A DNA stretch of 64,000 bases from Micromonospora profundi (GTDB lineage Bacteria > Actinomycetota > Actinomycetes > Mycobacteriales > Micromonosporaceae). Shown piece by piece: positions 1-64,000 of the stretch. The translations under genes were made by a program, and so were the position numbers. Where the stretch lies: assembly GCF_011927785.1 (NCBI RefSeq), contig NZ_JAATJK010000001.1, positions 3,753,001 through 3,817,000 on the forward strand, read 5' to 3'. The notes beneath the pieces are model-generated. The model did no database searches and was not told the origin of the DNA. It was given only the letters and a program-made list of their open reading frames with translations. How positions within the stretch are numbered: the first letter of the stretch is position 1; the number at the start of each line of letters is the position of its first letter.

Positions 1-118
1 GCGGGAGTCTGGCACACCCCGCTTCAGCTCCGCCGCCCCATTTCCGCAGGATTACTTCAAAGCTGCACGACCTCCGCCGCAAACCGGCATCAAGGTGACG
101 TGGGCGACGTCGAACGAG

Positions 119-140
119 ACTAGTTAAATTTTGAACTAGT
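119..140. promoter_or_regulatory. Probable MarR operator (7-bp inverted repeat)
   Basis: ACTAGTT (119-125) and AACTAGT (134-140) form perfect 7-bp arms around an AT-rich 8-bp centre, in otherwise GC-rich DNA. The right arm ends six bases before the GTG start of the MarR gene. MarR proteins commonly bind such palindromes over their own promoters, so autoregulation is the natural inference. A TAAATT -10-like hexamer lies inside the palindrome. Confidence 0.7.
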
Positions 141-146
141 GCTATC

Positions 147-668
147 GTGGGCGTCGTGACAGAGAGCCTGGACAGCACCCGAGCGGCCGCCTGGCGTGCC
201 TACATCGAGGCGAGCCAGCGCCTGGTCACCCAACTGGAAGACGATCTGCGGGCCGACAGCGACCTCAGCTTCGCCGACTACCACGTGCTGGTCCTGCTCT
301 CCGAGGCGCCGGGGCAGCGGCTCCGGATGGGTGAGCTGGCCAGCCGGCTGGTCTTCTCCCCCAGCCGCCTCACCTACCAGATCTCCTCCATGCAGCGGCG
401 CGGGCTGGTCAGCAAGGAGGCGTGTCCGGACGACCGGCGCGGCAGCGAGGCGGTGCTCACCGCCGCCGGGCTGCTCGCCCTCGCCGAAGCCGCGCCTCAC
501 CATCTGGCGTCGGTGCGTACCCATCTGATGGACGACCTCGACGACGCCGAGGTCGCCTGCCTCACCCGGGTCTTCGAACGGCTCGGCCACCGCCTGCGGG
601 CGGCCCGGTCCACCTCGACCACCCACACCACGAGTCAAGGAGCCACCGATGCCCGCGATCACCGTTGA
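147..668 (+). CDS. MarR-family transcriptional regulator
   Basis: This 173-residue protein has the winged-helix MarR layout. The helix-turn-helix lies around residues 60-85 (MGELASRLVFSPSRLTYQI), followed by the wing with the DDRRGSEAVLT signature near residues 96-106. The length is normal for the family. The chosen GTG start at 147 sits just after a palindrome; a second in-frame GTG at 156 is possible. No clear ribosome site precedes it, so the transcript may be nearly leaderless. The end overlaps the start of the pirin gene by 20 bases, so the two are co-transcribed and the regulator probably controls the pirin. The ligand is unknown. Confidence 0.9.
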   Translation: MGVVTESLDSTRAAAWRAYIEASQRLVTQLEDDLRADSDLSFADYHVLVLLSEAPGQRLRMGELASRLVFSPSRLTYQISSMQRRGLVSKEACPDDRRGSEAVLTAAGLLALAEAAPHHLASVRTHLMDDLDDAEVACLTRVFERLGHRLRAARSTSTTHTTSQGATDARDHR

Positions 669-1635
669 CAACGTCCTCGTCCTGCCGCGCCTGCCGCGGC
701 TCGACGAGACCACCGCCTTCCGCAAGGTCCGTACGGTGACCACCGCACCCAGCGGCTTCGAGGGCGAGGGCTTCCCCGTCCGCCGGGCCTTCGCCGGGGT
801 GTCGACCACCGACCTGGACCCGTTCATCCACCTCGACCAGATGGGCGAGGTGGACTACGCGCCGGGCGAGCCGAGGGGCACCTCGTGGCACCCACACCGC
901 GGTTTCGAGACCGTCACCTACATCATCGACGGGGTCTTCGATCACCACGATTCGCACGGTGGCGGCGGCACCATCACCAACGGCGACACCCAGTGGATGA
1001 CAGCCGGTAGTGGCCTGTTGCACATTGAGGCACCGCCGGAGCATCTGGTGCTCAGCGGTGGGCTGTTCCACGGCACCCAACTGTGGGTCAACCTGCCTCG
1101 GGCGGCCAAGATGAACCCGCCCCGCTACCAGGACATCCGGGGGCGGGAGTCGGCGCTGCTCACCACGCCGGACGGCGGCGCGCTGATCCGGGTCATCGCC
1201 GGTGAGGTGGCCGGGCACCAGGGTCCGGGCTCCACCTTCACGCCGATCACCATCACGCACGTCACGGTGCAGCCCGGGGCGCAGGTCGACCTGCCCTGGC
1301 AGCCCGACTTCAACGCCCTGGTGTACGTCCTCGGCGGGCGCGGCACCGTCGGCACCGACCGCCGGCCGATCCGCACCGGTCAGCTCGCCGTGCACGGGCC
1401 GGGTGACGCGCTGCGCTTCGACGCGAACGCCGAGCAGGACAGCAACACCCCGGCGCTGGACCTCTACATCATGGGCGGGCAGCCGATCCGTGAGCCGGTG
1501 GCACAGTACGGCCCGTTCGTCATGAACACCCGGGACGAGCTGATCCAGGCGTTCGAGGACTTCCAGGCCGGCAGGCTCGGCGTTGTCCCCAGCGAGCGGG
1601 TGCCGCACACCGACGGCCAGGGCTCACGGCCCTGA
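649..1635 (+). CDS. Pirin family protein
   Basis: Pirins are bicupin Fe(II) proteins. Some bacterial members act as quercetin 2,3-dioxygenases or bind metabolic enzymes. At 328 residues it is a little longer than typical (about 230-320). The N-terminal cupin contains the metal-binding cluster WHPHRGFETVTYI (near residues 83-95) and a later HIEAPPEH stretch; the second cupin spans roughly residues 190-270. The ATG at 649 is preceded by AAGGAG at good spacing. It overlaps the MarR gene by 20 bases, and MarR-pirin pairs are common in actinobacteria, suggesting a stress or redox-responsive unit. The substrate cannot be read from sequence. Confidence 0.9.
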   Translation: MPAITVDNVLVLPRLPRLDETTAFRKVRTVTTAPSGFEGEGFPVRRAFAGVSTTDLDPFIHLDQMGEVDYAPGEPRGTSWHPHRGFETVTYIIDGVFDHHDSHGGGGTITNGDTQWMTAGSGLLHIEAPPEHLVLSGGLFHGTQLWVNLPRAAKMNPPRYQDIRGRESALLTTPDGGALIRVIAGEVAGHQGPGSTFTPITITHVTVQPGAQVDLPWQPDFNALVYVLGGRGTVGTDRRPIRTGQLAVHGPGDALRFDANAEQDSNTPALDLYIMGGQPIREPVAQYGPFVMNTRDELIQAFEDFQAGRLGVVPSERVPHTDGQGSRP

Positions 1636-1656
1636 CCCCGGTCGGCTCCTGGGTTC

Positions 1657-1693
1657 GGCGCTGGCGCCCCGGGACATACCGGGCGCCGGCGCC
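1657..1693. terminator. GC-rich hairpin, probable bidirectional terminator
   Basis: GGCGCTGGCGCC... pairs with ...GGCGCCGGCGCC around a short GACATA loop, directly after the pirin stop and at the 3' end of the small convergent gene on the minus strand. There is no T-tract, as is usual in high-GC actinobacteria. Confidence 0.55.
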
Positions 1694-1696
1694 ACC

Positions 1697-1825
1697 TCAG
1701 GAGACCGCGAAGATCCCCGCGACTCCCAGAATCACCATCACCAACACCGCTACCAGCGCACCCCCTTCGCTCTCCACCGCCGGCTCGCGGTGCTCGGTCA
1801 CGGGGCTCGTCGTCTCGCGGGGCAT
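1697..1825 (-). CDS. Small single-pass membrane protein (42 aa)
   Basis: The ATG at 1825 is preceded on the minus strand by a strong ribosome site, GAGGAGG, seven bases away. The 42-residue product starts MPRETTSPVTEHREP and has a charged N-terminal half. It ends in one hydrophobic helix (GALVAVLVMVILGVAGIFAVS), so it should sit in the membrane with its N-terminus cytoplasmic. No family is recognised. It ends at the hairpin shared with the pirin gene and reads away from the phospholipase D-like gene, whose start therefore must lie to its right. The strong ribosome site and clean helix make this a real gene despite its size. Confidence 0.7.
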   Translation of the reverse strand: MPRETTSPVTEHREPAVESEGGALVAVLVMVILGVAGIFAVS

Positions 1826-1957
1826 GGTGTGGCCTCCTCGGTTGTCGCGTCAACGGATAGCGGCGCGGTCCGGTGGACCGGTCCGTCGGCCCGGCGTGCG
1901 TACGCACCGCCGGGGTCCTACCGTGAGGACGTTGTCGACCTCGGGGAGGGCTGGACC

Positions 1958-3547
1958 GTGCCGTTGCAGGACTGGTTCCTCACCGCGCAGGAACGTGCCA
2001 ACCCGGTCTCTGAGTTACCCGTCTGGACCACGGGAAACCTCGCTGAGCCGCTGATTCACGGTGTCGCGTACTTCGACAGGCTCGTCGACGAGGTGCAGGC
2101 CCTGACCACCGGTGACCATCTGTTCTTCACCGACTGGCGGGGCGACCCGGACCAGCTGCTGCGTCCGGGCGGCCCGACTGTGGCTCAACTCTTCGCCCAG
2201 GCCGCCCAGCGCGGCGTGGTGGTCAAGGGGCTGATCTGGCGTTCACACCTCGACGTGCTTGCCTACAGCGAGGCGGAGAACCGCACCCTCAGCGAGGCGG
2301 TCTCCGCGGCCGGCGGCGAGGTCCTGCTTGACCAGCGGGTCCGGCGCGGCGGCTCGCACCACCAGAAGCTCGTGGTGCTGCGGCACCCGGACGCCCCGGA
2401 GCGCGACATCGCGTTCGCCGGTGGCATCGACCTGTGCCACAGCCGCCGAGACGACGCGGCGCACCACGGCGATCCGCAGCCGGTGCTGATGTCCCCCCGC
2501 TACGGCCCCCGCCCACCCTGGCACGACGTGCAGCTCGCGGTGCGCGGCCCGGTGGTCGGCGCGCTGGACACCCTGTTCCGGGAGCGCTGGACCGACCCGA
2601 TGCCGCTGGACTCGGAGAACCCGATGGCGTACCTGCGGGACCGGCTGCGCGGCGCGGACCTGCGCCCGGATCCGCTGCCCGCGCAGCCGCCCGACCCGCC
2701 CGAGTGCGGGCCGCACCAGATCCAGGTGCTGCGCACCTACCCTGCGGTCCGGCCGCGCTACTCCTTCGCGCCCGACGGCGAGCGCACGGTGGCCCGGGGC
2801 TACACCAAGGCGGTACGCCGCGCCCGCCGGCTCATCTACCTGGAAGATCAGTACCTCTGGTCGACCGAGGTGGCGAACCTCTTCGCACAGGCACTGCGGG
2901 ACAACCCCGAGTTGCACCTGGTGGCCGTGGTGCCCCGGCATCCGGACGTGGACGGCACCCTGGCGCTGCCACCGAACATGGTCGGCCGGGAGCAGGCACT
3001 GTCGCTGTGCGAGCGCGCCGCTCCGGACCGGGTGCACGTGTTCGACGTGGAGAACCACGACGGCGGCCCGGTCTACGTGCACGCGAAGGTCTGCGTGGTC
3101 GACGACGTCTGGGCAAGCGTCGGCAGCGACAACTTCAACAGGCGGTCCTGGACGCACGACAGCGAGCTGTCCTGCGCGGTGCTCGACGACACGCGCGACG
3201 GACGGAAGCCCACCGACCCGGCGGGCCGAGGTGACGGGGCGCGGGTGTTCGCCCGGGACCTGCGGCTGCGTCTGTGGCGCGAGCACCTGGACCGCGACGC
3301 GGACGGCGCTGACGACGCCGACCTGCTCGACCCGGCGGCCGCCGTCGCGGCCGTCACGGCCGCTGCCGACGCGCTTCAACGGTGGTACGACGACGGCCAG
3401 GTGGGCGATCGGCCGCCCGGCCGGCTGCGCCCACACCGCCCGGAGCGCCTGCCGTGGTACACCCGCGCCTGGGCGTTGCCCGTGTACCGCCTGGTCTACG
3501 ACCCCGACGGCAGGCCGCTGCGGGCCAGGCTCGCCGGCACCTGGTGA
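1958..3547 (+). CDS. Phospholipase D-like protein (two HKD motifs)
   Basis: The protein has two phospholipase D catalytic motifs: HHQKLVV with a later Asp (near residue 130) and HAKVCVVDDVWASVGSDN (near residue 375). Paired HKD motifs form one active site for phosphodiester hydrolysis or phosphatidyl transfer. No signal peptide is evident, so it is probably cytoplasmic or peripheral. The open frame extends left to 1583, but that part overlaps an oppositely oriented small gene. I chose GTG 1958 because GGGGAGGG lies seven bases upstream, giving 529 residues. The 3' end overlaps the convergent decarboxylase-fold gene by 52 bases. The substrate (phospholipid or cardiolipin) is not determinable. 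Confidence 0.85.
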   Translation: MPLQDWFLTAQERANPVSELPVWTTGNLAEPLIHGVAYFDRLVDEVQALTTGDHLFFTDWRGDPDQLLRPGGPTVAQLFAQAAQRGVVVKGLIWRSHLDVLAYSEAENRTLSEAVSAAGGEVLLDQRVRRGGSHHQKLVVLRHPDAPERDIAFAGGIDLCHSRRDDAAHHGDPQPVLMSPRYGPRPPWHDVQLAVRGPVVGALDTLFRERWTDPMPLDSENPMAYLRDRLRGADLRPDPLPAQPPDPPECGPHQIQVLRTYPAVRPRYSFAPDGERTVARGYTKAVRRARRLIYLEDQYLWSTEVANLFAQALRDNPELHLVAVVPRHPDVDGTLALPPNMVGREQALSLCERAAPDRVHVFDVENHDGGPVYVHAKVCVVDDVWASVGSDNFNRRSWTHDSELSCAVLDDTRDGRKPTDPAGRGDGARVFARDLRLRLWREHLDRDADGADDADLLDPAAAVAAVTAAADALQRWYDDGQVGDRPPGRLRPHRPERLPWYTRAWALPVYRLVYDPDGRPLRARLAGTW

Positions 3548-4245
3548 ACCTGCCGCGCCGGCTCGGGCATGCCGCCGCCCGGGTAGACGGTGAGCCCGCC
3601 GGGGTAGGCGAACGATGAGCGGGGCGAGTAGTAACCGAAGCCGATGATCAGCGGGTTGGCCGGGCGCAGCGCGTACATGGGGTGCCCGGGCAGGAACTCC
3701 ACCGACTCGATCTCGAACGGCGCGACGGGCTCCGCCACGTACGGGTAGACGGAGCTGAGGAGTTGACCGTTACGGTTGGTGAAGTAGCGGTGATGTCCAC
3801 TGCTGATGAGGTGGCCGGTCTGCCCCACCCGGCAACGTGCTCGGACCAGCGGCGTCCCGTCGATCTCCGTCTCGGAGAACAGTGCCTCGCCGTCCGCCTC
3901 GATCCGGGTCTGGCCGGCGAATGTCGGGGCGCCGCGCGCGGTGGCGTAGTCCCGGACCACCCGGCTGGAGGCCACGTAGTGCGTCCACCAGCCTCCCGGG
4001 CTGAGCCCGCCGGGGGCGTCGACGTCCATCAGCGAGACACCGAGGTACGTCAGCGAGTAGGCACCGAAGCCTGAGGTCTGCGTCTCGTCGTCGACGACGT
4101 ACTGGTTGAGGAACACTTGGCGGTCGGGGCGTGGGCGCAGCCCGGCCGGAACCAGGGCGGCGACCGCGTCCGGGTCCGCCGGCACCCAGCTGAAGAAGAG
4201 CGTGCGGCTGTTCACGACGAGGTGGGGAGCGGCTGGATCGAGCAC
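3496..4245 (-). CDS. Acetoacetate decarboxylase-fold protein
   Basis: The sequence resembles the acetoacetate decarboxylase (ADC) family: an N-terminal strand with PHLVVNSRTLFFSWV, then LVPAGLRPRPDRQVFLNQYV, a central SLTYLGVSLMDVD segment and a C-terminal YPYVAEPVAPFEIES stretch. Distant members of this superfamily have diverse enzymatic roles in secondary metabolism, and a Schiff-base lysine cannot be identified confidently, so decarboxylase activity is not assured. The frame is open up to 4491, but GTG 4245 has a close GGAGG ribosome site and gives the family's usual length (249 aa); ATG 4344 is an alternative. It converges on and overlaps the phospholipase D-like gene by 52 bases. Confidence 0.7.
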   Translation of the reverse strand: MLDPAAPHLVVNSRTLFFSWVPADPDAVAALVPAGLRPRPDRQVFLNQYVVDDETQTSGFGAYSLTYLGVSLMDVDAPGGLSPGGWWTHYVASSRVVRDYATARGAPTFAGQTRIEADGEALFSETEIDGTPLVRARCRVGQTGHLISSGHHRYFTNRNGQLLSSVYPYVAEPVAPFEIESVEFLPGHPMYALRPANPLIIGFGYYSPRSSFAYPGGLTVYPGGGMPEPARQVHQVPASLARSGLPSGS

Positions 4246-4623
4246 GGTGCCTCCGAACCGGATAGGTACACCGACGCTACGGCCAGTCCCGTCGACGGGA
4301 CAACGACGGATAGGCGACACTCCCGCCCGGATGTCGGATTCCATGTTGACCGTTCGGCGGGCCCGACGAACCGGCCGAGCGGGCAGGAACGGGACGGCTA
4401 GCCCCCGGCACATCCTCCGAGTTTCGGGGTAAGAGACGTCATGGCAGTGCAAACCCTTGTCCGCTTGCACCCGATTTGTGGTCCAACACACCTTAAGTAC
4501 ATCAGCCTTTCGGCTGGATTTCCGGGAGCCGATCAGGCTAAGGTGAGTCCCGAACGGCCCATTCGAAGCTAAACCAAAGCGTCACGTCTTTTATCCGCGG
4601 ACGAGGTGCAGGGAGGACCACCC
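4246..4623. other. Intergenic region between divergent genes, no gene seen
   Basis: About 380 bases lie between the chosen starts of the decarboxylase-fold gene and the sigma factor gene. The region is less GC-rich near 4440-4600 and probably carries both promoters. I looked for a SigF-type promoter (GTTT and GGGTAA about 14-16 bases apart). I found both words at 4421-4432, but they are too close together to count. Confidence 0.5.
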
Positions 4624-5460
4624 ATGACCGCGCCAACGATCACCGAGCAGCCGAGCACCACCGCTGCCGCGCAGACGAGCACCACCACGAAGCTCGACCC
4701 GCGTGCGCTCACCGACAGCGCCGCCGATCTGCTCAACGCCATGGCCGCGCTGCCGGCCAACCACCCGTCGCGCGCCGCACTGCGCGACCGCGCGATCGAG
4801 GCCTGGCTGCCACTGGCCAACCACCTCGCCCACCGCTACAGCGGGCGGGGCGAGCCGACCGACGACCTGGCGCAGACCGCCGCCGTCGGCCTCATCAAGG
4901 CCATCGACAAGTTCGACCCGTCCCGCGGCGTCGACTTCGCCGGCTACGCGATCCCCACCATCATCGGTGAGCTGAAGCGGCACTTCCGCGACCGCACCTG
5001 GGACATCCGGGTGCCGCGTCGCCTCCAGGAGCTGCGGCTGGCCATCTCCGACGCCAACAGCTCGCTCCTGCAGACCCTCGGCCGCTCGCCGACGGTTGCC
5101 GACATCGCCGCCCACCTCAAGCTCACCGAGGAAGAGGTCCTGGAGGGCCTGGAGGGTGCCCGCGCGTACAACGCGGTGTCCCTGTCCACCCCGACCGGCG
5201 ACGGCGACCGGGCCACCGAGCTGGGCGACATGCTCGGCGGCGAGGACAGCGAGTTCGAGCTGGCCGAGCTGCGCGTCGCCCTCGGCCCCGCGCTTGCCAC
5301 GCTCGACGAGCGGGAGCAGAAGATCCTCACCCTGCGGTTCTACGGCAACCTGACCCAGTCGCAGATCGCCGACCAGATCGGCGTCTCGCAGATGCACGTC
5401 TCCCGGCTGCTGGCCCGGGCGCTGACCAAGCTGCGCGGCCAGCTCGACGGCACGTACTGA
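4624..5460 (+). CDS. RNA polymerase sigma factor, SigB/SigF/SigG group
   Basis: This 278-residue protein is a group 3 sigma-70 factor, the type used for general stress or sporulation-like programmes. Region 2 is seen at about residues 55-125 (DDLAQTAAVGLIKAIDKFD, then FAGYAIPTIIGELKRHFRD for -10 recognition). Region 3 follows (IRVPRRLQELR), and region 4 ends the protein with a helix-turn-helix (LTQSQIADQIGVSQMHVSRLLARAL). ATG 4624 is preceded by GGGAGG at seven bases; the upstream GTG at 4606 lies before that ribosome site and is rejected. No anti-sigma or anti-anti-sigma gene adjoins it, although this group is usually regulated by partner switching. A perfect hairpin terminator follows. Confidence 0.93.
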   Translation: MTAPTITEQPSTTAAAQTSTTTKLDPRALTDSAADLLNAMAALPANHPSRAALRDRAIEAWLPLANHLAHRYSGRGEPTDDLAQTAAVGLIKAIDKFDPSRGVDFAGYAIPTIIGELKRHFRDRTWDIRVPRRLQELRLAISDANSSLLQTLGRSPTVADIAAHLKLTEEEVLEGLEGARAYNAVSLSTPTGDGDRATELGDMLGGEDSEFELAELRVALGPALATLDEREQKILTLRFYGNLTQSQIADQIGVSQMHVSRLLARALTKLRGQLDGTY

Positions 5461-5466
5461 TCGGTT

Positions 5467-5508
5467 CATGCGTGAGGGCCGGGTCCACGGACCCGGCCCT
5501 CACGCATG
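5467..5508. terminator. Perfect 20-bp hairpin terminator
   Basis: Arms at 5467-5486 and 5489-5508 pair perfectly across a two-base AC spacer, starting seven bases after the sigma factor stop. It sits between convergent genes (sigma factor and acetyltransferase) and can serve both strands. Confidence 0.8.
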
Positions 5509-5566
5509 TGACATCGGCGTACCGGCCGGGTCGCTCCCCCGAAGGGCAGCGGCCCGGCCGGTGTCG

Positions 5567-6157
5567 TCAGCGCCCTGCCGGCTCCCGCCACATCGGCCAG
5601 AACGGCGTGCCGTCCGGCACCCGGAACGGCTCGCGCGCCCGGTAGCCGTTCCGGGCGTACAGGTCCCGGCTGCGGGGGTCGCTCGCCTCCAGGTAGGCCG
5701 GCATGTCGTTGGCGTCCAGCCAGGCGTGGTGGTGCTTCAGCAGCGCGGTGCCCAACCCGTGCCCCTGCCGGTCCGGCTCGACCGCCAGGAAGGCCAGGTG
5801 ATGGTGGTCGTCATGGGGGTGGTTCGCCGCGAACAGCTCGTCGAGGTGTTGGAAACGGTCGGTCCACTCCCCGCAGGCGGCTGCCAGCCGGGCGTCGTAG
5901 TCCGGCGGCGGCGGGGCCGGCTCACCGACCGACGGAAACCAGACCGCGACAGCGGACCGGTCGGCGGTTCCGTACACCAGGCCGTGCCGCATCGCGTGGT
6001 CGACCATGATCTCGAAGTCCCCGGCCAGCACGGACTCCCGCTTGCTCGCGTCCGGGACCAGCCACCTGGTCACCTCCAGGGCGGTGAACGCCCCGGCGAT
6101 CCGGCCGGCCACCAGGGCTGTGTCCTCCGGCCCGAGCCGCTCGATGGCCGCGCTCAT
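5567..6157 (-). CDS. GNAT family N-acetyltransferase
   Basis: This 196-residue acetyltransferase uses acetyl-CoA. Motif A is clear as LAFLAVEPDRQGHGLGTALL (about residues 117-136), followed by the motif B end region YLEASDPRSRDLYARNGY typical of GNATs that act on small molecules. The open frame extends to 6445, but ATG 6157 overlaps the stop of the permease gene by four bases (ATGA), which fixes the start and shows translational coupling. The pairing with an amino-acid permease suggests it modifies an imported amine or amino acid, but the substrate is not known. Confidence 0.87.
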   Translation of the reverse strand: MSAAIERLGPEDTALVAGRIAGAFTALEVTRWLVPDASKRESVLAGDFEIMVDHAMRHGLVYGTADRSAVAVWFPSVGEPAPPPPDYDARLAAACGEWTDRFQHLDELFAANHPHDDHHHLAFLAVEPDRQGHGLGTALLKHHHAWLDANDMPAYLEASDPRSRDLYARNGYRAREPFRVPDGTPFWPMWREPAGR

Positions 6158-7668
6158 CGGATCTCCGCGCCCAGCGGCGCCGACCGCTGCTCCGCCTGTC
6201 GCGCGGCAGCGGCGGCGCTCGCCGCGCCGAGGCCGATCCGGGCGTACGTGTCCGGACGGTTGCGGCGCAACAGCAGCGCCCACCCGATGCCCAGCGCGGC
6301 CGCCACCGGGTAGACGGCCGGCAGCATCCAGCGCAGGTTGGAGTCCGGTGCGACACCGAGCAGGTTGGCGAAGTTCGACACGGCCAGCCAGATGATCACG
6401 ACGAGCGCGAGGGTGGCCAGGCCGGGAGCGATGGCCCGCCGCCACAGCGTCTCGTCACCGCCGTAGCGGGCGAAGTAGGCGATCACGGCCACCGAGGTGG
6501 TGGCGATCAACAGAAGCACGCCGAAGCCACCGCTGGTGCCGACCCAGAAGAACAGCTTGACCACCGGATCCCAGCCGTTGACGGCGTAGAGAACGATGAC
6601 CAGCAGGCCCAGAGCGCTCTGCGCCAGCGAGGCGGCCCGGGGCGCGCCGCTGCGCGGTGAGGTACGCCCGAACACCGCCGGCAGCACCCGCTCCCGGCCC
6701 AGCGCGAACGTGTACCGGGCCGTGGTGTTGTGGAACGAGATCATCGCGGCCAGCACCGAGGTCAGGAAGAGCACCTGGCCGATGGTGACAGCGGTGTCGC
6801 CCAGCTGCGCGGCGGCCAGGTTGAAGATCAGCCCGACGCTCTGCTCGCCGGCCTCCGCGACGATCCGGTCCGACCCGACCGCGACGGTCATGGACCAGGA
6901 GGACAGCGCGTACAGGGCGGCGACGATGGCCACCGACAGGTACGTCGCCAGCGGCACCGTGCGCTTCGGGTCCTTGCTCTCCTCGCTGAACACCACGGCG
7001 GACTCGAAACCGACGAATCCGAGGATGGCCAGCACCAGCACCGCGCCCACGCCGGGCACGAAGAGGTTGTCCGGCGAGAACCCGGCGAAGTTGACCTCGC
7101 CGCCGGCCGGGTTGCCGAGCTGGCCGAGATCGAAGATCAGGACGATCACGATCTCGGCGACAAGCAACGCCGCCAGCACCAGGCCGTTGATGTCCACCCG
7201 GAGCAGGCCGAGCAGGCCGACAATCGCCCACGCCACGAGGGCGACGATCGACCAGTGCGGGTGCCCACCGAAGATCCGGTCGAGGACCGGCTCGGCGGCG
7301 ACGCCGATGGTGCCGTAGAGCCCGACCTGGAGCGCGTTGTACGCCACGAGTGCCATCCAGGCCGCCCCCACGCCGGCCGGGCGGCCCAGGCCACGGGAAA
7401 TGTAGGCGTAGAACGCGCCGGCGTTCTCCACGCGGCGGGACATCGCCACGTAGCCCACCGAGAACAGGGCGAGCACCGCCGCGATCAGCAGGAAGGCCAG
7501 CGGGATGCCGGTCACGCCGATGACGCCGTACCCGGTGGTGACGACGCCGGCCACCACTGTCAGCGGCGCGGCGGCGGAGAGCACGAAGAAGATGACCGAC
7601 GGGATGCCGAGGCGGCCTCGGGCGAGGGCTTCGGAGACGTTGCTGGGTCTGTCGCCTGTCGATGGCAT
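6154..7668 (-). CDS. APC-family amino acid permease
   Basis: This 504-residue integral membrane protein has about 12 hydrophobic segments. It has the APC superfamily start (SVIFFVLSAAAPLTVVAGVV, helix 1) and the helix 6 region LAILGFVGFESAVVFSEESKDP, a consensus of amino acid and polyamine transporters. It should import an amino acid or amine with protons or by exchange. The ATG at 7668 is close downstream of the GPP34 gene stop at 7712, so the two could share a transcript. Its own stop overlaps the acetyltransferase start. The C-terminal tail is Ala-rich and cytoplasmic. The substrate is undetermined. Confidence 0.9.
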   Translation of the reverse strand: MPSTGDRPSNVSEALARGRLGIPSVIFFVLSAAAPLTVVAGVVTTGYGVIGVTGIPLAFLLIAAVLALFSVGYVAMSRRVENAGAFYAYISRGLGRPAGVGAAWMALVAYNALQVGLYGTIGVAAEPVLDRIFGGHPHWSIVALVAWAIVGLLGLLRVDINGLVLAALLVAEIVIVLIFDLGQLGNPAGGEVNFAGFSPDNLFVPGVGAVLVLAILGFVGFESAVVFSEESKDPKRTVPLATYLSVAIVAALYALSSWSMTVAVGSDRIVAEAGEQSVGLIFNLAAAQLGDTAVTIGQVLFLTSVLAAMISFHNTTARYTFALGRERVLPAVFGRTSPRSGAPRAASLAQSALGLLVIVLYAVNGWDPVVKLFFWVGTSGGFGVLLLIATTSVAVIAYFARYGGDETLWRRAIAPGLATLALVVIIWLAVSNFANLLGVAPDSNLRWMLPAVYPVAAALGIGWALLLRRNRPDTYARIGLGAASAAAAARQAEQRSAPLGAEIR

Positions 7669-7711
7669 ACGACTACTCCGGATGTCGAGAGGGTTGGGGG
7701 TTACCGGGGGG

Positions 7712-8338
7712 TCACGGAACGCCGCGCAGCACGGCGGCGCCGACGGCCGCTTCGGTGTGCCCGACGAGTTCCTTCAGAGGTGCCGGAAGCGCGGGGATGA
7801 GGACGCTCAACCGGTGGTGCGCGCGCGGTCCGGCGCTCCACAGCACCTCGCGGGTCAGTCCGGCGGCCACGACCAGGCCGAGTAGCAGCGCGTCCGGCAC
7901 GCTCGGCGGTTCCGGGCGGTCCAGCAGGGCCCGCAGCCGCGTGGCCGGCCACGCCACGGCGTTGAGGTCCACGGGCAGGTAGCTGACAGTGGTACGCAGC
8001 AACCGGCGGCTCTCCTGGCGGCGCATCACACCCGCCCGGGCCAGCCGCTCGCCCACCGAGGTCGTCGCGCTCTGCGCCAGGAAGCTGAGCCAGGTGGTGA
8101 CGGCGTGGTGCTGGGACTCGCCGATCAACTGGTCGAGCACTGTGTGCGCCAGCGCGTCGGCTGGTGGACGTCGGTCGAGGACGGCGACCTGCCCGCCGGA
8201 GACGGTGATGTGTCCATAGAGGATCAGCTCGCCGAGCAGCCCACCGGCCAGGCCGAGCCCGGTCGCCGCCGGATGGAGCTTGGCCTTGCCACGACTGTCG
8301 TTGTGAGCGATGAGGAAGAACTCGTCAGCGATGAGCAA
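7712..8338 (-). CDS. GPP34 (Golgi phosphoprotein 3-like) family protein
   Basis: The protein begins LLIADEFFLIAHND and continues with GLGLAGGLLGELILYGHI, the hallmark start of the GPP34/GOLPH3-like family. In eukaryotes these bind phosphatidylinositol 4-phosphate; actinobacterial members have no firmly assigned role. The frame runs open to 9064, but everything upstream is antisense to the XRE gene. I therefore place the start at TTG 8338, which has GGGAGG just upstream, giving 208 residues. The C-terminal half is helical and Leu/Ala-rich. It is transcribed divergently from an XRE-DUF5753 regulator, so regulation from the shared region is plausible. Confidence 0.8.
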   Translation of the reverse strand: MLIADEFFLIAHNDSRGKAKLHPAATGLGLAGGLLGELILYGHITVSGGQVAVLDRRPPADALAHTVLDQLIGESQHHAVTTWLSFLAQSATTSVGERLARAGVMRRQESRRLLRTTVSYLPVDLNAVAWPATRLRALLDRPEPPSVPDALLLGLVVAAGLTREVLWSAGPRAHHRLSVLIPALPAPLKELVGHTEAAVGAAVLRGVP

Positions 8339-8403
8339 CGGCCCTCCCGCACGGCGTCCACAGTGTTCGCGACCGGGAAAGGATGCACCCACAGCTACCG
8401 CAA

Positions 8404-8429
8404 TGCAACTCCCAGATTTGAAAGTTGCA
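8404..8429. promoter_or_regulatory. Inverted repeat in the GPP34/XRE divergent promoter region
   Basis: TGCAACT (8404-8410) and AGTTGCA (8423-8429) form perfect 7-bp arms, with TTGAAA (8418-8423) as a possible -35 element for the rightward gene. It lies between divergent starts and is a candidate operator for the XRE regulator. Confidence 0.5.
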
Positions 8430-8476
8430 CTCCGTGCACTCGCGACCTGCGGATCTTGTCGTGTCAGACTCGGAGG

Positions 8477-9343
8477 GTGACCACCACCCGTCCTCTCCGG
8501 CCCGCCGCCAGCCCCACAGTGCGCCGTCGACGCATCGCCCGGGAGCTCCGCCAGCTTCGGGAACGCGCGGGAATGACACTTGATGTGGCCGCCCGCCAAC
8601 TCGACATGTCCAAGAGCAACCTCTCGCGGATCGAGAACGCGCAGATCGGCATCAAGCCCCGCGACGTCCGGGCGGCACTCGCCCTCTACGCGGTCACCGG
8701 AGCGGACGCCGAGGCACTCATCGAGATCGCCCGGGGCGCACAGCAACGCGGCTGGTGGCAGAACTACAGCGACGTGCTGCCGGAGTGGTTCGAGTTCTAC
8801 GTCGGGCTGGAGGCCGAGGCGGCGGCACTGCGCACGTACGAGGCCGAGTCGGTTCCCGGCCTGTTGCAGACCGAGGCGTACGCCCGGGCCATCTTCCGCC
8901 GCACCGCTGGCGAGGACGGCCTGGAGCGCAAGGTCGCGGCCCGGCTGCACCGGCAGGGGGTGCTGCGCCGCGACGAGCCCGTCGAACTGTCGGTGGTGCT
9001 CAACGAGGCGGTGCTGCTGCGCCCGGTCGGCGGCCCGACGGTGATGGCCGAACAACTGGCTCACATGATCCAGATCGCCCAGCTACCCAACGTGACAATC
9101 CAGGTACTTCCGTTCGCGGCCGGCGGGCACCCGGCGATGAGCACCCCGTACGTGATCCTCAACTTCGCCGACGCCGCCGACGCTTCAGTGGTTTACCTGG
9201 ATAACCTCACGGTCGGGCTGGCTCTGGAGGATGCCGATCATGTGCACGGGTATAGCCTTCTGCACGAGGAGCTGTGCCGGATGGCACTCGATCCGGGGAC
9301 ATCGATGACCCGTCTCGAGGAGGCTTCTCGTAACTTTGCGTGA
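8477..9343 (+). CDS. XRE-family regulator with DUF5753 domain
   Basis: The N-terminal helix-turn-helix (RRRIARELRQLRERAGMTL, then ARQLDMSKSNLSRIENAQ) is followed by the DUF5753 domain: the GWWQNYSDVLPEWFEFYVGLE block, EAESVPGLLQTEAYARA, and IQVLPFAAGGHPAMSTPY. This is the WhiJ/BldB-system type of actinobacterial regulator, often found beside a DUF397 protein, as here. GTG 8477 gives 288 residues. A GGAGG is too close to be an ideal ribosome site, so the start is the least certain part; an in-frame TTG lies 24 bases upstream. The pair probably acts in developmental or antibiotic control. Confidence 0.87.
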   Translation: MTTTRPLRPAASPTVRRRRIARELRQLRERAGMTLDVAARQLDMSKSNLSRIENAQIGIKPRDVRAALALYAVTGADAEALIEIARGAQQRGWWQNYSDVLPEWFEFYVGLEAEAAALRTYEAESVPGLLQTEAYARAIFRRTAGEDGLERKVAARLHRQGVLRRDEPVELSVVLNEAVLLRPVGGPTVMAEQLAHMIQIAQLPNVTIQVLPFAAGGHPAMSTPYVILNFADAADASVVYLDNLTVGLALEDADHVHGYSLLHEELCRMALDPGTSMTRLEEASRNFA

Positions 9344-9382
9344 CCGCATCTGTGGCACGCCGACAGACGAGAGGTACGGCGG

Positions 9383-9583
9383 ATGACGGCGCTCGACCTG
9401 ACCCGGGCGGACTGGCGCACCAGCACGCGCAGCAGTGGCAACGGAAACTGCGTGGAGGTCGCGACAGTCGACGGTCAGGTCGCCGTCCGGGACAGCAAGG
9501 ACCGCTCCGGACCGGTGCTCGCCTTCGGCCCGACAACCTGGCGCCTCTTCCTGCGGAGTCTCGGCGAGGACCAGAGAGGCTGA
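9383..9583 (+). CDS. DUF397 domain protein
   Basis: This 66-residue protein is a complete DUF397 domain, with the diagnostic WRTSTRSSGNGNCVEVA near the N-terminus and VAVRDSKDRSGPVLAF in the middle. DUF397 proteins are small partners of XRE-DUF5753 regulators, and some pairs act like toxin-antitoxin or anti-regulator modules. The ATG at 9383 lies 39 bases after the regulator stop with a weak GAGG upstream. The two genes are therefore almost certainly one operon. Confidence 0.9.
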   Translation: MTALDLTRADWRTSTRSSGNGNCVEVATVDGQVAVRDSKDRSGPVLAFGPTTWRLFLRSLGEDQRG

Positions 9584-9591
9584 GCCCTCCC

Positions 9592-9655
9592 GAGCCGGTG
9601 CGACGGCTGAGCCCGTGGAGCCGGTGCGACGGCTGAGCCCGTGGAGCCGGTGCGA
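9592..9655. repeat. 26-bp tandem repeat, about 2.5 copies
   Basis: Two exact 26-bp units (9592-9617, 9618-9643) and a partial third (9644-9655) lie between the DUF397 stop and the helicase gene. They include the possible upstream GTG start of the helicase. Each unit holds GAGCCGGTGCGACGGCTGAG. Confidence 0.85.
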
Positions 9656-9664
9656 GACTGGGCC

Positions 9665-12202
9665 GTGCTCTCCGACGTAACCCTGGACCTGCCGGTACGC
9701 CCGGCGCTGCCGGCGCTGACGGCCGCGCTCGACGCGGCCGGCGCCGCGGTCCTGGTGGCCCCGCCGGGTACCGGTAAGACGACCCTCGCCCCGCTGGCCG
9801 TGGCCGACCGGGTCGACGGGCGGGTGGTCATCGCGCAACCACGCCGGGTGGCGGCGCGCGCCGCGGCCCGCCGGATGGCCGAGCTGCTCGGTGAGCGCGT
9901 GGGTGAGCGCGTCGGCTACGCGGTACGCGGTGAGCGCCGGGTCGGCCCTGCCACACGGATCGAAGTGGTCACCACCGGCCTGCTGGTCCGCCGGCTGCAC
10001 CACGATCCGGAGTTGCCCGGCACGGGCGCCGTGCTGCTCGACGAGTGCCACGAGCGACAGCTCGACGCCGACCTCGCGCTGGCCTTCACTGTGGAGGCGC
10101 GGGCCGCCCTCCGGCCGGACCTGTGGCTCCTGGCCATGTCCGCCACCCCGGACACCGACCGGTTCGCCGCGCTGCTCGGCGGCACCAGCGCGGCCCCGGT
10201 GGTCCGTGCCGAGTCGGCGCTGCATCCGGTACGACGGATCTGGGCGCCGCCGACCCGGCCGATAGCGCCTCCCGGAGCCGGGCCTGTGGACCGCGCGCTG
10301 CTCGACCACGTGGCGGCCACCGTTCGCCGGGCACTGCGCGAGCACGAGGGTGACGTCCTGGTGTTCCTGCCGGGCGCCGGTGAGATCGCCGCTGTCACCG
10401 GCCGGCTCGCCGACCTTCGGGGCACAGTCGCGCTGCTGCCGCTGCACGGTCGTCAGCGAGCCGCCGAGCAGGACGCGGCCCTGCGGCCCCGGGGCGGCGC
10501 TTCCGACGGCGGGCGGCGCGTGGTGCTGGCGACCGCGCTCGCCGAGACCAGCCTCACCGTGCCGGGCGTGCGGGTGGTGGTGGACGCGGGACTGTCCCGG
10601 GTGCCGCGCATCGACCTGGCCCGTGGACTGGGCGCGCTGGTCACCGTGCCGGTCTCCCGGGCCGCCGCCACCCAGCGCGCCGGGCGAGCCGGCCGGGAGG
10701 CACCGGGGTACGTCTACCGCTGCTGGTCGGAGGCCACCCACGAGCGTCTGCCCGCCCGGCCGGAGCCGGAGATCGCCACCGCCGACCTGACCGGGTTCGC
10801 ACTGGAGCTGGCCGCCTGGGGCCGGCCCGACGGGGTCGGACTCGCGCTGCCCGACCCGCCGCCGGCCGCCGCCATGGCGGTGGCCCGGGACACCCTGCAG
10901 ACGTTGGGCGCGATCGACGCGGACGGTCGGATCACCGCGCGGGGGCGGGCCATCGCCGCTGCCGGCGCGCACCCACGGCTGGCCCGCGCGCTGCTCGACG
11001 GCGCCGGTCGGGTCGGCGCCGACCGGGCGGCCGAGGTGGTGGCAGTGCTCGCCGAGGACAGCGCGGCCGGCCCGGGCGACGACCTGGTGGCCGGCTGGCG
11101 ACGGCTGCGCGGCGGGGTCGACGCGGGCGCCACGGCGCGTTGGCGCACCGAGGTACGCCGGCTGCGCGCCGCGCTGCCCTCCTACGCCCCTCGGCAGGGG
11201 CGGGCCGGCTCGGCAGAGCTCACCGACGATCTAGCCGCCGGGCTGCTTGTCGGTCTCGCGTACCCCGAGCGGTTGGCGCGGGTGCGGCGGCCGGGCGGGT
11301 CGGCGTACCTCATGACGGGTGGCACCGCCGCGGAGCTGGCGGTCGGGTCGGGGTTGACCGGGTCCGACTGGCTGGCGGTGGCCGTCGCGGACCGCTCCCC
11401 CGGCGCTCCGTCGGCGCGGATCCGCCGGGCCGTCCCACTGGACGAGGCGACCGCCCGCGAGGCCGCCGGCCCGCTGCTGTCCACGCGGAGGGAGGTCGGC
11501 TGGGCCGACGGGGACGTGGTGGCCCGGGAGGTGACCCGGCTGGGCGCGATCGAGCTGGTGGCGCGTCGGCTGGACCGCCCGGACCGGGCGGACGTGGCGG
11601 CGGCGTTGCTTGCCGGTCTGGGCCAGGAGGGGTTGGGGCTGCTGCCCTGGACGCCGGCGGCGCGGGCACTGCGCGAGCGGATGGCGTTCTGCAGGCACCA
11701 CCTCGGCGACGAGTGGCCGGACGTCGGCGACGAGGCGCTTGTCGCCGCCGCGCCGACCTGGCTCGGCCCGGAACTCGCCGCCGCCCGGCGACGCGCCGAC
11801 CTGGGTCGGGTCGACGTGACCTCGGCGCTGCGCCGTCTGCTGCCCTGGGCGCAGGCCGCCCGGCTGGACGAGTTGGCCCCGGAGCGCATCGAGGTGCCCA
11901 GCGGGTCACGGATCCGGGTGGACTACGCCGACCCGGCGGCGCCGGTGCTGGCGGTGAAACTCCAGGAGACGTTCGGCTGGCCGGTGGCCCCGCGCGTCGC
12001 CGGTGGCCGGGTGCCGGTGCTGCTGCACCTGCTCTCCCCGGCGGGCCGGCCGGTGGCGGTCACCGCCGACCTGGCGTCGTTCTGGCGGACGGGCTATCCG
12101 CAGGTCCGCTCGGAGTTGCGGGGACGTTATCCGCGCCACCCGTGGCCGGAGGACCCGGGCACCGCGACACCCACCCGGCGTGCCGCGCCCCGGCGGCGCT
12201 GA
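9665..12202 (+). CDS. hrpB: ATP-dependent helicase HrpB
   Basis: This is an SF2 DEAH-type helicase of the HrpB family. Motif I is APPGTGKTT (near residue 35), motif II is DECHERQLDADLAL (a DECH form) and motif III is SATPD. Motifs V/VI include ALAETSLTVPGV and TQRAGRAGR. A helicase-associated domain and the HrpB-specific C-terminus follow (ERIEVPSGSRIRVDY...LKLQETFG-like segment). The length of 845 aa fits. GTG 9665 keeps the conserved N-terminus. GTG 9641 lies within a tandem repeat and is possible; neither has a good ribosome site. In other bacteria HrpB is dispensable and its role is unclear. A separate HrpA gene is also present in this window. Confidence 0.9.
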   Translation: MLSDVTLDLPVRPALPALTAALDAAGAAVLVAPPGTGKTTLAPLAVADRVDGRVVIAQPRRVAARAAARRMAELLGERVGERVGYAVRGERRVGPATRIEVVTTGLLVRRLHHDPELPGTGAVLLDECHERQLDADLALAFTVEARAALRPDLWLLAMSATPDTDRFAALLGGTSAAPVVRAESALHPVRRIWAPPTRPIAPPGAGPVDRALLDHVAATVRRALREHEGDVLVFLPGAGEIAAVTGRLADLRGTVALLPLHGRQRAAEQDAALRPRGGASDGGRRVVLATALAETSLTVPGVRVVVDAGLSRVPRIDLARGLGALVTVPVSRAAATQRAGRAGREAPGYVYRCWSEATHERLPARPEPEIATADLTGFALELAAWGRPDGVGLALPDPPPAAAMAVARDTLQTLGAIDADGRITARGRAIAAAGAHPRLARALLDGAGRVGADRAAEVVAVLAEDSAAGPGDDLVAGWRRLRGGVDAGATARWRTEVRRLRAALPSYAPRQGRAGSAELTDDLAAGLLVGLAYPERLARVRRPGGSAYLMTGGTAAELAVGSGLTGSDWLAVAVADRSPGAPSARIRRAVPLDEATAREAAGPLLSTRREVGWADGDVVAREVTRLGAIELVARRLDRPDRADVAAALLAGLGQEGLGLLPWTPAARALRERMAFCRHHLGDEWPDVGDEALVAAAPTWLGPELAAARRRADLGRVDVTSALRRLLPWAQAARLDELAPERIEVPSGSRIRVDYADPAAPVLAVKLQETFGWPVAPRVAGGRVPVLLHLLSPAGRPVAVTADLASFWRTGYPQVRSELRGRYPRHPWPEDPGTATPTRRAAPRRR

Positions 12203-12209
12203 CGGCCCG

Positions 12210-12935
12210 CTATTCCTCGACGACGTCGGCCACCACCACTGTGACGTTGTCCGGCGCGCCCGCGTGCAGCGCCAGGTCGATGAGCTTGCCGGCGCAGGCG
12301 TCCCGGTCCGGATAGGTGGTGAGCACCTCGGCGAGGGTGTCCGGGCGGACGACGTTGGAGAGGCCGTCGCTGCACAGCAGCCACCGGTCGCCGGCGCGGG
12401 GCACCATCGTCGCGTACGACGGGTTCACGTCCTCGCCCTGCAACGCCTGGGTGACGACCGCCCGGCGTGGGTGGCTGCTGGCCTGGTCGGCGGTGATCAC
12501 ACCCTGGTCGACAAGCATCTGGACGAAGGTGTCGTCGCGGGTGACCTGTTTGAGCACACCCTCGCGGAACAGGTAGGCCCGCGAGTCGCCGATGTGTGCC
12601 AGGGCCAGGCAGGTGCCGGTACGGGCGAAGAGCAGGGCGGTCAGGGTGGTGCCCATGCCCTGGCGCTCCGGGTCCTCGGCGACAGCCGCACTGATCCGGG
12701 CGGTGGCCAGCGCGATGCCGCCTTCGAGCGCGGCCACCAGGGCGTCCTCGGGTGTCTCCACGTCCAGCGGAGCGACCGCGTCGATGGTGAGCGCGCTGGC
12801 CAGGTCACCGGCGGCCATTCCGCCCATACCGTCGGCGACGGCGACGAGCCAGGTGCCGGCGTGCAGGGCGTCCTGGTTTCCGCTGCGGATCAGCCCACGG
12901 TCGCTCGTTCCCACGGAACGCAGCTTCAGGGTCAT
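12210..12935 (-). CDS. PP2C-family serine/threonine phosphatase
   Basis: This metal-dependent phosphatase of 241 residues has the PPM motifs in order: SDRGLIRSGNQD (motif 1), VAVADGMGGMAAGDLAS (motif 2, with metal-binding Asp and Gly), MGTTLTALL, LAHIGDSRAYLFR, LLCSDGLSNVV and PDNVTVVVAD. It resembles the catalytic part of PstP but has no transmembrane or extracellular domain, so it is a soluble enzyme. It likely dephosphorylates Ser/Thr kinase targets. It is convergent with hrpB (seven-base gap) and stands alone; no kinase gene is adjacent. Confidence 0.92.
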   Translation of the reverse strand: MTLKLRSVGTSDRGLIRSGNQDALHAGTWLVAVADGMGGMAAGDLASALTIDAVAPLDVETPEDALVAALEGGIALATARISAAVAEDPERQGMGTTLTALLFARTGTCLALAHIGDSRAYLFREGVLKQVTRDDTFVQMLVDQGVITADQASSHPRRAVVTQALQGEDVNPSYATMVPRAGDRWLLCSDGLSNVVRPDTLAEVLTTYPDRDACAGKLIDLALHAGAPDNVTVVVADVVEE

Positions 12936-13198
12936 GGGTGGCAGCCTGCCAGGCGAAGGGCGCAGTTGTCTCTAGGAGATCAGGACGACGGTGCGTGGCG
13001 CGGTGAATCTCACGTTCGCGCGCCGTCGTTTCGCGCCCGCCCGGCCTCTCCTGCCGCCCTCGTCGAACGCGACAACCCATCCAGTCGGATCAATTGACAG
13101 GAGGTAGCGCCACTGGAAACATCGAGCCGATACCTGGGAGCGCTCCCAGGTTTTGCCACCACCACCTGCCTCACTTCCCGTCCCGGAAGGACTCCCCC
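12936..13198. promoter_or_regulatory. Promoter region of the cellulase gene
   Basis: The region holds TTGACA at 13094-13099 as a strong -35 candidate, with a weaker AAACAT about 17 bases downstream as -10. A perfect CebR-type palindrome follows 12 or so bases later. No gene is seen in the 263 bases. Confidence 0.5.
13135..13148. promoter_or_regulatory. CebR-type operator
   Basis: TGGGAGCGCTCCCA is a perfect 14-bp palindrome identical to the known CebR box of streptomycetes, where the LacI-family repressor CebR represses cellulose-use genes until cello-oligosaccharides bind it. It lies 50 bases upstream of the GH9 cellulase start, between the promoter and the gene. Repression relieved by cellobiose or cellotriose is the expected control. 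Confidence 0.88.
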
Positions 13199-15808
13199 GT
13201 GACGCCACACCGACGCCGCCTCCTACTGGCTGCGGCGACCACACTGGCCCTCACCGGCGCGGGTGCCGGCGCGGCCTACGCCGCCCCACCCCCGGATGCC
13301 CCCGAACAGATCGAGAACGGCGACTTCAGCGCCGGTGTGAGCCCCTGGTTCTCCTACGGCACCGACGCGCTCACGGTGACCGACGGCCGGCTCTGCACCA
13401 CCGTCCCCGGTGGGCTTGCCAACCCGTGGGACGCCGGCATCGGCCAGGACGGCGTGCCGCTCATCGCCGGCGCCGAATACACCCTCGGCTTCGACATCTC
13501 CGCCACTCCCGGCACCGCCGTCAAGGCGGTGTTGCAACTCGGCAGCGCCCCCTACACGACCTACGCCGCAGTGGACGCCGCCGCCACCGGCACCGCCCAG
13601 CGGTTCGAGCAGACCTTCACCGTCCCGGACGACAACTCCGGTGCCCAGCTGATCTTCCAGGTCGGCGGCAGCGCCGCGGCGCAGACAGTCTGCCTCGACG
13701 ACGTGTCGCTGCGCGGCGGCGAACCCCCTGAGCCGTACGTGCCGGACACCGGGCCACGGGTACGCGTCAACCAGGTCGGCTACCTGCCCGGCGGGCCGAA
13801 GAACGCCACAGTGGTCACGGAGGCCACCGAGCCGCTGCCGTGGCAGCTGCGCTCGGCCGCCGGCGCCGTCCTGGCCAGCGGCACCACCACAGCGCGGGGC
13901 GTCGACGAAGCCTCCGGGCAGAACGTGCAGACCCTCGACTTCTCCAGCTACCGCACGCCCGGCAGCGGGCTGACGCTCACCGTGGACGGTGAGACCAGCC
14001 ACCCGTTCGACATCTCCGGCACCCTCTACAACCAGCTGCGCTCCGACTCGCTGCAGTTCTTCTACGCCCAGCGCAGCGGCATCGCCATCGACGGCGACCT
14101 GATCGGCGACGAGTACGCCCGCCCCGCCGGTCACCTCGACGTGGCCCCCAACCAGGGCGACACCAACGTGCCGTGCCAGCCGGGCGTCTGCGACTACTCG
14201 CTGGACGTGCGCGGCGGCTGGTACGACGCCGGCGACCACGGCAAGTACGTGGTCAACGGCGGCATCGCCACCTACCAGCTGCTGAACACCTTCGAGCGGA
14301 CCAAGACGGCGGCCACCGCGGCCGGCGGCGCCGCGCTGGCAGACAGCACGCTGCGGGTGCCCGAGCGCGGCAACGCCGTGCCGGACATCCTCGACGAGGC
14401 CCGCTGGGAGCTGGAGTTCCTGCTGCGCATGCAGGTCCCCGCCGGAAAGCCGCTCGCCGGAATGGTCCACCACAAGATCCACGACCGGAACTGGACGGGC
14501 CTGCCGCTCGCCCCGGAGGACGACCCGCAGCCGCGCGAGCTGCACGCGCCGTCGACGGCTGCCACCCTCAACCTCGCCGCCACCGCCGCCCAGTGCGCGC
14601 GGCTCTACGCCCCCTACGACGCGGCGTTCGCGGCCCGCTGCGGCACTGCCGCGAAGACGGCCTACAGCGCCGCCAAGGCACACCCTGCGGTGTACGCCAG
14701 CCCGACCGACGGCACGGGCGGCGGCGCGTACGACGACAGCAACGTCACCGACGAGTTCTACTGGGCGGCGGCCGAGCTGTACCTCACCACCGGGGCGCAG
14801 ACCTACCTGACCGACCTGACCGCCTCGCCGCACCACACCGGGGACGTGTTCGACAGCCGTGGCTTCGGCTGGCAGAGCGTCGCCGCGCTGGGCCGCCTCG
14901 ACCTGGCCACAGTGCCCAACGGGCTGCCCACCGCCGACGTGACCCGGATCCGCGCCTCGGTCACCGCCGCCGCCGACGCGTACCTCGCCGAGCTGCGCCG
15001 GCAGGCGTACGGGCTGCCGATGCCCGGTGACGCCAACAGCTACTTCTGGGGCGGCAACAGCAACGTCATCAACAACGCCGTGGTGCTGGCCACCGCGTTC
15101 GACCTGACCCGCAACCCCGTCTACCGCGACGGTGCCGTGCAGGCCATGGACTACATCTTCGGTCGCAACGCCCTGAACATCTCCTACGTCACCGGCTGGG
15201 GCGAGCACGCCGCCCAGAACCAGCACAGCCGGATCTTCGGCCACCAGCTCGACCCCAGCATGCCCCGACCGCCCGCCGGCTCCATCGCCGGTGGCCCGAA
15301 CGCGGCCCTCCAGGACCCGTTCGTGGCGAAGTTGCTCGCCGGCTGCGAGCCGATGTTCTGCTACGTCGACGACATCAACTCGTACTCCACGAACGAGGTG
15401 GCGATCAACTGGAACTCGGCGCTGGCGTGGATCTCCTCGTTCCTTGCCGACCAGGGCGACGCCGGTGCGGTGCCGGCCACCACGTGCTCGGTGAGCTACA
15501 GCAACTACGGCACCTGGCAGGGCGGCACCGGATTCACCGCGCAGTTGACCATCAAGAACACCGGCACCACGGCGGTCAACGGCTGGAGCGTGCGGTTCGC
15601 GTTCACCGGCGACCAGCGTATCCGTGAGGCGTGGCTGGCAAAGGTCACCCAGGCCGGCGCGACGGTGACCGCGAAGGACGAGTCGCACAACGCCAAGATT
15701 GCTCCCGGCGGCACTGTGACGTTCGGCTTCAACGCGACCACATCGGGCGGGGCCAACCCCAACCCGGGCCTGGTCACCGTCAACGGCGGGGCCTGCTCAC
15801 TGAGCTGA
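13199..15808 (+). CDS. Secreted GH9 endoglucanase with CBM4/9-like and CBM2 modules
   Basis: This 869-residue secreted enzyme hydrolyses beta-1,4 links in cellulose. Modules in order: a signal peptide ([18 protein letters not shown] ... AYAAP), a CBM4/9-like jelly roll (about residues 35-180, [12 protein letters not shown]), a CelD-type Ig domain ([18 protein letters not shown]), the GH9 catalytic domain ([17 protein letters not shown] with the catalytic Asp pair; [13 protein letters not shown] near its end), and a C-terminal CBM2 (about 763-869, [11 protein letters not shown]). GTG 13199 is preceded by GGAAGGA. A CebR operator lies upstream and a hairpin terminator downstream, so it is a single-gene unit. 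Confidence 0.95.
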
Positions 15809-15828
15809 CCCTGACCTGATCGGTACGG

Positions 15829-15857
15829 CTGGTGGCCGCTCCCCGGGCGGCCACCAG
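15829..15857. terminator. Hairpin terminator after the cellulase gene
   Basis: CTGGTGGCCGC (15829-15839) pairs perfectly with GCGGCCACCAG (15847-15857) around a 7-base loop, 20 bases after the stop. Confidence 0.75.
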
Positions 15858-15973
15858 CCCCGCACCGCGAGCCTCGGGCACTGCCGCTCCCCTGTGGCTC
15901 CTGCGACGCTTTCGAGCCCCGATGACGTGAGCGATTCACCAAATCCGGTGGACCTCTGCCGACGGCGTACCCG

Positions 15974-16939
15974 ATGGTGGTGGCCATGGACGGCCACGAG
16001 CTGACCGACGCCGAACGCCGAGTGTGGGCGGCGGTGCCGGCCGGGACGCGGGCCGCGCTGACCGGCCTGTCCGGTGCGGACCTGCGTACCCTGCTGCTGG
16101 GCGTGGCCCGCGACCGCGCGGCCACCGTGCACCCGGCCGACGTGGTCCGCCGCTGGCGCGAGGACCGCTTCGTCCGCCCGGCCCGCGCCGACCCCCGCGC
16201 GCTCGCTCAGCTCGAAGCGCGGATGTGGCAACTGCTACCGGCCGACGTCTGCGGAGTGGAGCTGTCGCCGGTCGTACCGGTGGGCACCTGCACGGCGGTC
16301 GCACCTGTCAGCCAGAACAGGATCGTCACCACCATGCGCGCCAGCGAGGTCCTGAGCGATCCCACGAACGCCCTCGCGATCGAGGCGGCCCTACGTCGCC
16401 GCCGGGGCGGCGAGGTGCACCTCGCCGCCGCCCACCGGGTGCTGCGGGCACAGGACTTCGGCGGCGGCGCGTCGGCGCACTTCCGGCTCTTCGCCCTGGT
16501 CTCCAGCGCACGCGACGCCGGCTCGGGCAGCACGCAGGCACGGCTGCTGATCCGGCACCTCACCTACTGGCGGACAGTCCTCGCCGACCTGGCACCAGCG
16601 GCCGTACCCCAACTGCACATCACTGTCTTCGACGACGAGGTCATCCGGGAGCGCTTGGCCGACACCGTCCGACCGGCACTGGACGGAAACGCCGCGTCGG
16701 CGGGCGACGCGCAGGCCCTCGGCCAGCCCTTGGTGCCGCTCGTGGACGAGCCGGAGCGGCGACGCGGCCGGAGCTACTACACCGGTTGCGCCATCCGGAT
16801 CACAGTGCGGGGCGGCGGGCTGGAGGTCGGCGATGGCGGCCTCACCGACTGGACCGCCCGGTTGAGCGGCGACGCCAAGGAACGCTGCCTCGTCTCCTGC
16901 CTCGCCACCGAACGCCTCGTCGACAGCGGAGCGCGCTGA
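15974..16939 (+). CDS. Uncharacterised protein, possible class II aminoacyl-tRNA synthetase/HisZ-like fold
   Basis: I do not recognise a named family with confidence. The 321-residue protein has an N-terminal helical segment (about 1-90) and then NRIVTTMRASEVLSDPTN followed by LAIEAALRRRRG. That run resembles the 'T-R.TEVLSDPT..LALEAA-RR' block of HisZ/HisRS-like class II synthetase folds. Near the C-terminus, RSYYTGCAIRITVRGG resembles the 'YYTG..F' strand of the same fold. No anticodon-binding domain is seen. It may be a standalone paralogue that binds an amino-acid or nucleotide ligand. ATG 15974 has no clear ribosome site; ATG 15986 is an alternative start. No operon partner adjoins it. 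Confidence 0.6.
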   Translation: MVVAMDGHELTDAERRVWAAVPAGTRAALTGLSGADLRTLLLGVARDRAATVHPADVVRRWREDRFVRPARADPRALAQLEARMWQLLPADVCGVELSPVVPVGTCTAVAPVSQNRIVTTMRASEVLSDPTNALAIEAALRRRRGGEVHLAAAHRVLRAQDFGGGASAHFRLFALVSSARDAGSGSTQARLLIRHLTYWRTVLADLAPAAVPQLHITVFDDEVIRERLADTVRPALDGNAASAGDAQALGQPLVPLVDEPERRRGRSYYTGCAIRITVRGGGLEVGDGGLTDWTARLSGDAKERCLVSCLATERLVDSGAR

Positions 16940-17290
16940 GCCGACATTCCCGAGTAGCGGCCAACTGTTCGGCGCGGTCAGCCACGGACTCCCCCGTCGT
17001 CGCCGAACCGCCATATGAGTAGGAACTGCGCCACCAGGCCGGTGCCCGTCAGTCGGATCCCAACCCAGTTACCGGCGCCAGCAGCAACGGGACCGTCGAT
17101 CAGTCAGGTAGTCCACCGCGCCTGAAACGCGAGATCTTGGACAATTACCGTCCGGATGGAACGGAAACTGTCCAAGATCCGCAGCGGTTCAACCCCTTCC
17201 GCCCGTGCGGCGGCCCGGGGTTGGGCGGGCAAGCCCGAACTGCACAGCAATCTCCTTGCGTGCGTCAGGGGCCTCGGCGACGCTCGGCCC
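16940..17290. other. Intergenic region with a palindromic element
   Basis: About 350 bases without a supported gene. The reading frame open from 17156 starts inside the palindrome at 17133-17179 and is not taken as coding before 17291. The rest shows no other structure I can support. Confidence 0.5.
17133..17179. repeat. 47-bp palindromic element (REP-like)
   Basis: GATCTTGGACA (17133-17143) and TGTCCAAGATC (17169-17179) are perfect 11-bp arms, and the pairing continues imperfectly inwards. It ends with CCAAGATCCGC, an 11-mer also found in the larger palindrome at 44640. It may be an extragenic repeat or a transcription attenuator for the YCII gene. Confidence 0.75.
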
Positions 17291-17839
17291 ATGGAATTCT
17301 TCTGCTACCACCGCGATCGCCCCGGTTCGACACCGCTGCGGAGCCGGATGGTGGAGCAGCACTGGTCCTACATGGATCGATTCGCAGCGACGATGATCGC
17401 CCGCGGTCCCACCTTCACCAGCGACGGAACTCTGACCGGCAGCGTGCACATCCTCGATCTGCCAGATCCCACCGCTGCCCGCGCCTTCGCGTTCGATGAA
17501 CCCGGCTACCAGGCTGGCGCCTACCGCGACGTGCTGCTGCGGCGGTGGCACAACTCCCTGGGTCGCCGGATGTGGGACTTCAACGCCGGCCAGCCTGACT
17601 ACCACCGTTTCCTCGTCCTCGGGTTCACGTTGGAGCCTGCGGCGGACGCCGCCGACCCGCCGATCCGCGATGAGCTGATCGCCAGCGGACCGCTCCTGTC
17701 CGATGACGGTTCCCTGGTGCTCGGGGCGGCAGTTCTGCTGGAGGCGCCCGACGCGGACGCCGCGCGGGAAGTACTCTCCGCTGACCGATACGCCGGAATC
17801 GAGGTACATCAGTGGCGGTTCGGTGGGCGCCCGAACTGA
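17291..17839 (+). CDS. Tandem YCII-domain protein
   Basis: The 182-residue protein is built of two YCII (YciI-like) ferredoxin-fold halves. The first has EFFCYHRDRPGSTPLRSRMVEQHW and SDGTLTGSVHILDLPDPTAARAFAFDEPG. The second has FLVLGFTLEPAADAADPPIRDELI and SDDGSLVLGAAVLLEAPDADAAREVL. YCII proteins are small enzymes or sensors of largely unknown chemistry. ATG 17291 starts exactly at the first domain. The open frame extends 45 codons upstream, but that part crosses a palindrome and has no domain. No ribosome site is visible, so translation efficiency may be low. Confidence 0.8.
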   Translation: MEFFCYHRDRPGSTPLRSRMVEQHWSYMDRFAATMIARGPTFTSDGTLTGSVHILDLPDPTAARAFAFDEPGYQAGAYRDVLLRRWHNSLGRRMWDFNAGQPDYHRFLVLGFTLEPAADAADPPIRDELIASGPLLSDDGSLVLGAAVLLEAPDADAAREVLSADRYAGIEVHQWRFGGRPN

Positions 17840-18020
17840 GACGGGACCGGGGTCGGGCGCCGCAACAGGGCTATGTCACGGCGGCTGTGCGCCAGCGATT
17901 GCGGTGCTCGACGGCGGTGTGGCCGGCTGGCTGGCCCTCGGAGGGCTCTTCGCCGTGGTGGGCCTGGTCAGCCCGGCGTTGACCCGGTGGGCATTGGCCA
18001 CCCGCCCCTGGTGTAGCACC

Positions 18021-18563
18021 ATGGCGGGCATGCCCAGTCAACAGACCATCGCCATTCGCCCCGGCGGGCCCGAGGACACCGGGGCCGTGCTGCGGCTGCT
18101 CGACGGTGCCACCGCCTGGCTGGTCGCGCGTGGCCGCACCGGTCAGTGGGGCACCGCACGCCCGTCGACCGATCCGCGCCGGATCGCCCAGGCCGACGAC
18201 TGGGCCTCCGGTGGCGGCCTCTACCTGGCGATGTTCGGCGACCGCCCGGTCGGTGCGCTGGTCGTCGGCGCCGCAAGCGACTACGTACCACCGGCCACCG
18301 AGCCGGAACTCTACGTGCGGCTACTGGTCACCGACCGGGAGCACACCGGCCTGGGGATCGGGGCGCGGCTGCTGGAGCACGCCGCCGACCTGGCCCGGTC
18401 GCGTGGGCTGGGGCTGCTGCGGGTGGACTGCTACGGCGGCGACGACCGGGCGTTGGTCCGCTTCTACGAGGGCTGCGGTTTCACCGCGACCGACTCGTTC
18501 ACTGTCACCCGACCGGGACTCGACCCGTGGCCCGGGCAAGTCCTCGTCCGCCGGCTCGACTGA
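18021..18563 (+). CDS. GNAT family N-acetyltransferase
   Basis: This is a 180-residue GNAT enzyme. The acetyl-CoA site is VRLLVTDREHTGLGIGARLLEHA (about residues 98-120) and the C-terminal part has VDCYGGDDRALVRFYEGCGF, a form common in stand-alone acetyltransferases. The frame is open far upstream (to 17703), including a hydrophobic stretch. The recognisable domain begins at IAIRPGGPEDTGAVL, so I start at ATG 18021; ATG 18030 is equally possible and neither has a good ribosome site. It is convergent with the LLM oxidoreductase. The substrate is unknown. Confidence 0.83.
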   Translation: MAGMPSQQTIAIRPGGPEDTGAVLRLLDGATAWLVARGRTGQWGTARPSTDPRRIAQADDWASGGGLYLAMFGDRPVGALVVGAASDYVPPATEPELYVRLLVTDREHTGLGIGARLLEHAADLARSRGLGLLRVDCYGGDDRALVRFYEGCGFTATDSFTVTRPGLDPWPGQVLVRRLD

Positions 18564-18666
18564 GCGCCTCCGAGGTCAAACCGCCGCGCCTGAAGCGGGT
18601 TTCCCGCACCGAGCCGCGACCGGCGGCAGGCTTCCCAGAGGGTACGGGCCACTGGGTCGAGCCCGA

Positions 18667-19632
18667 TCAGCCGTTGGTGCGCAGCTTCGGCAGCACCTCC
18701 GCGCCGAACGTGTCGATGAACCCGCGCTGCTCCTGCCCGACGTGGTGCAGTGCGATCTGGTCGAAGCCCAACTCCAGGTACTCCTCGAGCCACCCGACGT
18801 GCCGGCCCAGATCGGCGGAGATGTTCACCACCTCGGCGACCCGTTCGAGCGGCACGTCGGCCGAGACGACGTCGAAGTGCTCGGGTGAGTCCAGGTCCCA
18901 GCAGACCGGCGGGGCGAAGACGTTGCTACGCCACTGGTCGTACGCGATCGCCTCCGCCTGCTCCTGCTCCGGCGCCCAGGAGACGTGCACCTGGAGGTGC
19001 AGTGGCCCCCGCCCGCCGGCGCCCCGGTACGCGTCGATCATCTCGCGCAGGTGCTTGACCGGCGCGTTCACGGTGATCAGCCCGTCGGCCCACTCGGCGC
19101 ACCACCGGGCGGTGGCGACGCTGACTGCCGCACCGACGAGAGCGGGCGGCTGCTCGGGGCGGGTCCACAGTCGGGCGCGGTCCACCCGGACCAGGCCGTC
19201 GTGGCTGACCTCCTCACCGGCCAGCAGCGCGCGGATCACGTCCACGCACTCACGCAACCGGGCCGTGCGGATGTCCTTGCGCGGCCACCCGTCCCCGGTG
19301 ATGTGTTCGTTGCATGCCTCGCCGGTGCCCAGCGCTGCCCAGAACCGGCCCGGGTACATCGTGCCCAGGGTGCCGATCGCCTGCGCGATGATCGCCGGGT
19401 GGTAGCGCTGGCCGGGCGCGTTGACCACGCCGAAGGACAGGCCGGTGGCCTGCAGGGCGGCGCCGAGCCAGGACCAGGCGAAGCCTGACTCGCCCTGCCG
19501 GGCGCTCCACGGCGCGAAGTGGTCGGAGCACATGGCGGCGTCGAAGCCGGCCCGTTCGGCGTGGATCACCGACTCCAGCAGGGCGCGCGGACCGATCTGT
19601 TCATGCGAGGCGTGGAAAGCGAACGACGTCAT
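18667..19632 (-). CDS. LLM-class flavin-dependent oxidoreductase
   Basis: This luciferase-like monooxygenase of 321 residues is related to F420- or FMN-dependent members. It has HASHEQIGPRALLESVIHAERAGFD at the N-terminus, SDHFAPW in the cofactor region, and RFWAALGTGEACNEHITG, a typical glycine-rich turn of this fold. It looks closest to the group described as probable non-F420 flavin oxidoreductases, but cofactor choice cannot be settled by eye. ATG 19632 has a GGAAGAG ribosome site; the longer frame to 19659 is less likely. A large palindrome separates it from the aldehyde dehydrogenase gene on the same strand. Confidence 0.87.
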   Translation of the reverse strand: MTSFAFHASHEQIGPRALLESVIHAERAGFDAAMCSDHFAPWSARQGESGFAWSWLGAALQATGLSFGVVNAPGQRYHPAIIAQAIGTLGTMYPGRFWAALGTGEACNEHITGDGWPRKDIRTARLRECVDVIRALLAGEEVSHDGLVRVDRARLWTRPEQPPALVGAAVSVATARWCAEWADGLITVNAPVKHLREMIDAYRGAGGRGPLHLQVHVSWAPEQEQAEAIAYDQWRSNVFAPPVCWDLDSPEHFDVVSADVPLERVAEVVNISADLGRHVGWLEEYLELGFDQIALHHVGQEQRGFIDTFGAEVLPKLRTNG

Positions 19633-19667
19633 GCCGGCTCTTCCTACCCAGGCTCGCACCGCCTGAT

Positions 19668-19729
19668 GCCTGCAAGGAAGGGCCCCCTGTTAACGCCGTG
19701 GCGTTAACAGGGGGCCCTTCCTTGCAGGC
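19668..19729. repeat. Perfect 62-bp palindrome (REP-like or terminator)
   Basis: Two 30-base arms (19668-19697 and 19700-19729) pair without a mismatch around a two-base GT spacer. The arm runs GCCTGCAAGGAAGGGCC then CCCTGTTAACGCC. It lies between two minus-strand genes: seven bases after the aldehyde dehydrogenase stop and 35 bases before the LLM start. It could terminate the former. Its length and perfection suggest a mobile or selected repeat, of a type I recall as frequent in Micromonospora and Salinispora. Confidence 0.9.
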
Positions 19730-19735
19730 GGCGAG

Positions 19736-21151
19736 CTACTCGGCGTGCGCGCCGGCGCCCGCGGAGGCCGCGCCCTCGCCCACCCAGACCGTCTTGGTGT
19801 TGCAGAACTCCCGCATGCCCAGAGCGGACAGCTCCCGGCCGTAGCCGGAGTTCTTCACGCCGCCGAACGGCAGCTCCGGATAGGACGTGGTCATGCCGTT
19901 GATGAAGACGTTGCCGGCGTCCAGGTCGGTGGCGAAGCGTTCCTGCTCGGCCTTGTCCCGGGTCCAGGCGTTCGAGCCGAGCCCGAAGCTGGTGCCGTTG
20001 GCGACCTCGATGGCCTCCTCGTACGAGGACACCCGGTACAGGCCGGCGGCCGGGCCGAAGACCTCCTCGGACCACATGCGCATCTGCGGGGTGAGGTCGG
20101 TGACCACCGTCGGTGGGTAGAACCATCCGTCGCCCGCCGGCAGCTCCCCGCCGCAGAGGATGGTGGCGCCGTTGTCGGCCGCGTCGCGTACCTGGGCGTG
20201 CACCTCGTCCCGACCGCGCTCGCTTGCCAGCGGACCCACGTCGGTGTCCGGGTCCATGGGGTCGCCGACGCGCAGCGCGGCCATGTTAGCGGCGAACTTC
20301 TCGGCGAACGCGTCGAAGACGTCGGTGTGCACGATGAAGCGTTTCGCGGCGATGCAGGACTGGCCGTTGTTCTGGCAGCGGGCGGTGGTGGCGACCTCGG
20401 CCGCCCGGTCGACGTCGGCCGAGGGCATCACCACGAACGGGTCGCTGCCGCCGAGTTCCAGGACTGTCTTCTTCAGCTCCCGGCCGGCGATCTGGGCGAT
20501 GGAACGGCCTGCGGCCTCGCTGCCGGTGAGGGTGGCGGCGCGTACCCGGGGGTCGGCGAGGATCCGTTCGACGGCCTCCGAGCCGACCAGCAGGGTGGTG
20601 AACGCCCCCTCGGGGAACCCGGCGCGGCGGAACACGTCCTCCAGCAGCAGCGCGGTCTGCGGCACGTTGGAGGCGTGCTTGAGCAGGCCGGTGTTGCCGG
20701 CCATCAGCGCCGGGGCGGCGAAGCGCATCACCTGCCAGAGCGGGAAGTTCCACGGCATCACCGCGAGTACCACGCCGATCGGCTGGTAGCGGATGAACGC
20801 CCTGGTGGCCTTGACCGCGCTGGAGTCGGCCGGCTCGTCGGCGAGGAACGCGGGCGCCTTGTCGGCGTAGAAGCGGGCGGCCGTGGCGCACTTGGTCACC
20901 TCGGCCTGCGCCGCGACGTACGTCTTGCCCATTTCGGTGGTCATGATCCGGGCGATCTCGTCCCGCTCGGCGTCCAGCAGGTCGGCGGCCGCCCTCATCC
21001 AACGGGCACGCTTGTCGACGGTGGTTCCGCGCAGCTGCTGGTACGCGAGGTCGGTGCGTTCGATGGCCTCGTCGATCTGCTCGGTGGACATCGCCTCGTA
21101 GGTCTTGAGCACCTGTCCGGTGGTGGGGTTGGTGGTGGCGATGTGGGGCAT
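19736..21151 (-). CDS. NAD(P)-dependent succinate-semialdehyde dehydrogenase family
   Basis: This 471-residue aldehyde dehydrogenase most resembles succinate-semialdehyde dehydrogenases. The sequence shows IGVVLAVMPWNFPLWQVMR (cofactor strand), the catalytic Glu in LELGGSDPFVV and the catalytic Cys in NNGQSCIAAKRFIV (near residue 263). EEVFGPAAGLYRV and GGVKNSGYGRELS follow near the end. It oxidises succinate semialdehyde or a related aldehyde to the acid, for example in the GABA shunt. A strong AGGAGG lies upstream of ATG 21151. The small DUF6343-like gene ends 12 bases upstream, so they are probably one operon. Confidence 0.9.
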   Translation of the reverse strand: MPHIATTNPTTGQVLKTYEAMSTEQIDEAIERTDLAYQQLRGTTVDKRARWMRAAADLLDAERDEIARIMTTEMGKTYVAAQAEVTKCATAARFYADKAPAFLADEPADSSAVKATRAFIRYQPIGVVLAVMPWNFPLWQVMRFAAPALMAGNTGLLKHASNVPQTALLLEDVFRRAGFPEGAFTTLLVGSEAVERILADPRVRAATLTGSEAAGRSIAQIAGRELKKTVLELGGSDPFVVMPSADVDRAAEVATTARCQNNGQSCIAAKRFIVHTDVFDAFAEKFAANMAALRVGDPMDPDTDVGPLASERGRDEVHAQVRDAADNGATILCGGELPAGDGWFYPPTVVTDLTPQMRMWSEEVFGPAAGLYRVSSYEEAIEVANGTSFGLGSNAWTRDKAEQERFATDLDAGNVFINGMTTSYPELPFGGVKNSGYGRELSALGMREFCNTKTVWVGEGAASAGAGAHAE

Positions 21152-21163
21152 GTCGTCCTCCTG

Positions 21164-21427
21164 TCACTCGAACAGCGAGTGTCGTACGCCCGGCTCCTCG
21201 CGGCGGCGGGCGGCGCGACGGCGCTGGATCACGACCAGGTCGACCACTGCGACAACCGCGAAGATCGCGCAGACGACGCCGAGCCAGGCGATCCCGGCCC
21301 AGAACGCCAGGACCGCGAAGAGCACCATGATCACCAGCCCGAAGCTGGCCAGGGTGAGGCGAAGGTTCAACGCGCTGTAAGCATGGCCGACCGTGCCACG
21401 GGCACGCCGGGGCTGCGATCTCGTCAT
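21164..21427 (-). CDS. Small two-helix membrane protein, DUF6343-like
   Basis: An 87-residue protein with an Arg-rich start, SALNLRLTLASFGLVIMVLFAVLAF and WLGVVCAIFAVVAVVDLVVIQRRRAARRR. It therefore has two transmembrane helices followed by a basic cytoplasmic tail. The pattern (RSALRLRL-type motif before helix 1) matches DUF6343 proteins of actinobacteria, whose function is unknown. ATG 21427 is preceded by GTGAGG. It lies 12 bases upstream of the aldehyde dehydrogenase gene. Confidence 0.7.
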   Translation of the reverse strand: MTRSQPRRARGTVGHAYSALNLRLTLASFGLVIMVLFAVLAFWAGIAWLGVVCAIFAVVAVVDLVVIQRRRAARRREEPGVRHSLFE

Positions 21428-21621
21428 ACCTCACGATCTACCCTCGATCCGGAGCGTTAACCGGGCGCCGGACGCCGCGCTGGCCGGCTGGCGCCGCCAT
21501 AGCATCCCAGCAGCCTCGCCGCCGCCACTTCGCCACATATCCGACAGCATGTTCCCTCCGCACCACGCCCTGCGCATAGAGTTACCGCGCTGTCGCTCTG
21601 TGCTGCGAGACGGGGGTTGTC

Positions 21622-22473
21622 ATGCCTCGACGCTGGGTCGCCGCCCTGGCCTGCCTCGCGGCTCTCGTCGCGCTGGCCTGTGAAGGCGGCACGTCGGCGA
21701 CACCCCGTCCCACGAAGAGCGCGCCGCAGTCCGGCGGGCCGGGCGGCATCGCCGCACTCGGCGACTCGATAACCGCCGGTTTCGCCTCCTGCCTGGTGCT
21801 CACCTCCTGCGAGCGCAACTCCTGGTCGACAGGCGACGGGCTGCGGGTGCAGAGCCACTACCGGCGGCTGCTCGACCAGAACCCCAAGATCCGCGGGCGG
21901 GCGTACAACCATGCCCGGCCGGGTGCCCGCGCCGACGCCCTCGAAGGCCAAGCCCAAGCGGCGGTACGCGACCGCGTCGACTACGTCACGGTGCTGATCG
22001 GCGCCAACGACATCTGCCGGGGCGGGGTCGACGCGATGACCCCGGTTGCGCAGTTCCGGGCCGACGTCGATCGGGGTCTGCGGGCGCTGCGGACCGGCCG
22101 GCCGAAGGCGCGGGTGCTCGTGGTGAGCATTCCCGACCTGTACCGGCTCTGGGAGGTCGGGCACGACGACCCGCGGGCGACACGCGCGTGGCGGCGGGGC
22201 ATCTGCCCGGCCCTGCTGGCCGACGCCACGTCGACGGCACCCGCCGACCGTGCCCGCCGGGCGGCAGTACGGGAGCGGATCGAGGCGTACAACGCGCAGT
22301 TGGTGGCGGCCTGCCGGGCGTACGGCTCCCGGTGCCGGCACGACGGCGGCGCGGTGCACAAGGTGCGGTTCACCCTGGACCTGCTCAACCCGCTGGACTG
22401 GTTCCACCCGAATGCCACAGGGCAGGGCCGGCTCGCCGAGGTGACCTGGCGGGCCTCCGGCCTGGCCGGCTGA
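21622..22473 (+). CDS. SGNH/GDSL-hydrolase lipoprotein
   Basis: This 283-residue exported protein starts with a lipoprotein signal ending in LVALAC (lipobox, Cys near residue 20). It carries an SGNH hydrolase domain: block I GDSITAGF (catalytic Ser), block III IGANDICRGG (oxyanion Asn) and block V DWFHPNATG (Asp/His). It probably hydrolyses esters of lipids or polysaccharides at the outer face of the membrane. It is similar in outline to other actinobacterial secreted SGNH lipases, but the substrate is unknown. Two Cys-containing stretches (SCLVLTSCERN) could form a disulphide. Confidence 0.88.
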   Translation: MPRRWVAALACLAALVALACEGGTSATPRPTKSAPQSGGPGGIAALGDSITAGFASCLVLTSCERNSWSTGDGLRVQSHYRRLLDQNPKIRGRAYNHARPGARADALEGQAQAAVRDRVDYVTVLIGANDICRGGVDAMTPVAQFRADVDRGLRALRTGRPKARVLVVSIPDLYRLWEVGHDDPRATRAWRRGICPALLADATSTAPADRARRAAVRERIEAYNAQLVAACRAYGSRCRHDGGAVHKVRFTLDLLNPLDWFHPNATGQGRLAEVTWRASGLAG

Positions 22474-22484
22474 GCCACCCCGGT

Positions 22485-22542
22485 AGCGGCTCACCGGCAG
22501 CGGCACACCGGCGAGCGGGCCAGCAGCCAGCGGCTCACCGGC
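22485..22542. repeat. Three copies of a 14-mer in a convergent gap
   Basis: AGCGGCTCACCGGC occurs at 22485-22498 and 22529-22542, with a one-base variant at 22499-22512. The repeats fill the gap between the SGNH lipoprotein and EcsC gene ends and run into the EcsC 3' end. Confidence 0.7.
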
Positions 22543-23290
22543 GGCGCGGCTCCGGAACGGCGACGCCGCGCTGACCGTAGAGCGCGCGGGATCGCTGCGC
22601 GAGGTCCTTGGTGGCGGACGAGTTGGCCCAGGTGCCGAGGACTATCGCCGCACCCGGCACGATCTTGGCGACCATGCGCTTGGCCGCCCGGACGCCGGCC
22701 ATCTGCGCCAGCCGGACGCCGAGTTGCAGCATGACCCGGCCGAGCGGACGCTGGCCGCCGGGCCCGAACAGCGCGTCGGCGCGCTCCCGGCCTGCGGCCA
22801 CCCCGAGCGCCAGCCGGGCGCTCTCGGCGACCTTGTGCACCCGTTGCAGCACGAGCAGGTCGGTGGCCCGGTCGTTGTGCAGGGGATCCACCTCGTACGC
22901 GGCGGCGATGTGCAGCACCATCCGCGCCTGGGTCCAGGCCAGCACGCCCACGTCGAGCACGGCGCCGGGCAGCCCGGCCGCACCGGAAACCGCACCGGAG
23001 AGGCGGGCCAGGTTGACGAACTTGCGGGCAGCCTGGTCGGCGAGGGCATCGGCCGAGACGCCGGGGTGCTCGGCACGGGCCCGGGCGGCCCACTGCGCGG
23101 CCTCCGGCCCGAGTCGGCGCACCGCCTCCAGGGCGAGGTGCTCCGGGGCGTACTGCGGATCGTCGCGCATCCGGTCCCACAGCCGCGCCGGCGGACCTTC
23201 CGGCGCGGCTGGCGGCGCCTCCGGCGTGTCGGCGGACGGCTCAGAGGTGGGCACGGCGGGCTGACCGCCGACGGGTGGGGTGTCGGTCAC
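22535..23290 (-). CDS. EcsC family protein
   Basis: This 251-residue protein has a Pro-rich, acidic N-terminal 40 residues and then an EcsC-like helical domain: RKFVNLARLSGAVSGAAGLPGAVLDVGVLAWTQARMVLHIAAAYEVD, and KRMVAKIVPGAAIVLGTWANS near the end. EcsC-type proteins are membrane-associated with unclear function; the founding member lies beside an ABC transporter in Bacillus. Here there is no transporter. The GTG start at 23290 follows the 48-aa gene by 43 bases on the same strand. Confidence 0.8.
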   Translation of the reverse strand: MTDTPPVGGQPAVPTSEPSADTPEAPPAAPEGPPARLWDRMRDDPQYAPEHLALEAVRRLGPEAAQWAARARAEHPGVSADALADQAARKFVNLARLSGAVSGAAGLPGAVLDVGVLAWTQARMVLHIAAAYEVDPLHNDRATDLLVLQRVHKVAESARLALGVAAGRERADALFGPGGQRPLGRVMLQLGVRLAQMAGVRAAKRMVAKIVPGAAIVLGTWANSSATKDLAQRSRALYGQRGVAVPEPRRR

Positions 23291-23333
23291 CGGGTCTCCC
23301 CAGGGGTCACGGCGGGCAGGACGACCGCTGCGG

Positions 23334-23480
23334 TCAGCGGCGGCGGTTGGACAGCCGCGCCGCCAACCCCTTGAGCTTCTGCTGGGTGCCGGGCTTGGCC
23401 ATCTCGCGCCGACCCCTGTCGACCAGCTGCTGCCCCTTGGGTGATCGCAAGAAGGTGCTGATCCGCTGCATCAGTGACAT
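23334..23480 (-). CDS. Small basic protein (48 aa)
   Basis: The ATG at 23480 follows a strong AGGAGG ribosome site five bases away. The 48-residue product contains FLRSPKGQQLVDRGRREMAKP followed by a Lys/Arg-rich amphipathic stretch and ends SNRRR. It has no signal or membrane segment. Similar short 'SPxGxxxxxxxRRxAxxPxTQ' proteins occur widely in actinobacteria with no known role. It lies between the lysozyme-fold gene and EcsC on the same strand and is probably co-transcribed with EcsC. Confidence 0.75.
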   Translation of the reverse strand: MSLMQRISTFLRSPKGQQLVDRGRREMAKPGTQQKLKGLAARLSNRRR

Positions 23481-23588
23481 GACGTCCTCCTGTCGGTGGT
23501 GCCTGGGTCATGTGTACTCCGTGCCCGCAACGGTTGTACCCGGGACGCGACAGGTTCAACCCCACCATCCACAGTGGTCGGTAGGCTA

Positions 23589-24452
23589 CTACCTGGCCGG
23601 AACGATGGCGTCGACGACCCGGGTGGCCCGCCATTCGTGCTGCTGGTAGTGCTCGGGATAGGCGGAGATCTGCACCGCCTGGGCGGCGTCGGTGAGCCGC
23701 ATCTGCTGCCAACCGGGCACCTGTTGCAACGCGGCGAGGAACTGGCGGGTGGCGAACGCGGGGTCCATCAACCGGCCGACCGGGCCCCACCCGCTGCTGG
23801 AGCGCTGCTGGAACAGCCCCACCGAGTCGTGGTCCCAGCCGACACCCTGGTGCGGGTAGTTCCGCGACTCGGGCAGGACCCCGCTGGCGACGTTGTAGAG
23901 GTTGCTCTCCTGCATAGCGGTGGCCACCGCGATCACCAGGCCACGCCGCGGAATGCCCATGTCGCGACCGGTCCGCACGATCACCTTGGCGTTGTCCATC
24001 TGCTCCTTGTCCAGCCCGGCGACCGGCGCCGGGTCGGTCGGCTTCGCCGTGACGACCTTGCGCGCCCGCGCGGTGGTGTCCGGGTCGGCGGTGGTCGCGG
24101 ACGGCGACGGGGTCGCGCTGGAGGTCGCGGCGGGGGCCGTCGGCGCGGCCGAACGGTCGAGACCACGGGAGGCGCTCTGCTGCTCGGCGCGCTGCGCCAG
24201 CTCCGAGCTGGCCACGTCGCGGGTCGCCACGCCGGCGTCCCCGTCGCGGACCTGGGCCACGGCGGCCAGGCCGAGGCAGCAGACCACGCCGGTGGCGAGC
24301 GCCACCTGTGCCCGGCGACGGCCGGTCAGGTCGCGGGCGTACGCGCGGAGCCGACTCGCGGGGGTTGTCCGTTCGGCTGAGGTGCCATCCTCCATTTCGG
24401 CAGTGGGGCTGCTCGGGGCGTTCGGGTCGTCGAGGGTGCCGTCGTCACGCAT
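23589..24452 (-). CDS. Membrane-anchored protein with lysozyme-fold C-terminal domain
   Basis: The 287-residue protein has a cytoplasmic N-terminus (about 45 aa), one membrane helix (VALATGVVCCLGLAAVA) and a low-complexity Ser/Ala/Thr/Pro linker. Its extracytoplasmic domain (about 150-287) has AVATAMQESNLYNVASG, the catalytic-type Glu of lysozyme-like transglycosylases, and DSVGLFQQRSSSGWGPV. It likely acts on peptidoglycan or is a derived, inactive member. The same QES/GLFQQR arrangement recurs in the FG-GAP protein at the right edge of this window. The ATG at 24452 has no strong ribosome site. Confidence 0.78.
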   Translation of the reverse strand: MRDDGTLDDPNAPSSPTAEMEDGTSAERTTPASRLRAYARDLTGRRRAQVALATGVVCCLGLAAVAQVRDGDAGVATRDVASSELAQRAEQQSASRGLDRSAAPTAPAATSSATPSPSATTADPDTTARARKVVTAKPTDPAPVAGLDKEQMDNAKVIVRTGRDMGIPRRGLVIAVATAMQESNLYNVASGVLPESRNYPHQGVGWDHDSVGLFQQRSSSGWGPVGRLMDPAFATRQFLAALQQVPGWQQMRLTDAAQAVQISAYPEHYQQHEWRATRVVDAIVPAR

Positions 24453-24851
24453 CAGCCGAGGCTAGGCAGACGACCTCCCCGATCACGCAGGGTGATCACG
24501 TGGTCCTCGCCACAGATTCGGGGTGCCCTGGTGGACGAGTGGGGCGGCCGGACGCGCCCGGGGAACGGACCTCGCGTACCGGATGAAGCAGGTGTCGCAC
24601 GCAGGCCGGCACAGGCGGTGACAGGCGCGGACATCGGGCCAGCCGCACCCGCATGATCGACAAACTCGGCCTTTGAGCCGAACCATCCATCGTCCGAAAG
24701 GCGTATTGGGATGGTTGGTCCGATCGTGCCCACCGGCAGGCAACGGATCGCCCGGCGAAGGAATGCACAAGGATGGCGGGTACGTTGCCCGAACCGGGTG
24801 CCGTCCGTCGCGTCGGCATTCCGTAGGCACATTTCAGGGAGGTCCGCACCG
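24453..24851. other. Intergenic region with two inverted repeats, no gene seen
   Basis: About 400 bases between divergent genes. GATCAC...GTGATC lies at 24481-24497 near the lysozyme-fold gene start. AACCATCC (24681-24688) and GGATGGTT (24709-24716) form a second, wider repeat upstream of the PAC2 gene. Several overlapping minus-strand frames exist but none has a ribosome site or recognisable product. Confidence 0.45.
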
Positions 24852-25772
24852 GTGCTCGACCCACATGAGCTCTACCAGCTCACCGACGATCTGCCCGACC
24901 TCGGGCAACCGGTCCTGATCCAGGCCCTCACCGGCTTCGTGGACGCCGGCAACGCCAGCCGGCTGGCCCGCGAGCAACTGCTCACCTCGCTGGAGAGCAG
25001 GCCGATCGCCACCTTCGATGTCGACCAGCTCTTCGACTACCGCTCCCGCCGGCCGGTGATGACCTTCGTCGAGGACCACTGGGAGAGCTTCGACGCGCCC
25101 GCGTTGGAGCTGCACCTGCTGCACGACGACGACGAGACGCCCTTCCTGCTGCTCACCGGCCCCGAACCGGACCTTCAGTGGGAACGGTTCACCGCCGCGG
25201 TCGCCGGGCTCGCCGCCCGGCTGGACGTACGGCTCACCGTCGGGCTCAACTCGATCCCGATGGCGGTGCCGCACACCCGGCCGACCGGTGTGACCGCGCA
25301 CGCCACCCGACCGGAGCTGATCGCCGGGTACGAGCCCTGGCTGCAACGGGTCCAGGTGCCCGGCAGCGTCGGTCATCTGCTGGAGTTCCGCCTCGGCGAG
25401 CAGGGCCGCGACGCGCTCGGCTTCGCCGCGCACGTGCCGCACTACGTGGCCCAGACGGAGTACCCGGCCGCCGCCGAGGTGCTGCTCACCTCGGTCTCAC
25501 GCAGCACCGGGCTGCTCCTGCCCGGCGATGGGCTGCGGTCCGCCGCGGAGGTGGTCCGGGTGGAGATCGACAGGCAGGTCGCCCAGACCGAGGACGCCGC
25601 CGCCCTGGTCCAGGCCCTTGAGGAGCAGTACGACGCGTTTGCCCGCGGGCGCGGCGAGAAGAACCTGCTCGCCCCGGACGCCGGCCCGCTGCCCACCGCC
25701 GACGAACTCGGCGCGGAGCTGGAACGGTTCCTGGCCGAGCAGACACGCCCCGGCGACACCCCGGGCGGCTGA
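24852..25772 (+). CDS. PAC2 family protein
   Basis: The 306-residue protein matches the PAC2 fold (proteasome-assembly-chaperone 2-like, ATP-grasp-associated in archaea). It has a start around PVLIQALTGFVDAGNASRLA, DQLFDYRSRRPVMTF and PLLLLTGPEPDLQWERF-like blocks, then a GLNSIPMAVPHTRPTGVTAH segment. Actinobacterial members are conserved but of unknown role; a link to the actinobacterial proteasome is only an inference. GTG 24852 is preceded by AGGGAGG at nine bases; the frame extends 47 codons upstream without domain support. The exonuclease III gene follows after 37 bases. Confidence 0.82.
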   Translation: MLDPHELYQLTDDLPDLGQPVLIQALTGFVDAGNASRLAREQLLTSLESRPIATFDVDQLFDYRSRRPVMTFVEDHWESFDAPALELHLLHDDDETPFLLLTGPEPDLQWERFTAAVAGLAARLDVRLTVGLNSIPMAVPHTRPTGVTAHATRPELIAGYEPWLQRVQVPGSVGHLLEFRLGEQGRDALGFAAHVPHYVAQTEYPAAAEVLLTSVSRSTGLLLPGDGLRSAAEVVRVEIDRQVAQTEDAAALVQALEEQYDAFARGRGEKNLLAPDAGPLPTADELGAELERFLAEQTRPGDTPGG

Positions 25773-25809
25773 CCCGGCGACGCGGGGGTGCATGGGGCAG
25801 GCTGGGGAC

Positions 25810-26607
25810 ATGCGTCTGGCGACCTGGAACGTGAACTCGGTGAAGGCCCGCCTGCCCCGGCTGTTGGAGTGGCTGGCCGGCACCGCCCCCGACGTCGTCT
25901 GCCTGCAGGAGACCAAGTGCCCCGACGACGCCTTCCCGGTGGCCGAGGTCGGCGACCTGGGCTACACCGTGGCCAACCACAGCAACGGCCGGTGGAACGG
26001 GGTGGCGATCCTGTCCCGGATCGGCCTGGCCGACGTCCGGGTCGGGTTCGCGGGCGAGCCGGGCTTCCCCGAACCGGAGGCCCGGGCCGTCTCCGCCACC
26101 TGCGACGGGGTGCGGGTCTGGTCGGTGTACGTCCCGAACGGCCGGACGCCTGACGACCCGCACTACGCGTACAAGCTGGCCTGGTTCGCGGCGCTGCGCG
26201 ACGCGCTGGACGCGGAGCTGACCGACGGCCTCCCGCTCGCCGTCTGCGGGGACTTCAACGTCGCCCCGACCGACGCCGACGTCTGGGACCCGGCGGTCTT
26301 CACCCACTCCACGCACGTCACCCCGCCCGAGCGGGCGGCTCTCGCGGCCCTGCGTGACCTGGGGCTCAGCGACGTGGTGCCGACCCCGATGAAGGGGCCA
26401 CACCCGTTCACCTACTGGGACTACCGGGCCGGGATGTTCCACCAGAACAAGGGCATGCGGATCGACCTTGTGTACGCGTCCGCGCCGTTCGCCCGCGCGG
26501 TCCGCTCGGCGTACGTCGACCGGGAGGCCCGCAAGGGCAAGGGCCCCTCCGACCATGCCCCGATCGTCGTGGACGCCGACCTCGTTCCGGCGGTCGAGAC
26601 GTTCTGA
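25810..26607 (+). CDS. xth: Exodeoxyribonuclease III
   Basis: This endonuclease/exonuclease/phosphatase-fold enzyme of 265 residues acts in base excision repair as an AP endonuclease and 3'-exonuclease. Motifs seen: ATWNVNSVKARL (start), CLQETKC with the metal-binding Glu, YVPNGRTPDDPHYAYKLAW, CGDFNVAPTDADVWDP, KGMRIDLVYAS and the terminal SDHAPIVVD catalytic His. ATG 25810 is exactly at the conserved start; the frame open from 25528 is antisense or extension. It probably shares a transcript with the PAC2 gene. Confidence 0.95.
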   Translation: MRLATWNVNSVKARLPRLLEWLAGTAPDVVCLQETKCPDDAFPVAEVGDLGYTVANHSNGRWNGVAILSRIGLADVRVGFAGEPGFPEPEARAVSATCDGVRVWSVYVPNGRTPDDPHYAYKLAWFAALRDALDAELTDGLPLAVCGDFNVAPTDADVWDPAVFTHSTHVTPPERAALAALRDLGLSDVVPTPMKGPHPFTYWDYRAGMFHQNKGMRIDLVYASAPFARAVRSAYVDREARKGKGPSDHAPIVVDADLVPAVETF

Positions 26608-26641
26608 GCCCCGCTCCCCTGCTGGTGGCTAGGGTGGGCAG

Positions 26642-26959
26642 ATGGCAGTCGTGAAGATCAACGCAATCGACGTTCCGCCTGGCGCTGGCGAGGAGCTGGA
26701 GAAGCGGTTCGCCGCCCGCGCAGGCACCGTGGAGAACTCCCCCGGCTTCCTCGGCTTCGAACTGCTCCGGCCGGTGGCAGGCGAGACCCGCTATTTCGTG
26801 TACACCAAATGGGAGAGCGAAGAGGCGTACCAGGCGTGGGCCGCCGGGCCGTCCCGTGCCGCGCACGCCACCACCCCCGGCGAGAAGCCCCGCCCGCCGG
26901 TCGCCAGTGGCGCGAGCCTCCTGGAGTTCGAGGTGGCGCTGCACGTCCCCCAGCCCTGA
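26642..26959 (+). CDS. Antibiotic biosynthesis monooxygenase (ABM) domain protein
   Basis: A 105-residue dimeric alpha-beta barrel-type protein. It has VVKINAIDVPPGAGEELEKRF, ENSPGFLGFELLRPVAGETRYFVYTKWESEEAYQAW and FEVALHVP, in the order found in IsdG/HmoB-like heme-degrading monooxygenases and ABM proteins. The Asn and Trp residues typical of heme-degrading members appear, and the WES..AY..W block is common to mycobacterial MhuD-like proteins. Heme cleavage is plausible but not proven. It follows the exonuclease III gene by 34 bases on the same strand. Confidence 0.83.
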   Translation: MAVVKINAIDVPPGAGEELEKRFAARAGTVENSPGFLGFELLRPVAGETRYFVYTKWESEEAYQAWAAGPSRAAHATTPGEKPRPPVASGASLLEFEVALHVPQP

Positions 26960-27040
26960 CCCCGGGCGCGGGTGCACGGAGATCGGGGTGTCCGGTGCTA
27001 TGGGATACCGCGGTTTCCGTGAACCCCGCCCGCGGACTAG

Positions 27041-27886
27041 TCAGGGCTTGCGGGACGACTGCATGCTGGCGAACGCGATCACGTTGTCGGCGTAGCCGGT
27101 CCGGCCCCCGATGAACTGGCCACCACAGGTGATCAATCGCAGCCCGGCCGGGCCGTCGTGCCCGTAGATGCGTTCGGCGGGCAGCCTGTCCTTCGGGAAG
27201 TGCTCGACGGTGTCGACTTTGAAGACCACCACCGACCGGTCCGCGCGGGCGACCTCGATCAGATCCCCGGGCTTGAGTTTGCCCAGGTCGTAGAAGACCG
27301 ACGGACCGCTCTTGGTGTCCACGTGCCCGACGATCACGGCCGGGCCGGGCTCGCCCGGGGTCGGGCCGCGGTCGTACCAGCCGGTCTCGTTGTGCCGCTC
27401 CAACGGCGGTACGGCGATCGAGCCGTCGCGTGCCTGCCCGACGGGTGCCACCGGCGCGGCCACCTTGATCGCCGGCACCGTGAGGCGTACCGGGCGGCTG
27501 GCCGACAGCCCGACCGTCTCGCTGCGGGTCGGGCGGTCGCCGCCGGCCGGAGCCCAGTCGAGGGGGCCGACCGACCGGCCCAACCCTGCACCGGTCGCGA
27601 ACACGCCGGCCAGCACCAGCACCACGGCCAGGGGCACCGACCAGGGGCTGCGCCCGGACGGACGGCTGCGCCGGGGCGCGACGACCGTCGCCGGGCGCGC
27701 GGCCACGGACGGCCGGCCCGGGGAAGCCGACGAGCCGGCAGAGGACCGCTCGGCGGACGACCGCCCGGCAGACGGTCGCGTACCGGCGGACGACCGCTCG
27801 GCAGACGGTCCCGAGCCGGCAGAAGGTCGTGAGCCGGCGGGCGGTCGCGAACCGGCGGGCGGCGGTGTGGGGTGGAAGATCTCCAT
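27041..27886 (-). CDS. Class E/F-type sortase
   Basis: A membrane-anchored cysteine transpeptidase. The N-terminal 75 residues are a low-complexity Ser/Pro/Ala/Arg stretch, followed by one membrane helix (PLAVVLVLAGVFATGAGLG) and the sortase barrel. The catalytic His lies in AVIVGHVDTKSGPSVFYDL, the Cys in LRLITCGGQFI, and the Arg shortly after (GGRTGYADN). Sortases cleave a C-terminal sorting motif and attach the protein to the cell wall. ATG 27886 lies seven bases after the stop of the partner gene; GTG 27913 would overlap it. The transcript order (partner, then sortase) suggests the partner is related to its function. Confidence 0.88.
   Translation of the reverse strand: MEIFHPTPPPAGSRPPAGSRPSAGSGPSAERSSAGTRPSAGRSSAERSSAGSSASPGRPSVAARPATVVAPRRSRPSGRSPWSVPLAVVLVLAGVFATGAGLGRSVGPLDWAPAGGDRPTRSETVGLSASRPVRLTVPAIKVAAPVAPVGQARDGSIAVPPLERHNETGWYDRGPTPGEPGPAVIVGHVDTKSGPSVFYDLGKLKPGDLIEVARADRSVVVFKVDTVEHFPKDRLPAERIYGHDGPAGLRLITCGGQFIGGRTGYADNVIAFASMQSSRKP
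27720..27860. repeat. Degenerate short repeats encoding the sortase N-terminal stretch
   Basis: Units of roughly 18-21 bases with CCGGC(A/G)GA(C/A)GG... alternate across the region, encoding repeats of Ala-Gly-(Ser/Thr)-Arg-Pro. This is a likely slippage-prone segment. Confidence 0.6.
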
Positions 27887-27893
27887 GGCGGGC

Positions 27894-28472
27894 TCAGCGG
27901 CGGACGGCGCCACGGACGGTACGCGGTCGACGCAGGGCCAGCACCGCGACGATCAGTCCGGTGATGGTGAGCGCCGCACCGCCGGGCAGCAGCAGTTTGC
28001 CGGTCATGCCGCCGGAGCCGCCGCCGAAGCCGGTGGCCGGCCCTCGGCTCGGGTGTTCCGGCACCTTCTTGACCACCTGGAGCATCGTCGAGGCGGTCTC
28101 GCCGTCGCGGCACTCCAACTTGACCCGGTAGTTGCCGGGGCGGGTGCGCTCGCGCACCATCGGTGCGGCGGTGAGGACGCCGCGCTGCGGTTGGACGCCG
28201 ATCGCACCGAAGGCGTCGGAGACGACAGTGGCGCCCACCGAGTTGTCCCGGCAACTGGCCCGGATGCCGACGAGGTAGCCGGGCTGCACAGTGCTGGGGG
28301 TCACCTCGACGAACACGTCGACCGGAGACGGCGGCTGGGGCGCGGACACCGGCAGTCCAGCCGGCTGGGACGCGTCCGGCCCGGGAGCCGCATACGCGGG
28401 GGCGGCGGCCAGCAGGGGGCCGGCGAGCACTGTCACCACGGCCAGGATCACGCCGCCACGGGTCACTGTCAC
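27894..28472 (-). CDS. Secreted cell-surface protein with C-terminal membrane anchor, sortase partner
   Basis: A 192-residue exported protein with a signal peptide (GVILAVVTVLAGPLLAAAPAYA), a beta-rich domain (about 45-135) carrying two Cys (RASCRDNSV and KLECRDGE), a Gly-rich linker (GFGGGSGGMTG), a membrane helix (LTITGLIVAVLAL) and a basic tail (RRPRTVRGAVRR). This is the layout of a sortase substrate or sortase-operon membrane protein. No LPXTG or LAXTG is seen; the nearest form is GPATGFGGG before the helix. It precedes the sortase gene by seven bases. Function unknown. Confidence 0.75.
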   Translation of the reverse strand: MTVTRGGVILAVVTVLAGPLLAAAPAYAAPGPDASQPAGLPVSAPQPPSPVDVFVEVTPSTVQPGYLVGIRASCRDNSVGATVVSDAFGAIGVQPQRGVLTAAPMVRERTRPGNYRVKLECRDGETASTMLQVVKKVPEHPSRGPATGFGGGSGGMTGKLLLPGGAALTITGLIVAVLALRRPRTVRGAVRR

Positions 28473-28599
28473 GATGCCCCCTCTCGACGCGCTAGGACCG
28501 CGCCGGGCAGCGGACCGCCCGGCCTGCCGTACCAGATGGATCCTCTCACTCCCGGTCGCACATCACATCCGATCCGCCGACGGCGTCGCGTACCCTCGG

Positions 28600-29304
28600 G
28601 TGGTTGTGACCGCCACCGACCATGATCCCGCCGCAGTTCCGCCCGTGGGCCACATCCGCACCTTCCACCCCCGTCGTGGCCGGATGAGCGGCCGGCAGAC
28701 CGACGCGCTCGACCGGCTCTGGTCCCGGTACGGCCTGGACGTGTCGGACGCGTCCGTCGACCTCGCGCAACTGTTCGGCCGCCGGGCACCTGTGGTGTTG
28801 GAGATCGGCTCGGGCATGGGGGACAGCACCGCCGCGATGGCCGCCGCTGACCCGGGTCGAGATTATCTGGCGGTCGAGGTGCACACGCCGGGAATCGCGA
28901 ACCTGCTCGACCTGGTGGAGCGCGGTGACCTGGACAATGTGCGAATCGCGCGGGGCGATGCGTTGGACCTGGTCAGGGGCCTGCCCGAGGGTGCGCTGGC
29001 CGCTGTGCACGTCTATTTCCCGGACCCGTGGCCCAAGGCCCGCCACCACAAGCGGCGGATCATCCAGCCGGCGCACGTGGCACTGCTGCGCTCCCGTCTG
29101 GCGCCGGGTGGCACGCTGCACTGCGCGACCGACTGGGCCGAGTACGCCGAGGCGATGCGGGAGACCCTGGACGCTGACCCGGAGCTGGTGGACGCGTACG
29201 GCGGTTTCGCACCTCGTCCGGCCCACCGGCCGGTGACGAAGTTCGAACGGCGGGCGATCACCGCCGGGCGGCCGGTCGCCGACCTGATCTACCGGCGCCG
29301 GTGA
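28600..29304 (+). CDS. trmB: tRNA (guanine-N7-)-methyltransferase
   Basis: TrmB methylates G46 of tRNA variable loops using SAM. The 234-residue protein shows LEIGSGMGDSTAAMA (SAM loop), DYLAVEVHTPGIANLL (acidic residue after strand 2), VHVYFPDPWPKARHHKRR (the highly conserved catalytic region) and FERRAI near the end. The frame is open from 28291, overlapping antisense the preceding gene. I start at GTG 28600; GTG 28606 is an alternative. No ribosome site is visible. The SF2 helicase gene follows after 52 bases. Confidence 0.92.
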   Translation: MVVTATDHDPAAVPPVGHIRTFHPRRGRMSGRQTDALDRLWSRYGLDVSDASVDLAQLFGRRAPVVLEIGSGMGDSTAAMAAADPGRDYLAVEVHTPGIANLLDLVERGDLDNVRIARGDALDLVRGLPEGALAAVHVYFPDPWPKARHHKRRIIQPAHVALLRSRLAPGGTLHCATDWAEYAEAMRETLDADPELVDAYGGFAPRPAHRPVTKFERRAITAGRPVADLIYRRR

Positions 29305-29356
29305 GACGAAGGCCGGTTGGCGCCGGAGGGCATGATCCAGGCACCATGGACGGGAT

Positions 29357-31870
29357 ATGACGCTCACCGCCGCGCTGCCGACAAGCGCCGACCCCGACAC
29401 CCTCTTCGACGCGTTCGCCGGCTGGGCGAAGGATCGCGGCCTCGACCTCTATCCCCATCAGGAGGAGGCGGTCATCGAGATCGTCTCCGGCGCCAACCTG
29501 ATCATGAACACGCCCACCGGCTCCGGTAAGAGCCTGGTGGCGGTCGCCGCGCACTTCGCCGCCCTCGCCGACAGCCGGACGACCTTCTACACCGCGCCCA
29601 TCAAGGCCCTGGTGTCGGAGAAGTTCTTCGCGCTGTGCGAGGTCTTCGGCGCCGAGAACGTCGGCATGCTCACCGGCGACGCGAGTGTCAACGCCGACGC
29701 CCCGATCATCTGCTGCACCGCGGAGATCCTTGCCAATCTGGCGCTGCGCGAGGGCGACCGGGCCGACGTCGGCCAGGTGATCATGGACGAGTTCCACTTC
29801 TACGCCGAGCCCGACCGGGGCTGGGCGTGGCAGGTGCCGATCATCGAGCTGCCGCAGGCGCAGTTCATCCTGATGTCGGCCACCCTGGGGGACACCACCC
29901 GGTTCGTCGACGACCTGACCCGGCGTACCGGGCGGCCGACCGCCGTCGTCCGCTCGGCCGAGCGGCCGGTCCCGCTGATCTTCTCGTACGCGATGACGCC
30001 GCTGCACGAGACGCTCGAAGAGCTGCTGGAGACCAAGCAGGCCCCGGTGTACGTCGTGCACTTCACCCAGGCCGCCGCGCTGGAGCGCGCGCAGGCGCTG
30101 ATGAGCGTCAACGTCTGCACCCGCGCCGAGAAGGACATGATCGCGAGCGCGATCGGTGGCTTCCGGTTCACCTCGGGCTTCGGCAAGACGCTGTCCCGGC
30201 TGGTCCGGCACGGCATCGGCGTGCACCACGCCGGCATGCTGCCCAAGTACCGCCGGCTCGTGGAGACCCTCGCCCAGGCCGGCCTACTCAAGGTCATCTG
30301 CGGCACCGACACGCTCGGCGTCGGCATCAACGTGCCGATCCGCACGGTGCTGTTCACCGGCCTGTCCAAGTACGACGGGGTACGCACCCGGCTGCTCAAG
30401 AACCGGGAGTTCCACCAGATCGCCGGGCGGGCCGGGCGGGCCGGCTACGACACCATCGGCCGGGTCGTGGTGCAGGCACCCGAGCACGTCATCGACAACG
30501 AGAAGGCCCTCGCGAAGGCCGGCGACGACCCGAAGAAGCGCCGCAAGGTGGTCCGCAAGAAGCCGCCGGAGGGCTCGATCGGCTGGGGCCAGCCCACCTT
30601 CGACAGGCTGGTCGAGGCCGAGCCGGAGCCGCTGACGTCCAGCTTCCAGGTCAGCCACTCGATGCTGCTCAACGTCATCGGCCGCCCCGGGGACGCGTTC
30701 ACCGCCATGCGGCACCTGCTCACCGACAACCACGAGGAGCCCGCCGCCAAGCGCCGGCACATCCGCCGGGCCATCGCCATCTACCGGGCCCTGCGCGCCG
30801 GTGGAGTTGTCGAGGAGCTGCCCGAGCCGGACGAGACGGGCCGGCGGATCCGACTCACCGTCGACCTCCAGCTCGACTTCGCCCTCAACCAGCCGCTCTC
30901 CCCCCTCGCCCTGGCCACCATCGAGTTGCTCGACGCCGAGTCCCCGTCGTACGCCCTGGACGTGCTCAGCGTCATCGAGTCGATCCTCGACGACCCCCGG
31001 CAGATCCTCTCCGCGCAGCAGTTCAAGGCGCGCGGCGAGGCGGTGGCCGCCATGAAGGCCGAGGGCATCGAGTACGAGGCCCGCCTCGAACTGCTCGACG
31101 AGGTGACCTACCCCAAGCCGCTCGCCGAACTGCTGGGAGCCGCGTACGAGATGTACCGGCAGGGGCACCCCTGGGTCGCCGACCACGAACTCTCCCCCAA
31201 GGCCGTCGTCCGCGACATGTACGAGCGGGCAATGACCTTCACCGAGTACGTCCAGTTCTACGGGCTGACCCGCTCGGAAGGGCTGGTCCTGCGCTACCTG
31301 GCCGACGCGTACAAGACGCTGCGCCAGACCGTCCCCGAGGATGCCAAGACCGAGGAACTGATCGACCTCATCGAGTGGCTCGGCGAACTGGTGCGCCAGG
31401 TCGACTCCAGCCTCATCGACGAGTGGGAACGGCTGCGCAACCCGTCGGACGTGGCCGAGGTGGCCCAGGCGCACGCCGCCCTCACCGACCGGCCACCGGC
31501 GGTCACCCGCAACGCGCGGGCGTTCCGGGTGCTGGTGCGCAACGCGCTGTTCCGCCGCGTCGAGCTGGCCGCGCTGCGCCGCTGGGACCTGCTCGCCGAA
31601 CTGGACGCCGGCGACGGCTGGGACTACGACGCGTGGGCCGACGCGCTGGGGCCGTACTTCGAGGCGTACGACTCGATCGGCATCGGTCCGGACGCCCGGG
31701 GGCCGGCGCTGCTGATGATCGAGCAGGGCCGGGAGCGCTGGAAGATCCGGCAGATCTTCGACGACCCCGACGGCGACCACGACTGGGGCATCAGCGCGGA
31801 GGTCGACCTGGTCGCGTCCGACGAGGTCGGTGCCGCGGTCATCCGGGTCACCGACGTCGGCCAGCTCTGA
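29357..31870 (+). CDS. SF2 DEAD/DEAH helicase with DUF3516
   Basis: An 837-residue superfamily 2 helicase of the Ski2-like type. It has motif I TPTGSGKS, Ia APIKALVSEKF, motif II as MDEFHF (DEFH variant), motif III SATLGD, the GVHHAGMLPKYRRLVE region, motif V TDTLGVGINVP and motif VI QIAGRAGRAGYD. The C-terminal half (about 450-837) is the DUF3516 domain found in actinobacterial members. It probably unwinds RNA or DNA, but its cellular role is not established. It has no accessory gene; the convergent MBL gene ends nine bases away. Confidence 0.9.
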   Translation: MTLTAALPTSADPDTLFDAFAGWAKDRGLDLYPHQEEAVIEIVSGANLIMNTPTGSGKSLVAVAAHFAALADSRTTFYTAPIKALVSEKFFALCEVFGAENVGMLTGDASVNADAPIICCTAEILANLALREGDRADVGQVIMDEFHFYAEPDRGWAWQVPIIELPQAQFILMSATLGDTTRFVDDLTRRTGRPTAVVRSAERPVPLIFSYAMTPLHETLEELLETKQAPVYVVHFTQAAALERAQALMSVNVCTRAEKDMIASAIGGFRFTSGFGKTLSRLVRHGIGVHHAGMLPKYRRLVETLAQAGLLKVICGTDTLGVGINVPIRTVLFTGLSKYDGVRTRLLKNREFHQIAGRAGRAGYDTIGRVVVQAPEHVIDNEKALAKAGDDPKKRRKVVRKKPPEGSIGWGQPTFDRLVEAEPEPLTSSFQVSHSMLLNVIGRPGDAFTAMRHLLTDNHEEPAAKRRHIRRAIAIYRALRAGGVVEELPEPDETGRRIRLTVDLQLDFALNQPLSPLALATIELLDAESPSYALDVLSVIESILDDPRQILSAQQFKARGEAVAAMKAEGIEYEARLELLDEVTYPKPLAELLGAAYEMYRQGHPWVADHELSPKAVVRDMYERAMTFTEYVQFYGLTRSEGLVLRYLADAYKTLRQTVPEDAKTEELIDLIEWLGELVRQVDSSLIDEWERLRNPSDVAEVAQAHAALTDRPPAVTRNARAFRVLVRNALFRRVELAALRRWDLLAELDAGDGWDYDAWADALGPYFEAYDSIGIGPDARGPALLMIEQGRERWKIRQIFDDPDGDHDWGISAEVDLVASDEVGAAVIRVTDVGQL

Positions 31871-31879
31871 CGTCCACCG

Positions 31880-32599
31880 TCACCGGGTCTGGGCGGCGGC
31901 CTTGATCCGGCGTACGGCCTCGGCGGCGCCCTGGTTCCACGGGGTGCCGTGGCCGGGGAGGATCCAGGTGGCCCGCAGGTCCTCGATGCGGGCGAGCGAG
32001 GCGAGCGCCCGCGCCGGGTCGTCGGTGAACGGCGCCGGCTGCGGACCCGGCTGGCCGGTCAGCACGTGTCGGGTGGTGAGTGCGTCGCCGACGAACACGG
32101 CGTCGGCGACCGGCACGTGCACGGCGACGCTGCCCGGCGAGTGGCCGGGCATGCCGATGATGCGGGGAGCGCCGGGCAGGTCGAGCACCTGACCGTCCTG
32201 CACGGCGATCACCTCGGTGAGGTAGGTCGTGCGCAGCCCGCCCTTGCGGCCCGCGTACCAGATGAAACCTGCCGTCGCCCCGACCTTGAACGTCCCGAAG
32301 GGCGCCTTGGACTTGACCTCGCCGCGGGCCCGGGCGGCGTCCGCTTCGTGCACGTAGACCGGTACTCCGTGGTCGCGCCGGAGCCGTTCGGCGAAACCGA
32401 TGTGGTCGGTGTCGCCGTGGGTGAGGATCAGACCCTTGACGTCGGCGAGCGAGCGGCCCATGGCGGACAGCTCCGCGACGAGGTCGGACCAGTGGCCGGC
32501 GAGGCCGGCGTCCACGACTGTCACGCCCTCCTCGGTGTCGATCAGGTAGGCGGCGACGATGTCGTTGCCGATGCGGTGCAGGTGTGGTCCGAGCTTCAT
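31880..32599 (-). CDS. MBL-fold metallo-hydrolase
   Basis: A 239-residue metallo-beta-lactamase-fold hydrolase. The metal motif is LTHGDTDHIGF (the first metal-binding His is replaced by Gly in HxHxDH, as in several families), GMPGHSPGSVAV follows, VGDALTTRHVL supplies the bridging Asp, and LPGHGTPW the last His. It hydrolyses an unknown thioester, lactone or phosphodiester. ATG 32599 has GGAGGAAG just upstream. It is divergent from a TetR gene with operator-like repeats between them, so it is probably the regulated target. Confidence 0.88.
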   Translation of the reverse strand: MKLGPHLHRIGNDIVAAYLIDTEEGVTVVDAGLAGHWSDLVAELSAMGRSLADVKGLILTHGDTDHIGFAERLRRDHGVPVYVHEADAARARGEVKSKAPFGTFKVGATAGFIWYAGRKGGLRTTYLTEVIAVQDGQVLDLPGAPRIIGMPGHSPGSVAVHVPVADAVFVGDALTTRHVLTGQPGPQPAPFTDDPARALASLARIEDLRATWILPGHGTPWNQGAAEAVRRIKAAAQTR

Positions 32600-32630
32600 G
32601 GCTTCCTCCAGGTGTGGCGTCCCGCTCTGA

Positions 32631-32676
32631 TGGCTACGATACATAGCCATCATGCCTAAGCGCCATAGCTATCATG
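32631..32676. promoter_or_regulatory. Divergent promoter with TetR-type operator repeats
   Basis: TGGCTA (32631-32636) and TAGCCA (32644-32649) form an inverted repeat. CATAGCCATCATG (32642-32654) recurs with one change at 32664-32676, 22 bp apart, so on the same helix face. TATCAT at 32670-32675 is a candidate -10 for the rightward TetR gene. Binding by the adjacent TetR protein is inferred. Confidence 0.65.
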
Positions 32677-32711
32677 GGTGACGGTCGTCGCCCACCTGGA
32701 AGGACCACCAC

Positions 32712-33284
32712 ATGCCCACCCCCGACCGGACGTCCCTCGCCGACATCGTCACGGCCGCCCGCCAGATCCTGGAGGCCGAAGGGCTCCCACGCCTGACCAT
32801 GCAGGCGGTCGCCGAGCGGGTCGGCGTACGCGCCCCCTCGCTGTACAAGCGGGTCCGCAACCGCGACGACCTGATCCGGCTCGTCGCCGAGGCCATCGTC
32901 CGCGACTTCGGTGAGCGGCTCAGCGCCGTCGCCGGCAGCGGCGACCCGGGCCGGGACCTCGCCGAACTGGCCCGCGCTTTCCGCGCGTTCGCCCACGCCC
33001 AACCGGCCGGCTACCACCTGATGTTCAGCAACGGCCCCGCCGAGACCCGCCCCAGCCTCGAAAGCCTGACCCTGGCCAGCGCACCAGCGCTCCGCGTCGC
33101 CGCCGACCTCGCCGGACCCGAGCACGCGCTGGCGGGCGCCCGCATGCTCACCGCCTGGGCCAACGGCTTCGTCAGCATGGAACTCGCCGGCGCCTTCAAC
33201 CTCGGCGGCGATCTCGACGAGGCGTTCGAGTTCGGCATCGACCGCCTGACCGCAGCCCTGGCTAACCTGCCCCGAACGACCTGA
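32712..33284 (+). CDS. TetR-family transcriptional regulator
   Basis: The 190-residue protein has a TetR helix-turn-helix (ADIVTAARQILEAEGLPRLTMQAVAERVGVRAPSLYKRVRNRDDL, about residues 9-53) and a C-terminal ligand domain of the TetR_C_33/WHG kind (FRAFAHAQPAGYHLMFS, ANGFVSMELAGAFNLGG). It is divergent from the MBL hydrolase and likely represses it and itself through the repeats between them. It converges on the LacI gene. The ligand is unknown. Confidence 0.9.
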   Translation: MPTPDRTSLADIVTAARQILEAEGLPRLTMQAVAERVGVRAPSLYKRVRNRDDLIRLVAEAIVRDFGERLSAVAGSGDPGRDLAELARAFRAFAHAQPAGYHLMFSNGPAETRPSLESLTLASAPALRVAADLAGPEHALAGARMLTAWANGFVSMELAGAFNLGGDLDEAFEFGIDRLTAALANLPRTT

Positions 33285-33314
33285 CCACCGCGCCTCCCCG
33301 ACTGCCGGCCGGCC

Positions 33315-34376
33315 TCACCCGCGGGGCGGCGCCGTCGACGCGCGCACGACGACCTCGGTGGGCAGGATCAGCGTCGTACGGGTGAGGGCCGGCCGCAGCA
33401 GCATGCGGACGGCCTCGGCGCCCTTGCGGGCGTGCGGCTGCCGCACTGTCGTCAGGGCCGGCGTGGCGGCCGCCGCTTCCGGTACGTCGTCGAACCCGAC
33501 GACGGAGAGCCGATCGGGGACCCCGATGCCACGGCGGGTCGCCTCGGCGACGACGCCGAGCGCCAACCTGTCGCTCATCGCCAGGATCGCCGTGGGCGGC
33601 TCGGCGAGATCCAGCAGAGGTGCTGCCGCGGCGGCACCGTCGGCCTCCTCGACCCCGCGGGCCGCCACGACGACGACACGGCCACCATCGGCGAGTACGG
33701 GCGCGAGGGTGTCCCGGTAGCCGTCGAGGCGGGCGCGGTTGGCGACGTACCCGGTGGGGGCGTCGAGACCGGCGGGCACCAGAGTCGTCTCCGAGCGCCG
33801 GGCCAGGGCGAAGCTGATCACGCCGACGCGGCGGTGGCCCAGGTCGACCAGGTGAGCTGCCGCGGAGCGGGCGGCGGCCCGGTCGTCGATGCCGACGTAC
33901 GGCTCCCCCGGCGCCACCGGGGCGTCGAGCCCGACGACCGGCAGGCGGCGGGCGCGCAGCAGCTCGCGCCGCTCGGGCTCCAGCGGGTCGCAGAAGGCGA
34001 CGAAGCCGTCCACCAGAGCATTGGGAACGATGTCCGGAAGGCCCGGCTCGGCGCGGGGAACCAGCACCAGCGAGGAGCCGTGCTCGCCGCAGATGCGGGC
34101 CACTCCGGCCGTGGTCAGTCGCGCCGCCGGGTCCTCGAAGAGGTACTGCAGGGGCTCGTGGATGATCAGCCCGACGGCACCGGTCCGCCCACTGCGAAAC
34201 GTGTTCGACAGCGGGTCAGGACCCGGGTAGCCGAGGGCCTGTGCGGCGTCGAGGATCCGGTCGCGCAGCTCGCGACTGAGCTGGTCGGGCCTGTTGAACG
34301 CATTGCTCACAGTGGCCTGACTGACGCCTACCGCCTTCGCGACGTCTCGCATCCGCGGGGGTGGAACGTTGCTCAT
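33315..34376 (-). CDS. LacI-family transcriptional regulator
   Basis: A 353-residue repressor with an N-terminal LacI helix-turn-helix and hinge helix (MRDVAKAVGVSQATVSNAFNRPDQLS, then RDRILDAAQALGY) and a periplasmic-binding-protein-like sensor (VGLIIHEPLQYLFED; DGFVAFCDP; FDDVPEAAAATPALTTVRQP). It should bind a sugar-like effector. It is divergent from an MFS transporter with ATACGTAT in the gap. It probably controls that transporter and perhaps the following aldo/keto reductase. It differs from CebR and there is no sign it acts at the cellulase operator. Confidence 0.92.
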   Translation of the reverse strand: MSNVPPPRMRDVAKAVGVSQATVSNAFNRPDQLSRELRDRILDAAQALGYPGPDPLSNTFRSGRTGAVGLIIHEPLQYLFEDPAARLTTAGVARICGEHGSSLVLVPRAEPGLPDIVPNALVDGFVAFCDPLEPERRELLRARRLPVVGLDAPVAPGEPYVGIDDRAAARSAAAHLVDLGHRRVGVISFALARRSETTLVPAGLDAPTGYVANRARLDGYRDTLAPVLADGGRVVVVAARGVEEADGAAAAAPLLDLAEPPTAILAMSDRLALGVVAEATRRGIGVPDRLSVVGFDDVPEAAAATPALTTVRQPHARKGAEAVRMLLRPALTRTTLILPTEVVVRASTAPPRG

Positions 34377-34410
34377 CTCGGAGACTCCACTGCGTTGTGC
34401 CGGCTCTCTG

Positions 34411-34421
34411 ATACGTATAAG
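34411..34421. promoter_or_regulatory. LacI operator and overlapping -10 of the MFS gene
   Basis: ATACGTAT (34411-34418) is a perfect palindrome between the divergent LacI and MFS genes. TATAAG (34416-34421) overlaps it as a -10 candidate. This would place the start of transcription at about the ATG (34430), that is a leaderless message. Confidence 0.55.
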
Positions 34422-34429
34422 TTAGCCCC

Positions 34430-35638
34430 ATGGGCGTCGATGTGGCGGACGGTGTGCGCGGCCGCACGAGCAGCGACTGGCTCGTTCCCGCGTCCGCGTT
34501 CGCGGTCAACGGCGCACTCTACGGCAGCCTGCTCACCCGCTATCCCGAGATCGCCGACCGGGTGTCCGCCAGCGAGACCCAGTTCGGTGTGGTGCTCTTC
34601 GCGGCGGCGATCGGTGGGCTGCTCGGGTCGCTTGTCGCTCCCCTGCTCGCCCGCGCGGTCGGTGAACGATCGGCCACCCTGCTCGCCGGCGCGGGCTACG
34701 CGCTGCTGGCTGTGGGTGTGGCGTGGGCGCCCCAACTGATCCTGCTCGGCGGGGCCCTGCTCCTGCTGGGTGTTCTCGACGGCGCGCACGACGTGGTGAT
34801 GAACGCTTTCGCGGTCCGGGTGCAGCAGCACCGCGCCACGACACTGATGGGCCGGATGCACGCCACCTGGTCACTGTCCCTGGCCGGAGCGGGTGTGCTG
34901 GGCACGATCGCCGCCGGGCTCCGGGTGCCGGTCGCCCTGCACGTCGGCATCGCCGCCGCGATCGCGCTTGTCGTCCAGGTGGCGATCGCCATCAGCCGCA
35001 GAGGCGTGGTGGCCGGCGGCCCACCCGCACCGGCATCGACCGGCAAACCGGCGCAGCCGCGACGGTCGAGAGGTCGCCTGCGGTACGTACTGCCGGTGTT
35101 GGGTCTGGCGGCGGTGGCCGCGAGTTACGTGGAGAGCCCTGGGCAGGAGTGGACCGGGCTCCTGCTCAGCCGCGGCTTCGACGCGACACCGCAGGTGGCG
35201 GCGGCGGCGCCGGTCCTCTTCGGCGCTGGCCTGCTCGCCTCCCGCCTGCTCCTGGACGCGGCGGTGGCCCGCATCGGTCAGGCGAGGGTCGCCACTGTCA
35301 GCGGCGCCACGATGATGGCGGCGGTCGGCGCCGGTCTGCTGTCGACGCTCGCGGGCGCGCCGGCGTGGTGGGCGCTGGCCGCGGTGGCGGTGGCCGGATT
35401 CGGAGCCGGGCCGGCCTTCCCCCTGCTGTTCGGCGCGGCGGACCACCTCAGCGTGCGGCACGGCATCGCTCCTGCCCGCACCGCGTCCATGGTGTCGGCG
35501 CTGTCCCGCGTCGGTGCGATCTCGGCGCCGATCGTGGTGGGGCCGCTGACCGACGCGTTCGGCATGGGGATGGTCTTCGCGATCATGGCGGTCGGTGCCG
35601 CACTGGTGCTGGGCGCGCTGCCCCGGGCGGTCCGGTGA
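34430..35638 (+). CDS. MFS transporter
   Basis: This 402-residue major facilitator has 12 predicted helices in two halves split by a charged loop (about residues 185-215, GKPAQPRRSRGR). Helix 1 is LVPASAFAVNGALYGSLLTRYP and the first half includes LGGALLLLGVLDGAHDVVMNAFAVRVQ, a form seen in sugar or fucose-permease-like and drug-efflux members. The ATG lies directly after a TATAAG element without a ribosome site. It is controlled with high likelihood by the divergent LacI repressor, which points to a sugar or glycoside substrate. The aldo/keto reductase gene follows after 52 bases. Confidence 0.87.
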   Translation: MGVDVADGVRGRTSSDWLVPASAFAVNGALYGSLLTRYPEIADRVSASETQFGVVLFAAAIGGLLGSLVAPLLARAVGERSATLLAGAGYALLAVGVAWAPQLILLGGALLLLGVLDGAHDVVMNAFAVRVQQHRATTLMGRMHATWSLSLAGAGVLGTIAAGLRVPVALHVGIAAAIALVVQVAIAISRRGVVAGGPPAPASTGKPAQPRRSRGRLRYVLPVLGLAAVAASYVESPGQEWTGLLLSRGFDATPQVAAAAPVLFGAGLLASRLLLDAAVARIGQARVATVSGATMMAAVGAGLLSTLAGAPAWWALAAVAVAGFGAGPAFPLLFGAADHLSVRHGIAPARTASMVSALSRVGAISAPIVVGPLTDAFGMGMVFAIMAVGAALVLGALPRAVR

Positions 35639-35690
35639 CCAGGCCGCCGATACGCAATCGTCAACGGGCACGGCGACAGGAGGTTCGGTG

Positions 35691-36671
35691 ATGCGGTACA
35701 CGCGGCTCGGCTCCACTGGGCTTTCCGTCTCCCGGCTCTGCCTGGGCGGGATGAGCTTCGGCGAGCCGCACCGGGGAGCCGACTCGTGGACACTGCCCGA
35801 GCAGGAGAGCCGAGAGGTGATCCGCCGGGCACTGGACGCGGGCATCACCTTCTTCGACACGGCGAACGTCTATTCCGATGGCTCCAGCGAGGAGATCCTC
35901 GGCCGCGCCCTTGGCGAGTACGCGCGTCGCGACGACGTCGTCATCGCCACCAAGGTCTTCGGCCCGATGGGGCCGGGGCCCAACCAGCGCGGATTGTCCC
36001 GCAAGGCGATCCTCGCCGAGTTGGACAACAGCCTGCGCCGGCTCCGGACGGACTATGTGGACCTGTATCAGATCCACCGCTGGGATCCGGAGACCCCGAT
36101 CGAGGAGACGCTGGAGACCCTGCACGACGTCGTCCGCGCCGGCAAGGTCCGCTATCTGGGCGCTTCCTCGATGCACGCCTGGCAGTTCGCCACGGCGTTG
36201 CAGGTCGCCGAGCGGCACGGCTGGACCAGGTTCGTGAGCATGCAGAACTACCACAACCTGATCTACCGCGAGGAGGAGCGGGAGATGCTTCCGCTCTGCC
36301 GGGACCGAGGGATCGGCACCCTTCCGTGGAGTCCGCTGGCCCGGGGCAAGCTGGCCCGCGACTGGACGGCGAGCACCCCCCGCACCGCCGACGACGCCTT
36401 CGGGCACAGCCTGTACGCCCGGACCGAGAAGTCGGACAGGGCGGTTGCGGCACAGCTCGCCGAGGTCGCCGAAAGGCGAGGGGCGCCCCGGGCGCAGGTG
36501 GCGCTCGCGTGGTTGCTGCGTCAGCCCGTGGTGAGCGCACCGATCCTCGGCGTGACGAACGTGGGGCAGCTCGACGAGGCGCTGGGCGCGCTCGATGTCG
36601 TGCTCTCGTCGGACGAGGTCGCCCAGCTTGAGCGGTGCTACGAGCCGCACGCCGTGGTGGCCCTGGACTGA
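35691..36671 (+). CDS. Aldo/keto reductase
   Basis: This 326-residue NADPH-dependent reductase has the AKR barrel. Catalytic residues appear in GITFFDTANVYSDGSSEEIL (Asp and Tyr) and VIATKVF (Lys). His lies in DLYQIHRWDPETPIEETLETLHDVV, and SPLARGKLA with a C-terminal cofactor site follows. It is of the YajO/AKR11-like kind. ATG 35691 has a strong AGGAGG seven bases upstream, which fixes the start. It is on the same strand just after the LacI-controlled MFS gene, and the two may jointly import and reduce a sugar or aldehyde. Confidence 0.92.
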   Translation: MRYTRLGSTGLSVSRLCLGGMSFGEPHRGADSWTLPEQESREVIRRALDAGITFFDTANVYSDGSSEEILGRALGEYARRDDVVIATKVFGPMGPGPNQRGLSRKAILAELDNSLRRLRTDYVDLYQIHRWDPETPIEETLETLHDVVRAGKVRYLGASSMHAWQFATALQVAERHGWTRFVSMQNYHNLIYREEEREMLPLCRDRGIGTLPWSPLARGKLARDWTASTPRTADDAFGHSLYARTEKSDRAVAAQLAEVAERRGAPRAQVALAWLLRQPVVSAPILGVTNVGQLDEALGALDVVLSSDEVAQLERCYEPHAVVALD

Positions 36672-37192
36672 CCCTCGGGTCGTCCTGCCCACTTCGTGAC
36701 GGGCGTGATCAATTGCAAGAATGCGGCCATAGTCAACACGTCATGTTTCGACTGAATGACACAGTCGTGTCGCCCGAAAGACACCCTCGATAGGTCGTGG
36801 GAATTGCATTGAATTGATGTGACCCAGATCACGGTTTAGGAAATAAACAGCTGCTCCATCAATGGTCATTACGGCTGGAGACTTGACGCCTCTGGCGCTG
36901 TGTGGAAATCTCAGGTACAGGAAGAGATCCGCCAATATCTATTACCGGGGGATTCCATGGACTGTAGCGCTACCGGGCGGTGACGCGCTCGCGGTAGGCG
37001 TTCTGGCGGCAGGTGGACCGCCTCCACAATCGCACTGAAGATCTGTTTATCGACGAGCTGTGCGCAATTGGCACGGCTGATCCGGCGCGCATTCTGCCCA
37101 CTAAATGGTGACAGAATCGCAGGCTTCACCCTGCCCGGAATGCATTCCTCGAAAGCCTCGAAGACCTGGCGCACCACAAAGGAGGGATTTCG
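36672..37192. promoter_or_regulatory. AT-richer leader region of the split-transketolase operon
   Basis: This 520-base stretch is clearly lower in GC than the genes around it and contains no supported gene. A promoter candidate is TTGATG (36814-36819), a 17-base spacer and TAGGAA (36837-36842). That would give a leader of about 340 bases before the TTG start at 37193. A short frame MDCSATGR (36957-36983) follows GGGGG and could be a leader peptide. The region may be a boundary of horizontally acquired DNA. Confidence 0.5.
36818..36833. promoter_or_regulatory. CRP-like binding site
   Basis: TGTGACCCAGATCACG is a near-perfect TGTGA-N6-TCAC palindrome, the form bound by CRP/Crp-FNR-family proteins. 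It lies between the candidate -35 and -10 elements. Confidence 0.55.
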
Positions 37193-38074
37193 TTGACCGC
37201 AAGCATCACGTACCTCGACGCGTTACCACCGGATCGTCACCCCAATCTGGTGGACGACGGATTCGAGTTGCCGTACCGGCTCTCCCGGATCGCCCAGTTG
37301 TCAAACGATGTGCGCGCACATCTGCTCAAGATGATCCATCTCGCCGGATCCGGCCACGTCGGTTCGTCGCTCTCCTGCGTCGACCTGGTCAGTGTGCTCA
37401 AGTTCGACCAGATGGACGCCTCCGGAAAGGACGTCTTCGTCCTGTCCAAGGGGCACGCCGCACCGACCTGGTACGCCGCCCTGATGGTCGCGGGCGAGCT
37501 CGACCCGGCGGAAATCGGCACCCTGCGCCGGATCGACAGCCGGCTCCAGGGGCACCCCGACCGCACCCGGCTCGACCTCGTGGCGGTGAGCACCGGGGCT
37601 CTCGGCCAGGGGCTGTCGGTCGCCCTGGGACGCGCCCAGGCGCGACGCCTGCGGGGGGCGGACTCCTTCGTCTACTGCCTCGTCGGCGACGGCGAGCTTC
37701 AGGAAGGGCAGATGTGGGAGGCCCTCATGTACGCCGGGGCCCGGGGCCTGGCCAACGTGGTGCTGATCGTCGACTACAACCGCAGTCAGAACGACGGAAC
37801 GCTCGAAGAGATCATGCCTCTGCATCCGCTACCGGAGAAGCTGCGGTCGTTCCACTGGCACGTCCAGGAGGTCAACGGCCACTCCCACCTGGCGATCCGG
37901 GACGCCGTCGCCAACGCGCGGGAGAACTGGATGCAGCCCTCCGTGATCATCGCGCACACCCGTAAGGGCTATCTGGGCCCGGGGCAGATCCTGCTGAACG
38001 GCTCACACAGCGGCGCCCTGACACCTGAGGTGTACGAGGACGCCATCAGCTACCTGGGGCAGGTGAGCGTGTGA
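37193..38074 (+). CDS. Transketolase, N-terminal (ThDP-binding) subunit
   Basis: A 293-residue protein equal to the first half of a transketolase. It has MIHLAGSGHVGSSLSCVDLV, LSKGHAAPTWYAALM and the thiamine-diphosphate motif VGDGELQEGQMWEALMYAGARGLANVVLIVDYN. Split transketolases are made of two polypeptides and occur mainly in dedicated sugar pathways rather than the central pentose pathway. The TTG start at 37193 follows AAGGAGGG. The next gene overlaps by four bases (GTGA). It should transfer C2 units between ketose and aldose phosphates together with the next protein. Confidence 0.93.
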   Translation: MTASITYLDALPPDRHPNLVDDGFELPYRLSRIAQLSNDVRAHLLKMIHLAGSGHVGSSLSCVDLVSVLKFDQMDASGKDVFVLSKGHAAPTWYAALMVAGELDPAEIGTLRRIDSRLQGHPDRTRLDLVAVSTGALGQGLSVALGRAQARRLRGADSFVYCLVGDGELQEGQMWEALMYAGARGLANVVLIVDYNRSQNDGTLEEIMPLHPLPEKLRSFHWHVQEVNGHSHLAIRDAVANARENWMQPSVIIAHTRKGYLGPGQILLNGSHSGALTPEVYEDAISYLGQVSV

Positions 38075-39021
38075 AGGCGACACGCGACTGGTTCGGGGAC
38101 GCCCTGGTGGACGTCGCCGCCGACCACGAGAACGTCCTGGTCGTCAACTGCGACCTCGCCTCGGCGACCAAGACGACCAGGTTCAAGCAGACCTTTCCCG
38201 AACGGTTCTTCGAGATCGGCATCGCCGAGGCCAACGCCATCGGCGTCGCTGCCGGGCTGGCGCAGGAGGGGTACCGGCCGTTCATCGCCAGCTTCGGCCA
38301 CTTCCTGACCGGCAAGTTCCTGGAGATCTTCCAGTCGGTGGGGCTCAACAACGCGGGCGTCGTGCTCGTCGGCACGCACGCCGGGCTCGCCATCGGCAAG
38401 GACGGCCCCACCCAGATGGGCCTGCGCGACCTGGCCCTGATGCGCAGCCTGCCCAACGTGGAGGTGCTCCAGCCCGCCGACGGGGTGGAGACCCGCGCCA
38501 TGCTGGCGTACGCCGTGACCCACGATCGTCCCATCTACCTGCGGTTGTGCCGGCAACCGCAGCGCGAGGTGCACGACCAGGACTACCAGTTCCGTCCCGG
38601 GCATCCCGACGTCGTCAGCCACGGCACCGAGGTCGCCGTCGTGACCATGGGCGCGATGGTGCCCGTGGTGCTCGACGCTGTCGAACTGCTCGCCCCGACC
38701 GGGCTGCGACCCACAGTCGTGAACGCCTCGTCCCTGCCCCTGGACGTGCCGGCCACCGGCGACCTGCTCCGGCAGTACCGGCACGTCCTGGTCTTCGAGG
38801 ACCACTTCATCCGTGGTGGCCTGATCGACGAGATCGGCCGCATCGTGCTGGGTCTCGACAGGCACATCAGGTTCCACGCCTGGGGAGTCGACGACTACGG
38901 GCAGGCCGGATCCCCTGAGGAACTCTACGAACGCTACGAACTGGACGCGCCGGGTGTGGCCAGCCGGATCCGGGCCGTGACCGGCGCCAACACCCCCGAG
39001 ATCGGAGGCAGCAAGCAATGA
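38071..39021 (+). CDS. Transketolase, C-terminal subunit
   Basis: A 316-residue protein equal to the central and C-terminal parts of transketolase. It has EIGIAEANAIGVAAGLAQEGYRPFI with the catalytic Glu that activates ThDP, THAGLAIGKDGPTQMGLRDLALMR, and a C-terminal domain ending in the VFEDHFIRGGLIDEIGR region. It begins with GTG overlapping the stop of the N-terminal subunit gene, ensuring equal production. Its own stop overlaps the bicupin start. The heteromeric enzyme would make or consume ketose phosphates such as sedoheptulose 7-phosphate. Confidence 0.93.
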   Translation: MKATRDWFGDALVDVAADHENVLVVNCDLASATKTTRFKQTFPERFFEIGIAEANAIGVAAGLAQEGYRPFIASFGHFLTGKFLEIFQSVGLNNAGVVLVGTHAGLAIGKDGPTQMGLRDLALMRSLPNVEVLQPADGVETRAMLAYAVTHDRPIYLRLCRQPQREVHDQDYQFRPGHPDVVSHGTEVAVVTMGAMVPVVLDAVELLAPTGLRPTVVNASSLPLDVPATGDLLRQYRHVLVFEDHFIRGGLIDEIGRIVLGLDRHIRFHAWGVDDYGQAGSPEELYERYELDAPGVASRIRAVTGANTPEIGGSKQ

Positions 39022-39806
39022 CGAGAGCCGACCAGCCGAAGAACCTCGCCCACGACCTCGACCACGCCCCCTACCTCTTCGTCGAGCACGAACTCGCGCC
39101 CGGGGCCGTTTCGCCGTACCGGCACCACCCCGGGGACCACCGCAGCTTCATCGTCATCGGCGGCCGGGTCCGCCTCGAGTCGCGGCACGCCGACGGCAGC
39201 GGGCACCGTGAGTACGGCTACCTGCGGGGCTGGCACGCCGAGCCGGGCGCGACCTACCGTTTCGCCCAGGTCGGCGTCGAGCCGGCAGTGGTCGTGGAAG
39301 CCGGATCGCAGACCGGGCCGGTTCACGAGTCCTGGGACGTAGCGCCCTCCGGTGCGGCCGAGACCGCCCGCTGCCGCGACGTGGACGTCTACCGCGTCGA
39401 CAAGCCGTGGGGGCACGAGGTCTGGTACACCAACAACCTCGACGGCGTCCCGTACGCCCTCAAGCAGATCCACATGACGGCCGGCCACCAGTCGTCGTTG
39501 CAGTCGCACCAGCAGAAGGTGGAGACCAACTACGTCGTCGACGGCCAGGCGACAGTCCTCAACGGCACTCCGGCCCCCCACGACACCGACGCCGTCATCG
39601 ACACCGACGCCCTCCCCCGCGCCGTGCACTCCCGCAGGTCCGGCTGGTCGTCGGCGGCGAACGTCCTGCACCGGGTGATCGCCGAATCGGACTACACCTC
39701 CGTCGAGGTCTCCACCCCGGAGCTCGACGACGTCATCAGGTGGGCCGACGACACCAACCGTGGCAACGGTCGCATCGAGGTCGAGCACGCGGGAGCGCGG
39801 GTATGA
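39018..39806 (+). CDS. Bicupin protein, sugar-phosphate isomerase-like
   Basis: The 262-residue protein contains two cupin-type barrels. The first (about 15-105) has PYRHHPGDHRSFIVIGGRVRLE. The second (about 125-230) has KPWGHEVWYT and IHMTAGHQSSLQSHQQKVETNYVVDGQA, similar to the cupin of mannose-6-phosphate isomerase and GDP-mannose pyrophosphorylase C-termini. The His-rich strands suggest a bound metal. It could isomerise or epimerise a sugar phosphate, or serve a regulatory role. ATG 39018 overlaps the transketolase stop and its own end overlaps the SIS gene (ATGA), so it is a core operon member. Confidence 0.8.
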   Translation: MTRADQPKNLAHDLDHAPYLFVEHELAPGAVSPYRHHPGDHRSFIVIGGRVRLESRHADGSGHREYGYLRGWHAEPGATYRFAQVGVEPAVVVEAGSQTGPVHESWDVAPSGAAETARCRDVDVYRVDKPWGHEVWYTNNLDGVPYALKQIHMTAGHQSSLQSHQQKVETNYVVDGQATVLNGTPAPHDTDAVIDTDALPRAVHSRRSGWSSAANVLHRVIAESDYTSVEVSTPELDDVIRWADDTNRGNGRIEVEHAGARV

Positions 39807-40462
39807 GCATCGACGACGACATCCGGCTGTACCTGGCGGAGAAGCGGGCCATCATCGACCAGTTCCCGGTCGACGCTGTGGCGGCGGCCGCGGAGATGCT
39901 GTTCCGCACGTACGACGAGGGCGGCACCGTCTACGCGATGGGCAACGGCGGCAACGCCGGCACCCTCGACCACGCCTACTGCGACTTCAAGCACCACCCG
40001 TTCGTCTCCGAGGACAAGAGCCGCCCGGTGTCGTCGGCGGTGCGGCGACTCACCTTCGTCAACCTGTGCGGTTCGTCAGCGGAGCTGAGCGGGCTTGTCA
40101 ACGACCTCGGTCCGGACAACATGTTCGCCGCGTCGCTCGAACCGTTCGCCACCGAACGCGACCTGGTGATGGCGTACAGCGGAAGCGGTAACTCCCCAAA
40201 TGTCGTACGCGCGCTGGAGGCCGCGGCGAAGGCCGGGGCGCGCACCTTCGCGATGACCAAGGGCGACGGCGGTCGCTGCCGGACGCTCGCCGACGTGTGC
40301 CTCGTCGTGCCGGGCACCTCCCGGTTTCCCGGGCAGACCGGCAGCAACGACAACAACTTCCACTTCGAGGACGCGATGCTCTCGGTCAACCACATCCTGG
40401 TCGGCCTCCTCAAGCAGCGTGTCGGTCAGGAAGCAGCCGACCGCGTCCAGGTGGCCGGATAA
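39803..40462 (+). CDS. SIS-domain protein, phosphoheptose isomerase (GmhA)-like
   Basis: A 219-residue SIS protein. The sugar-phosphate loop is AMGNGGNAGTLDHAYCDFKHH, and YSGSGNSPNVVRALEAAAKAGA is the second SIS motif. The C-terminus has NNFHFEDAMLSVNHILVGLL, parallel to the E-x-x-H...GHIL helix of GmhA. GmhA isomerises sedoheptulose 7-phosphate to heptose 7-phosphate, and the neighbouring transketolase subunits could supply that substrate. The start overlaps the bicupin gene by four bases. The exact sugar is not proven. No kinase or nucleotidyl-transferase for a heptose route is present here. Confidence 0.85.
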   Translation: MSIDDDIRLYLAEKRAIIDQFPVDAVAAAAEMLFRTYDEGGTVYAMGNGGNAGTLDHAYCDFKHHPFVSEDKSRPVSSAVRRLTFVNLCGSSAELSGLVNDLGPDNMFAASLEPFATERDLVMAYSGSGNSPNVVRALEAAAKAGARTFAMTKGDGGRCRTLADVCLVVPGTSRFPGQTGSNDNNFHFEDAMLSVNHILVGLLKQRVGQEAADRVQVAG

Positions 40463-40480
40463 CAGAACGGGGATGGTCCG

Positions 40481-41902
40481 ATGCTGACGATCAACCCGGT
40501 CCGGTCGAGACCCGTGCTCACCTCTCTCGAACGGCTCATCGGCCCGCAGCGGTCCGACCGGCTCCGGAAGGCCGCCGCGGAGATCCAGGACAGGCTGCGG
40601 GGCGGCACCCTCTGGCACGTCAACTCCACCCCGACCGGCGGTGGGGTGGCCGAGATGCTGCGCACCCTGCTGCCCCTCTACGACGAGTTGGGCGTCCGGT
40701 CCCGGTGGGCGGTGGTGAGCGGCGACGACGCGTTCTTCCGGATCACCAAGCGGCTCGGCGTGGCGCTCTACGGCAGCGACGGCGACGGGGGGCCGCTCGG
40801 CCCTGCTGAGCGTGAGGCGTACCTGCACGCCCTCGCCCCGGCCGCCGACCGCCTCGTCGAACACGTCGACCGCCGCGACGTGGTCATCCTCCACGACCAC
40901 CAGACCGCGGGCATGGCCCCGTTGCTGGCGGACCGGGTCGCGTCGGTGCACTGGCGCTGCCACGTCGGTGTCGACGAGCCCACCGACGCCTCGGAACGCG
41001 GGTGGGAGTTCCTCGCCGAACTGCTGGACGCCGCCGACTCGTTGATCTTCTCGGTGGCCGACCACGTTCCGGCCCGACTGCGCCACCGGCCGGTACGGAT
41101 CCAGCCACCGTTCATCTCGCCGTTCGACGCCAAGAACGTCGACCTTCCGGCCGACGCCGTCCGCGCGTGTCTGGCGCAGTGCGGTCTGGACCCGAACGGC
41201 GAGCCGGCGAGATCGCCACTGTCGGTGGAGACGGCTGCGGGGGGCGTCCGACTCCTGTCGACGCCGACCGTGATCTCCGACGGTGGTCGCCAGCTCGGCG
41301 AACCGCTGATCACCCAGGTGTCACGGTGGGACCGGCTCAAGGACATGGCAGGTGTCCTCACCGCCGTCACCGACCACGTACCGGTCGGGCACCTGGCCCT
41401 TGTGGGCCCGGACCCGGAAGCCATCGCCGACGACGTCGAGCAGGGCTTCTGGTACGCGGACTGCCTGGACCGGTGGCGGAAGCTGCCACCGGCGCAGCGC
41501 CGGCGGGTGAGCCTGGTCAGCCTGCCCATGGCGGATCAGACGGAGAACGCGCTGCTGGTCAACGCGATCCAGCGGGCCTCCGACGTGGTGGTGCAGAAGA
41601 GCCTCGCCGAGGGGTTCGGGCTCACCGTGGCGGAGGCGATGTGGAAGTCGCGGGTGGTGGTGGGCAGCGCTGTCGGCGGCATCCGGGCCCAGATCACCGA
41701 CGGGGTCGACGGTTACCTGCTGACCGACCCGGCGGACCTGCGCGGTCTGGGCCGCATCATCACTACCACCCTGAGCGGCGCGGTGGACCGCCAGGAGATC
41801 GGTGTACGGGCGCACCAGCGGGTGCGGGACGACTTCCTCCCCGACCGGGAGGTGACGACGACGGCGTCGATGCTGGCGCCAGAGAGGATGGTGACGCGAT
41901 GA
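40481..41902 (+). CDS. Glycosyltransferase family 4, trehalose-synthase (TreT)-like
   Basis: A 473-residue retaining GT-B transferase. The N-terminal acceptor domain has LWHVNSTPTGGGVAEMLRTLLP and LHDHQTAGMAPLL, then HWRCHVG, like trehalose glycosyltransferring synthases. The donor domain has TQVSRWDRLKDMAGVL and VVVQKSLAEGFGLTVAEAMWKSR (the E-X7-E motif). TreT-type enzymes join NDP-glucose to a sugar; here the acceptor is probably the product of the upstream enzymes. It starts 19 bases after the SIS gene with a GGGGATGG element, and its end overlaps the dioxygenase gene by four bases. Confidence 0.88.
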   Translation: MLTINPVRSRPVLTSLERLIGPQRSDRLRKAAAEIQDRLRGGTLWHVNSTPTGGGVAEMLRTLLPLYDELGVRSRWAVVSGDDAFFRITKRLGVALYGSDGDGGPLGPAEREAYLHALAPAADRLVEHVDRRDVVILHDHQTAGMAPLLADRVASVHWRCHVGVDEPTDASERGWEFLAELLDAADSLIFSVADHVPARLRHRPVRIQPPFISPFDAKNVDLPADAVRACLAQCGLDPNGEPARSPLSVETAAGGVRLLSTPTVISDGGRQLGEPLITQVSRWDRLKDMAGVLTAVTDHVPVGHLALVGPDPEAIADDVEQGFWYADCLDRWRKLPPAQRRRVSLVSLPMADQTENALLVNAIQRASDVVVQKSLAEGFGLTVAEAMWKSRVVVGSAVGGIRAQITDGVDGYLLTDPADLRGLGRIITTTLSGAVDRQEIGVRAHQRVRDDFLPDREVTTTASMLAPERMVTR

Positions 41903-42717
41903 GCACCAGCAAGCGAGGACTCGACCCGGAACAGGTCGCGGCGTTCCGCACCGACGGATACGTCATCGGCGACGGACTTCTCAAGCCGGACGCCTTTCTC
42001 GCGCTGAAGGACCACTTCGAGCGCAAGCTCGCGGCGCTGCCCGAGGGCGACCGGCCCGAGGACATGGACGTTCCACACTTCACCGACCCGGAACTGTTCC
42101 GGTGGCTGTTCGACCCGGACGTACTCGACGTGGTCGAGAGCGTGCTCGGGCCGGACATCGCTTTGTTCACGTCGCACTTCTTCTGCAAGCCTGCGGGCGA
42201 CGGCAAGAGCGTCCCGTGGCACACCGACGGATACTTCTGGCGGGAGATGATCGAGCCCGCGGGCCAGGCCATGACGATCTGGCTGGCGATCGACCCGTCC
42301 ACACTGGAGAACGGGTGCATGAAGGTCATCCCCGGCAGCCACGTCAGCGGTGAGGGCAGCTACCGGCGGGTGACCGACGACACCAGTGTCTTCGACGAGG
42401 AGTTGGACCAGAGTCGCATCGACGCCAGCCAGGCGGTCCCGGTGCAGCTGCAACCCAACCAGTTCAGCATCCACTCGGGCGGCCTCGTGCACAGCAGCGA
42501 GGTGAACCGCAGCGCGATGCGGCGGTGCGGTTTCACCATGCGGTACATCAGCACGAGCGTCCGTTTCAACCACGACGGGGTGGGCCACAAGCACCAGATC
42601 TTCCTGGCCCGCGGCAAGGACCGCGCCGGTAACACCTACGCCGATCCGAGCCGGGCGTACCCCGAGCTGGTGCAGACGCGGGGCGGCGGTCAGCGGTTCG
42701 TCGGCGCCGAGCGCTGA
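41899..42717 (+). CDS. Phytanoyl-CoA dioxygenase (PhyH) family protein
   Basis: A 272-residue Fe(II)/2-oxoglutarate-dependent oxygenase. The metal site is seen as WHTDGYFW (His-x-Asp) and the distal His in FSIHSGGLVHSSEVNRS. A 2-oxoglutarate-binding Arg is likely in the RRCGFTMRYIS strand. Many bacterial PhyH proteins hydroxylate or oxidise natural-product sugars, lipids or amino acids. As the last gene of the operon, coupled by ATGA to the glycosyltransferase, it probably tailors the glycosylated product. A hairpin terminator follows after 38 bases. Confidence 0.87.
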   Translation: MSTSKRGLDPEQVAAFRTDGYVIGDGLLKPDAFLALKDHFERKLAALPEGDRPEDMDVPHFTDPELFRWLFDPDVLDVVESVLGPDIALFTSHFFCKPAGDGKSVPWHTDGYFWREMIEPAGQAMTIWLAIDPSTLENGCMKVIPGSHVSGEGSYRRVTDDTSVFDEELDQSRIDASQAVPVQLQPNQFSIHSGGLVHSSEVNRSAMRRCGFTMRYISTSVRFNHDGVGHKHQIFLARGKDRAGNTYADPSRAYPELVQTRGGGQRFVGAER

Positions 42718-42755
42718 CCACTGATCAGCACGACGGCCCGCCCCCTGTGGCGGGA

Positions 42756-42798
42756 CCGGGTCCGGGCGCCCCGGCTCCCCCGGGGGCCCCGGACCCGG
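42756..42798. terminator. GC-rich hairpin terminator after the operon
   Basis: CCGGGTCCGGG (42756-42766) pairs with CCCGGACCCGG (42788-42798), with further imperfect pairing of the GCCCC/GGGGC segments inside. It closes the split-transketolase operon. Confidence 0.7.
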
Positions 42799-42876
42799 AC
42801 GCGACGTGCGTGAACGGACAACCTCAGTGTCCGGTCCACGTGAAGGTGGCACTAATCGTCGCGCGTGAGCAGTTGC

Positions 42877-42931
42877 GGTGCCAACTAGGCGCGGACGGCG
42901 GAAGCGTTTCCGTCCAGGTTTAGTTGGCACC
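42877..42931. repeat. Subterminal stem-loop of the mobile element
   Basis: GGTGCCAACTA (42877-42887) and TAGTTGGCACC (42921-42931) form an 11-bp stem, with GGACGG and CCGTCC pairing again inside it. The methyltransferase stop codon lies in the right arm, so the hairpin could also act as its terminator. Confidence 0.8.
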
Positions 42932-43630
42932 TTCTTGCCGGCGGTGTGCAAAGAGGACCGCTCCTGGAAGGCTCTCGTCGAGGCCGAGCAGCATCTGAGC
43001 CTTGACCGTGAATCCGGCATCGCGCAGCCAGGTCGCCATCCGGTCCGGCTGACGGCGGTGCACGTAGACCTTCATCGGATGACCGCCGTAGCCTTCCGTC
43101 TTCAGCCGTGACTCATCTCCGACGTGAAAGCCGAGCAACAGAGGTCCATCGGGACGCAGCACCCGCCGAAAGTGGCTAAGAACCGCCGGGATCTCGTCGT
43201 CGGGGATGTGGATCAACGACCAGAAGGCGAGCAGGGCAGTGATCGAGGCGTCAGCGAGTTGTAGGTCCGTCATCGAACCCACCTCGAACCGCAGGTCGGG
43301 GTGCTCCCGCCGAGCGATGTCGATCATCGCGGGTGACAAATCGACGCCGAAGGCATCGACGCCCAGCTTATGCAGGTGGGCAGTGACATGGCCTGGTCCG
43401 CAGCCCACGTCCGCCACCGGGCCACCGCCGGCGGCGTGGACCAGATCGGCGAACAACGCCAACGCCGCGAGCAGATAGGGCTCCCCAGCCAAAGCCACCC
43501 GTGTGTAGTCGGAGTAACTGTCGGCGACCGTGTCGTAGGAGATCCGGATGTCTGCCAACCAGTCGCCCGCTCGCCTGCTCCGTGACCCAGAAGTGCCGCC
43601 GCCTTCCAACCGCGTTCCGGTATCCGTCAT
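42920..43630 (-). CDS. Class I SAM-dependent methyltransferase
   Basis: A 236-residue methyltransferase with the UbiE/Methyltransf_11 layout. It has VADVGCGPGHVTAHLHKLG (motif I), VDAFGVDLSPAMIDIARREHP (motif II region), and AFWSLIHIPDDEIPAVLSHFRRVLRPDGPLLLGFHVGD (motifs around the active face). It should methylate a small molecule. ATG 43630 has GAGGAG upstream. The gene is the sole cargo of the element at 42828-43879, and its stop lies in a subterminal repeat. Its role may be independent of the neighbouring sugar operon, since it arrived by insertion. Confidence 0.87.
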   Translation of the reverse strand: MTDTGTRLEGGGTSGSRSRRAGDWLADIRISYDTVADSYSDYTRVALAGEPYLLAALALFADLVHAAGGGPVADVGCGPGHVTAHLHKLGVDAFGVDLSPAMIDIARREHPDLRFEVGSMTDLQLADASITALLAFWSLIHIPDDEIPAVLSHFRRVLRPDGPLLLGFHVGDESRLKTEGYGGHPMKVYVHRRQPDRMATWLRDAGFTVKAQMLLGLDESLPGAVLFAHRRQEGAN

Positions 43631-43897
43631 CGTTCGGCTCCTCCTCGTGAACTGGTGCGGACGCGTAGGTCTCGGAAGCCGCGCACGCTACCAGTTTCCA
43701 AGCCAACTTCGGTGAACCGAGCACCCACCTTCGAGGTTTGACACCGCCCTGGCCGTCACCAGCTACAGCGAGACAGACGCCAGATGTCGGAGACCGGAGA
43801 CCAGTGCCAACACAATCCGGACGGCGCCACCACTGGTGCCAACAACCGTGGACGGTGCCAGCTTCAAGTGGACCGGACACTCAGAGCGTCAGATTCA

Positions 43898-43940
43898 TTG
43901 GGCAATGTCAGTGGCGTCGATTAGAATGTATGTACTAATC
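43898..43940 (+). promoter_or_regulatory. Promoter with overlapping inverted repeat
   Basis: TTGGGC (43898-43903), an 18-base spacer and TAGAAT (43922-43927) make a good promoter. GATTAG (43919-43924) and CTAATC (43935-43940) form an inverted repeat over the -10 and start point, an ideal place for a repressor. Confidence 0.65.
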
Positions 43941-43966
43941 AAGGCTCCTGACCTGGGAGGACGCCC

Positions 43967-44611
43967 GTGACCGCGCCCGCCTCCACGCCCCTCACGCCCT
44001 ACGCCACCCTGCTCGGCTTCACCCGCTACGTCGACCGCACCGGCCCCACCAAGGCCACCTTCGTGGGCGGGTTGCGCAAGCAGCGCGCCAGCCGCTCCGG
44101 CTTCAACCCGCACGGCCAGTTCGTCAAGGCGCTCAAGGCCGACATCGCCTTCCACACCGGCGGCACCCACCTGACGGGGGTGGTCGACGTGGTCAAGCCA
44201 CGCTGGCGTCCGCTCTACCAGGCCCTGGTGCCCGGTGCCACCGCCTGGCTGCACTCGCTCGGCGACCCGGCCGCCATCGACCTCGCACAGACCCGCGACG
44301 CCCTGGCCATGCTGGGTGACCTCCCCGTCAAGATCAATCCCCATTTCGGCGTACGCCACAACGACGGTCGCGCCGAAGCGGTCCGCCTGCACTTCGACGA
44401 GGCACCACCGAGCGAGGAATCAATGCTCGCGACCCTGCACCTGATGGCCCGACACATGGACGCCGTTCTCCCGCACGCCGAGCCCGTCCTTGTCGACGTC
44501 CGGCGGGGTCAGGCCCACCGCATGCCCACCGACGCCAAGCCCGAGCAGATCGAACGCTGGCTGGCCGGCGAAGCAGCCGCCTTCCGCGCAATCTGGTCCA
44601 CCGCCGCCTGA
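43967..44611 (+). CDS. Uncharacterised protein (214 aa)
   Basis: I do not recognise the family. The 214-residue soluble protein begins YATLLGFTRYVDRTGPTKATFVGGLRKQRASRSGFNPHGQF. It continues with VKALKADIAFHTGGTHLTGVVDVVKPRWRPLYQAL and ends in an amphipathic helix (EQIERWLAGEAAAFRAIW). Arg/Lys-rich early segments suggest nucleic-acid or phosphate contact, but no catalytic motif is evident. GTG 43967 follows GGGAGGA, and a good promoter with a repeat over its -10 lies upstream. It stands between a mobile element and a palindrome-bracketed gene, in an accessory zone. Confidence 0.72.
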   Translation: MTAPASTPLTPYATLLGFTRYVDRTGPTKATFVGGLRKQRASRSGFNPHGQFVKALKADIAFHTGGTHLTGVVDVVKPRWRPLYQALVPGATAWLHSLGDPAAIDLAQTRDALAMLGDLPVKINPHFGVRHNDGRAEAVRLHFDEAPPSEESMLATLHLMARHMDAVLPHAEPVLVDVRRGQAHRMPTDAKPEQIERWLAGEAAAFRAIWSTAA

Positions 44612-44639
44612 CACCACCGACCCGCGCGACCCGCAATCG

Positions 44640-44721
44640 CCAAGATCCGCGCAACTTCAGGGATCCTGCTGCCTCCCGTCGTCGGGAGGCAGCAGGTCCG
44701 GCGAAGTTGCGCGGATCTTGG
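44640..44721. repeat. Nested palindrome, copy A (REP-like)
   Basis: Outer arms CCAAGATCCGCGCAACTTC (44640-44658) and its exact complement (44703-44721). Inner arms CCTGCTGCCTCCC (44665-44677) and GGGAGGCAGCAGG (44684-44696) surround a six-base loop. It lies 5' of the DUF559 gene; copy B with the same outer arms lies 3' of it. Confidence 0.9.
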
Positions 44722-44791
44722 TCTGGCCGTTGCCGGTGGAGGTTATCCACAGGGACTGACCAGGGGCATGTCCGCCGGTCAAGGTGTCAAC

Positions 44792-45685
44792 ATGCCTGTA
44801 CCCCCACGACGGCCGGCAGCATTGCAGGGCCGCGTCTTTCGCGGCTCCCGGATCGTCGCCCAAGGTCTGCTGACCCGCACGGAGTTGCGGAGCGCTGCGT
44901 GGCGTCCCCTGTTCCGGGATGTCTACGCGGACGCACAGATGACCCTCACGCACCACATCCGTTGTGCGGCGGCGGCCCGGTGGGTGCTGCCACCGGGCGT
45001 GCTGATCGCAGGCCGCAGCGCAGCGGCGCTCTACGGTGCGACGTCGATTGCCGACCATGAACCTCTCGACGTGCTCGTGCCCATTGGGCAGCGGTTCGGG
45101 CCGGTCTCGGGGCTCACCGTACACACCGGTGCGATCAGCGCCAGCGATGTCGGGGTCCGTTCCGGCGTCCCGCTGACCACGCCGACACGCACCTGCTGGG
45201 ACCTGGCCCAGTGGCTCCCCACGCAGGAGGCGGTCGCCGTCGTCGATCGCCTCGCCGGCCTACACCTGGTGGCGCTCCCCCGGTTGCGTACGGACGCCAG
45301 GGCGCGAGTCGGCAGTCGAGGCTGGAAACGGATGCTGCGAGTGGCCGAGTTGGCCGATGCCGGCGCGGAGTCGGCCCAGGAGTCCCGGCTCCGGGTACGG
45401 ATCGTCCTCGCCGGGCTTCCGGCGCCTGTCACCCAGTTCGTGGTCGAGCGCGACGGCCGGTTCGTGGCCCGCCTTGACCTGGCCTGGCCGCACCTGAAGG
45501 TCGCCGTCGAGTACGACGGCCTGTGGCACCGCGATCCGGAGCAGTTTCACCGCGATCGGCGCCGCCTCAACCGTCTGCTGGGTGAGGACTGGCTTGTTCT
45601 GCACATCACCGCCAAGCGGCTCCGGGAGGACTTCGACGGCTTCCTGACCGAGCTCCGCGCCGCCCTGCGCACCCGCCGTCGCTGA
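44792..45685 (+). CDS. DUF559 endonuclease-fold protein with AbiEi-like N-terminus
   Basis: The 297-residue protein has an N-terminal winged-helix/AbiEi-like part (VAQGLLTRTELRSAAWRPLFRDVYADA). A middle segment follows (ALYGATSIADHEPLDVLVP, VPLTTPTRTCWDLAQWLP), and the C-terminal domain has a Vsr/DUF559-like nuclease fold: ARLDLAWPHLKVAVEYDGLWHRDPEQFHRDRRRLNRL, with the D..(8-10)..E-x-D core. Such proteins are abundant in actinobacteria, often in many copies, and their role is unknown. ATG 44792 has AAGGTG five bases upstream; ATG 44768 is an alternative. Two near-identical palindromes bracket the gene. Confidence 0.83.
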   Translation: MPVPPRRPAALQGRVFRGSRIVAQGLLTRTELRSAAWRPLFRDVYADAQMTLTHHIRCAAAARWVLPPGVLIAGRSAAALYGATSIADHEPLDVLVPIGQRFGPVSGLTVHTGAISASDVGVRSGVPLTTPTRTCWDLAQWLPTQEAVAVVDRLAGLHLVALPRLRTDARARVGSRGWKRMLRVAELADAGAESAQESRLRVRIVLAGLPAPVTQFVVERDGRFVARLDLAWPHLKVAVEYDGLWHRDPEQFHRDRRRLNRLLGEDWLVLHITAKRLREDFDGFLTELRAALRTRRR

Positions 45686-45697
45686 CCCCTGGACACG

Positions 45698-45779
45698 CCA
45701 TGATCCGCGCAACTTCTCGGATCCTGCTGTCTCACCAACTCGTGAGGCAGCACTTTCCCCGAAGTTGCGCGGATCTTGG
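45698..45779. repeat. Nested palindrome, copy B (REP-like)
   Basis: Outer arms at 45698-45716 (one mismatch from copy A) and 45761-45779 (identical to copy A). The inner stem TGCTGTCTCAC/GTGAGGCAGCA differs in sequence but keeps compensating pairing. The total span, 82 bases, equals copy A. It begins 13 bases after the DUF559 stop. Confidence 0.88.
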
Positions 45780-45790
45780 GCCGGCAGGGC

Positions 45791-45857
45791 GCGGTGCGGT
45801 GCGGTGCGGTGCGGCGCGAATGCGGTGCGGTGCGGTGCGGTGCGAATGCGGTGCGGT
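45791..45857. repeat. GCGGT pentanucleotide microsatellite
   Basis: Ten GCGGT units occur in runs of four, four and two, separated by GCGGC-GCGAAT and GCGAAT. The array lies between palindrome copy B and the end of the siderophore-binding protein gene. Such 5-mers can vary by slippage. Confidence 0.9.
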
Positions 45858-45870
45858 GCAGGTTGGCTGG

Positions 45871-46821
45871 CTACGCGGCGGGGAGGTACTTGGCCAGGTC
45901 GTCGAGGATCTTGTTGGCGGCGCCGACGCCGATGCCGGTCATCCAGATCTCGTCGGAGACCGGGTACGCCTTGCCGGCCTTGACGGCGCCGAGGCCCTTC
46001 CACAGAGTGCCGCCGCCGACCTTGGCCTGCTCGGCCGCGGCCTTCTCGCCGTACGCGGTCACGAAGATGACGTCACCGTCGACCTCGTTGATCCGCTCGG
46101 GGCTGACCAGGTCGAAGCGCTTGTCCTCCTTGTTGGCGAGCATCTGCCGCTCGGGGCGGCCGAGGCCGGTGTCGCCGATGACGATGCCGGAGAAGGAGTC
46201 GGGGCCGTACACCCGGATGTTGCCCGGGATGAACCGCACGATGGACACCTTGCGGGCGGCGGGGTCGCCGAGGGTCGCACCGAAGTCCTTGGCCCGCTTC
46301 TCGTACGTGGCGAGGAGGTCCTTGGCCTGCTGCTCACGGCCGAGCGTCTTGCCGTCGAGGAGGAAGTTCTCCTTCCAGGTGATGCCCACCTTCTCGGTGA
46401 AGACGGTGGGCGCGATGGCGGCCAGCTCGTCGTAGAACTTCTCCTGGCGGAACTTGCTGCCCAGGATGAGGTCCGGCTTCAGCGCGTTGATCGCCTCCAG
46501 GTCGGGCTCGGTGAGGACCCCGACCTCCTTGATGCCGGTGAGCTTGTCCTCGCCGAAGTAGGTCGGCCAACTCTTGGCCTCACCGGCGGTGGCGGCGCCG
46601 ATCGGTGTGATGCCCAGCGACAGCGCCGTGTCGATCTTGTCGGTGTCGAGCACCACGACGCGCTTGGGGTCCGCCGGCACCTTTGTGGTGCCCATGGCGT
46701 GGGTGATCTCCCGGGTCTCCGCGGTGGTGGAGTTGGCGACCGGGTCGCTCTCACCGCAGGCGGTGAGTCCGACGCTCAGGGCGGCGGCCGCGGCGAGAGC
46801 GGCGACGAGACGACGACGCAT
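45871..46821 (-). CDS. Iron-siderophore ABC transporter substrate-binding lipoprotein
   Basis: A 316-residue lipoprotein whose signal ends in the lipobox LTAC (Cys near residue 22). It has a FecB/FhuD-type fold: KRVVVLDTDKIDTALSLGITPIGA, LTEPDLEAINALKPDLILGSKF and VYGPDSFSGIVIGDTGLGRP. It captures Fe(III)-siderophore outside the membrane and hands it to the adjoining permeases. It is the last gene of the four-gene operon; ATG 46821 overlaps the ATPase stop by one base with AAAGGA upstream. The iron box at 50021 should repress the whole unit when iron is ample. Confidence 0.93.
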   Translation of the reverse strand: MRRRLVAALAAAAALSVGLTACGESDPVANSTTAETREITHAMGTTKVPADPKRVVVLDTDKIDTALSLGITPIGAATAGEAKSWPTYFGEDKLTGIKEVGVLTEPDLEAINALKPDLILGSKFRQEKFYDELAAIAPTVFTEKVGITWKENFLLDGKTLGREQQAKDLLATYEKRAKDFGATLGDPAARKVSIVRFIPGNIRVYGPDSFSGIVIGDTGLGRPERQMLANKEDKRFDLVSPERINEVDGDVIFVTAYGEKAAAEQAKVGGGTLWKGLGAVKAGKAYPVSDEIWMTGIGVGAANKILDDLAKYLPAA

Positions 46822-47762
46822 CAGAGTCCTTTCGAGGGGTGCGAGATGGCGAGCGGCTTGACCGCGTCGCCAGCGGGTCGGGCGTCCGTGGTGGACGCAT
46901 CCGACAGATCGGGGTCGCCAGCAACGGCCGACGCGGCGGACGGAGCGGCAGTGGACCGCGCGGGTGGAGCGGCGGCCGGGGCGGTGCCGCCGGTGTGTGC
47001 GGGCACCACCAGGGGCGCGCCGGTGACCGGGCAGGGTACGACCACGCAGGCCAGCCCGAAGACGTCACGGACCAGGTCGGCTGTGAGGATCTCCCGGGGC
47101 GGTCCGACGGCCACCACCGCGCCATCGCGCATCGCGACCAGGTGGTCGGCGTAGCGGGCGGCCTGGTTGAGGTCGTGCAGCACGGCGACCACTGTGCGTC
47201 CGCGCTCGACGCGCAGCCGGTGCAGCAGGTCCAGCACCTCGACCTGGTGTGCCAGGTCGAGGAAGGTGGTGGGTTCGTCCAGCAGGAGGGCGTCGGTGTC
47301 CTGGGCGAGTGTCATGGCGATCCAGACCCGCTGCCGCTGGCCGCCGGAGAGGCTGTCCACCGGGCGGTCCGCGAGGTCCGCCACGTCGGCCAGGGCCATC
47401 GCCTCGTCGACCGCCGCGCCGTCCTCCGACGACCACTGCCGCCACCACCGCTGGTACGGCTGCCGGCCCCGCCCGACCAGGTCGGCAACCGTGACGCCCT
47501 CGGGCACGAGTGGGCTCTGCGGCAGCACACCGAGCCGGCGGGCGACCTCCCGGGTCGGTAGGTCGCGGATCGCCGTGCCGTCCAGCAGCACCGCGCCGCG
47601 CCGCGGGGTGAGCAGCCGGGCCATTGTGCGCAGCAGGGTGGACTTGCCGCACGCGTTGGGCCCGACGATGACGGTGAAGGCGTCGGTGGGCAGGTCCAGG
47701 TTGAGCCCGTCGAGCACGGTCCGCTCGTCGTAGCCTGCGACCAGGTCGCGGGTGGAGAGCAT
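46821..47762 (-). CDS. Iron-siderophore ABC transporter ATP-binding protein
   Basis: A 313-residue FepC/FecE-type ATPase. It has Walker A VGPNACGKSTLL, Q-loop LPQSPLVPEGVTV, signature LSGGQRQRVWIAMTLAQ, Walker B ALLLDEPTTFLDLA and switch His VLHDLNQ. A Pro/Ala-rich tail of about 55 residues follows the domain, longer than usual. ATG 47762 has AAGGAG at seven bases. GTG 47852 would add 30 residues of Thr/Val/Pro-rich sequence and overlap the permease stop (GTGA), so both starts are plausible. It powers the two permeases upstream. Confidence 0.9.
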   Translation of the reverse strand: MLSTRDLVAGYDERTVLDGLNLDLPTDAFTVIVGPNACGKSTLLRTMARLLTPRRGAVLLDGTAIRDLPTREVARRLGVLPQSPLVPEGVTVADLVGRGRQPYQRWWRQWSSEDGAAVDEAMALADVADLADRPVDSLSGGQRQRVWIAMTLAQDTDALLLDEPTTFLDLAHQVEVLDLLHRLRVERGRTVVAVLHDLNQAARYADHLVAMRDGAVVAVGPPREILTADLVRDVFGLACVVVPCPVTGAPLVVPAHTGGTAPAAAPPARSTAAPSAASAVAGDPDLSDASTTDARPAGDAVKPLAISHPSKGL

Positions 47763-47848
47763 CGCACCACTCCTTCGAGGCGTCACGGTCTGTTGCGGCG
47801 TCACGGTGCCGTGCGACGTCACGGTGCTGTGCGGCGGGCTGGGCGACG

Positions 47849-48955
47849 TCACGACGGCCGCCGCCGTCCGCGCAGCAGTAGGAAGATCAGGTACGGACCG
47901 CCGATCGCGGCGGTCAGCACACCGGCGGGCAGTTGGGTGGGCGCGAACAGCCGCCGGCCGGCGAGGTCCGCGAGCACCAGCAGCAGCGCGCCGAGCAGAG
48001 CGGCGCAGACCAGCGGCGGCCGTTCGGCGCGTACCAGCCGGCGGGCCAGTTGGGGGGCGACGAGCGCCACGAAGTCGACGGCGCCGACCTGGGCGGTGAC
48101 CATCGCGGCGACGAGCACGCCGGTGCTGGCGAGACCGATCCGGCGGGCCACCGGCCGCAGCCCGACGCCTCGTGCGGTGTCGTCGTCCAGGGCGGTGCTG
48201 TTGAGCGCCCAGCCGGCCCAGGCCAGCACGGGCAGCAGCACCAGCAGGGTGCCGGCGATCCAGGCGGCCTCGGTCCAGCCCTTGCCGGCAAGGGTGCCGA
48301 TCAGCCAGATCTGCGCGCGCAACCCGTCGATCGGGTCGGCGGTGAGCATGACCACCTCGATCAGCGCCCGGAACGCGAACGCCACAGCCACACCGGCGAG
48401 CACGAACCGCTGGGCGGCAAGCCCGTGCCGGGCGCCGAGGGCGAACAGCAGTGCTGCCGCCACCAGGCCACCGACAAGCGCGCTGGGTGCCACGAGGACC
48501 GCGGCGGCCCCGCTGGTCAGCGCAATGGTCGCGGCGAGGCCGGCGCCCTGGGTGATGCCGATGACGTCGGGGCTCGCGAGGGGGTTGCGGGCCACGCTCT
48601 GGATGAGCGTGCCGGCCACGCCGAAGGCCGCGCCGGCCACCGCGGCCAGCAGGATCCGGGGCAACCGAAGATCAAGAACAACGAGGTCGTACGGGGTGCC
48701 GGCGCCGGAGAGCGAGCGGACGACATCGGCCGTGGCGACGTACGGGGTGCCCAGGGAGAGGCTGAGCAGCATCGCCAGCAGGAGCAGGACGGTGAGCACG
48801 ACGGCGACCAGCACCGCGCGGCGGCGCACCTGGAGGCTGACCGGGCCGACCCGCAGCAGCGACCGCCCGGGCAGCAGCGTGCCACGAGCACCAGCCGGAC
48901 CAGAGGAGTCAGCCGGACCGGAAGAGTCAGCCGGGCGGTGGGTGGTGGCGGTCAC
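47849..48955 (-). CDS. FecCD-family iron-siderophore permease, second subunit
   Basis: A 368-residue permease with about ten transmembrane helices. The FecCD signature is LDLRLPRILLAAVAGAAFGVAGTLIQ and NPLASPDVIGITQGAGLAA, with VGAVDFVALVAPQLARRLVRAE (the coupling-helix loop contacting the ATPase) later. It begins with GTG 48955, overlapping the first permease stop (GTGA). The first 35 residues are low complexity with SSGPADSSGPAG repeats. It pairs with the first permease as a heterodimer. Confidence 0.92.
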   Translation of the reverse strand: MTATTHRPADSSGPADSSGPAGARGTLLPGRSLLRVGPVSLQVRRRAVLVAVVLTVLLLLAMLLSLSLGTPYVATADVVRSLSGAGTPYDLVVLDLRLPRILLAAVAGAAFGVAGTLIQSVARNPLASPDVIGITQGAGLAATIALTSGAAAVLVAPSALVGGLVAAALLFALGARHGLAAQRFVLAGVAVAFAFRALIEVVMLTADPIDGLRAQIWLIGTLAGKGWTEAAWIAGTLLVLLPVLAWAGWALNSTALDDDTARGVGLRPVARRIGLASTGVLVAAMVTAQVGAVDFVALVAPQLARRLVRAERPPLVCAALLGALLLVLADLAGRRLFAPTQLPAGVLTAAIGGPYLIFLLLRGRRRPS

Positions 48956-49998
48956 GCGGTCACCACCCGGGCGCGACGGACCAGGAAGGCCAGCAGCGGC
49001 GCGCCGATCAGGGCGGTGACGATTCCGGCCGGTATCTCGCCGGGTGGGGCGACGAGCCGGCCGACGACGTCGGCGCTGAGCAGCAGCGCCGGCCCGAGCA
49101 GGGCGGACACGGCGAGCGTCCAGCGGTGGTCCGCGCCGACCAGGGCACGTGCCAGGTGCGGCACGGCGAGCCCGACGAAGGCGATCGGTCCGGCCGCCGC
49201 CACCGCCGCCCCGGTCAGCAGCACGGCGGCCAGGCCACCGCCGAGGCGGACCAGGCCGATGCGGTGGCCTAGGCCACGGGCCACGTCGTCGCCGAGGGCC
49301 AGCGCGTCCAGTCCACGGGCGACGACGGCGGCCAGCACGAGCCCGACGACGACGAAGGGCAGCAGTTGGGCGGTGACGGTCAGGTCGCGGCCGGCGAGTC
49401 CGCCGACCACCCAGAACCGGTACTCCTCGAAGGTGCGGGCGTCGATGCTGAGCAGCGCGTACACCCCGGAGGCGAGACTGGCGTCGAGCGCTGCGCCGAC
49501 GAGTGCGAGGGTGACCGGACTCGCGCCTTCGCGGGCGCGGGCGGCGATGGCGAAGACCAGCACGCCGGCGAGGAGCGCCCCGGCGATGCCGAACCAGACG
49601 TACCCGGCGAGCGTTCCGACTCCGAAGACGGAGATGGCGAGGACCACGCCGAACGACGCGCCGGCGCTGATGCCGAGGATGCGCGGCTCGGCGAGGGGGT
49701 TGCGGGTCAGCGCCTGGAACAGCACGCCGGCCATGGCGAGTGCGAGGCCGACGGCGAGCCCGAGGGCGGTACGCGGCATCCGCAGCTCGCGGACGATTAC
49801 TGTGGCGTCGCCGCTGTCCGGCGCGACGAGGGCGTGCCACACCTGGTCGACGCCGAGTTGCCGGCTGCCGAGCGCGAAGCTGGCCAGTACGGCGAGCAGC
49901 AGCACGAGCGCGGCTCCGGCGGTGACTGCCACCCGACGGCCGGTACGGGTGCCGGACCGGCTGCGGGCCATGGCCGGCCGGCTGGCGAGGGTGGTCAC
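48952..49998 (-). CDS. FecCD-family iron-siderophore permease, first subunit
   Basis: A 348-residue permease, first gene of the importer operon. It has the FecCD pattern RELRMPRTALGLAVGLALAMAGVLFQ, NPLAEPRILGISAGASFGVVL and AAAGPIAFVGLAVPHLARALVG. The GTG at 49998 is preceded by AGGAGA. An iron box lies 23 bases upstream. A longer minus frame through both permease genes is an overlap artefact, not a fusion. Confidence 0.93.
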   Translation of the reverse strand: MTTLASRPAMARSRSGTRTGRRVAVTAGAALVLLLAVLASFALGSRQLGVDQVWHALVAPDSGDATVIVRELRMPRTALGLAVGLALAMAGVLFQALTRNPLAEPRILGISAGASFGVVLAISVFGVGTLAGYVWFGIAGALLAGVLVFAIAARAREGASPVTLALVGAALDASLASGVYALLSIDARTFEEYRFWVVGGLAGRDLTVTAQLLPFVVVGLVLAAVVARGLDALALGDDVARGLGHRIGLVRLGGGLAAVLLTGAAVAAAGPIAFVGLAVPHLARALVGADHRWTLAVSALLGPALLLSADVVGRLVAPPGEIPAGIVTALIGAPLLAFLVRRARVVTA

Positions 49999-50020
49999 GA
50001 TTCTCCTGCACGTTTCGCGC

Positions 50021-50039
50021 TTAGGTTCGCCTTACCTTA
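50021..50039. promoter_or_regulatory. IdeR/DtxR-type iron box
   Basis: TTAGGTTCGCCTTACCTTA matches the actinobacterial IdeR/DmdR consensus (TTAGGTTAGSCTAACCTWA) at 17 of 19 positions. It lies 23 bases upstream of the first permease start. With iron, IdeR should bind and shut the operon off. Confidence 0.9.
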
Positions 50040-50140
50040 GCTGAGCGGCTGAGGGGTGCCTAACTGGTACCTGTCGATCCGAAAAGGGCTGACCAGGGCG
50101 GACGCCCGCGCGGGAGGACTGGCGCGCCTAGGGTGGGCTC

Positions 50141-50500
50141 ATGCGATTCGACCAGCACACGGTCGTACTCCTGGTCCGGCCGGCGGAGGTCCCCGAGCTG
50201 CCGCTGGACGCGGCCGACCGGTTGCGGGACGCCCACCTGGCCCACCAGGCCGGCCTCGTGGAGCAGGGCCTCGTGCTCGCGGCCGGCCCGTTCCTGGCCG
50301 GCGACGACGAGCGGTTGCGGGGCTTCGTCGTGCTCTCCATCGGCCCGGACGAGGCCCGCGAGCTGTTCCACAACGATCCGGCGGTACGGGCCGGCCTGCT
50401 GGCCGTGCGGGTGATGAGCTGGATGGTGCCGGAGGGCAACGTACGGTTCGAGAGCGTGCCGATGCCCGTGTCGATGCTGGAGGCGGCATCCGGCGACTGA
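50141..50500 (+). CDS. YciI-like (YCII domain) protein
   Basis: A 119-residue single YCII domain. It has VVLLVRPAEVPELPLDAADRLRDAHLAHQAGLVEQGLVLAAGP (including the conserved His of the family) and LRGFVVLSIGPDEARELFHNDPAVRAGLL. The chemistry of YCII proteins is mostly unknown. The ATG at 50141 is preceded by a weak purine stretch. The gene stands alone between the iron importer promoter and the cytidine deaminase, to which it is convergent. Confidence 0.82.
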   Translation: MRFDQHTVVLLVRPAEVPELPLDAADRLRDAHLAHQAGLVEQGLVLAAGPFLAGDDERLRGFVVLSIGPDEARELFHNDPAVRAGLLAVRVMSWMVPEGNVRFESVPMPVSMLEAASGD

Positions 50501-50533
50501 GCGCGCCACCGACGCTCAGACGGGCCGGCCGGA

Positions 50534-50890
50534 TCAGGCGACCGGGGCCACCCGCAGGGCGTCCACCGGCCCGACGATCATCCGCAGCGACGGGAAGTGG
50601 TCGCGCAGGACGGCCTGGCACCGCTCGCACGGCGCGACGACCTCGCGGCCCCGGTCGGCGACCGTGACGATCGTCTCCAACTCGGTGACGCCCTGCGTCG
50701 CGGCAGTGCCGATGACGACAAGCTCGGCACAGGTCCCGCCGGTCTCGTGGTGGACGTTCACGCCTGTGAAGACCCGCCCGTCGGCGGTACGCGCCGCGGA
50801 CGCGACGGTGTGGCGCTGGCTGCGGCAACGCAGCTTGGCGACCGCCGAGGCGGCCTGCACCAGCGCACGGTCGGTGTCCCGCAGCTCCAT
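50534..50890 (-). CDS. Cytidine deaminase-like protein
   Basis: A 118-residue zinc deaminase. The zinc and catalytic residues are seen in GGTCAELVVIG (C-A-E) and APCERCQAVL (P-C-x-x-C). GVNVHHETGG is the substrate strand. Length and order match tetrameric cytidine deaminases or blasticidin-S-deaminase-like members. ATG 50890 follows GGGGGCCGGG; the frame is open to 51028 without support. It is divergent from hrpA. Confidence 0.87.
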   Translation of the reverse strand: MELRDTDRALVQAASAVAKLRCRSQRHTVASAARTADGRVFTGVNVHHETGGTCAELVVIGTAATQGVTELETIVTVADRGREVVAPCERCQAVLRDHFPSLRMIVGPVDALRVAPVA

Positions 50891-51026
50891 CCCGGCCCCC
50901 AGCGCTCGACGTCGGCCGCCAACTCTAAACGGCGGCGTGCCCCGCCCGACCCCGGCCCGCCGGGCGGCCGTCGGGCCGGTAACCCGGGGGCGCTGCGCCG
51001 CCGCGCTGCCTATTCTTGGGCACGAC

Positions 51027-54000
51027 ATGCAGAATCAAGCCGCCGCCGCCGCGACCGATCCGGTACGCGAGCTGCACCGCCGCCTCACTCCCCTGATGTT
51101 CCGCGACCAGCGCCGGCTCCAGCGGCGCCTGGACGGTGCCCGCAAGCTGCGTGACCCGCAGCGCCGGGAGGCTGCCCTCGCGGAGATCACCGCCGAGGTG
51201 GCGAGGGCCGAGCAGCGGCTCGCCGCCCGGCGCGCGGCGGTGCCGGTGATCACGTACCCGGCGGGGTTGCCGGTCAGTGAGCGCAAGGACGACATCGCCG
51301 CCGCGATCCGCGATCACCAGGTGGTGATCGTGGCCGGTGAGACCGGCTCCGGCAAGACGACCCAGCTGCCGAAGATCTGCCTGGAGTTGGGGCGTGGCGT
51401 GCACGGCCTCATCGGGCACACCCAGCCCCGGCGGCTGGCGGCCCGGACGGTGGCCGACCGGATCGCCGACGAGTTGGGCACCGAGCTGGGTGACGTGGTC
51501 GGTTACAAGGTGCGTTTCACCGACCAGGTAAGCGAGCGCAGCCTGGTCAAGCTCATGACCGACGGCATCCTGCTGGCCGAGTTGCAGACCGACCGGATGC
51601 TGCGCCAGTACGACACGTTGATCATCGACGAGGCCCACGAGCGCAGCCTCAACATCGACTTCATCCTCGGGTACCTGCGGGAGCTGCTGCCCCGACGACC
51701 CGACCTCAAGGTGATCATCACCTCGGCCACCATCGAGACCGACCGGTTCGCCAGGCACTTCGCCGGGCCGCCCACCGCCGACGAGCCCGCCGGCGTACCG
51801 GCTCCGGTGGTGGAGGTGTCCGGGCGGACCTATCCGGTCGAGGTGCGCTACCGGCCGCTTGTCGAGCTGGCCGAGGGTGAGGAGGACGGCGACAGCGACG
51901 AGGAGAACGTCCGCGACCAGATCCAGGCGATCGGGGACGCAGTCGAGGAGTTGGCCGCCGAGGGGCCCGGCGACATCCTGGTCTTCCTCAGCGGGGAGCG
52001 GGAGATCCGGGACACCGCCGACGCCCTGGCCAAGCTGGTGCAGACGAAGCGGACACTGCTCGGCACCGAGATCCTGCCCCTGTACGCGCGGCTCTCCAGC
52101 GCCGAGCAGCACCGCGTCTTCGCCGCGCACACCTCGCGGCGCGTGGTGCTCGCCACGAACGTCGCGGAGACCTCGCTGACAGTGCCCGGCATCAAGTACG
52201 TGGTGGACCCGGGCACCGCGCGGATCTCCCGCTACTCCAGCCGGCTCAAGGTGCAGCGGCTGCCGATCGAGCCGATCTCCCAGGCGTCGGCCAACCAGCG
52301 CAAGGGACGCTGCGGGCGTACGTCGGACGGTATCTGCATCCGCCTCTACGACGAGCAGGATTTCCTGTCGCGACCGGAGTTCACCGACCCGGAGATCCTG
52401 CGCACCAACCTGGCGTCGGTCATTCTCCAGATGACCGCGATCGGGCTCGGCGACCTGGCCGCGTTCCCGTTCATCGACCCACCGGACAAGCGCAACATCA
52501 CCGACGGCGTCAACCTGCTGCACGAGCTGGGCGCTCTGGACCCGACCGAGGCTGACCCCGCGAAGCGGCTCACCGCGCTGGGCCGGCGGCTGGCGCAGCT
52601 GCCTGTCGACCCGCGACTGGCCCGGATGGTGGTCGAGGGCGAGCGCAACGGCTGTGCCGCCGAGGTGCTGGTGATCACCGCAGCGCTGTCCATCCAGGAC
52701 CCGCGCGAGCGGCCGGCGGAGAAGCAGGCCCAGGCCGACCAGGCGCACGCCCGGTTCGCCGACAAGGAGTCGGACTTCGTCGCGTACCTCAACCTGTGGC
52801 GCTACCTTCGCGAGCAGCAGCGGGAGCTGTCCTCAAGCGCGTTCCGCCGGATGTGCAAGGCGGAGTACCTGAACTACCTACGGGTACGCGAGTGGCAGGA
52901 CATCGTCAGTCAACTGCGCCAGGTGCTGCGTACCCCGGCCGAGGGCGAGAGGCGCGGCGGACGGCCGGCGCGGGACACCTCGGGCGAGGCGGATGCCGGC
53001 CGGAATCGGCACGCGGCCGACCTGCCGGAGGAGATCGACACCCCGAAGGTGCACCAGTCGCTGCTGCCCGGCCTGCTGTCGCACATCGGCCTGAAGGACG
53101 CCCAGAAGCACGAGTACCTCGGCGCGCGGGGCGCGAAGTTCGCGCTCTTTCCCGGTTCGGCGCTGTTCAAGAAGCCGCCGCGCTGGGTGATGGCCGCCGA
53201 GTTGGTGGAGACGTCCCGGCTGTGGGGTCGGATCGCCGGCCGGGTCGAGCCGGAGTGGGTCGAGCCGCTCGCGCAGCACCTGGTCAAGCGCAGCTACAGC
53301 GAGCCGCACTGGGAGAAGAAGCAGGCCGCGGTGATGGCCTACGAGAAGGTCACCCTGTACGGCGTCCCGCTTGTCACCTCCCGCAAGGTCAACTTCGGGC
53401 GGATCGACCCGGCGCTGAGCCGGGAGCTGTTCATCAGGCACGCTCTCGTTGAGGGCGACTGGCAGACCCACCACCATTTCTGGGCCGACAACAAGCGTCT
53501 GCTCGGCGAGATCGAGGAGTTGGAGAGCCGCGCCCGACGCCGGGACATCCTCGTCGACGACGAGACCATCTTCGGCTTCTACGACCAGCGGATCCCGGCC
53601 GACGTGGTCTCCGGCCGGCACTTCGACACGTGGTGGAAGAAGACCCGCCGGGAGCAGCCCGACCTGCTCACGTTCACCCGCGACCTGCTGGTCAACGACG
53701 GCAAGGCGGGGGTGGACGAGGGCGACTACCCGGACGAGTGGCAGGCCGAGGGGGTGACCCTGCCGCTCACCTACCGGTTCGAGCCGGGCACGCCCACCGA
53801 CGGCGTCACGGTGGACATCCCGCTGCCGCTGCTCAACCAGGTGCCGGCGGAGAGCTTCGACTGGCAGGTGCCGGGGCTGCGTGAGGAGCTTGTCATCGCG
53901 CTGATCCGCGCGCTGCCCAAGCCGATCCGCCGCAACTTCGTGCCGGTGCCGGACTTCGCGCGGGCCGCCCTTGCCGCGATCACCCCGGGCGAGGAGCCGT

Positions 54001-55088
54001 TGCTTGACGCGCTCACCCGCCAGCTGCGCCGGATGACAGGCGTGACGGTGCCCCGGGACGCCTGGGAGCCGGCCAAGCTGCCCGCCCACCTGCGGGTCAC
54101 GTTCCGGGTGCTCGGCGACGACGAGAAGCCCGTCGCCGAGGGCAAGGACCTGCAGGCGCTGCAGCGCCAACTCCGCCAGGAGGTACGCCAGGTGGTGGCG
54201 GCCGCCGCGCCGGAGGTGGCCCGTACCGGGCTGCGCGAGTGGAGCATCGGCACACTGCCACGGACCATCGAGCAGGTCCGCGCCGGCTACGCGGTGACCG
54301 CCTATCCGGCGCTCGTCGACGAGGGCGCCACGGTCGGGGTGCGGGTGTTCGACTCCCCCGCCGAGGCGGAGGCGGCGCAGTGGGCGGGCACCCGACGGCT
54401 GCTGCGGCTCACGGTGCCCTCCCCTGCCCGGTTCCTCCAGGGTCGGCTGAGCAACGAGGCGAAGCTCGCGCTGAGCCGCAACCCGCACGGCGGTGTGCAG
54501 CAACTGATCGAGGACGCGGCGGGCGCGGCCATCGACCGCCTGATCGGCGACGCCGGTGGGCCGGCGTGGGACGCCGAGGGCTTCGCCGCGTTGCGCGAGA
54601 AGGTCCGGGCGGACCTGGTCGACACGGTGGTCGAGGTGATGGACCGGGTGCGCAGGGTCCTCGCCGCCGCGTACACCGTCGAGCAGCGGCTCGGCGCCAC
54701 CCGCAACCTCGCCGTGGTGGCGGCGTTGGCGGACATCCGCAAGCAGCTCGCCGGCCTGGTGCACGCCGGGTTCATCACCGAGACCGGGTACGCCCGCCTG
54801 CCCGACCTGCTGCGCTACCTGACCGCCATCGAGCGCCGGATGGACCGCCTCGGCGGCAACCCGCAGCGCGACCGTCAGCAACAGGACCGGATCGCTGTGG
54901 TGCAGAAGGAGTACGACGATCTGCTCGCCGCGCTGCCGCCCGCGCGCCGGCAGGAAGCCGCCGTCCGCCAGATCCGCTGGATGATCGAGGAGTTGCGGGT
55001 GAACGTCTTCGCGCAGGCGCTGGGCACCCCGTACCCGGTGTCGGAGCAGCGGATCTACCGGGCCATGGACGACGCCGAGGGCCGCTGA
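51027..55088 (+). CDS. hrpA: ATP-dependent RNA helicase HrpA
   Basis: At 1,353 residues it has the full HrpA architecture. Motif I is AGETGSGKTTQLPK (near residue 105), motif II DEAHERSLNIDF and motif III SATIE. TNVAETSLTVPGI and NQRKGRCGRTSDGICIRLY follow, with helicase-associated and OB domains and a long C-terminal DUF3418 region. HrpA acts on RNA and, in other bacteria, helps clear stalled ribosomes. ATG 51027 is only 11 bases after TATTCT (51011-51016), suggesting a nearly leaderless transcript. The frame open from 50664 is not coding before this. Together with hrpB it gives both related DEAH helicases. Confidence 0.95.
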   Translation: MQNQAAAAATDPVRELHRRLTPLMFRDQRRLQRRLDGARKLRDPQRREAALAEITAEVARAEQRLAARRAAVPVITYPAGLPVSERKDDIAAAIRDHQVVIVAGETGSGKTTQLPKICLELGRGVHGLIGHTQPRRLAARTVADRIADELGTELGDVVGYKVRFTDQVSERSLVKLMTDGILLAELQTDRMLRQYDTLIIDEAHERSLNIDFILGYLRELLPRRPDLKVIITSATIETDRFARHFAGPPTADEPAGVPAPVVEVSGRTYPVEVRYRPLVELAEGEEDGDSDEENVRDQIQAIGDAVEELAAEGPGDILVFLSGEREIRDTADALAKLVQTKRTLLGTEILPLYARLSSAEQHRVFAAHTSRRVVLATNVAETSLTVPGIKYVVDPGTARISRYSSRLKVQRLPIEPISQASANQRKGRCGRTSDGICIRLYDEQDFLSRPEFTDPEILRTNLASVILQMTAIGLGDLAAFPFIDPPDKRNITDGVNLLHELGALDPTEADPAKRLTALGRRLAQLPVDPRLARMVVEGERNGCAAEVLVITAALSIQDPRERPAEKQAQADQAHARFADKESDFVAYLNLWRYLREQQRELSSSAFRRMCKAEYLNYLRVREWQDIVSQLRQVLRTPAEGERRGGRPARDTSGEADAGRNRHAADLPEEIDTPKVHQSLLPGLLSHIGLKDAQKHEYLGARGAKFALFPGSALFKKPPRWVMAAELVETSRLWGRIAGRVEPEWVEPLAQHLVKRSYSEPHWEKKQAAVMAYEKVTLYGVPLVTSRKVNFGRIDPALSRELFIRHALVEGDWQTHHHFWADNKRLLGEIEELESRARRRDILVDDETIFGFYDQRIPADVVSGRHFDTWWKKTRREQPDLLTFTRDLLVNDGKAGVDEGDYPDEWQAEGVTLPLTYRFEPGTPTDGVTVDIPLPLLNQVPAESFDWQVPGLREELVIALIRALPKPIRRNFVPVPDFARAALAAITPGEEPLLDALTRQLRRMTGVTVPRDAWEPAKLPAHLRVTFRVLGDDEKPVAEGKDLQALQRQLRQEVRQVVAAAAPEVARTGLREWSIGTLPRTIEQVRAGYAVTAYPALVDEGATVGVRVFDSPAEAEAAQWAGTRRLLRLTVPSPARFLQGRLSNEAKLALSRNPHGGVQQLIEDAAGAAIDRLIGDAGGPAWDAEGFAALREKVRADLVDTVVEVMDRVRRVLAAAYTVEQRLGATRNLAVVAALADIRKQLAGLVHAGFITETGYARLPDLLRYLTAIERRMDRLGGNPQRDRQQQDRIAVVQKEYDDLLAALPPARRQEAAVRQIRWMIEELRVNVFAQALGTPYPVSEQRIYRAMDDAEGR

Positions 55089-55097
55089 CCTCGCGGG

Positions 55098-56027
55098 TCA
55101 GCGCGGGTCGACGCCCGGCGGCAGGTCGTCGCGGTCGATAGCGGACTGGATGTAGTCGAGCAGGATCCGGCGCAGCTCCCGCCCGGCGTGGGTGGGCACC
55201 ACGTCCTTCCGGCGGGCCACCGCGATGGTCCGTCGCACCCCGGGCGGGGCCAGTGGGGTGATCCGTACCCCGGGGCGGCGGGCCAGCACGATGCCCGGCA
55301 CCAGCGCGATGCCGAGCCCTGCCTCGACGAAGCTGAGGACGGCGTCCATCTCGCCGCCGTCGACAGCGAAGGTCGGCTCGAAGCCGGCCTCGCGGCACGC
55401 CTGGATGGTGGCGTCGCGCAGGTCGTAGCCCTCCCGGAACATCACCATCGGCTGGTCGCGCAGGTCGGTGATGTGCAGCTCGCCGGTCGCCGAAGCGGTC
55501 GGCACCTCGTGCACCGAGGCCACCACGAGGCTCTCCCGCAGGATCGGGTCGACACGCAGGCCCGGGTCCGCGCCCTGGGCCGGCATGATGATCAGCGCCA
55601 GGTCGAGGTCACCGCGGAGCAGGTCGCGGACCAGGTCCTGGGAGCCGCCCTCCTCGACGCGCAGGTCGACTGTGGGGTGGGCGTCCCGGAACCGGCGCAG
55701 CACCGGCGGGGCGAGCGAGGTGGCCAGGCTCGGGGTGGCGCCCAGCCGCACGCGGCCCCGCCGGAGCCCGACCAGCTCCTGCACCTCGCGGGTGGCGGTC
55801 TCCACGTCGGCGAGGATGCGGGTCGCCAACGGCAGCAGCACCTCACCGGCCGCGGTCAGTGTGATGTTTCCCCTTACCCGCTCGAAGAGGGGGGCGCCGA
55901 GGTCGGTTTCCAGAGCGTGAATTTGCTTACTGAGAGAAGGCTGAGTGATGCCTACCAGGTCGGCGGCTTGGGTGAAATGTCGTACTTCGGCCACCGCGAC
56001 GAAGTACCGGAGCTGATGGAGCTGCAT
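55098..56027 (-). CDS. LysR-family transcriptional regulator
   Basis: A 309-residue regulator with an N-terminal winged helix (MQLHQLRYFVAVAEVRHFTQAADLVGITQPSLSKQI) and an effector domain (VRLGATPSLATSLAPPVL; DLALIIMPAQG; GLGIALVPGIVL). It is divergent from the succinate dehydrogenase operon, with a T-N11-A palindrome between them. LysR proteins usually control the divergent neighbour, so it probably tunes sdh expression to a metabolite. It converges on hrpA after a nine-base gap. Confidence 0.92.
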   Translation of the reverse strand: MQLHQLRYFVAVAEVRHFTQAADLVGITQPSLSKQIHALETDLGAPLFERVRGNITLTAAGEVLLPLATRILADVETATREVQELVGLRRGRVRLGATPSLATSLAPPVLRRFRDAHPTVDLRVEEGGSQDLVRDLLRGDLDLALIIMPAQGADPGLRVDPILRESLVVASVHEVPTASATGELHITDLRDQPMVMFREGYDLRDATIQACREAGFEPTFAVDGGEMDAVLSFVEAGLGIALVPGIVLARRPGVRITPLAPPGVRRTIAVARRKDVVPTHAGRELRRILLDYIQSAIDRDDLPPGVDPR

Positions 56028-56031
56028 CTAC

Positions 56032-56046
56032 ATAGCCTACGGCTAT
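56032..56046. promoter_or_regulatory. LysR-type binding site (T-N11-A palindrome)
   Basis: ATAGCCTACGGCTAT is a perfect 15-bp palindrome with a T-N11-A core, four bases from the LysR start and 59 bases before the sdh operon. Confidence 0.75.
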
Positions 56047-56104
56047 CAACACTGCGAGTTTGATGCATTGGACGACTGATTGAAGTGCTCCTAGCGTCGG
56101 TCAC

Positions 56105-56794
56105 GTGGTCATGACGAAAACTCGGTCGCCCATCCGCACGAACGTCGGTCTCAAGGCCGTCATGGCGGTGACGGGCATTGTGCTGGTGCTGTTCCTGATC
56201 GCGCACATGCTCGGGAACCTGAAGGTCTTCGCGGGGGCATCCTCGTTCGACAGCTACGCGCACTGGCTGCGCGACATCGGAAAGCCGCTGCTGCCCGGTG
56301 TGTGGTTCCTGTGGATCATGCGCATCGGGCTGGTGGTGGCCGCCGTCGGCCACATCTGGGCCGCGACGGTGCTGGCGCTGCGTGCCCGCGCCGCCCGCCC
56401 GGTGCGCTACGCCCACCGTAAGAAAGTCCGGGGCAGCTACGCGGCCCGCACGATGCGGTGGGGCGGGGTGATCATCCTGCTCTTCGTGATCTACCACATC
56501 CTGGACCTGACCACCGGCACGCTCAACCCGGTCGGCGACCCCACCAAGCCGTTCGGCAACGTCGTCGCCGACTTCGCGCCGGAGCGCTGGTACGTCACGC
56601 TCTTCTACACCCTGGCGATCGTCACGCTCGGCTTCCACCTGCGCCACGGCGCCTTCAGCGCGTTCCGCAGCCTCGGCCAGCAGACGCCGCGAGGTGAGCG
56701 TCGGGCGCGCAACGCCGCGCTGGTCTTCTCCGTGGCGCTCTGCGCCGGATACCTGGTGGTCCCGTTCGCCGTTCTCACCGGATTGGTGTCCTGA
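56105..56794 (+). CDS. sdhC: Succinate dehydrogenase/fumarate reductase cytochrome b subunit
   Basis: A 229-residue membrane subunit with five helices of the single-subunit diheme type (Bacillus-like). Axial His candidates lie in [35 protein letters not shown] and [11 protein letters not shown]. It binds quinone and passes electrons to or from the flavoprotein and iron-sulphur subunits. GTG 56105 or ATG 56111 may be the start; no ribosome site is visible. One base separates its stop from sdhA. Confidence 0.93.
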
Positions 56795-56795
56795 C

Positions 56796-58733
56796 ATGGA
56801 ACTCTTCACCGAGGGCGACCCGATCGCCGACACCAGGGCTCCCGACGGCCCGATCGACAAGCGCTGGGAGACCCGCCGCTTCGAGGCCAAGCTCGTCAAC
56901 CCGGCCAACCGCCGCAAGATGACGGTGATCGTGGTCGGCACCGGCCTGGCCGGCGGGTCCGCCGCCGCCACGCTGGCCGAGCAGGGCTACCACGTCAAGT
57001 CCTACTGCTACCAGGACAGCCCGCGCCGGGCGCACTCGATCGCGGCGCAGGGCGGCATCAACGCCGCGAAGAACTACCGCAACGACGGCGACTCGGTGCA
57101 CCGGCTGTTCTACGACACCGTCAAGGGCGGCGACTTCCGCTCCCGGGAGTCGAACGTGCACCGGCTCGCCGAGGTGTCGGTGAACATCATCGACCAGTGC
57201 GTCGCCCAGGGCGTGCCGTTCGCCCGCGAGTACGGCGGCCTGCTGGACACCCGCTCCTTCGGTGGCGCCCAGGTGCAGCGCACCTTCTACGCCCGGGGCC
57301 AGACGGGTCAGCAGCTGCTGCTCGGCGCGTACCAGGCCCTGGAGCGGCAGATCGGCCTGGGCAACGTGGAGATGAACGCCCGGCACGAGATGCTGGAGCT
57401 TGTCGTCATCGACGGCAAGGCCCGGGGCATCGTCGTCCGGGACATGGTCACCGGCGAGATCACCACCGAGATGGCCGACGCCGTCGTGCTCGCCTCCGGC
57501 GGTTACGGCAACGTCTTCTACCTCTCCACGAACGCCAAGGGCTGCAACGTCACCGCCACCTGGCGGGCGCACCGCAAGGGCGCGTACTTCGCCAACCCCT
57601 GCTACACGCAGATCCACCCGACCTGCATCCCGGTCTCCGGCGACCACCAGTCGAAGCTGACCCTGATGAGCGAGTCGCTGCGCAACGACGGCCGGGTCTG
57701 GGTGCCGAAGACAAAGGGCGACGACCGCAGCCCGAAGGACATCCCCGAGAACGAGCGGGACTACTACCTGGAGCGGATCTACCCCTCCTTCGGCAACCTG
57801 GTCCCCCGCGACATCGCCTCCCGTGCCGCCAAGAACGTCTGCGACGAGGGTCGGGGCGTGGGACCGACGAAGCTCGGCGTCTACCTCGACTTCGCCGACG
57901 CGATCAACCGCCTGGGCCGCAAGGCCATCGAGGCCAAGTACGGCAACCTCTTCGAGATGTACGAGCGGATCACCGGCGAGGACCCGTACGAGGTGCCGAT
58001 GCGGATCTACCCCGCCGTGCACTACACGATGGGTGGCCTGTGGGTCGACTACGACCTCCAGTCGAGCATCCCGGGCCTGTTCGTGATCGGGGAGGCGAAC
58101 TTCTCCGACCACGGCGCGAACCGGCTCGGCGCGTCCGCGCTGATGCAGGGCCTCGCCGACGGCTACTTCGTGCTGCCCACCACGCTCGCCAACTACCTGG
58201 CCTCCGGCCCGCTGGAGAAGGTCGACGCCAGCCACCCGGCGGCGGTGGAGGCGCGCACCGACGTCGAGGACCGCATCCAGCGGCTGCTGGGGGTCAACGG
58301 CGACCGGACGGTGGACTCGTTCCACCGGGAGCTGGGCCAGATCATGTGGGAGCACTGCGGCATGGAGCGCAGTGAGGCCGGCCTGCGCAAGGCGATCGAC
58401 GAGATCCGCGCCCTGCGCGAGCAGTTCTGGCAGCGGGTCAAGGTGTCCGGCACCGGCGAGGAGTTCAACCAGTCGCTGGAGAAGGCCGGCCGTGTCGCCG
58501 ACTTCTTCGAGCTGGCCGAGCTGATGTGCATCGACGCCCTGCACCGCGAGGAGTCCTGCGGCGGCCACTTCCGGGCCGAGCACCAGACGCCCGACGGTGA
58601 GGCGCAGCGCGACGACGACCGGTTCGCGTACGTGGCGGCGTGGGAGTTCACCGCCACCGGCGAGCCGTCGGTGCTGCACAAGGAAGACCTGAAGTTCGAA
58701 TACGTCCACCCCACGCAGCGGAGCTACAAGTGA
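56796..58733 (+). CDS. sdhA: Succinate dehydrogenase/fumarate reductase flavoprotein subunit
   Basis: A 645-residue flavoprotein. It has the FAD-binding [21 protein letters not shown], the covalent-FAD His region [18 protein letters not shown], active-site [10 protein letters not shown] and [21 protein letters not shown], then [32 protein letters not shown]. It oxidises succinate to fumarate in the TCA cycle and respiratory chain (reverse possible). It overlaps sdhB by four bases (GTGA). Confidence 0.96.
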
Positions 58734-59494
58734 ACCTGACCCTGCGCATCTGGCGCCAGAAGGGCCCTGAGGACAAGGGTCGGATGGTGACCTACCCGGT
58801 CAACGACGTGTCCCCGGACATGTCGTTCCTGGAGATGCTCGACGTGCTCAACGAGCGGTTGATCCTCGACGGCGAGGACCCGGTGGCGTTCGACCACGAC
58901 TGTCGCGAGGGCATCTGCGGCATGTGCGGTCTGATGATCAACGGTGACGCGCACGGCCCGCAGCGCGGTACCACCGCCTGTCAGCTGCACATGCGGCAGT
59001 TCTCCGACGGCGAGACGATCGACATCGAGCCGTGGCGGGCCAGCGCCTTCCCGGTCATCAAGGACCTGGTGGTCAACCGGGACGCCTTCGACAAGATCAT
59101 CGCTGCTGGTGGCTACGTCACCGCGCCGACCGGCAGCGCGCCCGAGGCGCACTCCACGCCGGTGGCCAAGGCCAACGCGGACGCCGCCTTCGAGTCGGCC
59201 GCCTGCATCGGCTGCGGCGCCTGCGTGGCGGCCTGCCCGAACGGCTCCGGCATGCTCTTCACTGCCGCCAAGCTCACCCAGCTCTCACTGCTGCCGCAGG
59301 GCCAGCCGGAGCGCTACACCCGGGTCATCGGCATGGTCGACGCGCACGACGAGGCCGGCTTCGGCGGCTGCACCAACGCTGGCGAGTGCACCGTGGTCTG
59401 CCCGAAGGGCATTCCACTGAACACGATCGGCCGGCTCAACCGCGACTACCTCACTGCCACCACCAAGGGCGCCGGCAACACACCCGGCTCCTGA
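58730..59494 (+). CDS. sdhB: Succinate dehydrogenase/fumarate reductase iron-sulphur subunit
   Basis: A 254-residue protein with an N-terminal plant-type [2Fe-2S] ferredoxin domain ([21 protein letters not shown] and TTACQLHMR) and a C-terminal dicluster domain. The latter has [16 protein letters not shown] and [27 protein letters not shown], which bind the [4Fe-4S] and [3Fe-4S] clusters. It starts with GTG inside the sdhA stop. A perfect hairpin terminator follows after 18 bases. Confidence 0.96.
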
Positions 59495-59512
59495 GGCTCC
59501 ACCGCGCCGACC

Positions 59513-59544
59513 AGGCCGCCGTACCTTTCCGGGTACGGCGGCCT
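59513..59544. terminator. Bidirectional terminator between sdhB and the esterase gene
   Basis: AGGCCGCCGTACC (59513-59525) pairs perfectly with GGTACGGCGGCCT (59532-59544) around TTTCCG. It lies in the gap between convergent genes. Confidence 0.85.
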
Positions 59545-59582
59545 GTGCTCTACACGGGGTCGGGCGACCGCCCTGTACGGGG

Positions 59583-60563
59583 TCAGCCGGCGCGACGCAG
59601 CCGTCCCAGCATGCCGCCGAGATCCTGGACGAACAGTTCGTGACGGAAGTAGTGGCCGCCCGGAACCTCCCGCCACTCGTGCGGGATGCCGGCCTGGGCC
59701 AGCGCGCCGCGGAACTCGCGTTGGCCCGCCAGGACCTGGGTCTCGTTGACGGTGTCGAACCAGTTGACCGGGTCGGGTGAGGTGCCGGCGGCCAGGAAGA
59801 TGCGCTTGTTGCGGTAGCTCTCGATGCGCTGCACCGGGTTGTCGGCGCTGACCCGGGCCTCGTCCCACAGCGGCGCGCCGTAGACGGTGCCGCCGCCGAG
59901 GTCGAGGGCGGCCGATGTGGCGTTTGCCCAGTGCACGACGAGACCGAAGTCGCGGCGCAGGCTGGCCGGCCCCGAGTGGGAACTCACCGAGCAGAAATGG
60001 CCGTAGTACTTCGCGGCGTACTTGAGAGCGCCGAAGCCGCCCATCGAGAAGCCGGCCACCGCGCGGCCGTTGTACTCGGCGAAGGTCCGGAAGTTGGCAT
60101 CGATCCAGGGCAGCAACTGGGCGATGTGGAACGTCTCCCAGTTGCGGGGTCCGGTGTTGCTGGTGACCGGGTTGGAATACCAGCCGGTGGAGGCGTCCGG
60201 CATGACGACGATGATGTCCCGGCCGGCGGTGAGGTTGATGATGTTGTCCTGCATGTGGAAGGTGCGGAAGTCGGCGTTGCCGCCGTGCAGCAGGTAGAGC
60301 ACCGGGTATCGCTTGCCGCTGGTGTGGTAGCCGTCCGGCAGCAGCACGTTGACCGCGGGGTCCCACTCGATGGCGTCGGTGGCGAACCGGTAGTACTGCA
60401 ACCGGCCGCCGTTCTCGTTCCGCGCGACGATGCGCAGGCCGTACCCGTTGCCTGCGGCGCTTGCCGAGGTCGGCGCGGAGAAGGCACCGGCGAGGGCACC
60501 GGCCGCGGCGACGCCGGCAGCGCCGGTGAGGAGTCGTCGCCTGCTCACGGGGTGGTGATCCAT
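59583..60563 (-). CDS. Secreted alpha/beta-hydrolase esterase (Tat signal)
   Basis: A 326-residue exported hydrolase with a twin-arginine signal (SRRRLLTGAAGVAAAGALAGAF) and an esterase-D/Ag85-like fold. It shows PVLYLLHGGNADFRTF (oxyanion loop), VAGFSMGGFGALKYA with the nucleophile Ser in G-x-S-x-G, and a C-terminal His in PGGHYFRHELF. It could hydrolyse feruloyl or acetyl esters or transfer acyl groups outside the cell. ATG 60563 follows AGGAGG. It lies 25 bases after the amidase stop on the same strand, suggesting one transcript of secreted proteins. Confidence 0.87.
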   Translation of the reverse strand: MDHHPVSRRRLLTGAAGVAAAGALAGAFSAPTSASAAGNGYGLRIVARNENGGRLQYYRFATDAIEWDPAVNVLLPDGYHTSGKRYPVLYLLHGGNADFRTFHMQDNIINLTAGRDIIVVMPDASTGWYSNPVTSNTGPRNWETFHIAQLLPWIDANFRTFAEYNGRAVAGFSMGGFGALKYAAKYYGHFCSVSSHSGPASLRRDFGLVVHWANATSAALDLGGGTVYGAPLWDEARVSADNPVQRIESYRNKRIFLAAGTSPDPVNWFDTVNETQVLAGQREFRGALAQAGIPHEWREVPGGHYFRHELFVQDLGGMLGRLRRAG

Positions 60564-60588
60564 GGATCCTCCTGGCGGTCTGTCGGGA

Positions 60589-62682
60589 TTAGAGGGTGGT
60601 TTCGCCGTTGAGGCCGAAGTGGTCGTGCCATTTGGTGCTGGGGGCGAATCCGGTGCCGGTGGAGAGGGCGACGTAGATGTCGTTTGTGGTGTTTTTGGTG
60701 AAGACGATGAGGTCGTCTTTGCCGTCGCCGTTGGTGTCGGCGAGGTAGGGGAATTCGCCGGGTAGGCAGAAGTAGTCGTGCCATTTCACGGTGGTGCCGG
60801 TGAAGCCGGTGCCGGTGGAGGTGGCGGCGTAGACGTCGGCGTCGGTGTTGCAGGTGAAGGTGACGATGTCGTCGCGGCCGTCGCCGTTGATGTCGCCGAC
60901 GCGGGGTTGTTCGGTGCCGACGGCGAACAGGTCGTGCCATTTTTGTGGTGGTCCGAACGATGTGCCGTTGGAGAGGGCGACGATGACGTCGGAGGCGGTG
61001 GCGGGGCCTTGGGTGAAGGTGATGATGTCGTCGAGTCCGTCGCCGTTGACGTCGCCGATGGCGGGGAATTCTCCTTCGATGGAGAAGTAGTCGTGCCATT
61101 TGACGGCGGTGCCGGTGAAGGTTGTGCCGGTGGAGAGGGCGACGTAGACGTCGGCGGTGGTGTCGTGGGTGAAGGTGATGATGTCGTCTTTGCCGTCGCC
61201 GTTGACGTCGCCGGTGGCGGGTATTTCGGTGCCGGGGGCGAACCAGTCGTGCCATTTTTGGCTGGGGGCGAAGGTGGTGCCGGTGGAGAGGGCGACGTGG
61301 ACGTCGGCGAGGGGGCCGTGGGTGAAGACGATGGCGTCGTCGCGGCCGTCGCCGTTGGCGTCGCCGGTCAGCGGTGTTTCGCCGGTGAGGGCGAACCAGT
61401 CGTGCCATTTGATGGTGGTGCCGGTGAAGCTGGTGCCGGTGGAGGTGGCGACGTAGGCGTCGGCGAGAGGGCTGTGGGTGAACGCGATGACGTCGTCGCG
61501 TCCGTCGCCGGTGAAGTCGGTGGGTGACCCACCAAAATACCGGGCGGCCGACCCGCCGCCACCCTGGTTCACGAGCGAGAGGTAGTAGTTCCAGTTCCAG
61601 TTCGGCCCCGGATCGGTGTGGTCGTTGCCCGGGACCTCGTTGTGCCCCTTGATGCCCGTACGGTTCTTCGGAATGCCGTACTTGTCGCACAGATAGCGGG
61701 TCAGCGCGGCCGAGGCACGGTACATCGCGTCGGTGAACCACGCCGGGTCCGCGACATAGCCCTCGTGCTCGATGCCGACGCCGTAGGCGTTGCCGGACCG
61801 GGCGTGGTACGCGGTGTCGCCCTCGCGGACCATCTGCGTGATCTCACCGTTGTTGGACTTCACCACGTAGTGGGCGCTGACCCCCGACGACGGATTCTGG
61901 AACCAGCTGATGGTGCCGGCGTATGAGCCCTGGGTGACGTGAAGGATCACCGTCGTGATCCGGCTGGACCGCCCGACGCCGTAGTTGGCGCCGTTCGCGG
62001 CGATCCACCGCGCCGGCGCGTACTCCGGTACGGCCGCGGCGAGCGCGCCGGGCGCCGCCCCGGCGGGGAGCACTGTGGCGTAACGGCCCCGCTCCGGCTC
62101 CGCCCGGTGCGCCCGGACCGGGACGGCGCCCGGGATGCCCTGCTGCACCAGGTCGTAGATCCCGTCCGCGTACAGGCGTGCTGTCGCGTCGTCCGCCGCG
62201 CCGCCGTACCTCGCCACCACCGGATACCAGGCGGTGACCCGGTCCCGGGCGGCTGCGGTCAACCCCTCGGCTTCGGCCAGGTCGCGCAGCACGGCCGCGC
62301 CTCCACGGATGTTCGCCGAGGTGACGGTCTTCAGCCTGCCGACCGGCTCACCGGTCAACGTCGCCGCCCGTTCCAGGGTGTGCTGGGTGGGGTTGCTCAC
62401 CAGGTGCATCACCCCGTAGCCGTTGGCCTGGCTCGGCTTGCCGTCGTGGCCGTCCAGCCGGGACTCGCCGTAGCCGACAGCGACCAGGACGTCCCGGGGT
62501 ACGTCGTACTCCTGCGCCGCCCGCACGAAGGCCGCGTCCAGGTCGCTACGGCCCGGCGGAGTCGCGGTCGCAGGCGTCGGCGTGACCGCCACCACGCCGA
62601 CGAGCGCCGCGGCCAGCAGGGCGACGCCACCACGCCGCCGTCGTCGTGTTCCGGCCACCGGGGCCACCAGTCGTGACATCAC
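60589..62682 (-). CDS. Secreted N-acetylmuramoyl-L-alanine amidase with six FG-GAP repeats
   Basis: A 697-residue secreted protein with a signal peptide (RRRRRGGVALLAAALVGVVAVTP), a lysozyme-fold domain (about 50-165, VAVGYGESRLDGHDG) and an amidase_2/PGRP-type domain (about 215-365). The amidase domain has ITTVILHVTQGSYAGTISWFQ, GVGIEHEGYV and GHNEVPGNDHTDPGPNWNW with zinc-type His residues. Six FG-GAP/VCBS repeats (about 385-697, GDVNGDGxDD calcium sites) follow. It probably cleaves peptidoglycan and binds glycan or cell surface via the repeats. GTG 62682 overlaps the preceding stop (GTGA); ATG 62679 is an alternative. Confidence 0.9.
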   Translation of the reverse strand: MMSRLVAPVAGTRRRRRGGVALLAAALVGVVAVTPTPATATPPGRSDLDAAFVRAAQEYDVPRDVLVAVGYGESRLDGHDGKPSQANGYGVMHLVSNPTQHTLERAATLTGEPVGRLKTVTSANIRGGAAVLRDLAEAEGLTAAARDRVTAWYPVVARYGGAADDATARLYADGIYDLVQQGIPGAVPVRAHRAEPERGRYATVLPAGAAPGALAAAVPEYAPARWIAANGANYGVGRSSRITTVILHVTQGSYAGTISWFQNPSSGVSAHYVVKSNNGEITQMVREGDTAYHARSGNAYGVGIEHEGYVADPAWFTDAMYRASAALTRYLCDKYGIPKNRTGIKGHNEVPGNDHTDPGPNWNWNYYLSLVNQGGGGSAARYFGGSPTDFTGDGRDDVIAFTHSPLADAYVATSTGTSFTGTTIKWHDWFALTGETPLTGDANGDGRDDAIVFTHGPLADVHVALSTGTTFAPSQKWHDWFAPGTEIPATGDVNGDGKDDIITFTHDTTADVYVALSTGTTFTGTAVKWHDYFSIEGEFPAIGDVNGDGLDDIITFTQGPATASDVIVALSNGTSFGPPQKWHDLFAVGTEQPRVGDINGDGRDDIVTFTCNTDADVYAATSTGTGFTGTTVKWHDYFCLPGEFPYLADTNGDGKDDLIVFTKNTTNDIYVALSTGTGFAPSTKWHDHFGLNGETTL
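60592..61535. repeat. FG-GAP repeat array in the amidase gene
   Basis: Six units of about 150-165 bases, each encoding GDxNGDGxDD...FTH/FTQ...VALSTGT...KWHDxF. The units align one to one with those of the next gene (62682-63618) but use more A-ending codons on the coding strand, such as AAA and ACA. Confidence 0.85.
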
Positions 62683-64000
62683 AGGGTCACCTCACCGTTC
62701 AGGCCGAAGTAGTCGTGCCATTTGCTGCTGGGACCGAACGTGGTCCCGGTCGACAGGGCGACGTAGACGTCGTTGGTGGCGCCCTTGGTGAAGACGATGA
62801 GGTCGTCTCTGCCGTCGCCATTGGCGTCGCCGAGGTACGGGAACTCGCCGGATAGGCAGAAGAAGTCGTGCCATTTCACAGTGGTGCCGGTGAAGCCGGA
62901 GCCGGTCGACACGGCCGCGTACACGTCGGCGTCGGCGTTGCAGGTGAACGTGACGATGTCGTCGCGCCCGTCGCCGTTGATGTCCCCGACGCGGGGTAGC
63001 TCGGCGCCGACGGCGAACAGGTCGTGCCACTTCTGCGGCGCCCCGAACGAGGCGCCGTTGGACAGCGCCACGATCACGTCGGAGGCCGATGCGGGGCCCT
63101 GGGTGAACGTGATGATGTCGTCGCGCCCGTCGCCGTTGACGTCGCCGAGCGCCGGGAACTCCCCCGCGATGGAGAAGTAGTCGTGCCACTTCACGGCCGT
63201 GCCGGCGAACGACGACCCGGTCGACAACGCCACGTAGACGTCAGCCGTCGCGTTGTGCGTGAACGCGACGATGTCGTCGCGGCCGTCGCCGTTGACGTCA
63301 CCGACGGCGGCGATCTCCGCGCCAGGGGCGAACCAGTCGTGCCACCTGCCCGGCGACGTGAACGCCGACCCTGTCGACAAGGCCACGTAGACGTCACCGG
63401 TGTTGCTGTGCGCGAACGTGACGATGTCGTCCCGTCCGTCGCCGTTGAAATCACCAGTCGACGCGGTCTCCCCACCGATGGAGAAGAAGTCGTTCCACTT
63501 CACCGACGTTCCCGCGAAGCCGGTGCCGGTTGAGGTGCTCACGTAGACGTCGGCGGCGGCGTTCTGCGTGAAGGTGAGGACGTCGTCGCGGCCGTCGCCG
63601 TTGACGTCCGTCGGTGCGCCGCCGGTCATGCCGTGGGTCCGCGCCGCCTGGTTGAGCAACGTTCGCGCCGTCGCCGCCGCCTGGTCGTACCGATCGGGAA
63701 ACCCCGACCGCTGTACGCACTGGGCGACCTGGCCGGCGGTGTAGCCGGGATTGTTGCGGTCGCAGGTGATCGCCCTGGTGACGTACTGCGTGGTGGCGTA
63801 GACCGGGTCCATGATCTGCTCCGGCGTCCCCCAGCCGTAGTCCCAGCGCTGCTGGAAGACACCCAGGCTGGACTTGTCGCCGCAGGGCAGGTTGTTCATG
63901 TGCGACTCGACCCACCCGGCCTCGAACGTCGAGAGCATGACCTTGTCGTTCACGTTGTACGACCGGGCCACCCGGTAGACGACGAGGGTGACGGCCGGGT
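62679..64000 (-). CDS. Secreted lysozyme-fold protein with six FG-GAP repeats (5' end outside window)
   Basis: The visible part (at least 440 codons) begins inside the protein with YRVARSYNVNDKVMLSTFEAGWVESHMNNLPCGDKSSLGVFQQR, a lysozyme-fold domain with a catalytic-type Glu. Six FG-GAP repeats with DxNGDGRDD calcium sites follow. The frame is open to the right edge, so the signal peptide and start are beyond 64000. It is upstream of the amidase on the same strand with overlapping stop and start, so the two are coupled. The repeats match those of the amidase unit by unit, showing gene duplication of the array. It probably hydrolyses or binds peptidoglycan. Confidence 0.85.
   Translation of the reverse strand, partial: PAVTLVVYRVARSYNVNDKVMLSTFEAGWVESHMNNLPCGDKSSLGVFQQRWDYGWGTPEQIMDPVYATTQYVTRAITCDRNNPGYTAGQVAQCVQRSGFPDRYDQAAATARTLLNQAARTHGMTGGAPTDVNGDGRDDVLTFTQNAAADVYVSTSTGTGFAGTSVKWNDFFSIGGETASTGDFNGDGRDDIVTFAHSNTGDVYVALSTGSAFTSPGRWHDWFAPGAEIAAVGDVNGDGRDDIVAFTHNATADVYVALSTGSSFAGTAVKWHDYFSIAGEFPALGDVNGDGRDDIITFTQGPASASDVIVALSNGASFGAPQKWHDLFAVGAELPRVGDINGDGRDDIVTFTCNADADVYAAVSTGSGFTGTTVKWHDFFCLSGEFPYLGDANGDGRDDLIVFTKGATNDVYVALSTGTTFGPSSKWHDYFGLNGEVTL
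62682..63618. repeat. FG-GAP repeat array in the lysozyme-fold gene
   Basis: Six units of about 150-160 bases matching the order of the amidase array. Unit 5 of both carries the paired Cys in FTCN and FFC/YFC. Confidence 0.85.

Follow-up and report, generated by a model that had tools for sequence, protein, structure and literature searches.

The question raised by this locus is what product would call for a split transketolase, a two-domain cupin, a sugar-phosphate isomerase, and a glycosyltransferase, all within a single operon. The operon is found in a window of 64,000 nucleotides from Micromonospora profundi, i.e., the whole stretch of DNA that was analysed. Our answer, held tentatively and with slightly more reserve than assurance, is that this is one copy of a gene cluster conserved among actinobacteria, whose product, made and then exported, would be a non-reducing, trehalose-like compound in which an unusual sugar is joined to glucose.

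The operon and its extent

Six co-directional genes (37193–42717, forward strand) form a tightly packed operon, with four-base start/stop overlaps at four of the five junctions, and the coordinates and family names given by a first-pass annotation of this DNA hold as well. In order, these genes encode the N-terminal (TKN; 37193–38074) and C-terminal (TKC; 38071–39021) subunits of a transketolase, a two-domain cupin or bicupin (39018–39806), a GmhA-like SIS sugar-phosphate isomerase (39803–40462), a TreT-like GT4 glycosyltransferase (40481–41902), and a PhyH-type oxygenase (41899–42717; PhyH, 109 bits). A terminator had also been placed at 42756, and folding does indicate a G+C-rich hairpin there (42756–42798, same strand), but without a U-tract and with a negative terminator pattern scan of that region. 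The hairpin is a possible terminator.

The six genes had been taken for the whole unit, which is in fact bigger. That is, it also includes, on the same strand at 34430–36671, genes for an MFS transporter, probably an exporter (34430–35638; MFS_1, 49 bits), and an aldo-keto reductase (AKR; 35691–36671; Aldo_ket_red, 273 bits), plus, in relatives, a HAD phosphatase. Four relatives within the family and one Acidimicrobiales MAG have the MFS, AKR, and HAD genes in the unit. PhyH, HAD, and AKR genes occur in an identical five of 18 related loci (L053, L061, L062, L064, and L074 for PhyH), spanning two different classes, and none of the three has a match in L048–L051 or L052. Identity to the window's AKR is 91% in L061, 90% in L062, 77% in L074, 69% in L064, and 58% in L053. 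For the MFS transporter it is 83–85% in L061 and L062 and 67% in L074, with the MFS genes of L053 and L064 being of another sequence type, unmatched by that of the window.

The window's copy of the cluster has no HAD phosphatase gene. A HAD remnant was considered but rejected, as the sole good regional match ends where the HAD gene begins. Other HAD proteins are encoded elsewhere in the genome, the best being 44% identical. Lacking the HAD gene, this copy of the cluster may be decaying or instead be served by another phosphatase. These irregularities, i.e., two types of MFS, loci L048–L052 without HAD, PhyH, or AKR, and a window without HAD, count against a trehalose-like reading.

Divergent from the unit is a LacI-family gene (33315–34376, reverse strand; Pfam LacI and Peripla_BP_3), a probable regulator, which has the same position in L061, L062, and L074 (74–89% identity) and no match in the L053 and L064 loci. 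A LacI-type palindrome, CTGATACGTATAAG (34408–34421), is a putative operator, which L061 and L062 retain and of which L074 has a perfect version. The leader contains as well a CRP-type palindrome, TGTGA-N6-TCAC (36818–36832), kept in L061 and L062 and with one change in L074, a pattern which by itself turns up in 23 of 100 shuffled windows.

A conserved core

Split transketolase, two-domain cupin, and GmhA-like SIS protein together constitute a core found repeatedly, in actinomycetes and marine bacteria as well as in archaea. All 18 related loci contain the two transketolase halves and 17 contain the bicupin, versus three and two for the transketolase halves and zero for the bicupin among 20 ordinary SIS loci. 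The latter served as controls and are 20 of 29 listed loci from other genomes, with approximately 10 kb taken to each side of the SIS gene. As the 18 case loci were retrieved via either SIS (13) or bicupin (5), linkage of the cupin is partly selected for, while that of the transketolase is free of such selection. L048–L051, being close relatives, amount to a single case, which is a further point against the trehalose-like reading. The contrast with the controls is not perfect: L091 and L104 contain the two transketolase halves and L095 just one of them, and a LacI match is present in 12 of the 20. A GT4 match in L102 and an AKR match in L090 also weigh against that reading. A chance neighbourhood is rejected by these counts, and a dedicated transketolase beside an SIS isomerase is an arrangement conserved over bacteria and archaea. 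Plasmid or phage carriage was also rejected: 72 plasmid records and 5 phage records contain SIS matches, and each match is below 60% identity, the listed ones reaching at most 32.6%, with no close relative among them. In seven loci other than the 12 actinobacterial ones described below, the core adjoins genes for a nucleotidyltransferase and/or kinase.

Both transketolase chains, as assigned by Pfam, find their best solved matches in the split transketolase of Carboxydothermus hydrogenoformans (6yak, N chain, for TKN; 6yaj for TKC). The GDG(E)xQEG motif is kept, as are H55, H88, and H121 (19 of 19 sequences), R5 (18 of 19), and H103, D111, and R161 (all 18 sequences covering them). Equivalents of human transketolase R318, H416, D424, and R474 are retained, with A or P at the position of human serine 345. 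The retained positions correspond to the motif for thiamine diphosphate, to histidines of catalysis, and to residues that bind the substrate. Each half scores about 235 bits, below the 488 of the full-length NCBIfam model NF004559, as is expected given that the enzyme is split. The cupin, its C-terminal half of phosphomannose-isomerase type (model pLDDT 89), has invariant Q162, H164, E169, and H218 (34/34 aligned sequences).

The SIS protein had been connected with sedoheptulose 7-phosphate. Its predicted structure does possess the GmhA fold, but its score against TIGR00441 (GmhA) is 63.5 bits, far under the cut-off of 209.45, and by-eye alignment indicates a conserved motif of its own (residues ~173–190), unlike GmhA. 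Sedoheptulose 7-phosphate therefore is just one candidate substrate. The by-eye alignment pairs H64, E68, Q175, and H183, the metal and catalytic residues of Burkholderia GmhA, with H57, D61, E189, and H197. By that alignment D61 and E189 are invariant in 25 sequences and H197 in all but two. The position of the GmhA ligand H64 is N or G in the six non-actinobacterial sequences aligned, and H57 is not kept outside actinobacteria.

Trehalose-type glycosyltransferases

Twelve actinobacterial loci, the window counted, carry beside the core either GT4/TreT (seven) or GT20/OtsA (five), and none carries both, with at least two GT4/GT20 exchanges on a TKN+TKC+SIS tree (split support 0.997). GT20 stands in place of GT4 in L048–L051 and L063 (247 and 224 bits), and solved matches of the L048 protein include OtsA and VldE. 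The window's GT4 has a TreT N-terminal domain along with a GT4 domain (TreT_GT1, 130 bits; solved TreT 2x6q, E 3e-54), and against the NCBIfam TreT equivalog scores 199.7 bits, not reaching the cut-off of 775. Among its closest 60 GT4 proteins, 27 lie on a contig equal in length to that of a listed SIS or cupin protein, versus one among the next 60. Relatives of TreT and OtsA can switch acceptor, with VldE also a GT20 match, and this too weighs against a trehalose-like reading.

Ordinary trehalose synthesis requires neither transketolase nor SIS. As the genome carries two further GT20 proteins (~480 bits), such synthesis is an unlikely role for this locus. Other transketolase-like genes exist as well in the genome, and the cluster thus should be dispensable for ordinary trehalose or pentose phosphates.

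Natural-product neighbours

PKS and NRPS genes had been described as absent, which is true of the window's copy, i.e., by eye from the gene list over 24–55 kb, but the core adjoins PKS genes elsewhere. PKS and KAS III genes are next to it in L048–L051, PKS and NRPS-like genes in L052, NRPS-like genes in L063, and a PKS gene in L064, while none is seen by eye near the L061, L062, and L053 copies. With PKS beside it in L048–L052 and L064, the core may be viewed as a reusable sugar module. The absence of a cyclitol synthase was borne out, with no sugar-phosphate cyclase, the hallmark of C7-cyclitol clusters of validamycin or acarbose type, among ten Pfam-scanned proteins of the window. Brartemicin is a di-orsellinate of trehalose. 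That it might be the product of the Actinoallomurus version of the cluster is only a lead. The portion of the producer's genome note consulted terms brartemicin trehalose-derived and does not name the cluster genes (PMC6838623).

A proposed pathway and its rivals

The split transketolase would transfer a two-carbon unit, giving a dedicated ketose phosphate, which the SIS protein and phosphomannose-isomerase-type cupin would convert to an aldose phosphate. A HAD phosphatase would then strip the phosphate, a step for which, in the window, another genomic phosphatase would have to serve. The TreT-like GT4 would couple the resulting sugar head-to-head, i.e., via a presumed 1-1 linkage, with the glucose of NDP-glucose. 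PhyH and AKR would modify sugar or disaccharide, and the MFS transporter would export the product, with LacI, and possibly a regulator of CRP type, controlling the whole. That the oxygenase acts last, as had been supposed, is a guess, as is the sequence of the late steps in general.

More broadly, and still more tentatively, the core may be a cross-domain route to an undescribed sugar phosphate, which archaea and marine bacteria would activate with a nucleotidyl group (probably toward surface glycans) and which in actinobacteria would undergo trehalose-type coupling, yielding exported, variously decorated trehalose analogues. If so, then one compact module would account for a sugar in Micromonospora, Nitrosopelagicus, and Pelagibacter, and bicupin plus SIS plus split transketolase would be a genome-mining handle for non-reducing sugar natural products. 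As the enzymes are few and likely substrates commercially available, the sugar should be identifiable directly in vitro.

The sugar could instead be a plain heptose, with the transketolase just boosting sedoheptulose 7-phosphate, SIS isomerising this, in the manner of GmhA, to a D-glycero-heptose 7-phosphate, and a glucosyl-heptose then being made by GT4 or GT20. The GmhA fold is consistent with this, as are a GmhB-like phosphatase in L058 (141.7 bits, below the cut-off of 178) and the nucleotidyltransferase, kinase, and phosphatase genes of non-actinobacterial loci, which parallel NDP-heptose synthesis. The reading is unlikely, however, given the sub-cut-off SIS score (63.5 versus 209 bits), the SIS protein's own motif and variable H64 equivalent, and a housekeeping transketolase that could furnish sedoheptulose 7-phosphate anyway. 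Slightly less likely again is that the transferase acts on another acceptor, e.g., a pseudo-sugar or an aglycone of polyketide or peptide type, with the transketolase–SIS sugar added separately and the product no trehalose analogue. The PKS, KAS III, and NRPS-like neighbours described above are what one would then expect, yet window, L061, L062, and L053 share the transferase without such neighbours, and both GT4 and GT20 are from trehalose-forming families.

Improbable is a catabolic operon, in which AKR, transketolase, and isomerases would degrade an imported sugar under LacI. LacI gene, conserved palindrome, CRP-type site, and MFS and AKR genes would suit it, and LacI matches are present also in 12 of the 20 control SIS loci. 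The set occurs without a LacI match in L053 and L064, however, and each of the 12 actinobacterial loci has a glycosyltransferase and several have PKS neighbours, which argues for a biosynthetic character.

Comparison with known systems

No known pathway had been matched to this locus, and no description of the cluster came up in the open-licence full-text literature searched. Its product may therefore be a sugar compound that awaits discovery. The lincosamide octose pathway employs the LmbR transaldolase and LmbN isomerase and proceeds to a GDP-octose (PMC12945683). It is alike in that, within a natural-product cluster, an enzyme transferring two or three carbons acts ahead of an isomerase, but differs in its transaldolase and GDP-octose versus transketolase and trehalose-type coupling here. 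Neither transaldolase nor nucleotidyltransferase is among the ten Pfam-scanned proteins of the window.

With the GmhA/HldE/GmhB route to NDP-heptose the SIS protein is shared. Outside actinobacteria the loci further resemble it in having a HAD phosphatase, a kinase, and a nucleotidyltransferase, though the last two are from different families. The core differs in adding a dedicated split transketolase and phosphomannose-isomerase-type cupin, and in an SIS protein outside of the GmhA cut-off. VldE is a pseudo-glycosyltransferase, and its family, GT20, which includes the trehalose-6-phosphate synthase OtsA, is the one that elsewhere swaps in beside the core for the GT4 found in the window. That GT4 resembles TreT, the synthase which forms trehalose from NDP-glucose and glucose, both in its TreT_GT1 domain and in matching the solved structure significantly but, unlike TreT, here is tied to a transketolase–cupin–SIS core.

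The operon and its regulation

Each of the six genes, i.e., those for the N- and C-terminal transketolase subunits (TKN and TKC), a two-domain cupin (bicupin), a GmhA-like sugar-phosphate isomerase (SIS), a TreT-like GT4 glycosyltransferase, and a PhyH oxygenase, lies where the first-pass annotation had placed it, and the family names then given are backed by Pfam as well as by NCBIfam. The carrying genome is a single 6.93 Mb contig, with the window its positions 3753001-3817000; Micromonospora is the source of the closest homologues that carry a name. For the bicupin, the Pfam score only grazes the cut-off, with two cupin domains predicted from structure. Four-base overlaps are indeed seen at all but one junction, that is, at four of them, the exception being SIS/GT4, which has an 18-base gap. 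The start codon of TKN, the first gene, is TTG, preceded by AGGAGGG. As to the terminator proposed at 42756, folding does give a stable hairpin (42756-42798), but a U-tract is absent and a pattern scan for terminators was negative. Nor did the scan yield a sigma-70 promoter.

Two palindromes are conserved in relatives, one CRP-type (36818-36832, upstream of TKN) and the other LacI-type (34408-34421, upstream of the MFS gene). The CRP pattern by itself is found in 23 of 100 shuffled windows and the LacI pattern, with three mismatches permitted, in 5 of 100; the case for these putative sites rests on conservation along with position. Elsewhere in the window (45871-49998, minus strand), genes judged by eye resemble those of an iron-siderophore ABC transporter, with binding protein, ATPase, and two permeases.

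Distribution of the core

A scan with the SIS alignment, one genome per species being searched, yielded 13 loci: five from actinomycetes, one from an Acidimicrobiales MAG (L053), three from archaeal records (L054, L055, L059), and one each from Zambryskibacteria (L056), an alphaproteobacterium (L057), Pelagibacteraceae (L058), and TMED198 (L060). Several of these records are single-cell or metagenome assemblies, and the scan, as it filters through two short peptide patterns, is not a census. With the loci of five further genomes there are 18 related loci, all 18 possessing both transketolase halves and 17 the bicupin, versus, in control surroundings of 20 ordinary SIS genes, 3 and 2 for the two halves and none for the bicupin. 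Both halves are also near the SIS genes of control loci L091 and L104, possibly as another transketolase-isomerase pairing.

The full gene set is rare. Own genome counted, the bicupin is carried by 5 of the 160 genomes searched in the genus and by 6 of 354 in the family; in the phylum 11 of 396 match, full-length only for the window's own. Searched for across the class, SIS had matches in 158 of 394 genomes, with no identity above 41% among the matches listed, own genome excepted.

Two families of trehalose-type transferase

One trehalose-type transferase per locus is present in all 12 actinobacterial loci, window included, as GT4 in seven and GT20 in five, the two never together in any of the 12. 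In a tree built on TKN, TKC, and SIS (17 of 19 loci), L074, the window, L061, and L062 fall on one side of a split together with L063, a GT20 locus, the support being 0.997. As each side of this split holds both GT4 and GT20, transferase type has changed at least twice; the weak separation (0.54) of L052 from its tree neighbours is not required for that reading. Both families make an alpha 1-1 bond, and it is mainly because they replace each other that the product is predicted to be trehalose-like. Among the closest 60 GT4 proteins, 27 come from a contig equal in length to that of one of the SIS or cupin proteins listed, versus 1 of the next 60, equal length serving as proxy for an identical contig, and the cluster's GT4 is the genome's sole TreT_GT1 match.

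In L048, L049, L050, and L051 (Actinoallomurus and Actinomadura), a single run of genes spanning about 1-10642 comprises a pair of KAS III-like genes, a PKS gene of 1,250-1,327 codons (KS-AT-DH-ACP domains seen in L050), the core, and GT20; its possible product is an aromatic ester of a trehalose analogue. PKS genes also occur in L052 and L064, and NRPS-like genes, called by eye, in L052 and L063.

A unit of more than six genes

The previously proposed six genes are present as such, but the unit extends beyond them, as gene order in relatives shows. Two loci of the same genus, L061 and L062, and one of the same family, L074, share the order LacI (divergent), MFS, AKR, TKN, TKC, cupin, SIS, GT4, PhyH, HAD; in L064 (same genus) it is TKN, TKC, cupin, SIS, MFS, GT4, PhyH, HAD, AKR; and in L053 it is TKN, TKC, cupin and SIS as a single frame, MFS, GT4, PhyH, AKR, HAD. 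That single frame (L053:9227-10642; 471 residues) would tie both activities together. PhyH, HAD, and AKR co-occur, the identical 5 of 18 loci carrying all three. One MFS sequence type is found in the window, L061, L062, and L074, and a second in L053 and L064.

The HAD phosphatase gene follows PhyH, directly or one gene on, in L053, L061, L062, L064, and L074. Its protein resembles sugar phosphatases, scoring 159 bits with NF008610, short of the 282-bit cut-off. The gene is absent from the window (42718-43630), where similarity to relatives ends at its expected start and a minus-strand methyltransferase gene (42920-43630) takes that place 3' of PhyH. As the window groups in the tree inside HAD-bearing loci, loss is the simplest reading.

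Partners outside of actinobacteria

Relatives of a 510-560-residue nucleotidyltransferase-kinase protein are found in six of seven non-actinobacterial loci. Pfam recognizes the two halves together in L059 and L060; in L054 it sees the kinase half and in L057 the nucleotidyltransferase half. In L056 the kinase is a separate gene. AroE-like dehydrogenases (5 of 7), KdsC-like phosphatases (4 of 7), and a GmhB-like phosphatase (L058) are present as well, those scored all falling below family cut-offs. SIS, TKN, TKC, AroE-like, and GmhB-like genes are consecutive in L058 (9980-13711). The Pacearchaeota locus L055 (1764-9957) holds AroE-like, KdsC-like, nucleotidyltransferase-kinase, cupin, SIS, TKN, and TKC genes within ~8 kb; the 297-residue protein encoded there at 3098-3988 gave no Pfam match. 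Against the 11 actinobacterial loci other than the window, these partner queries gave no match except one of 25% to an SDR query, in L053; Pfam does find an APH kinase in L063.

Comparison with known pathways

No description of this gene cluster was found in open-licence full-text literature, and we infer every reaction assigned to its enzymes. Known parallels to its sugar route are NDP-heptose synthesis and the lincosamide octose route (PMC12945683).
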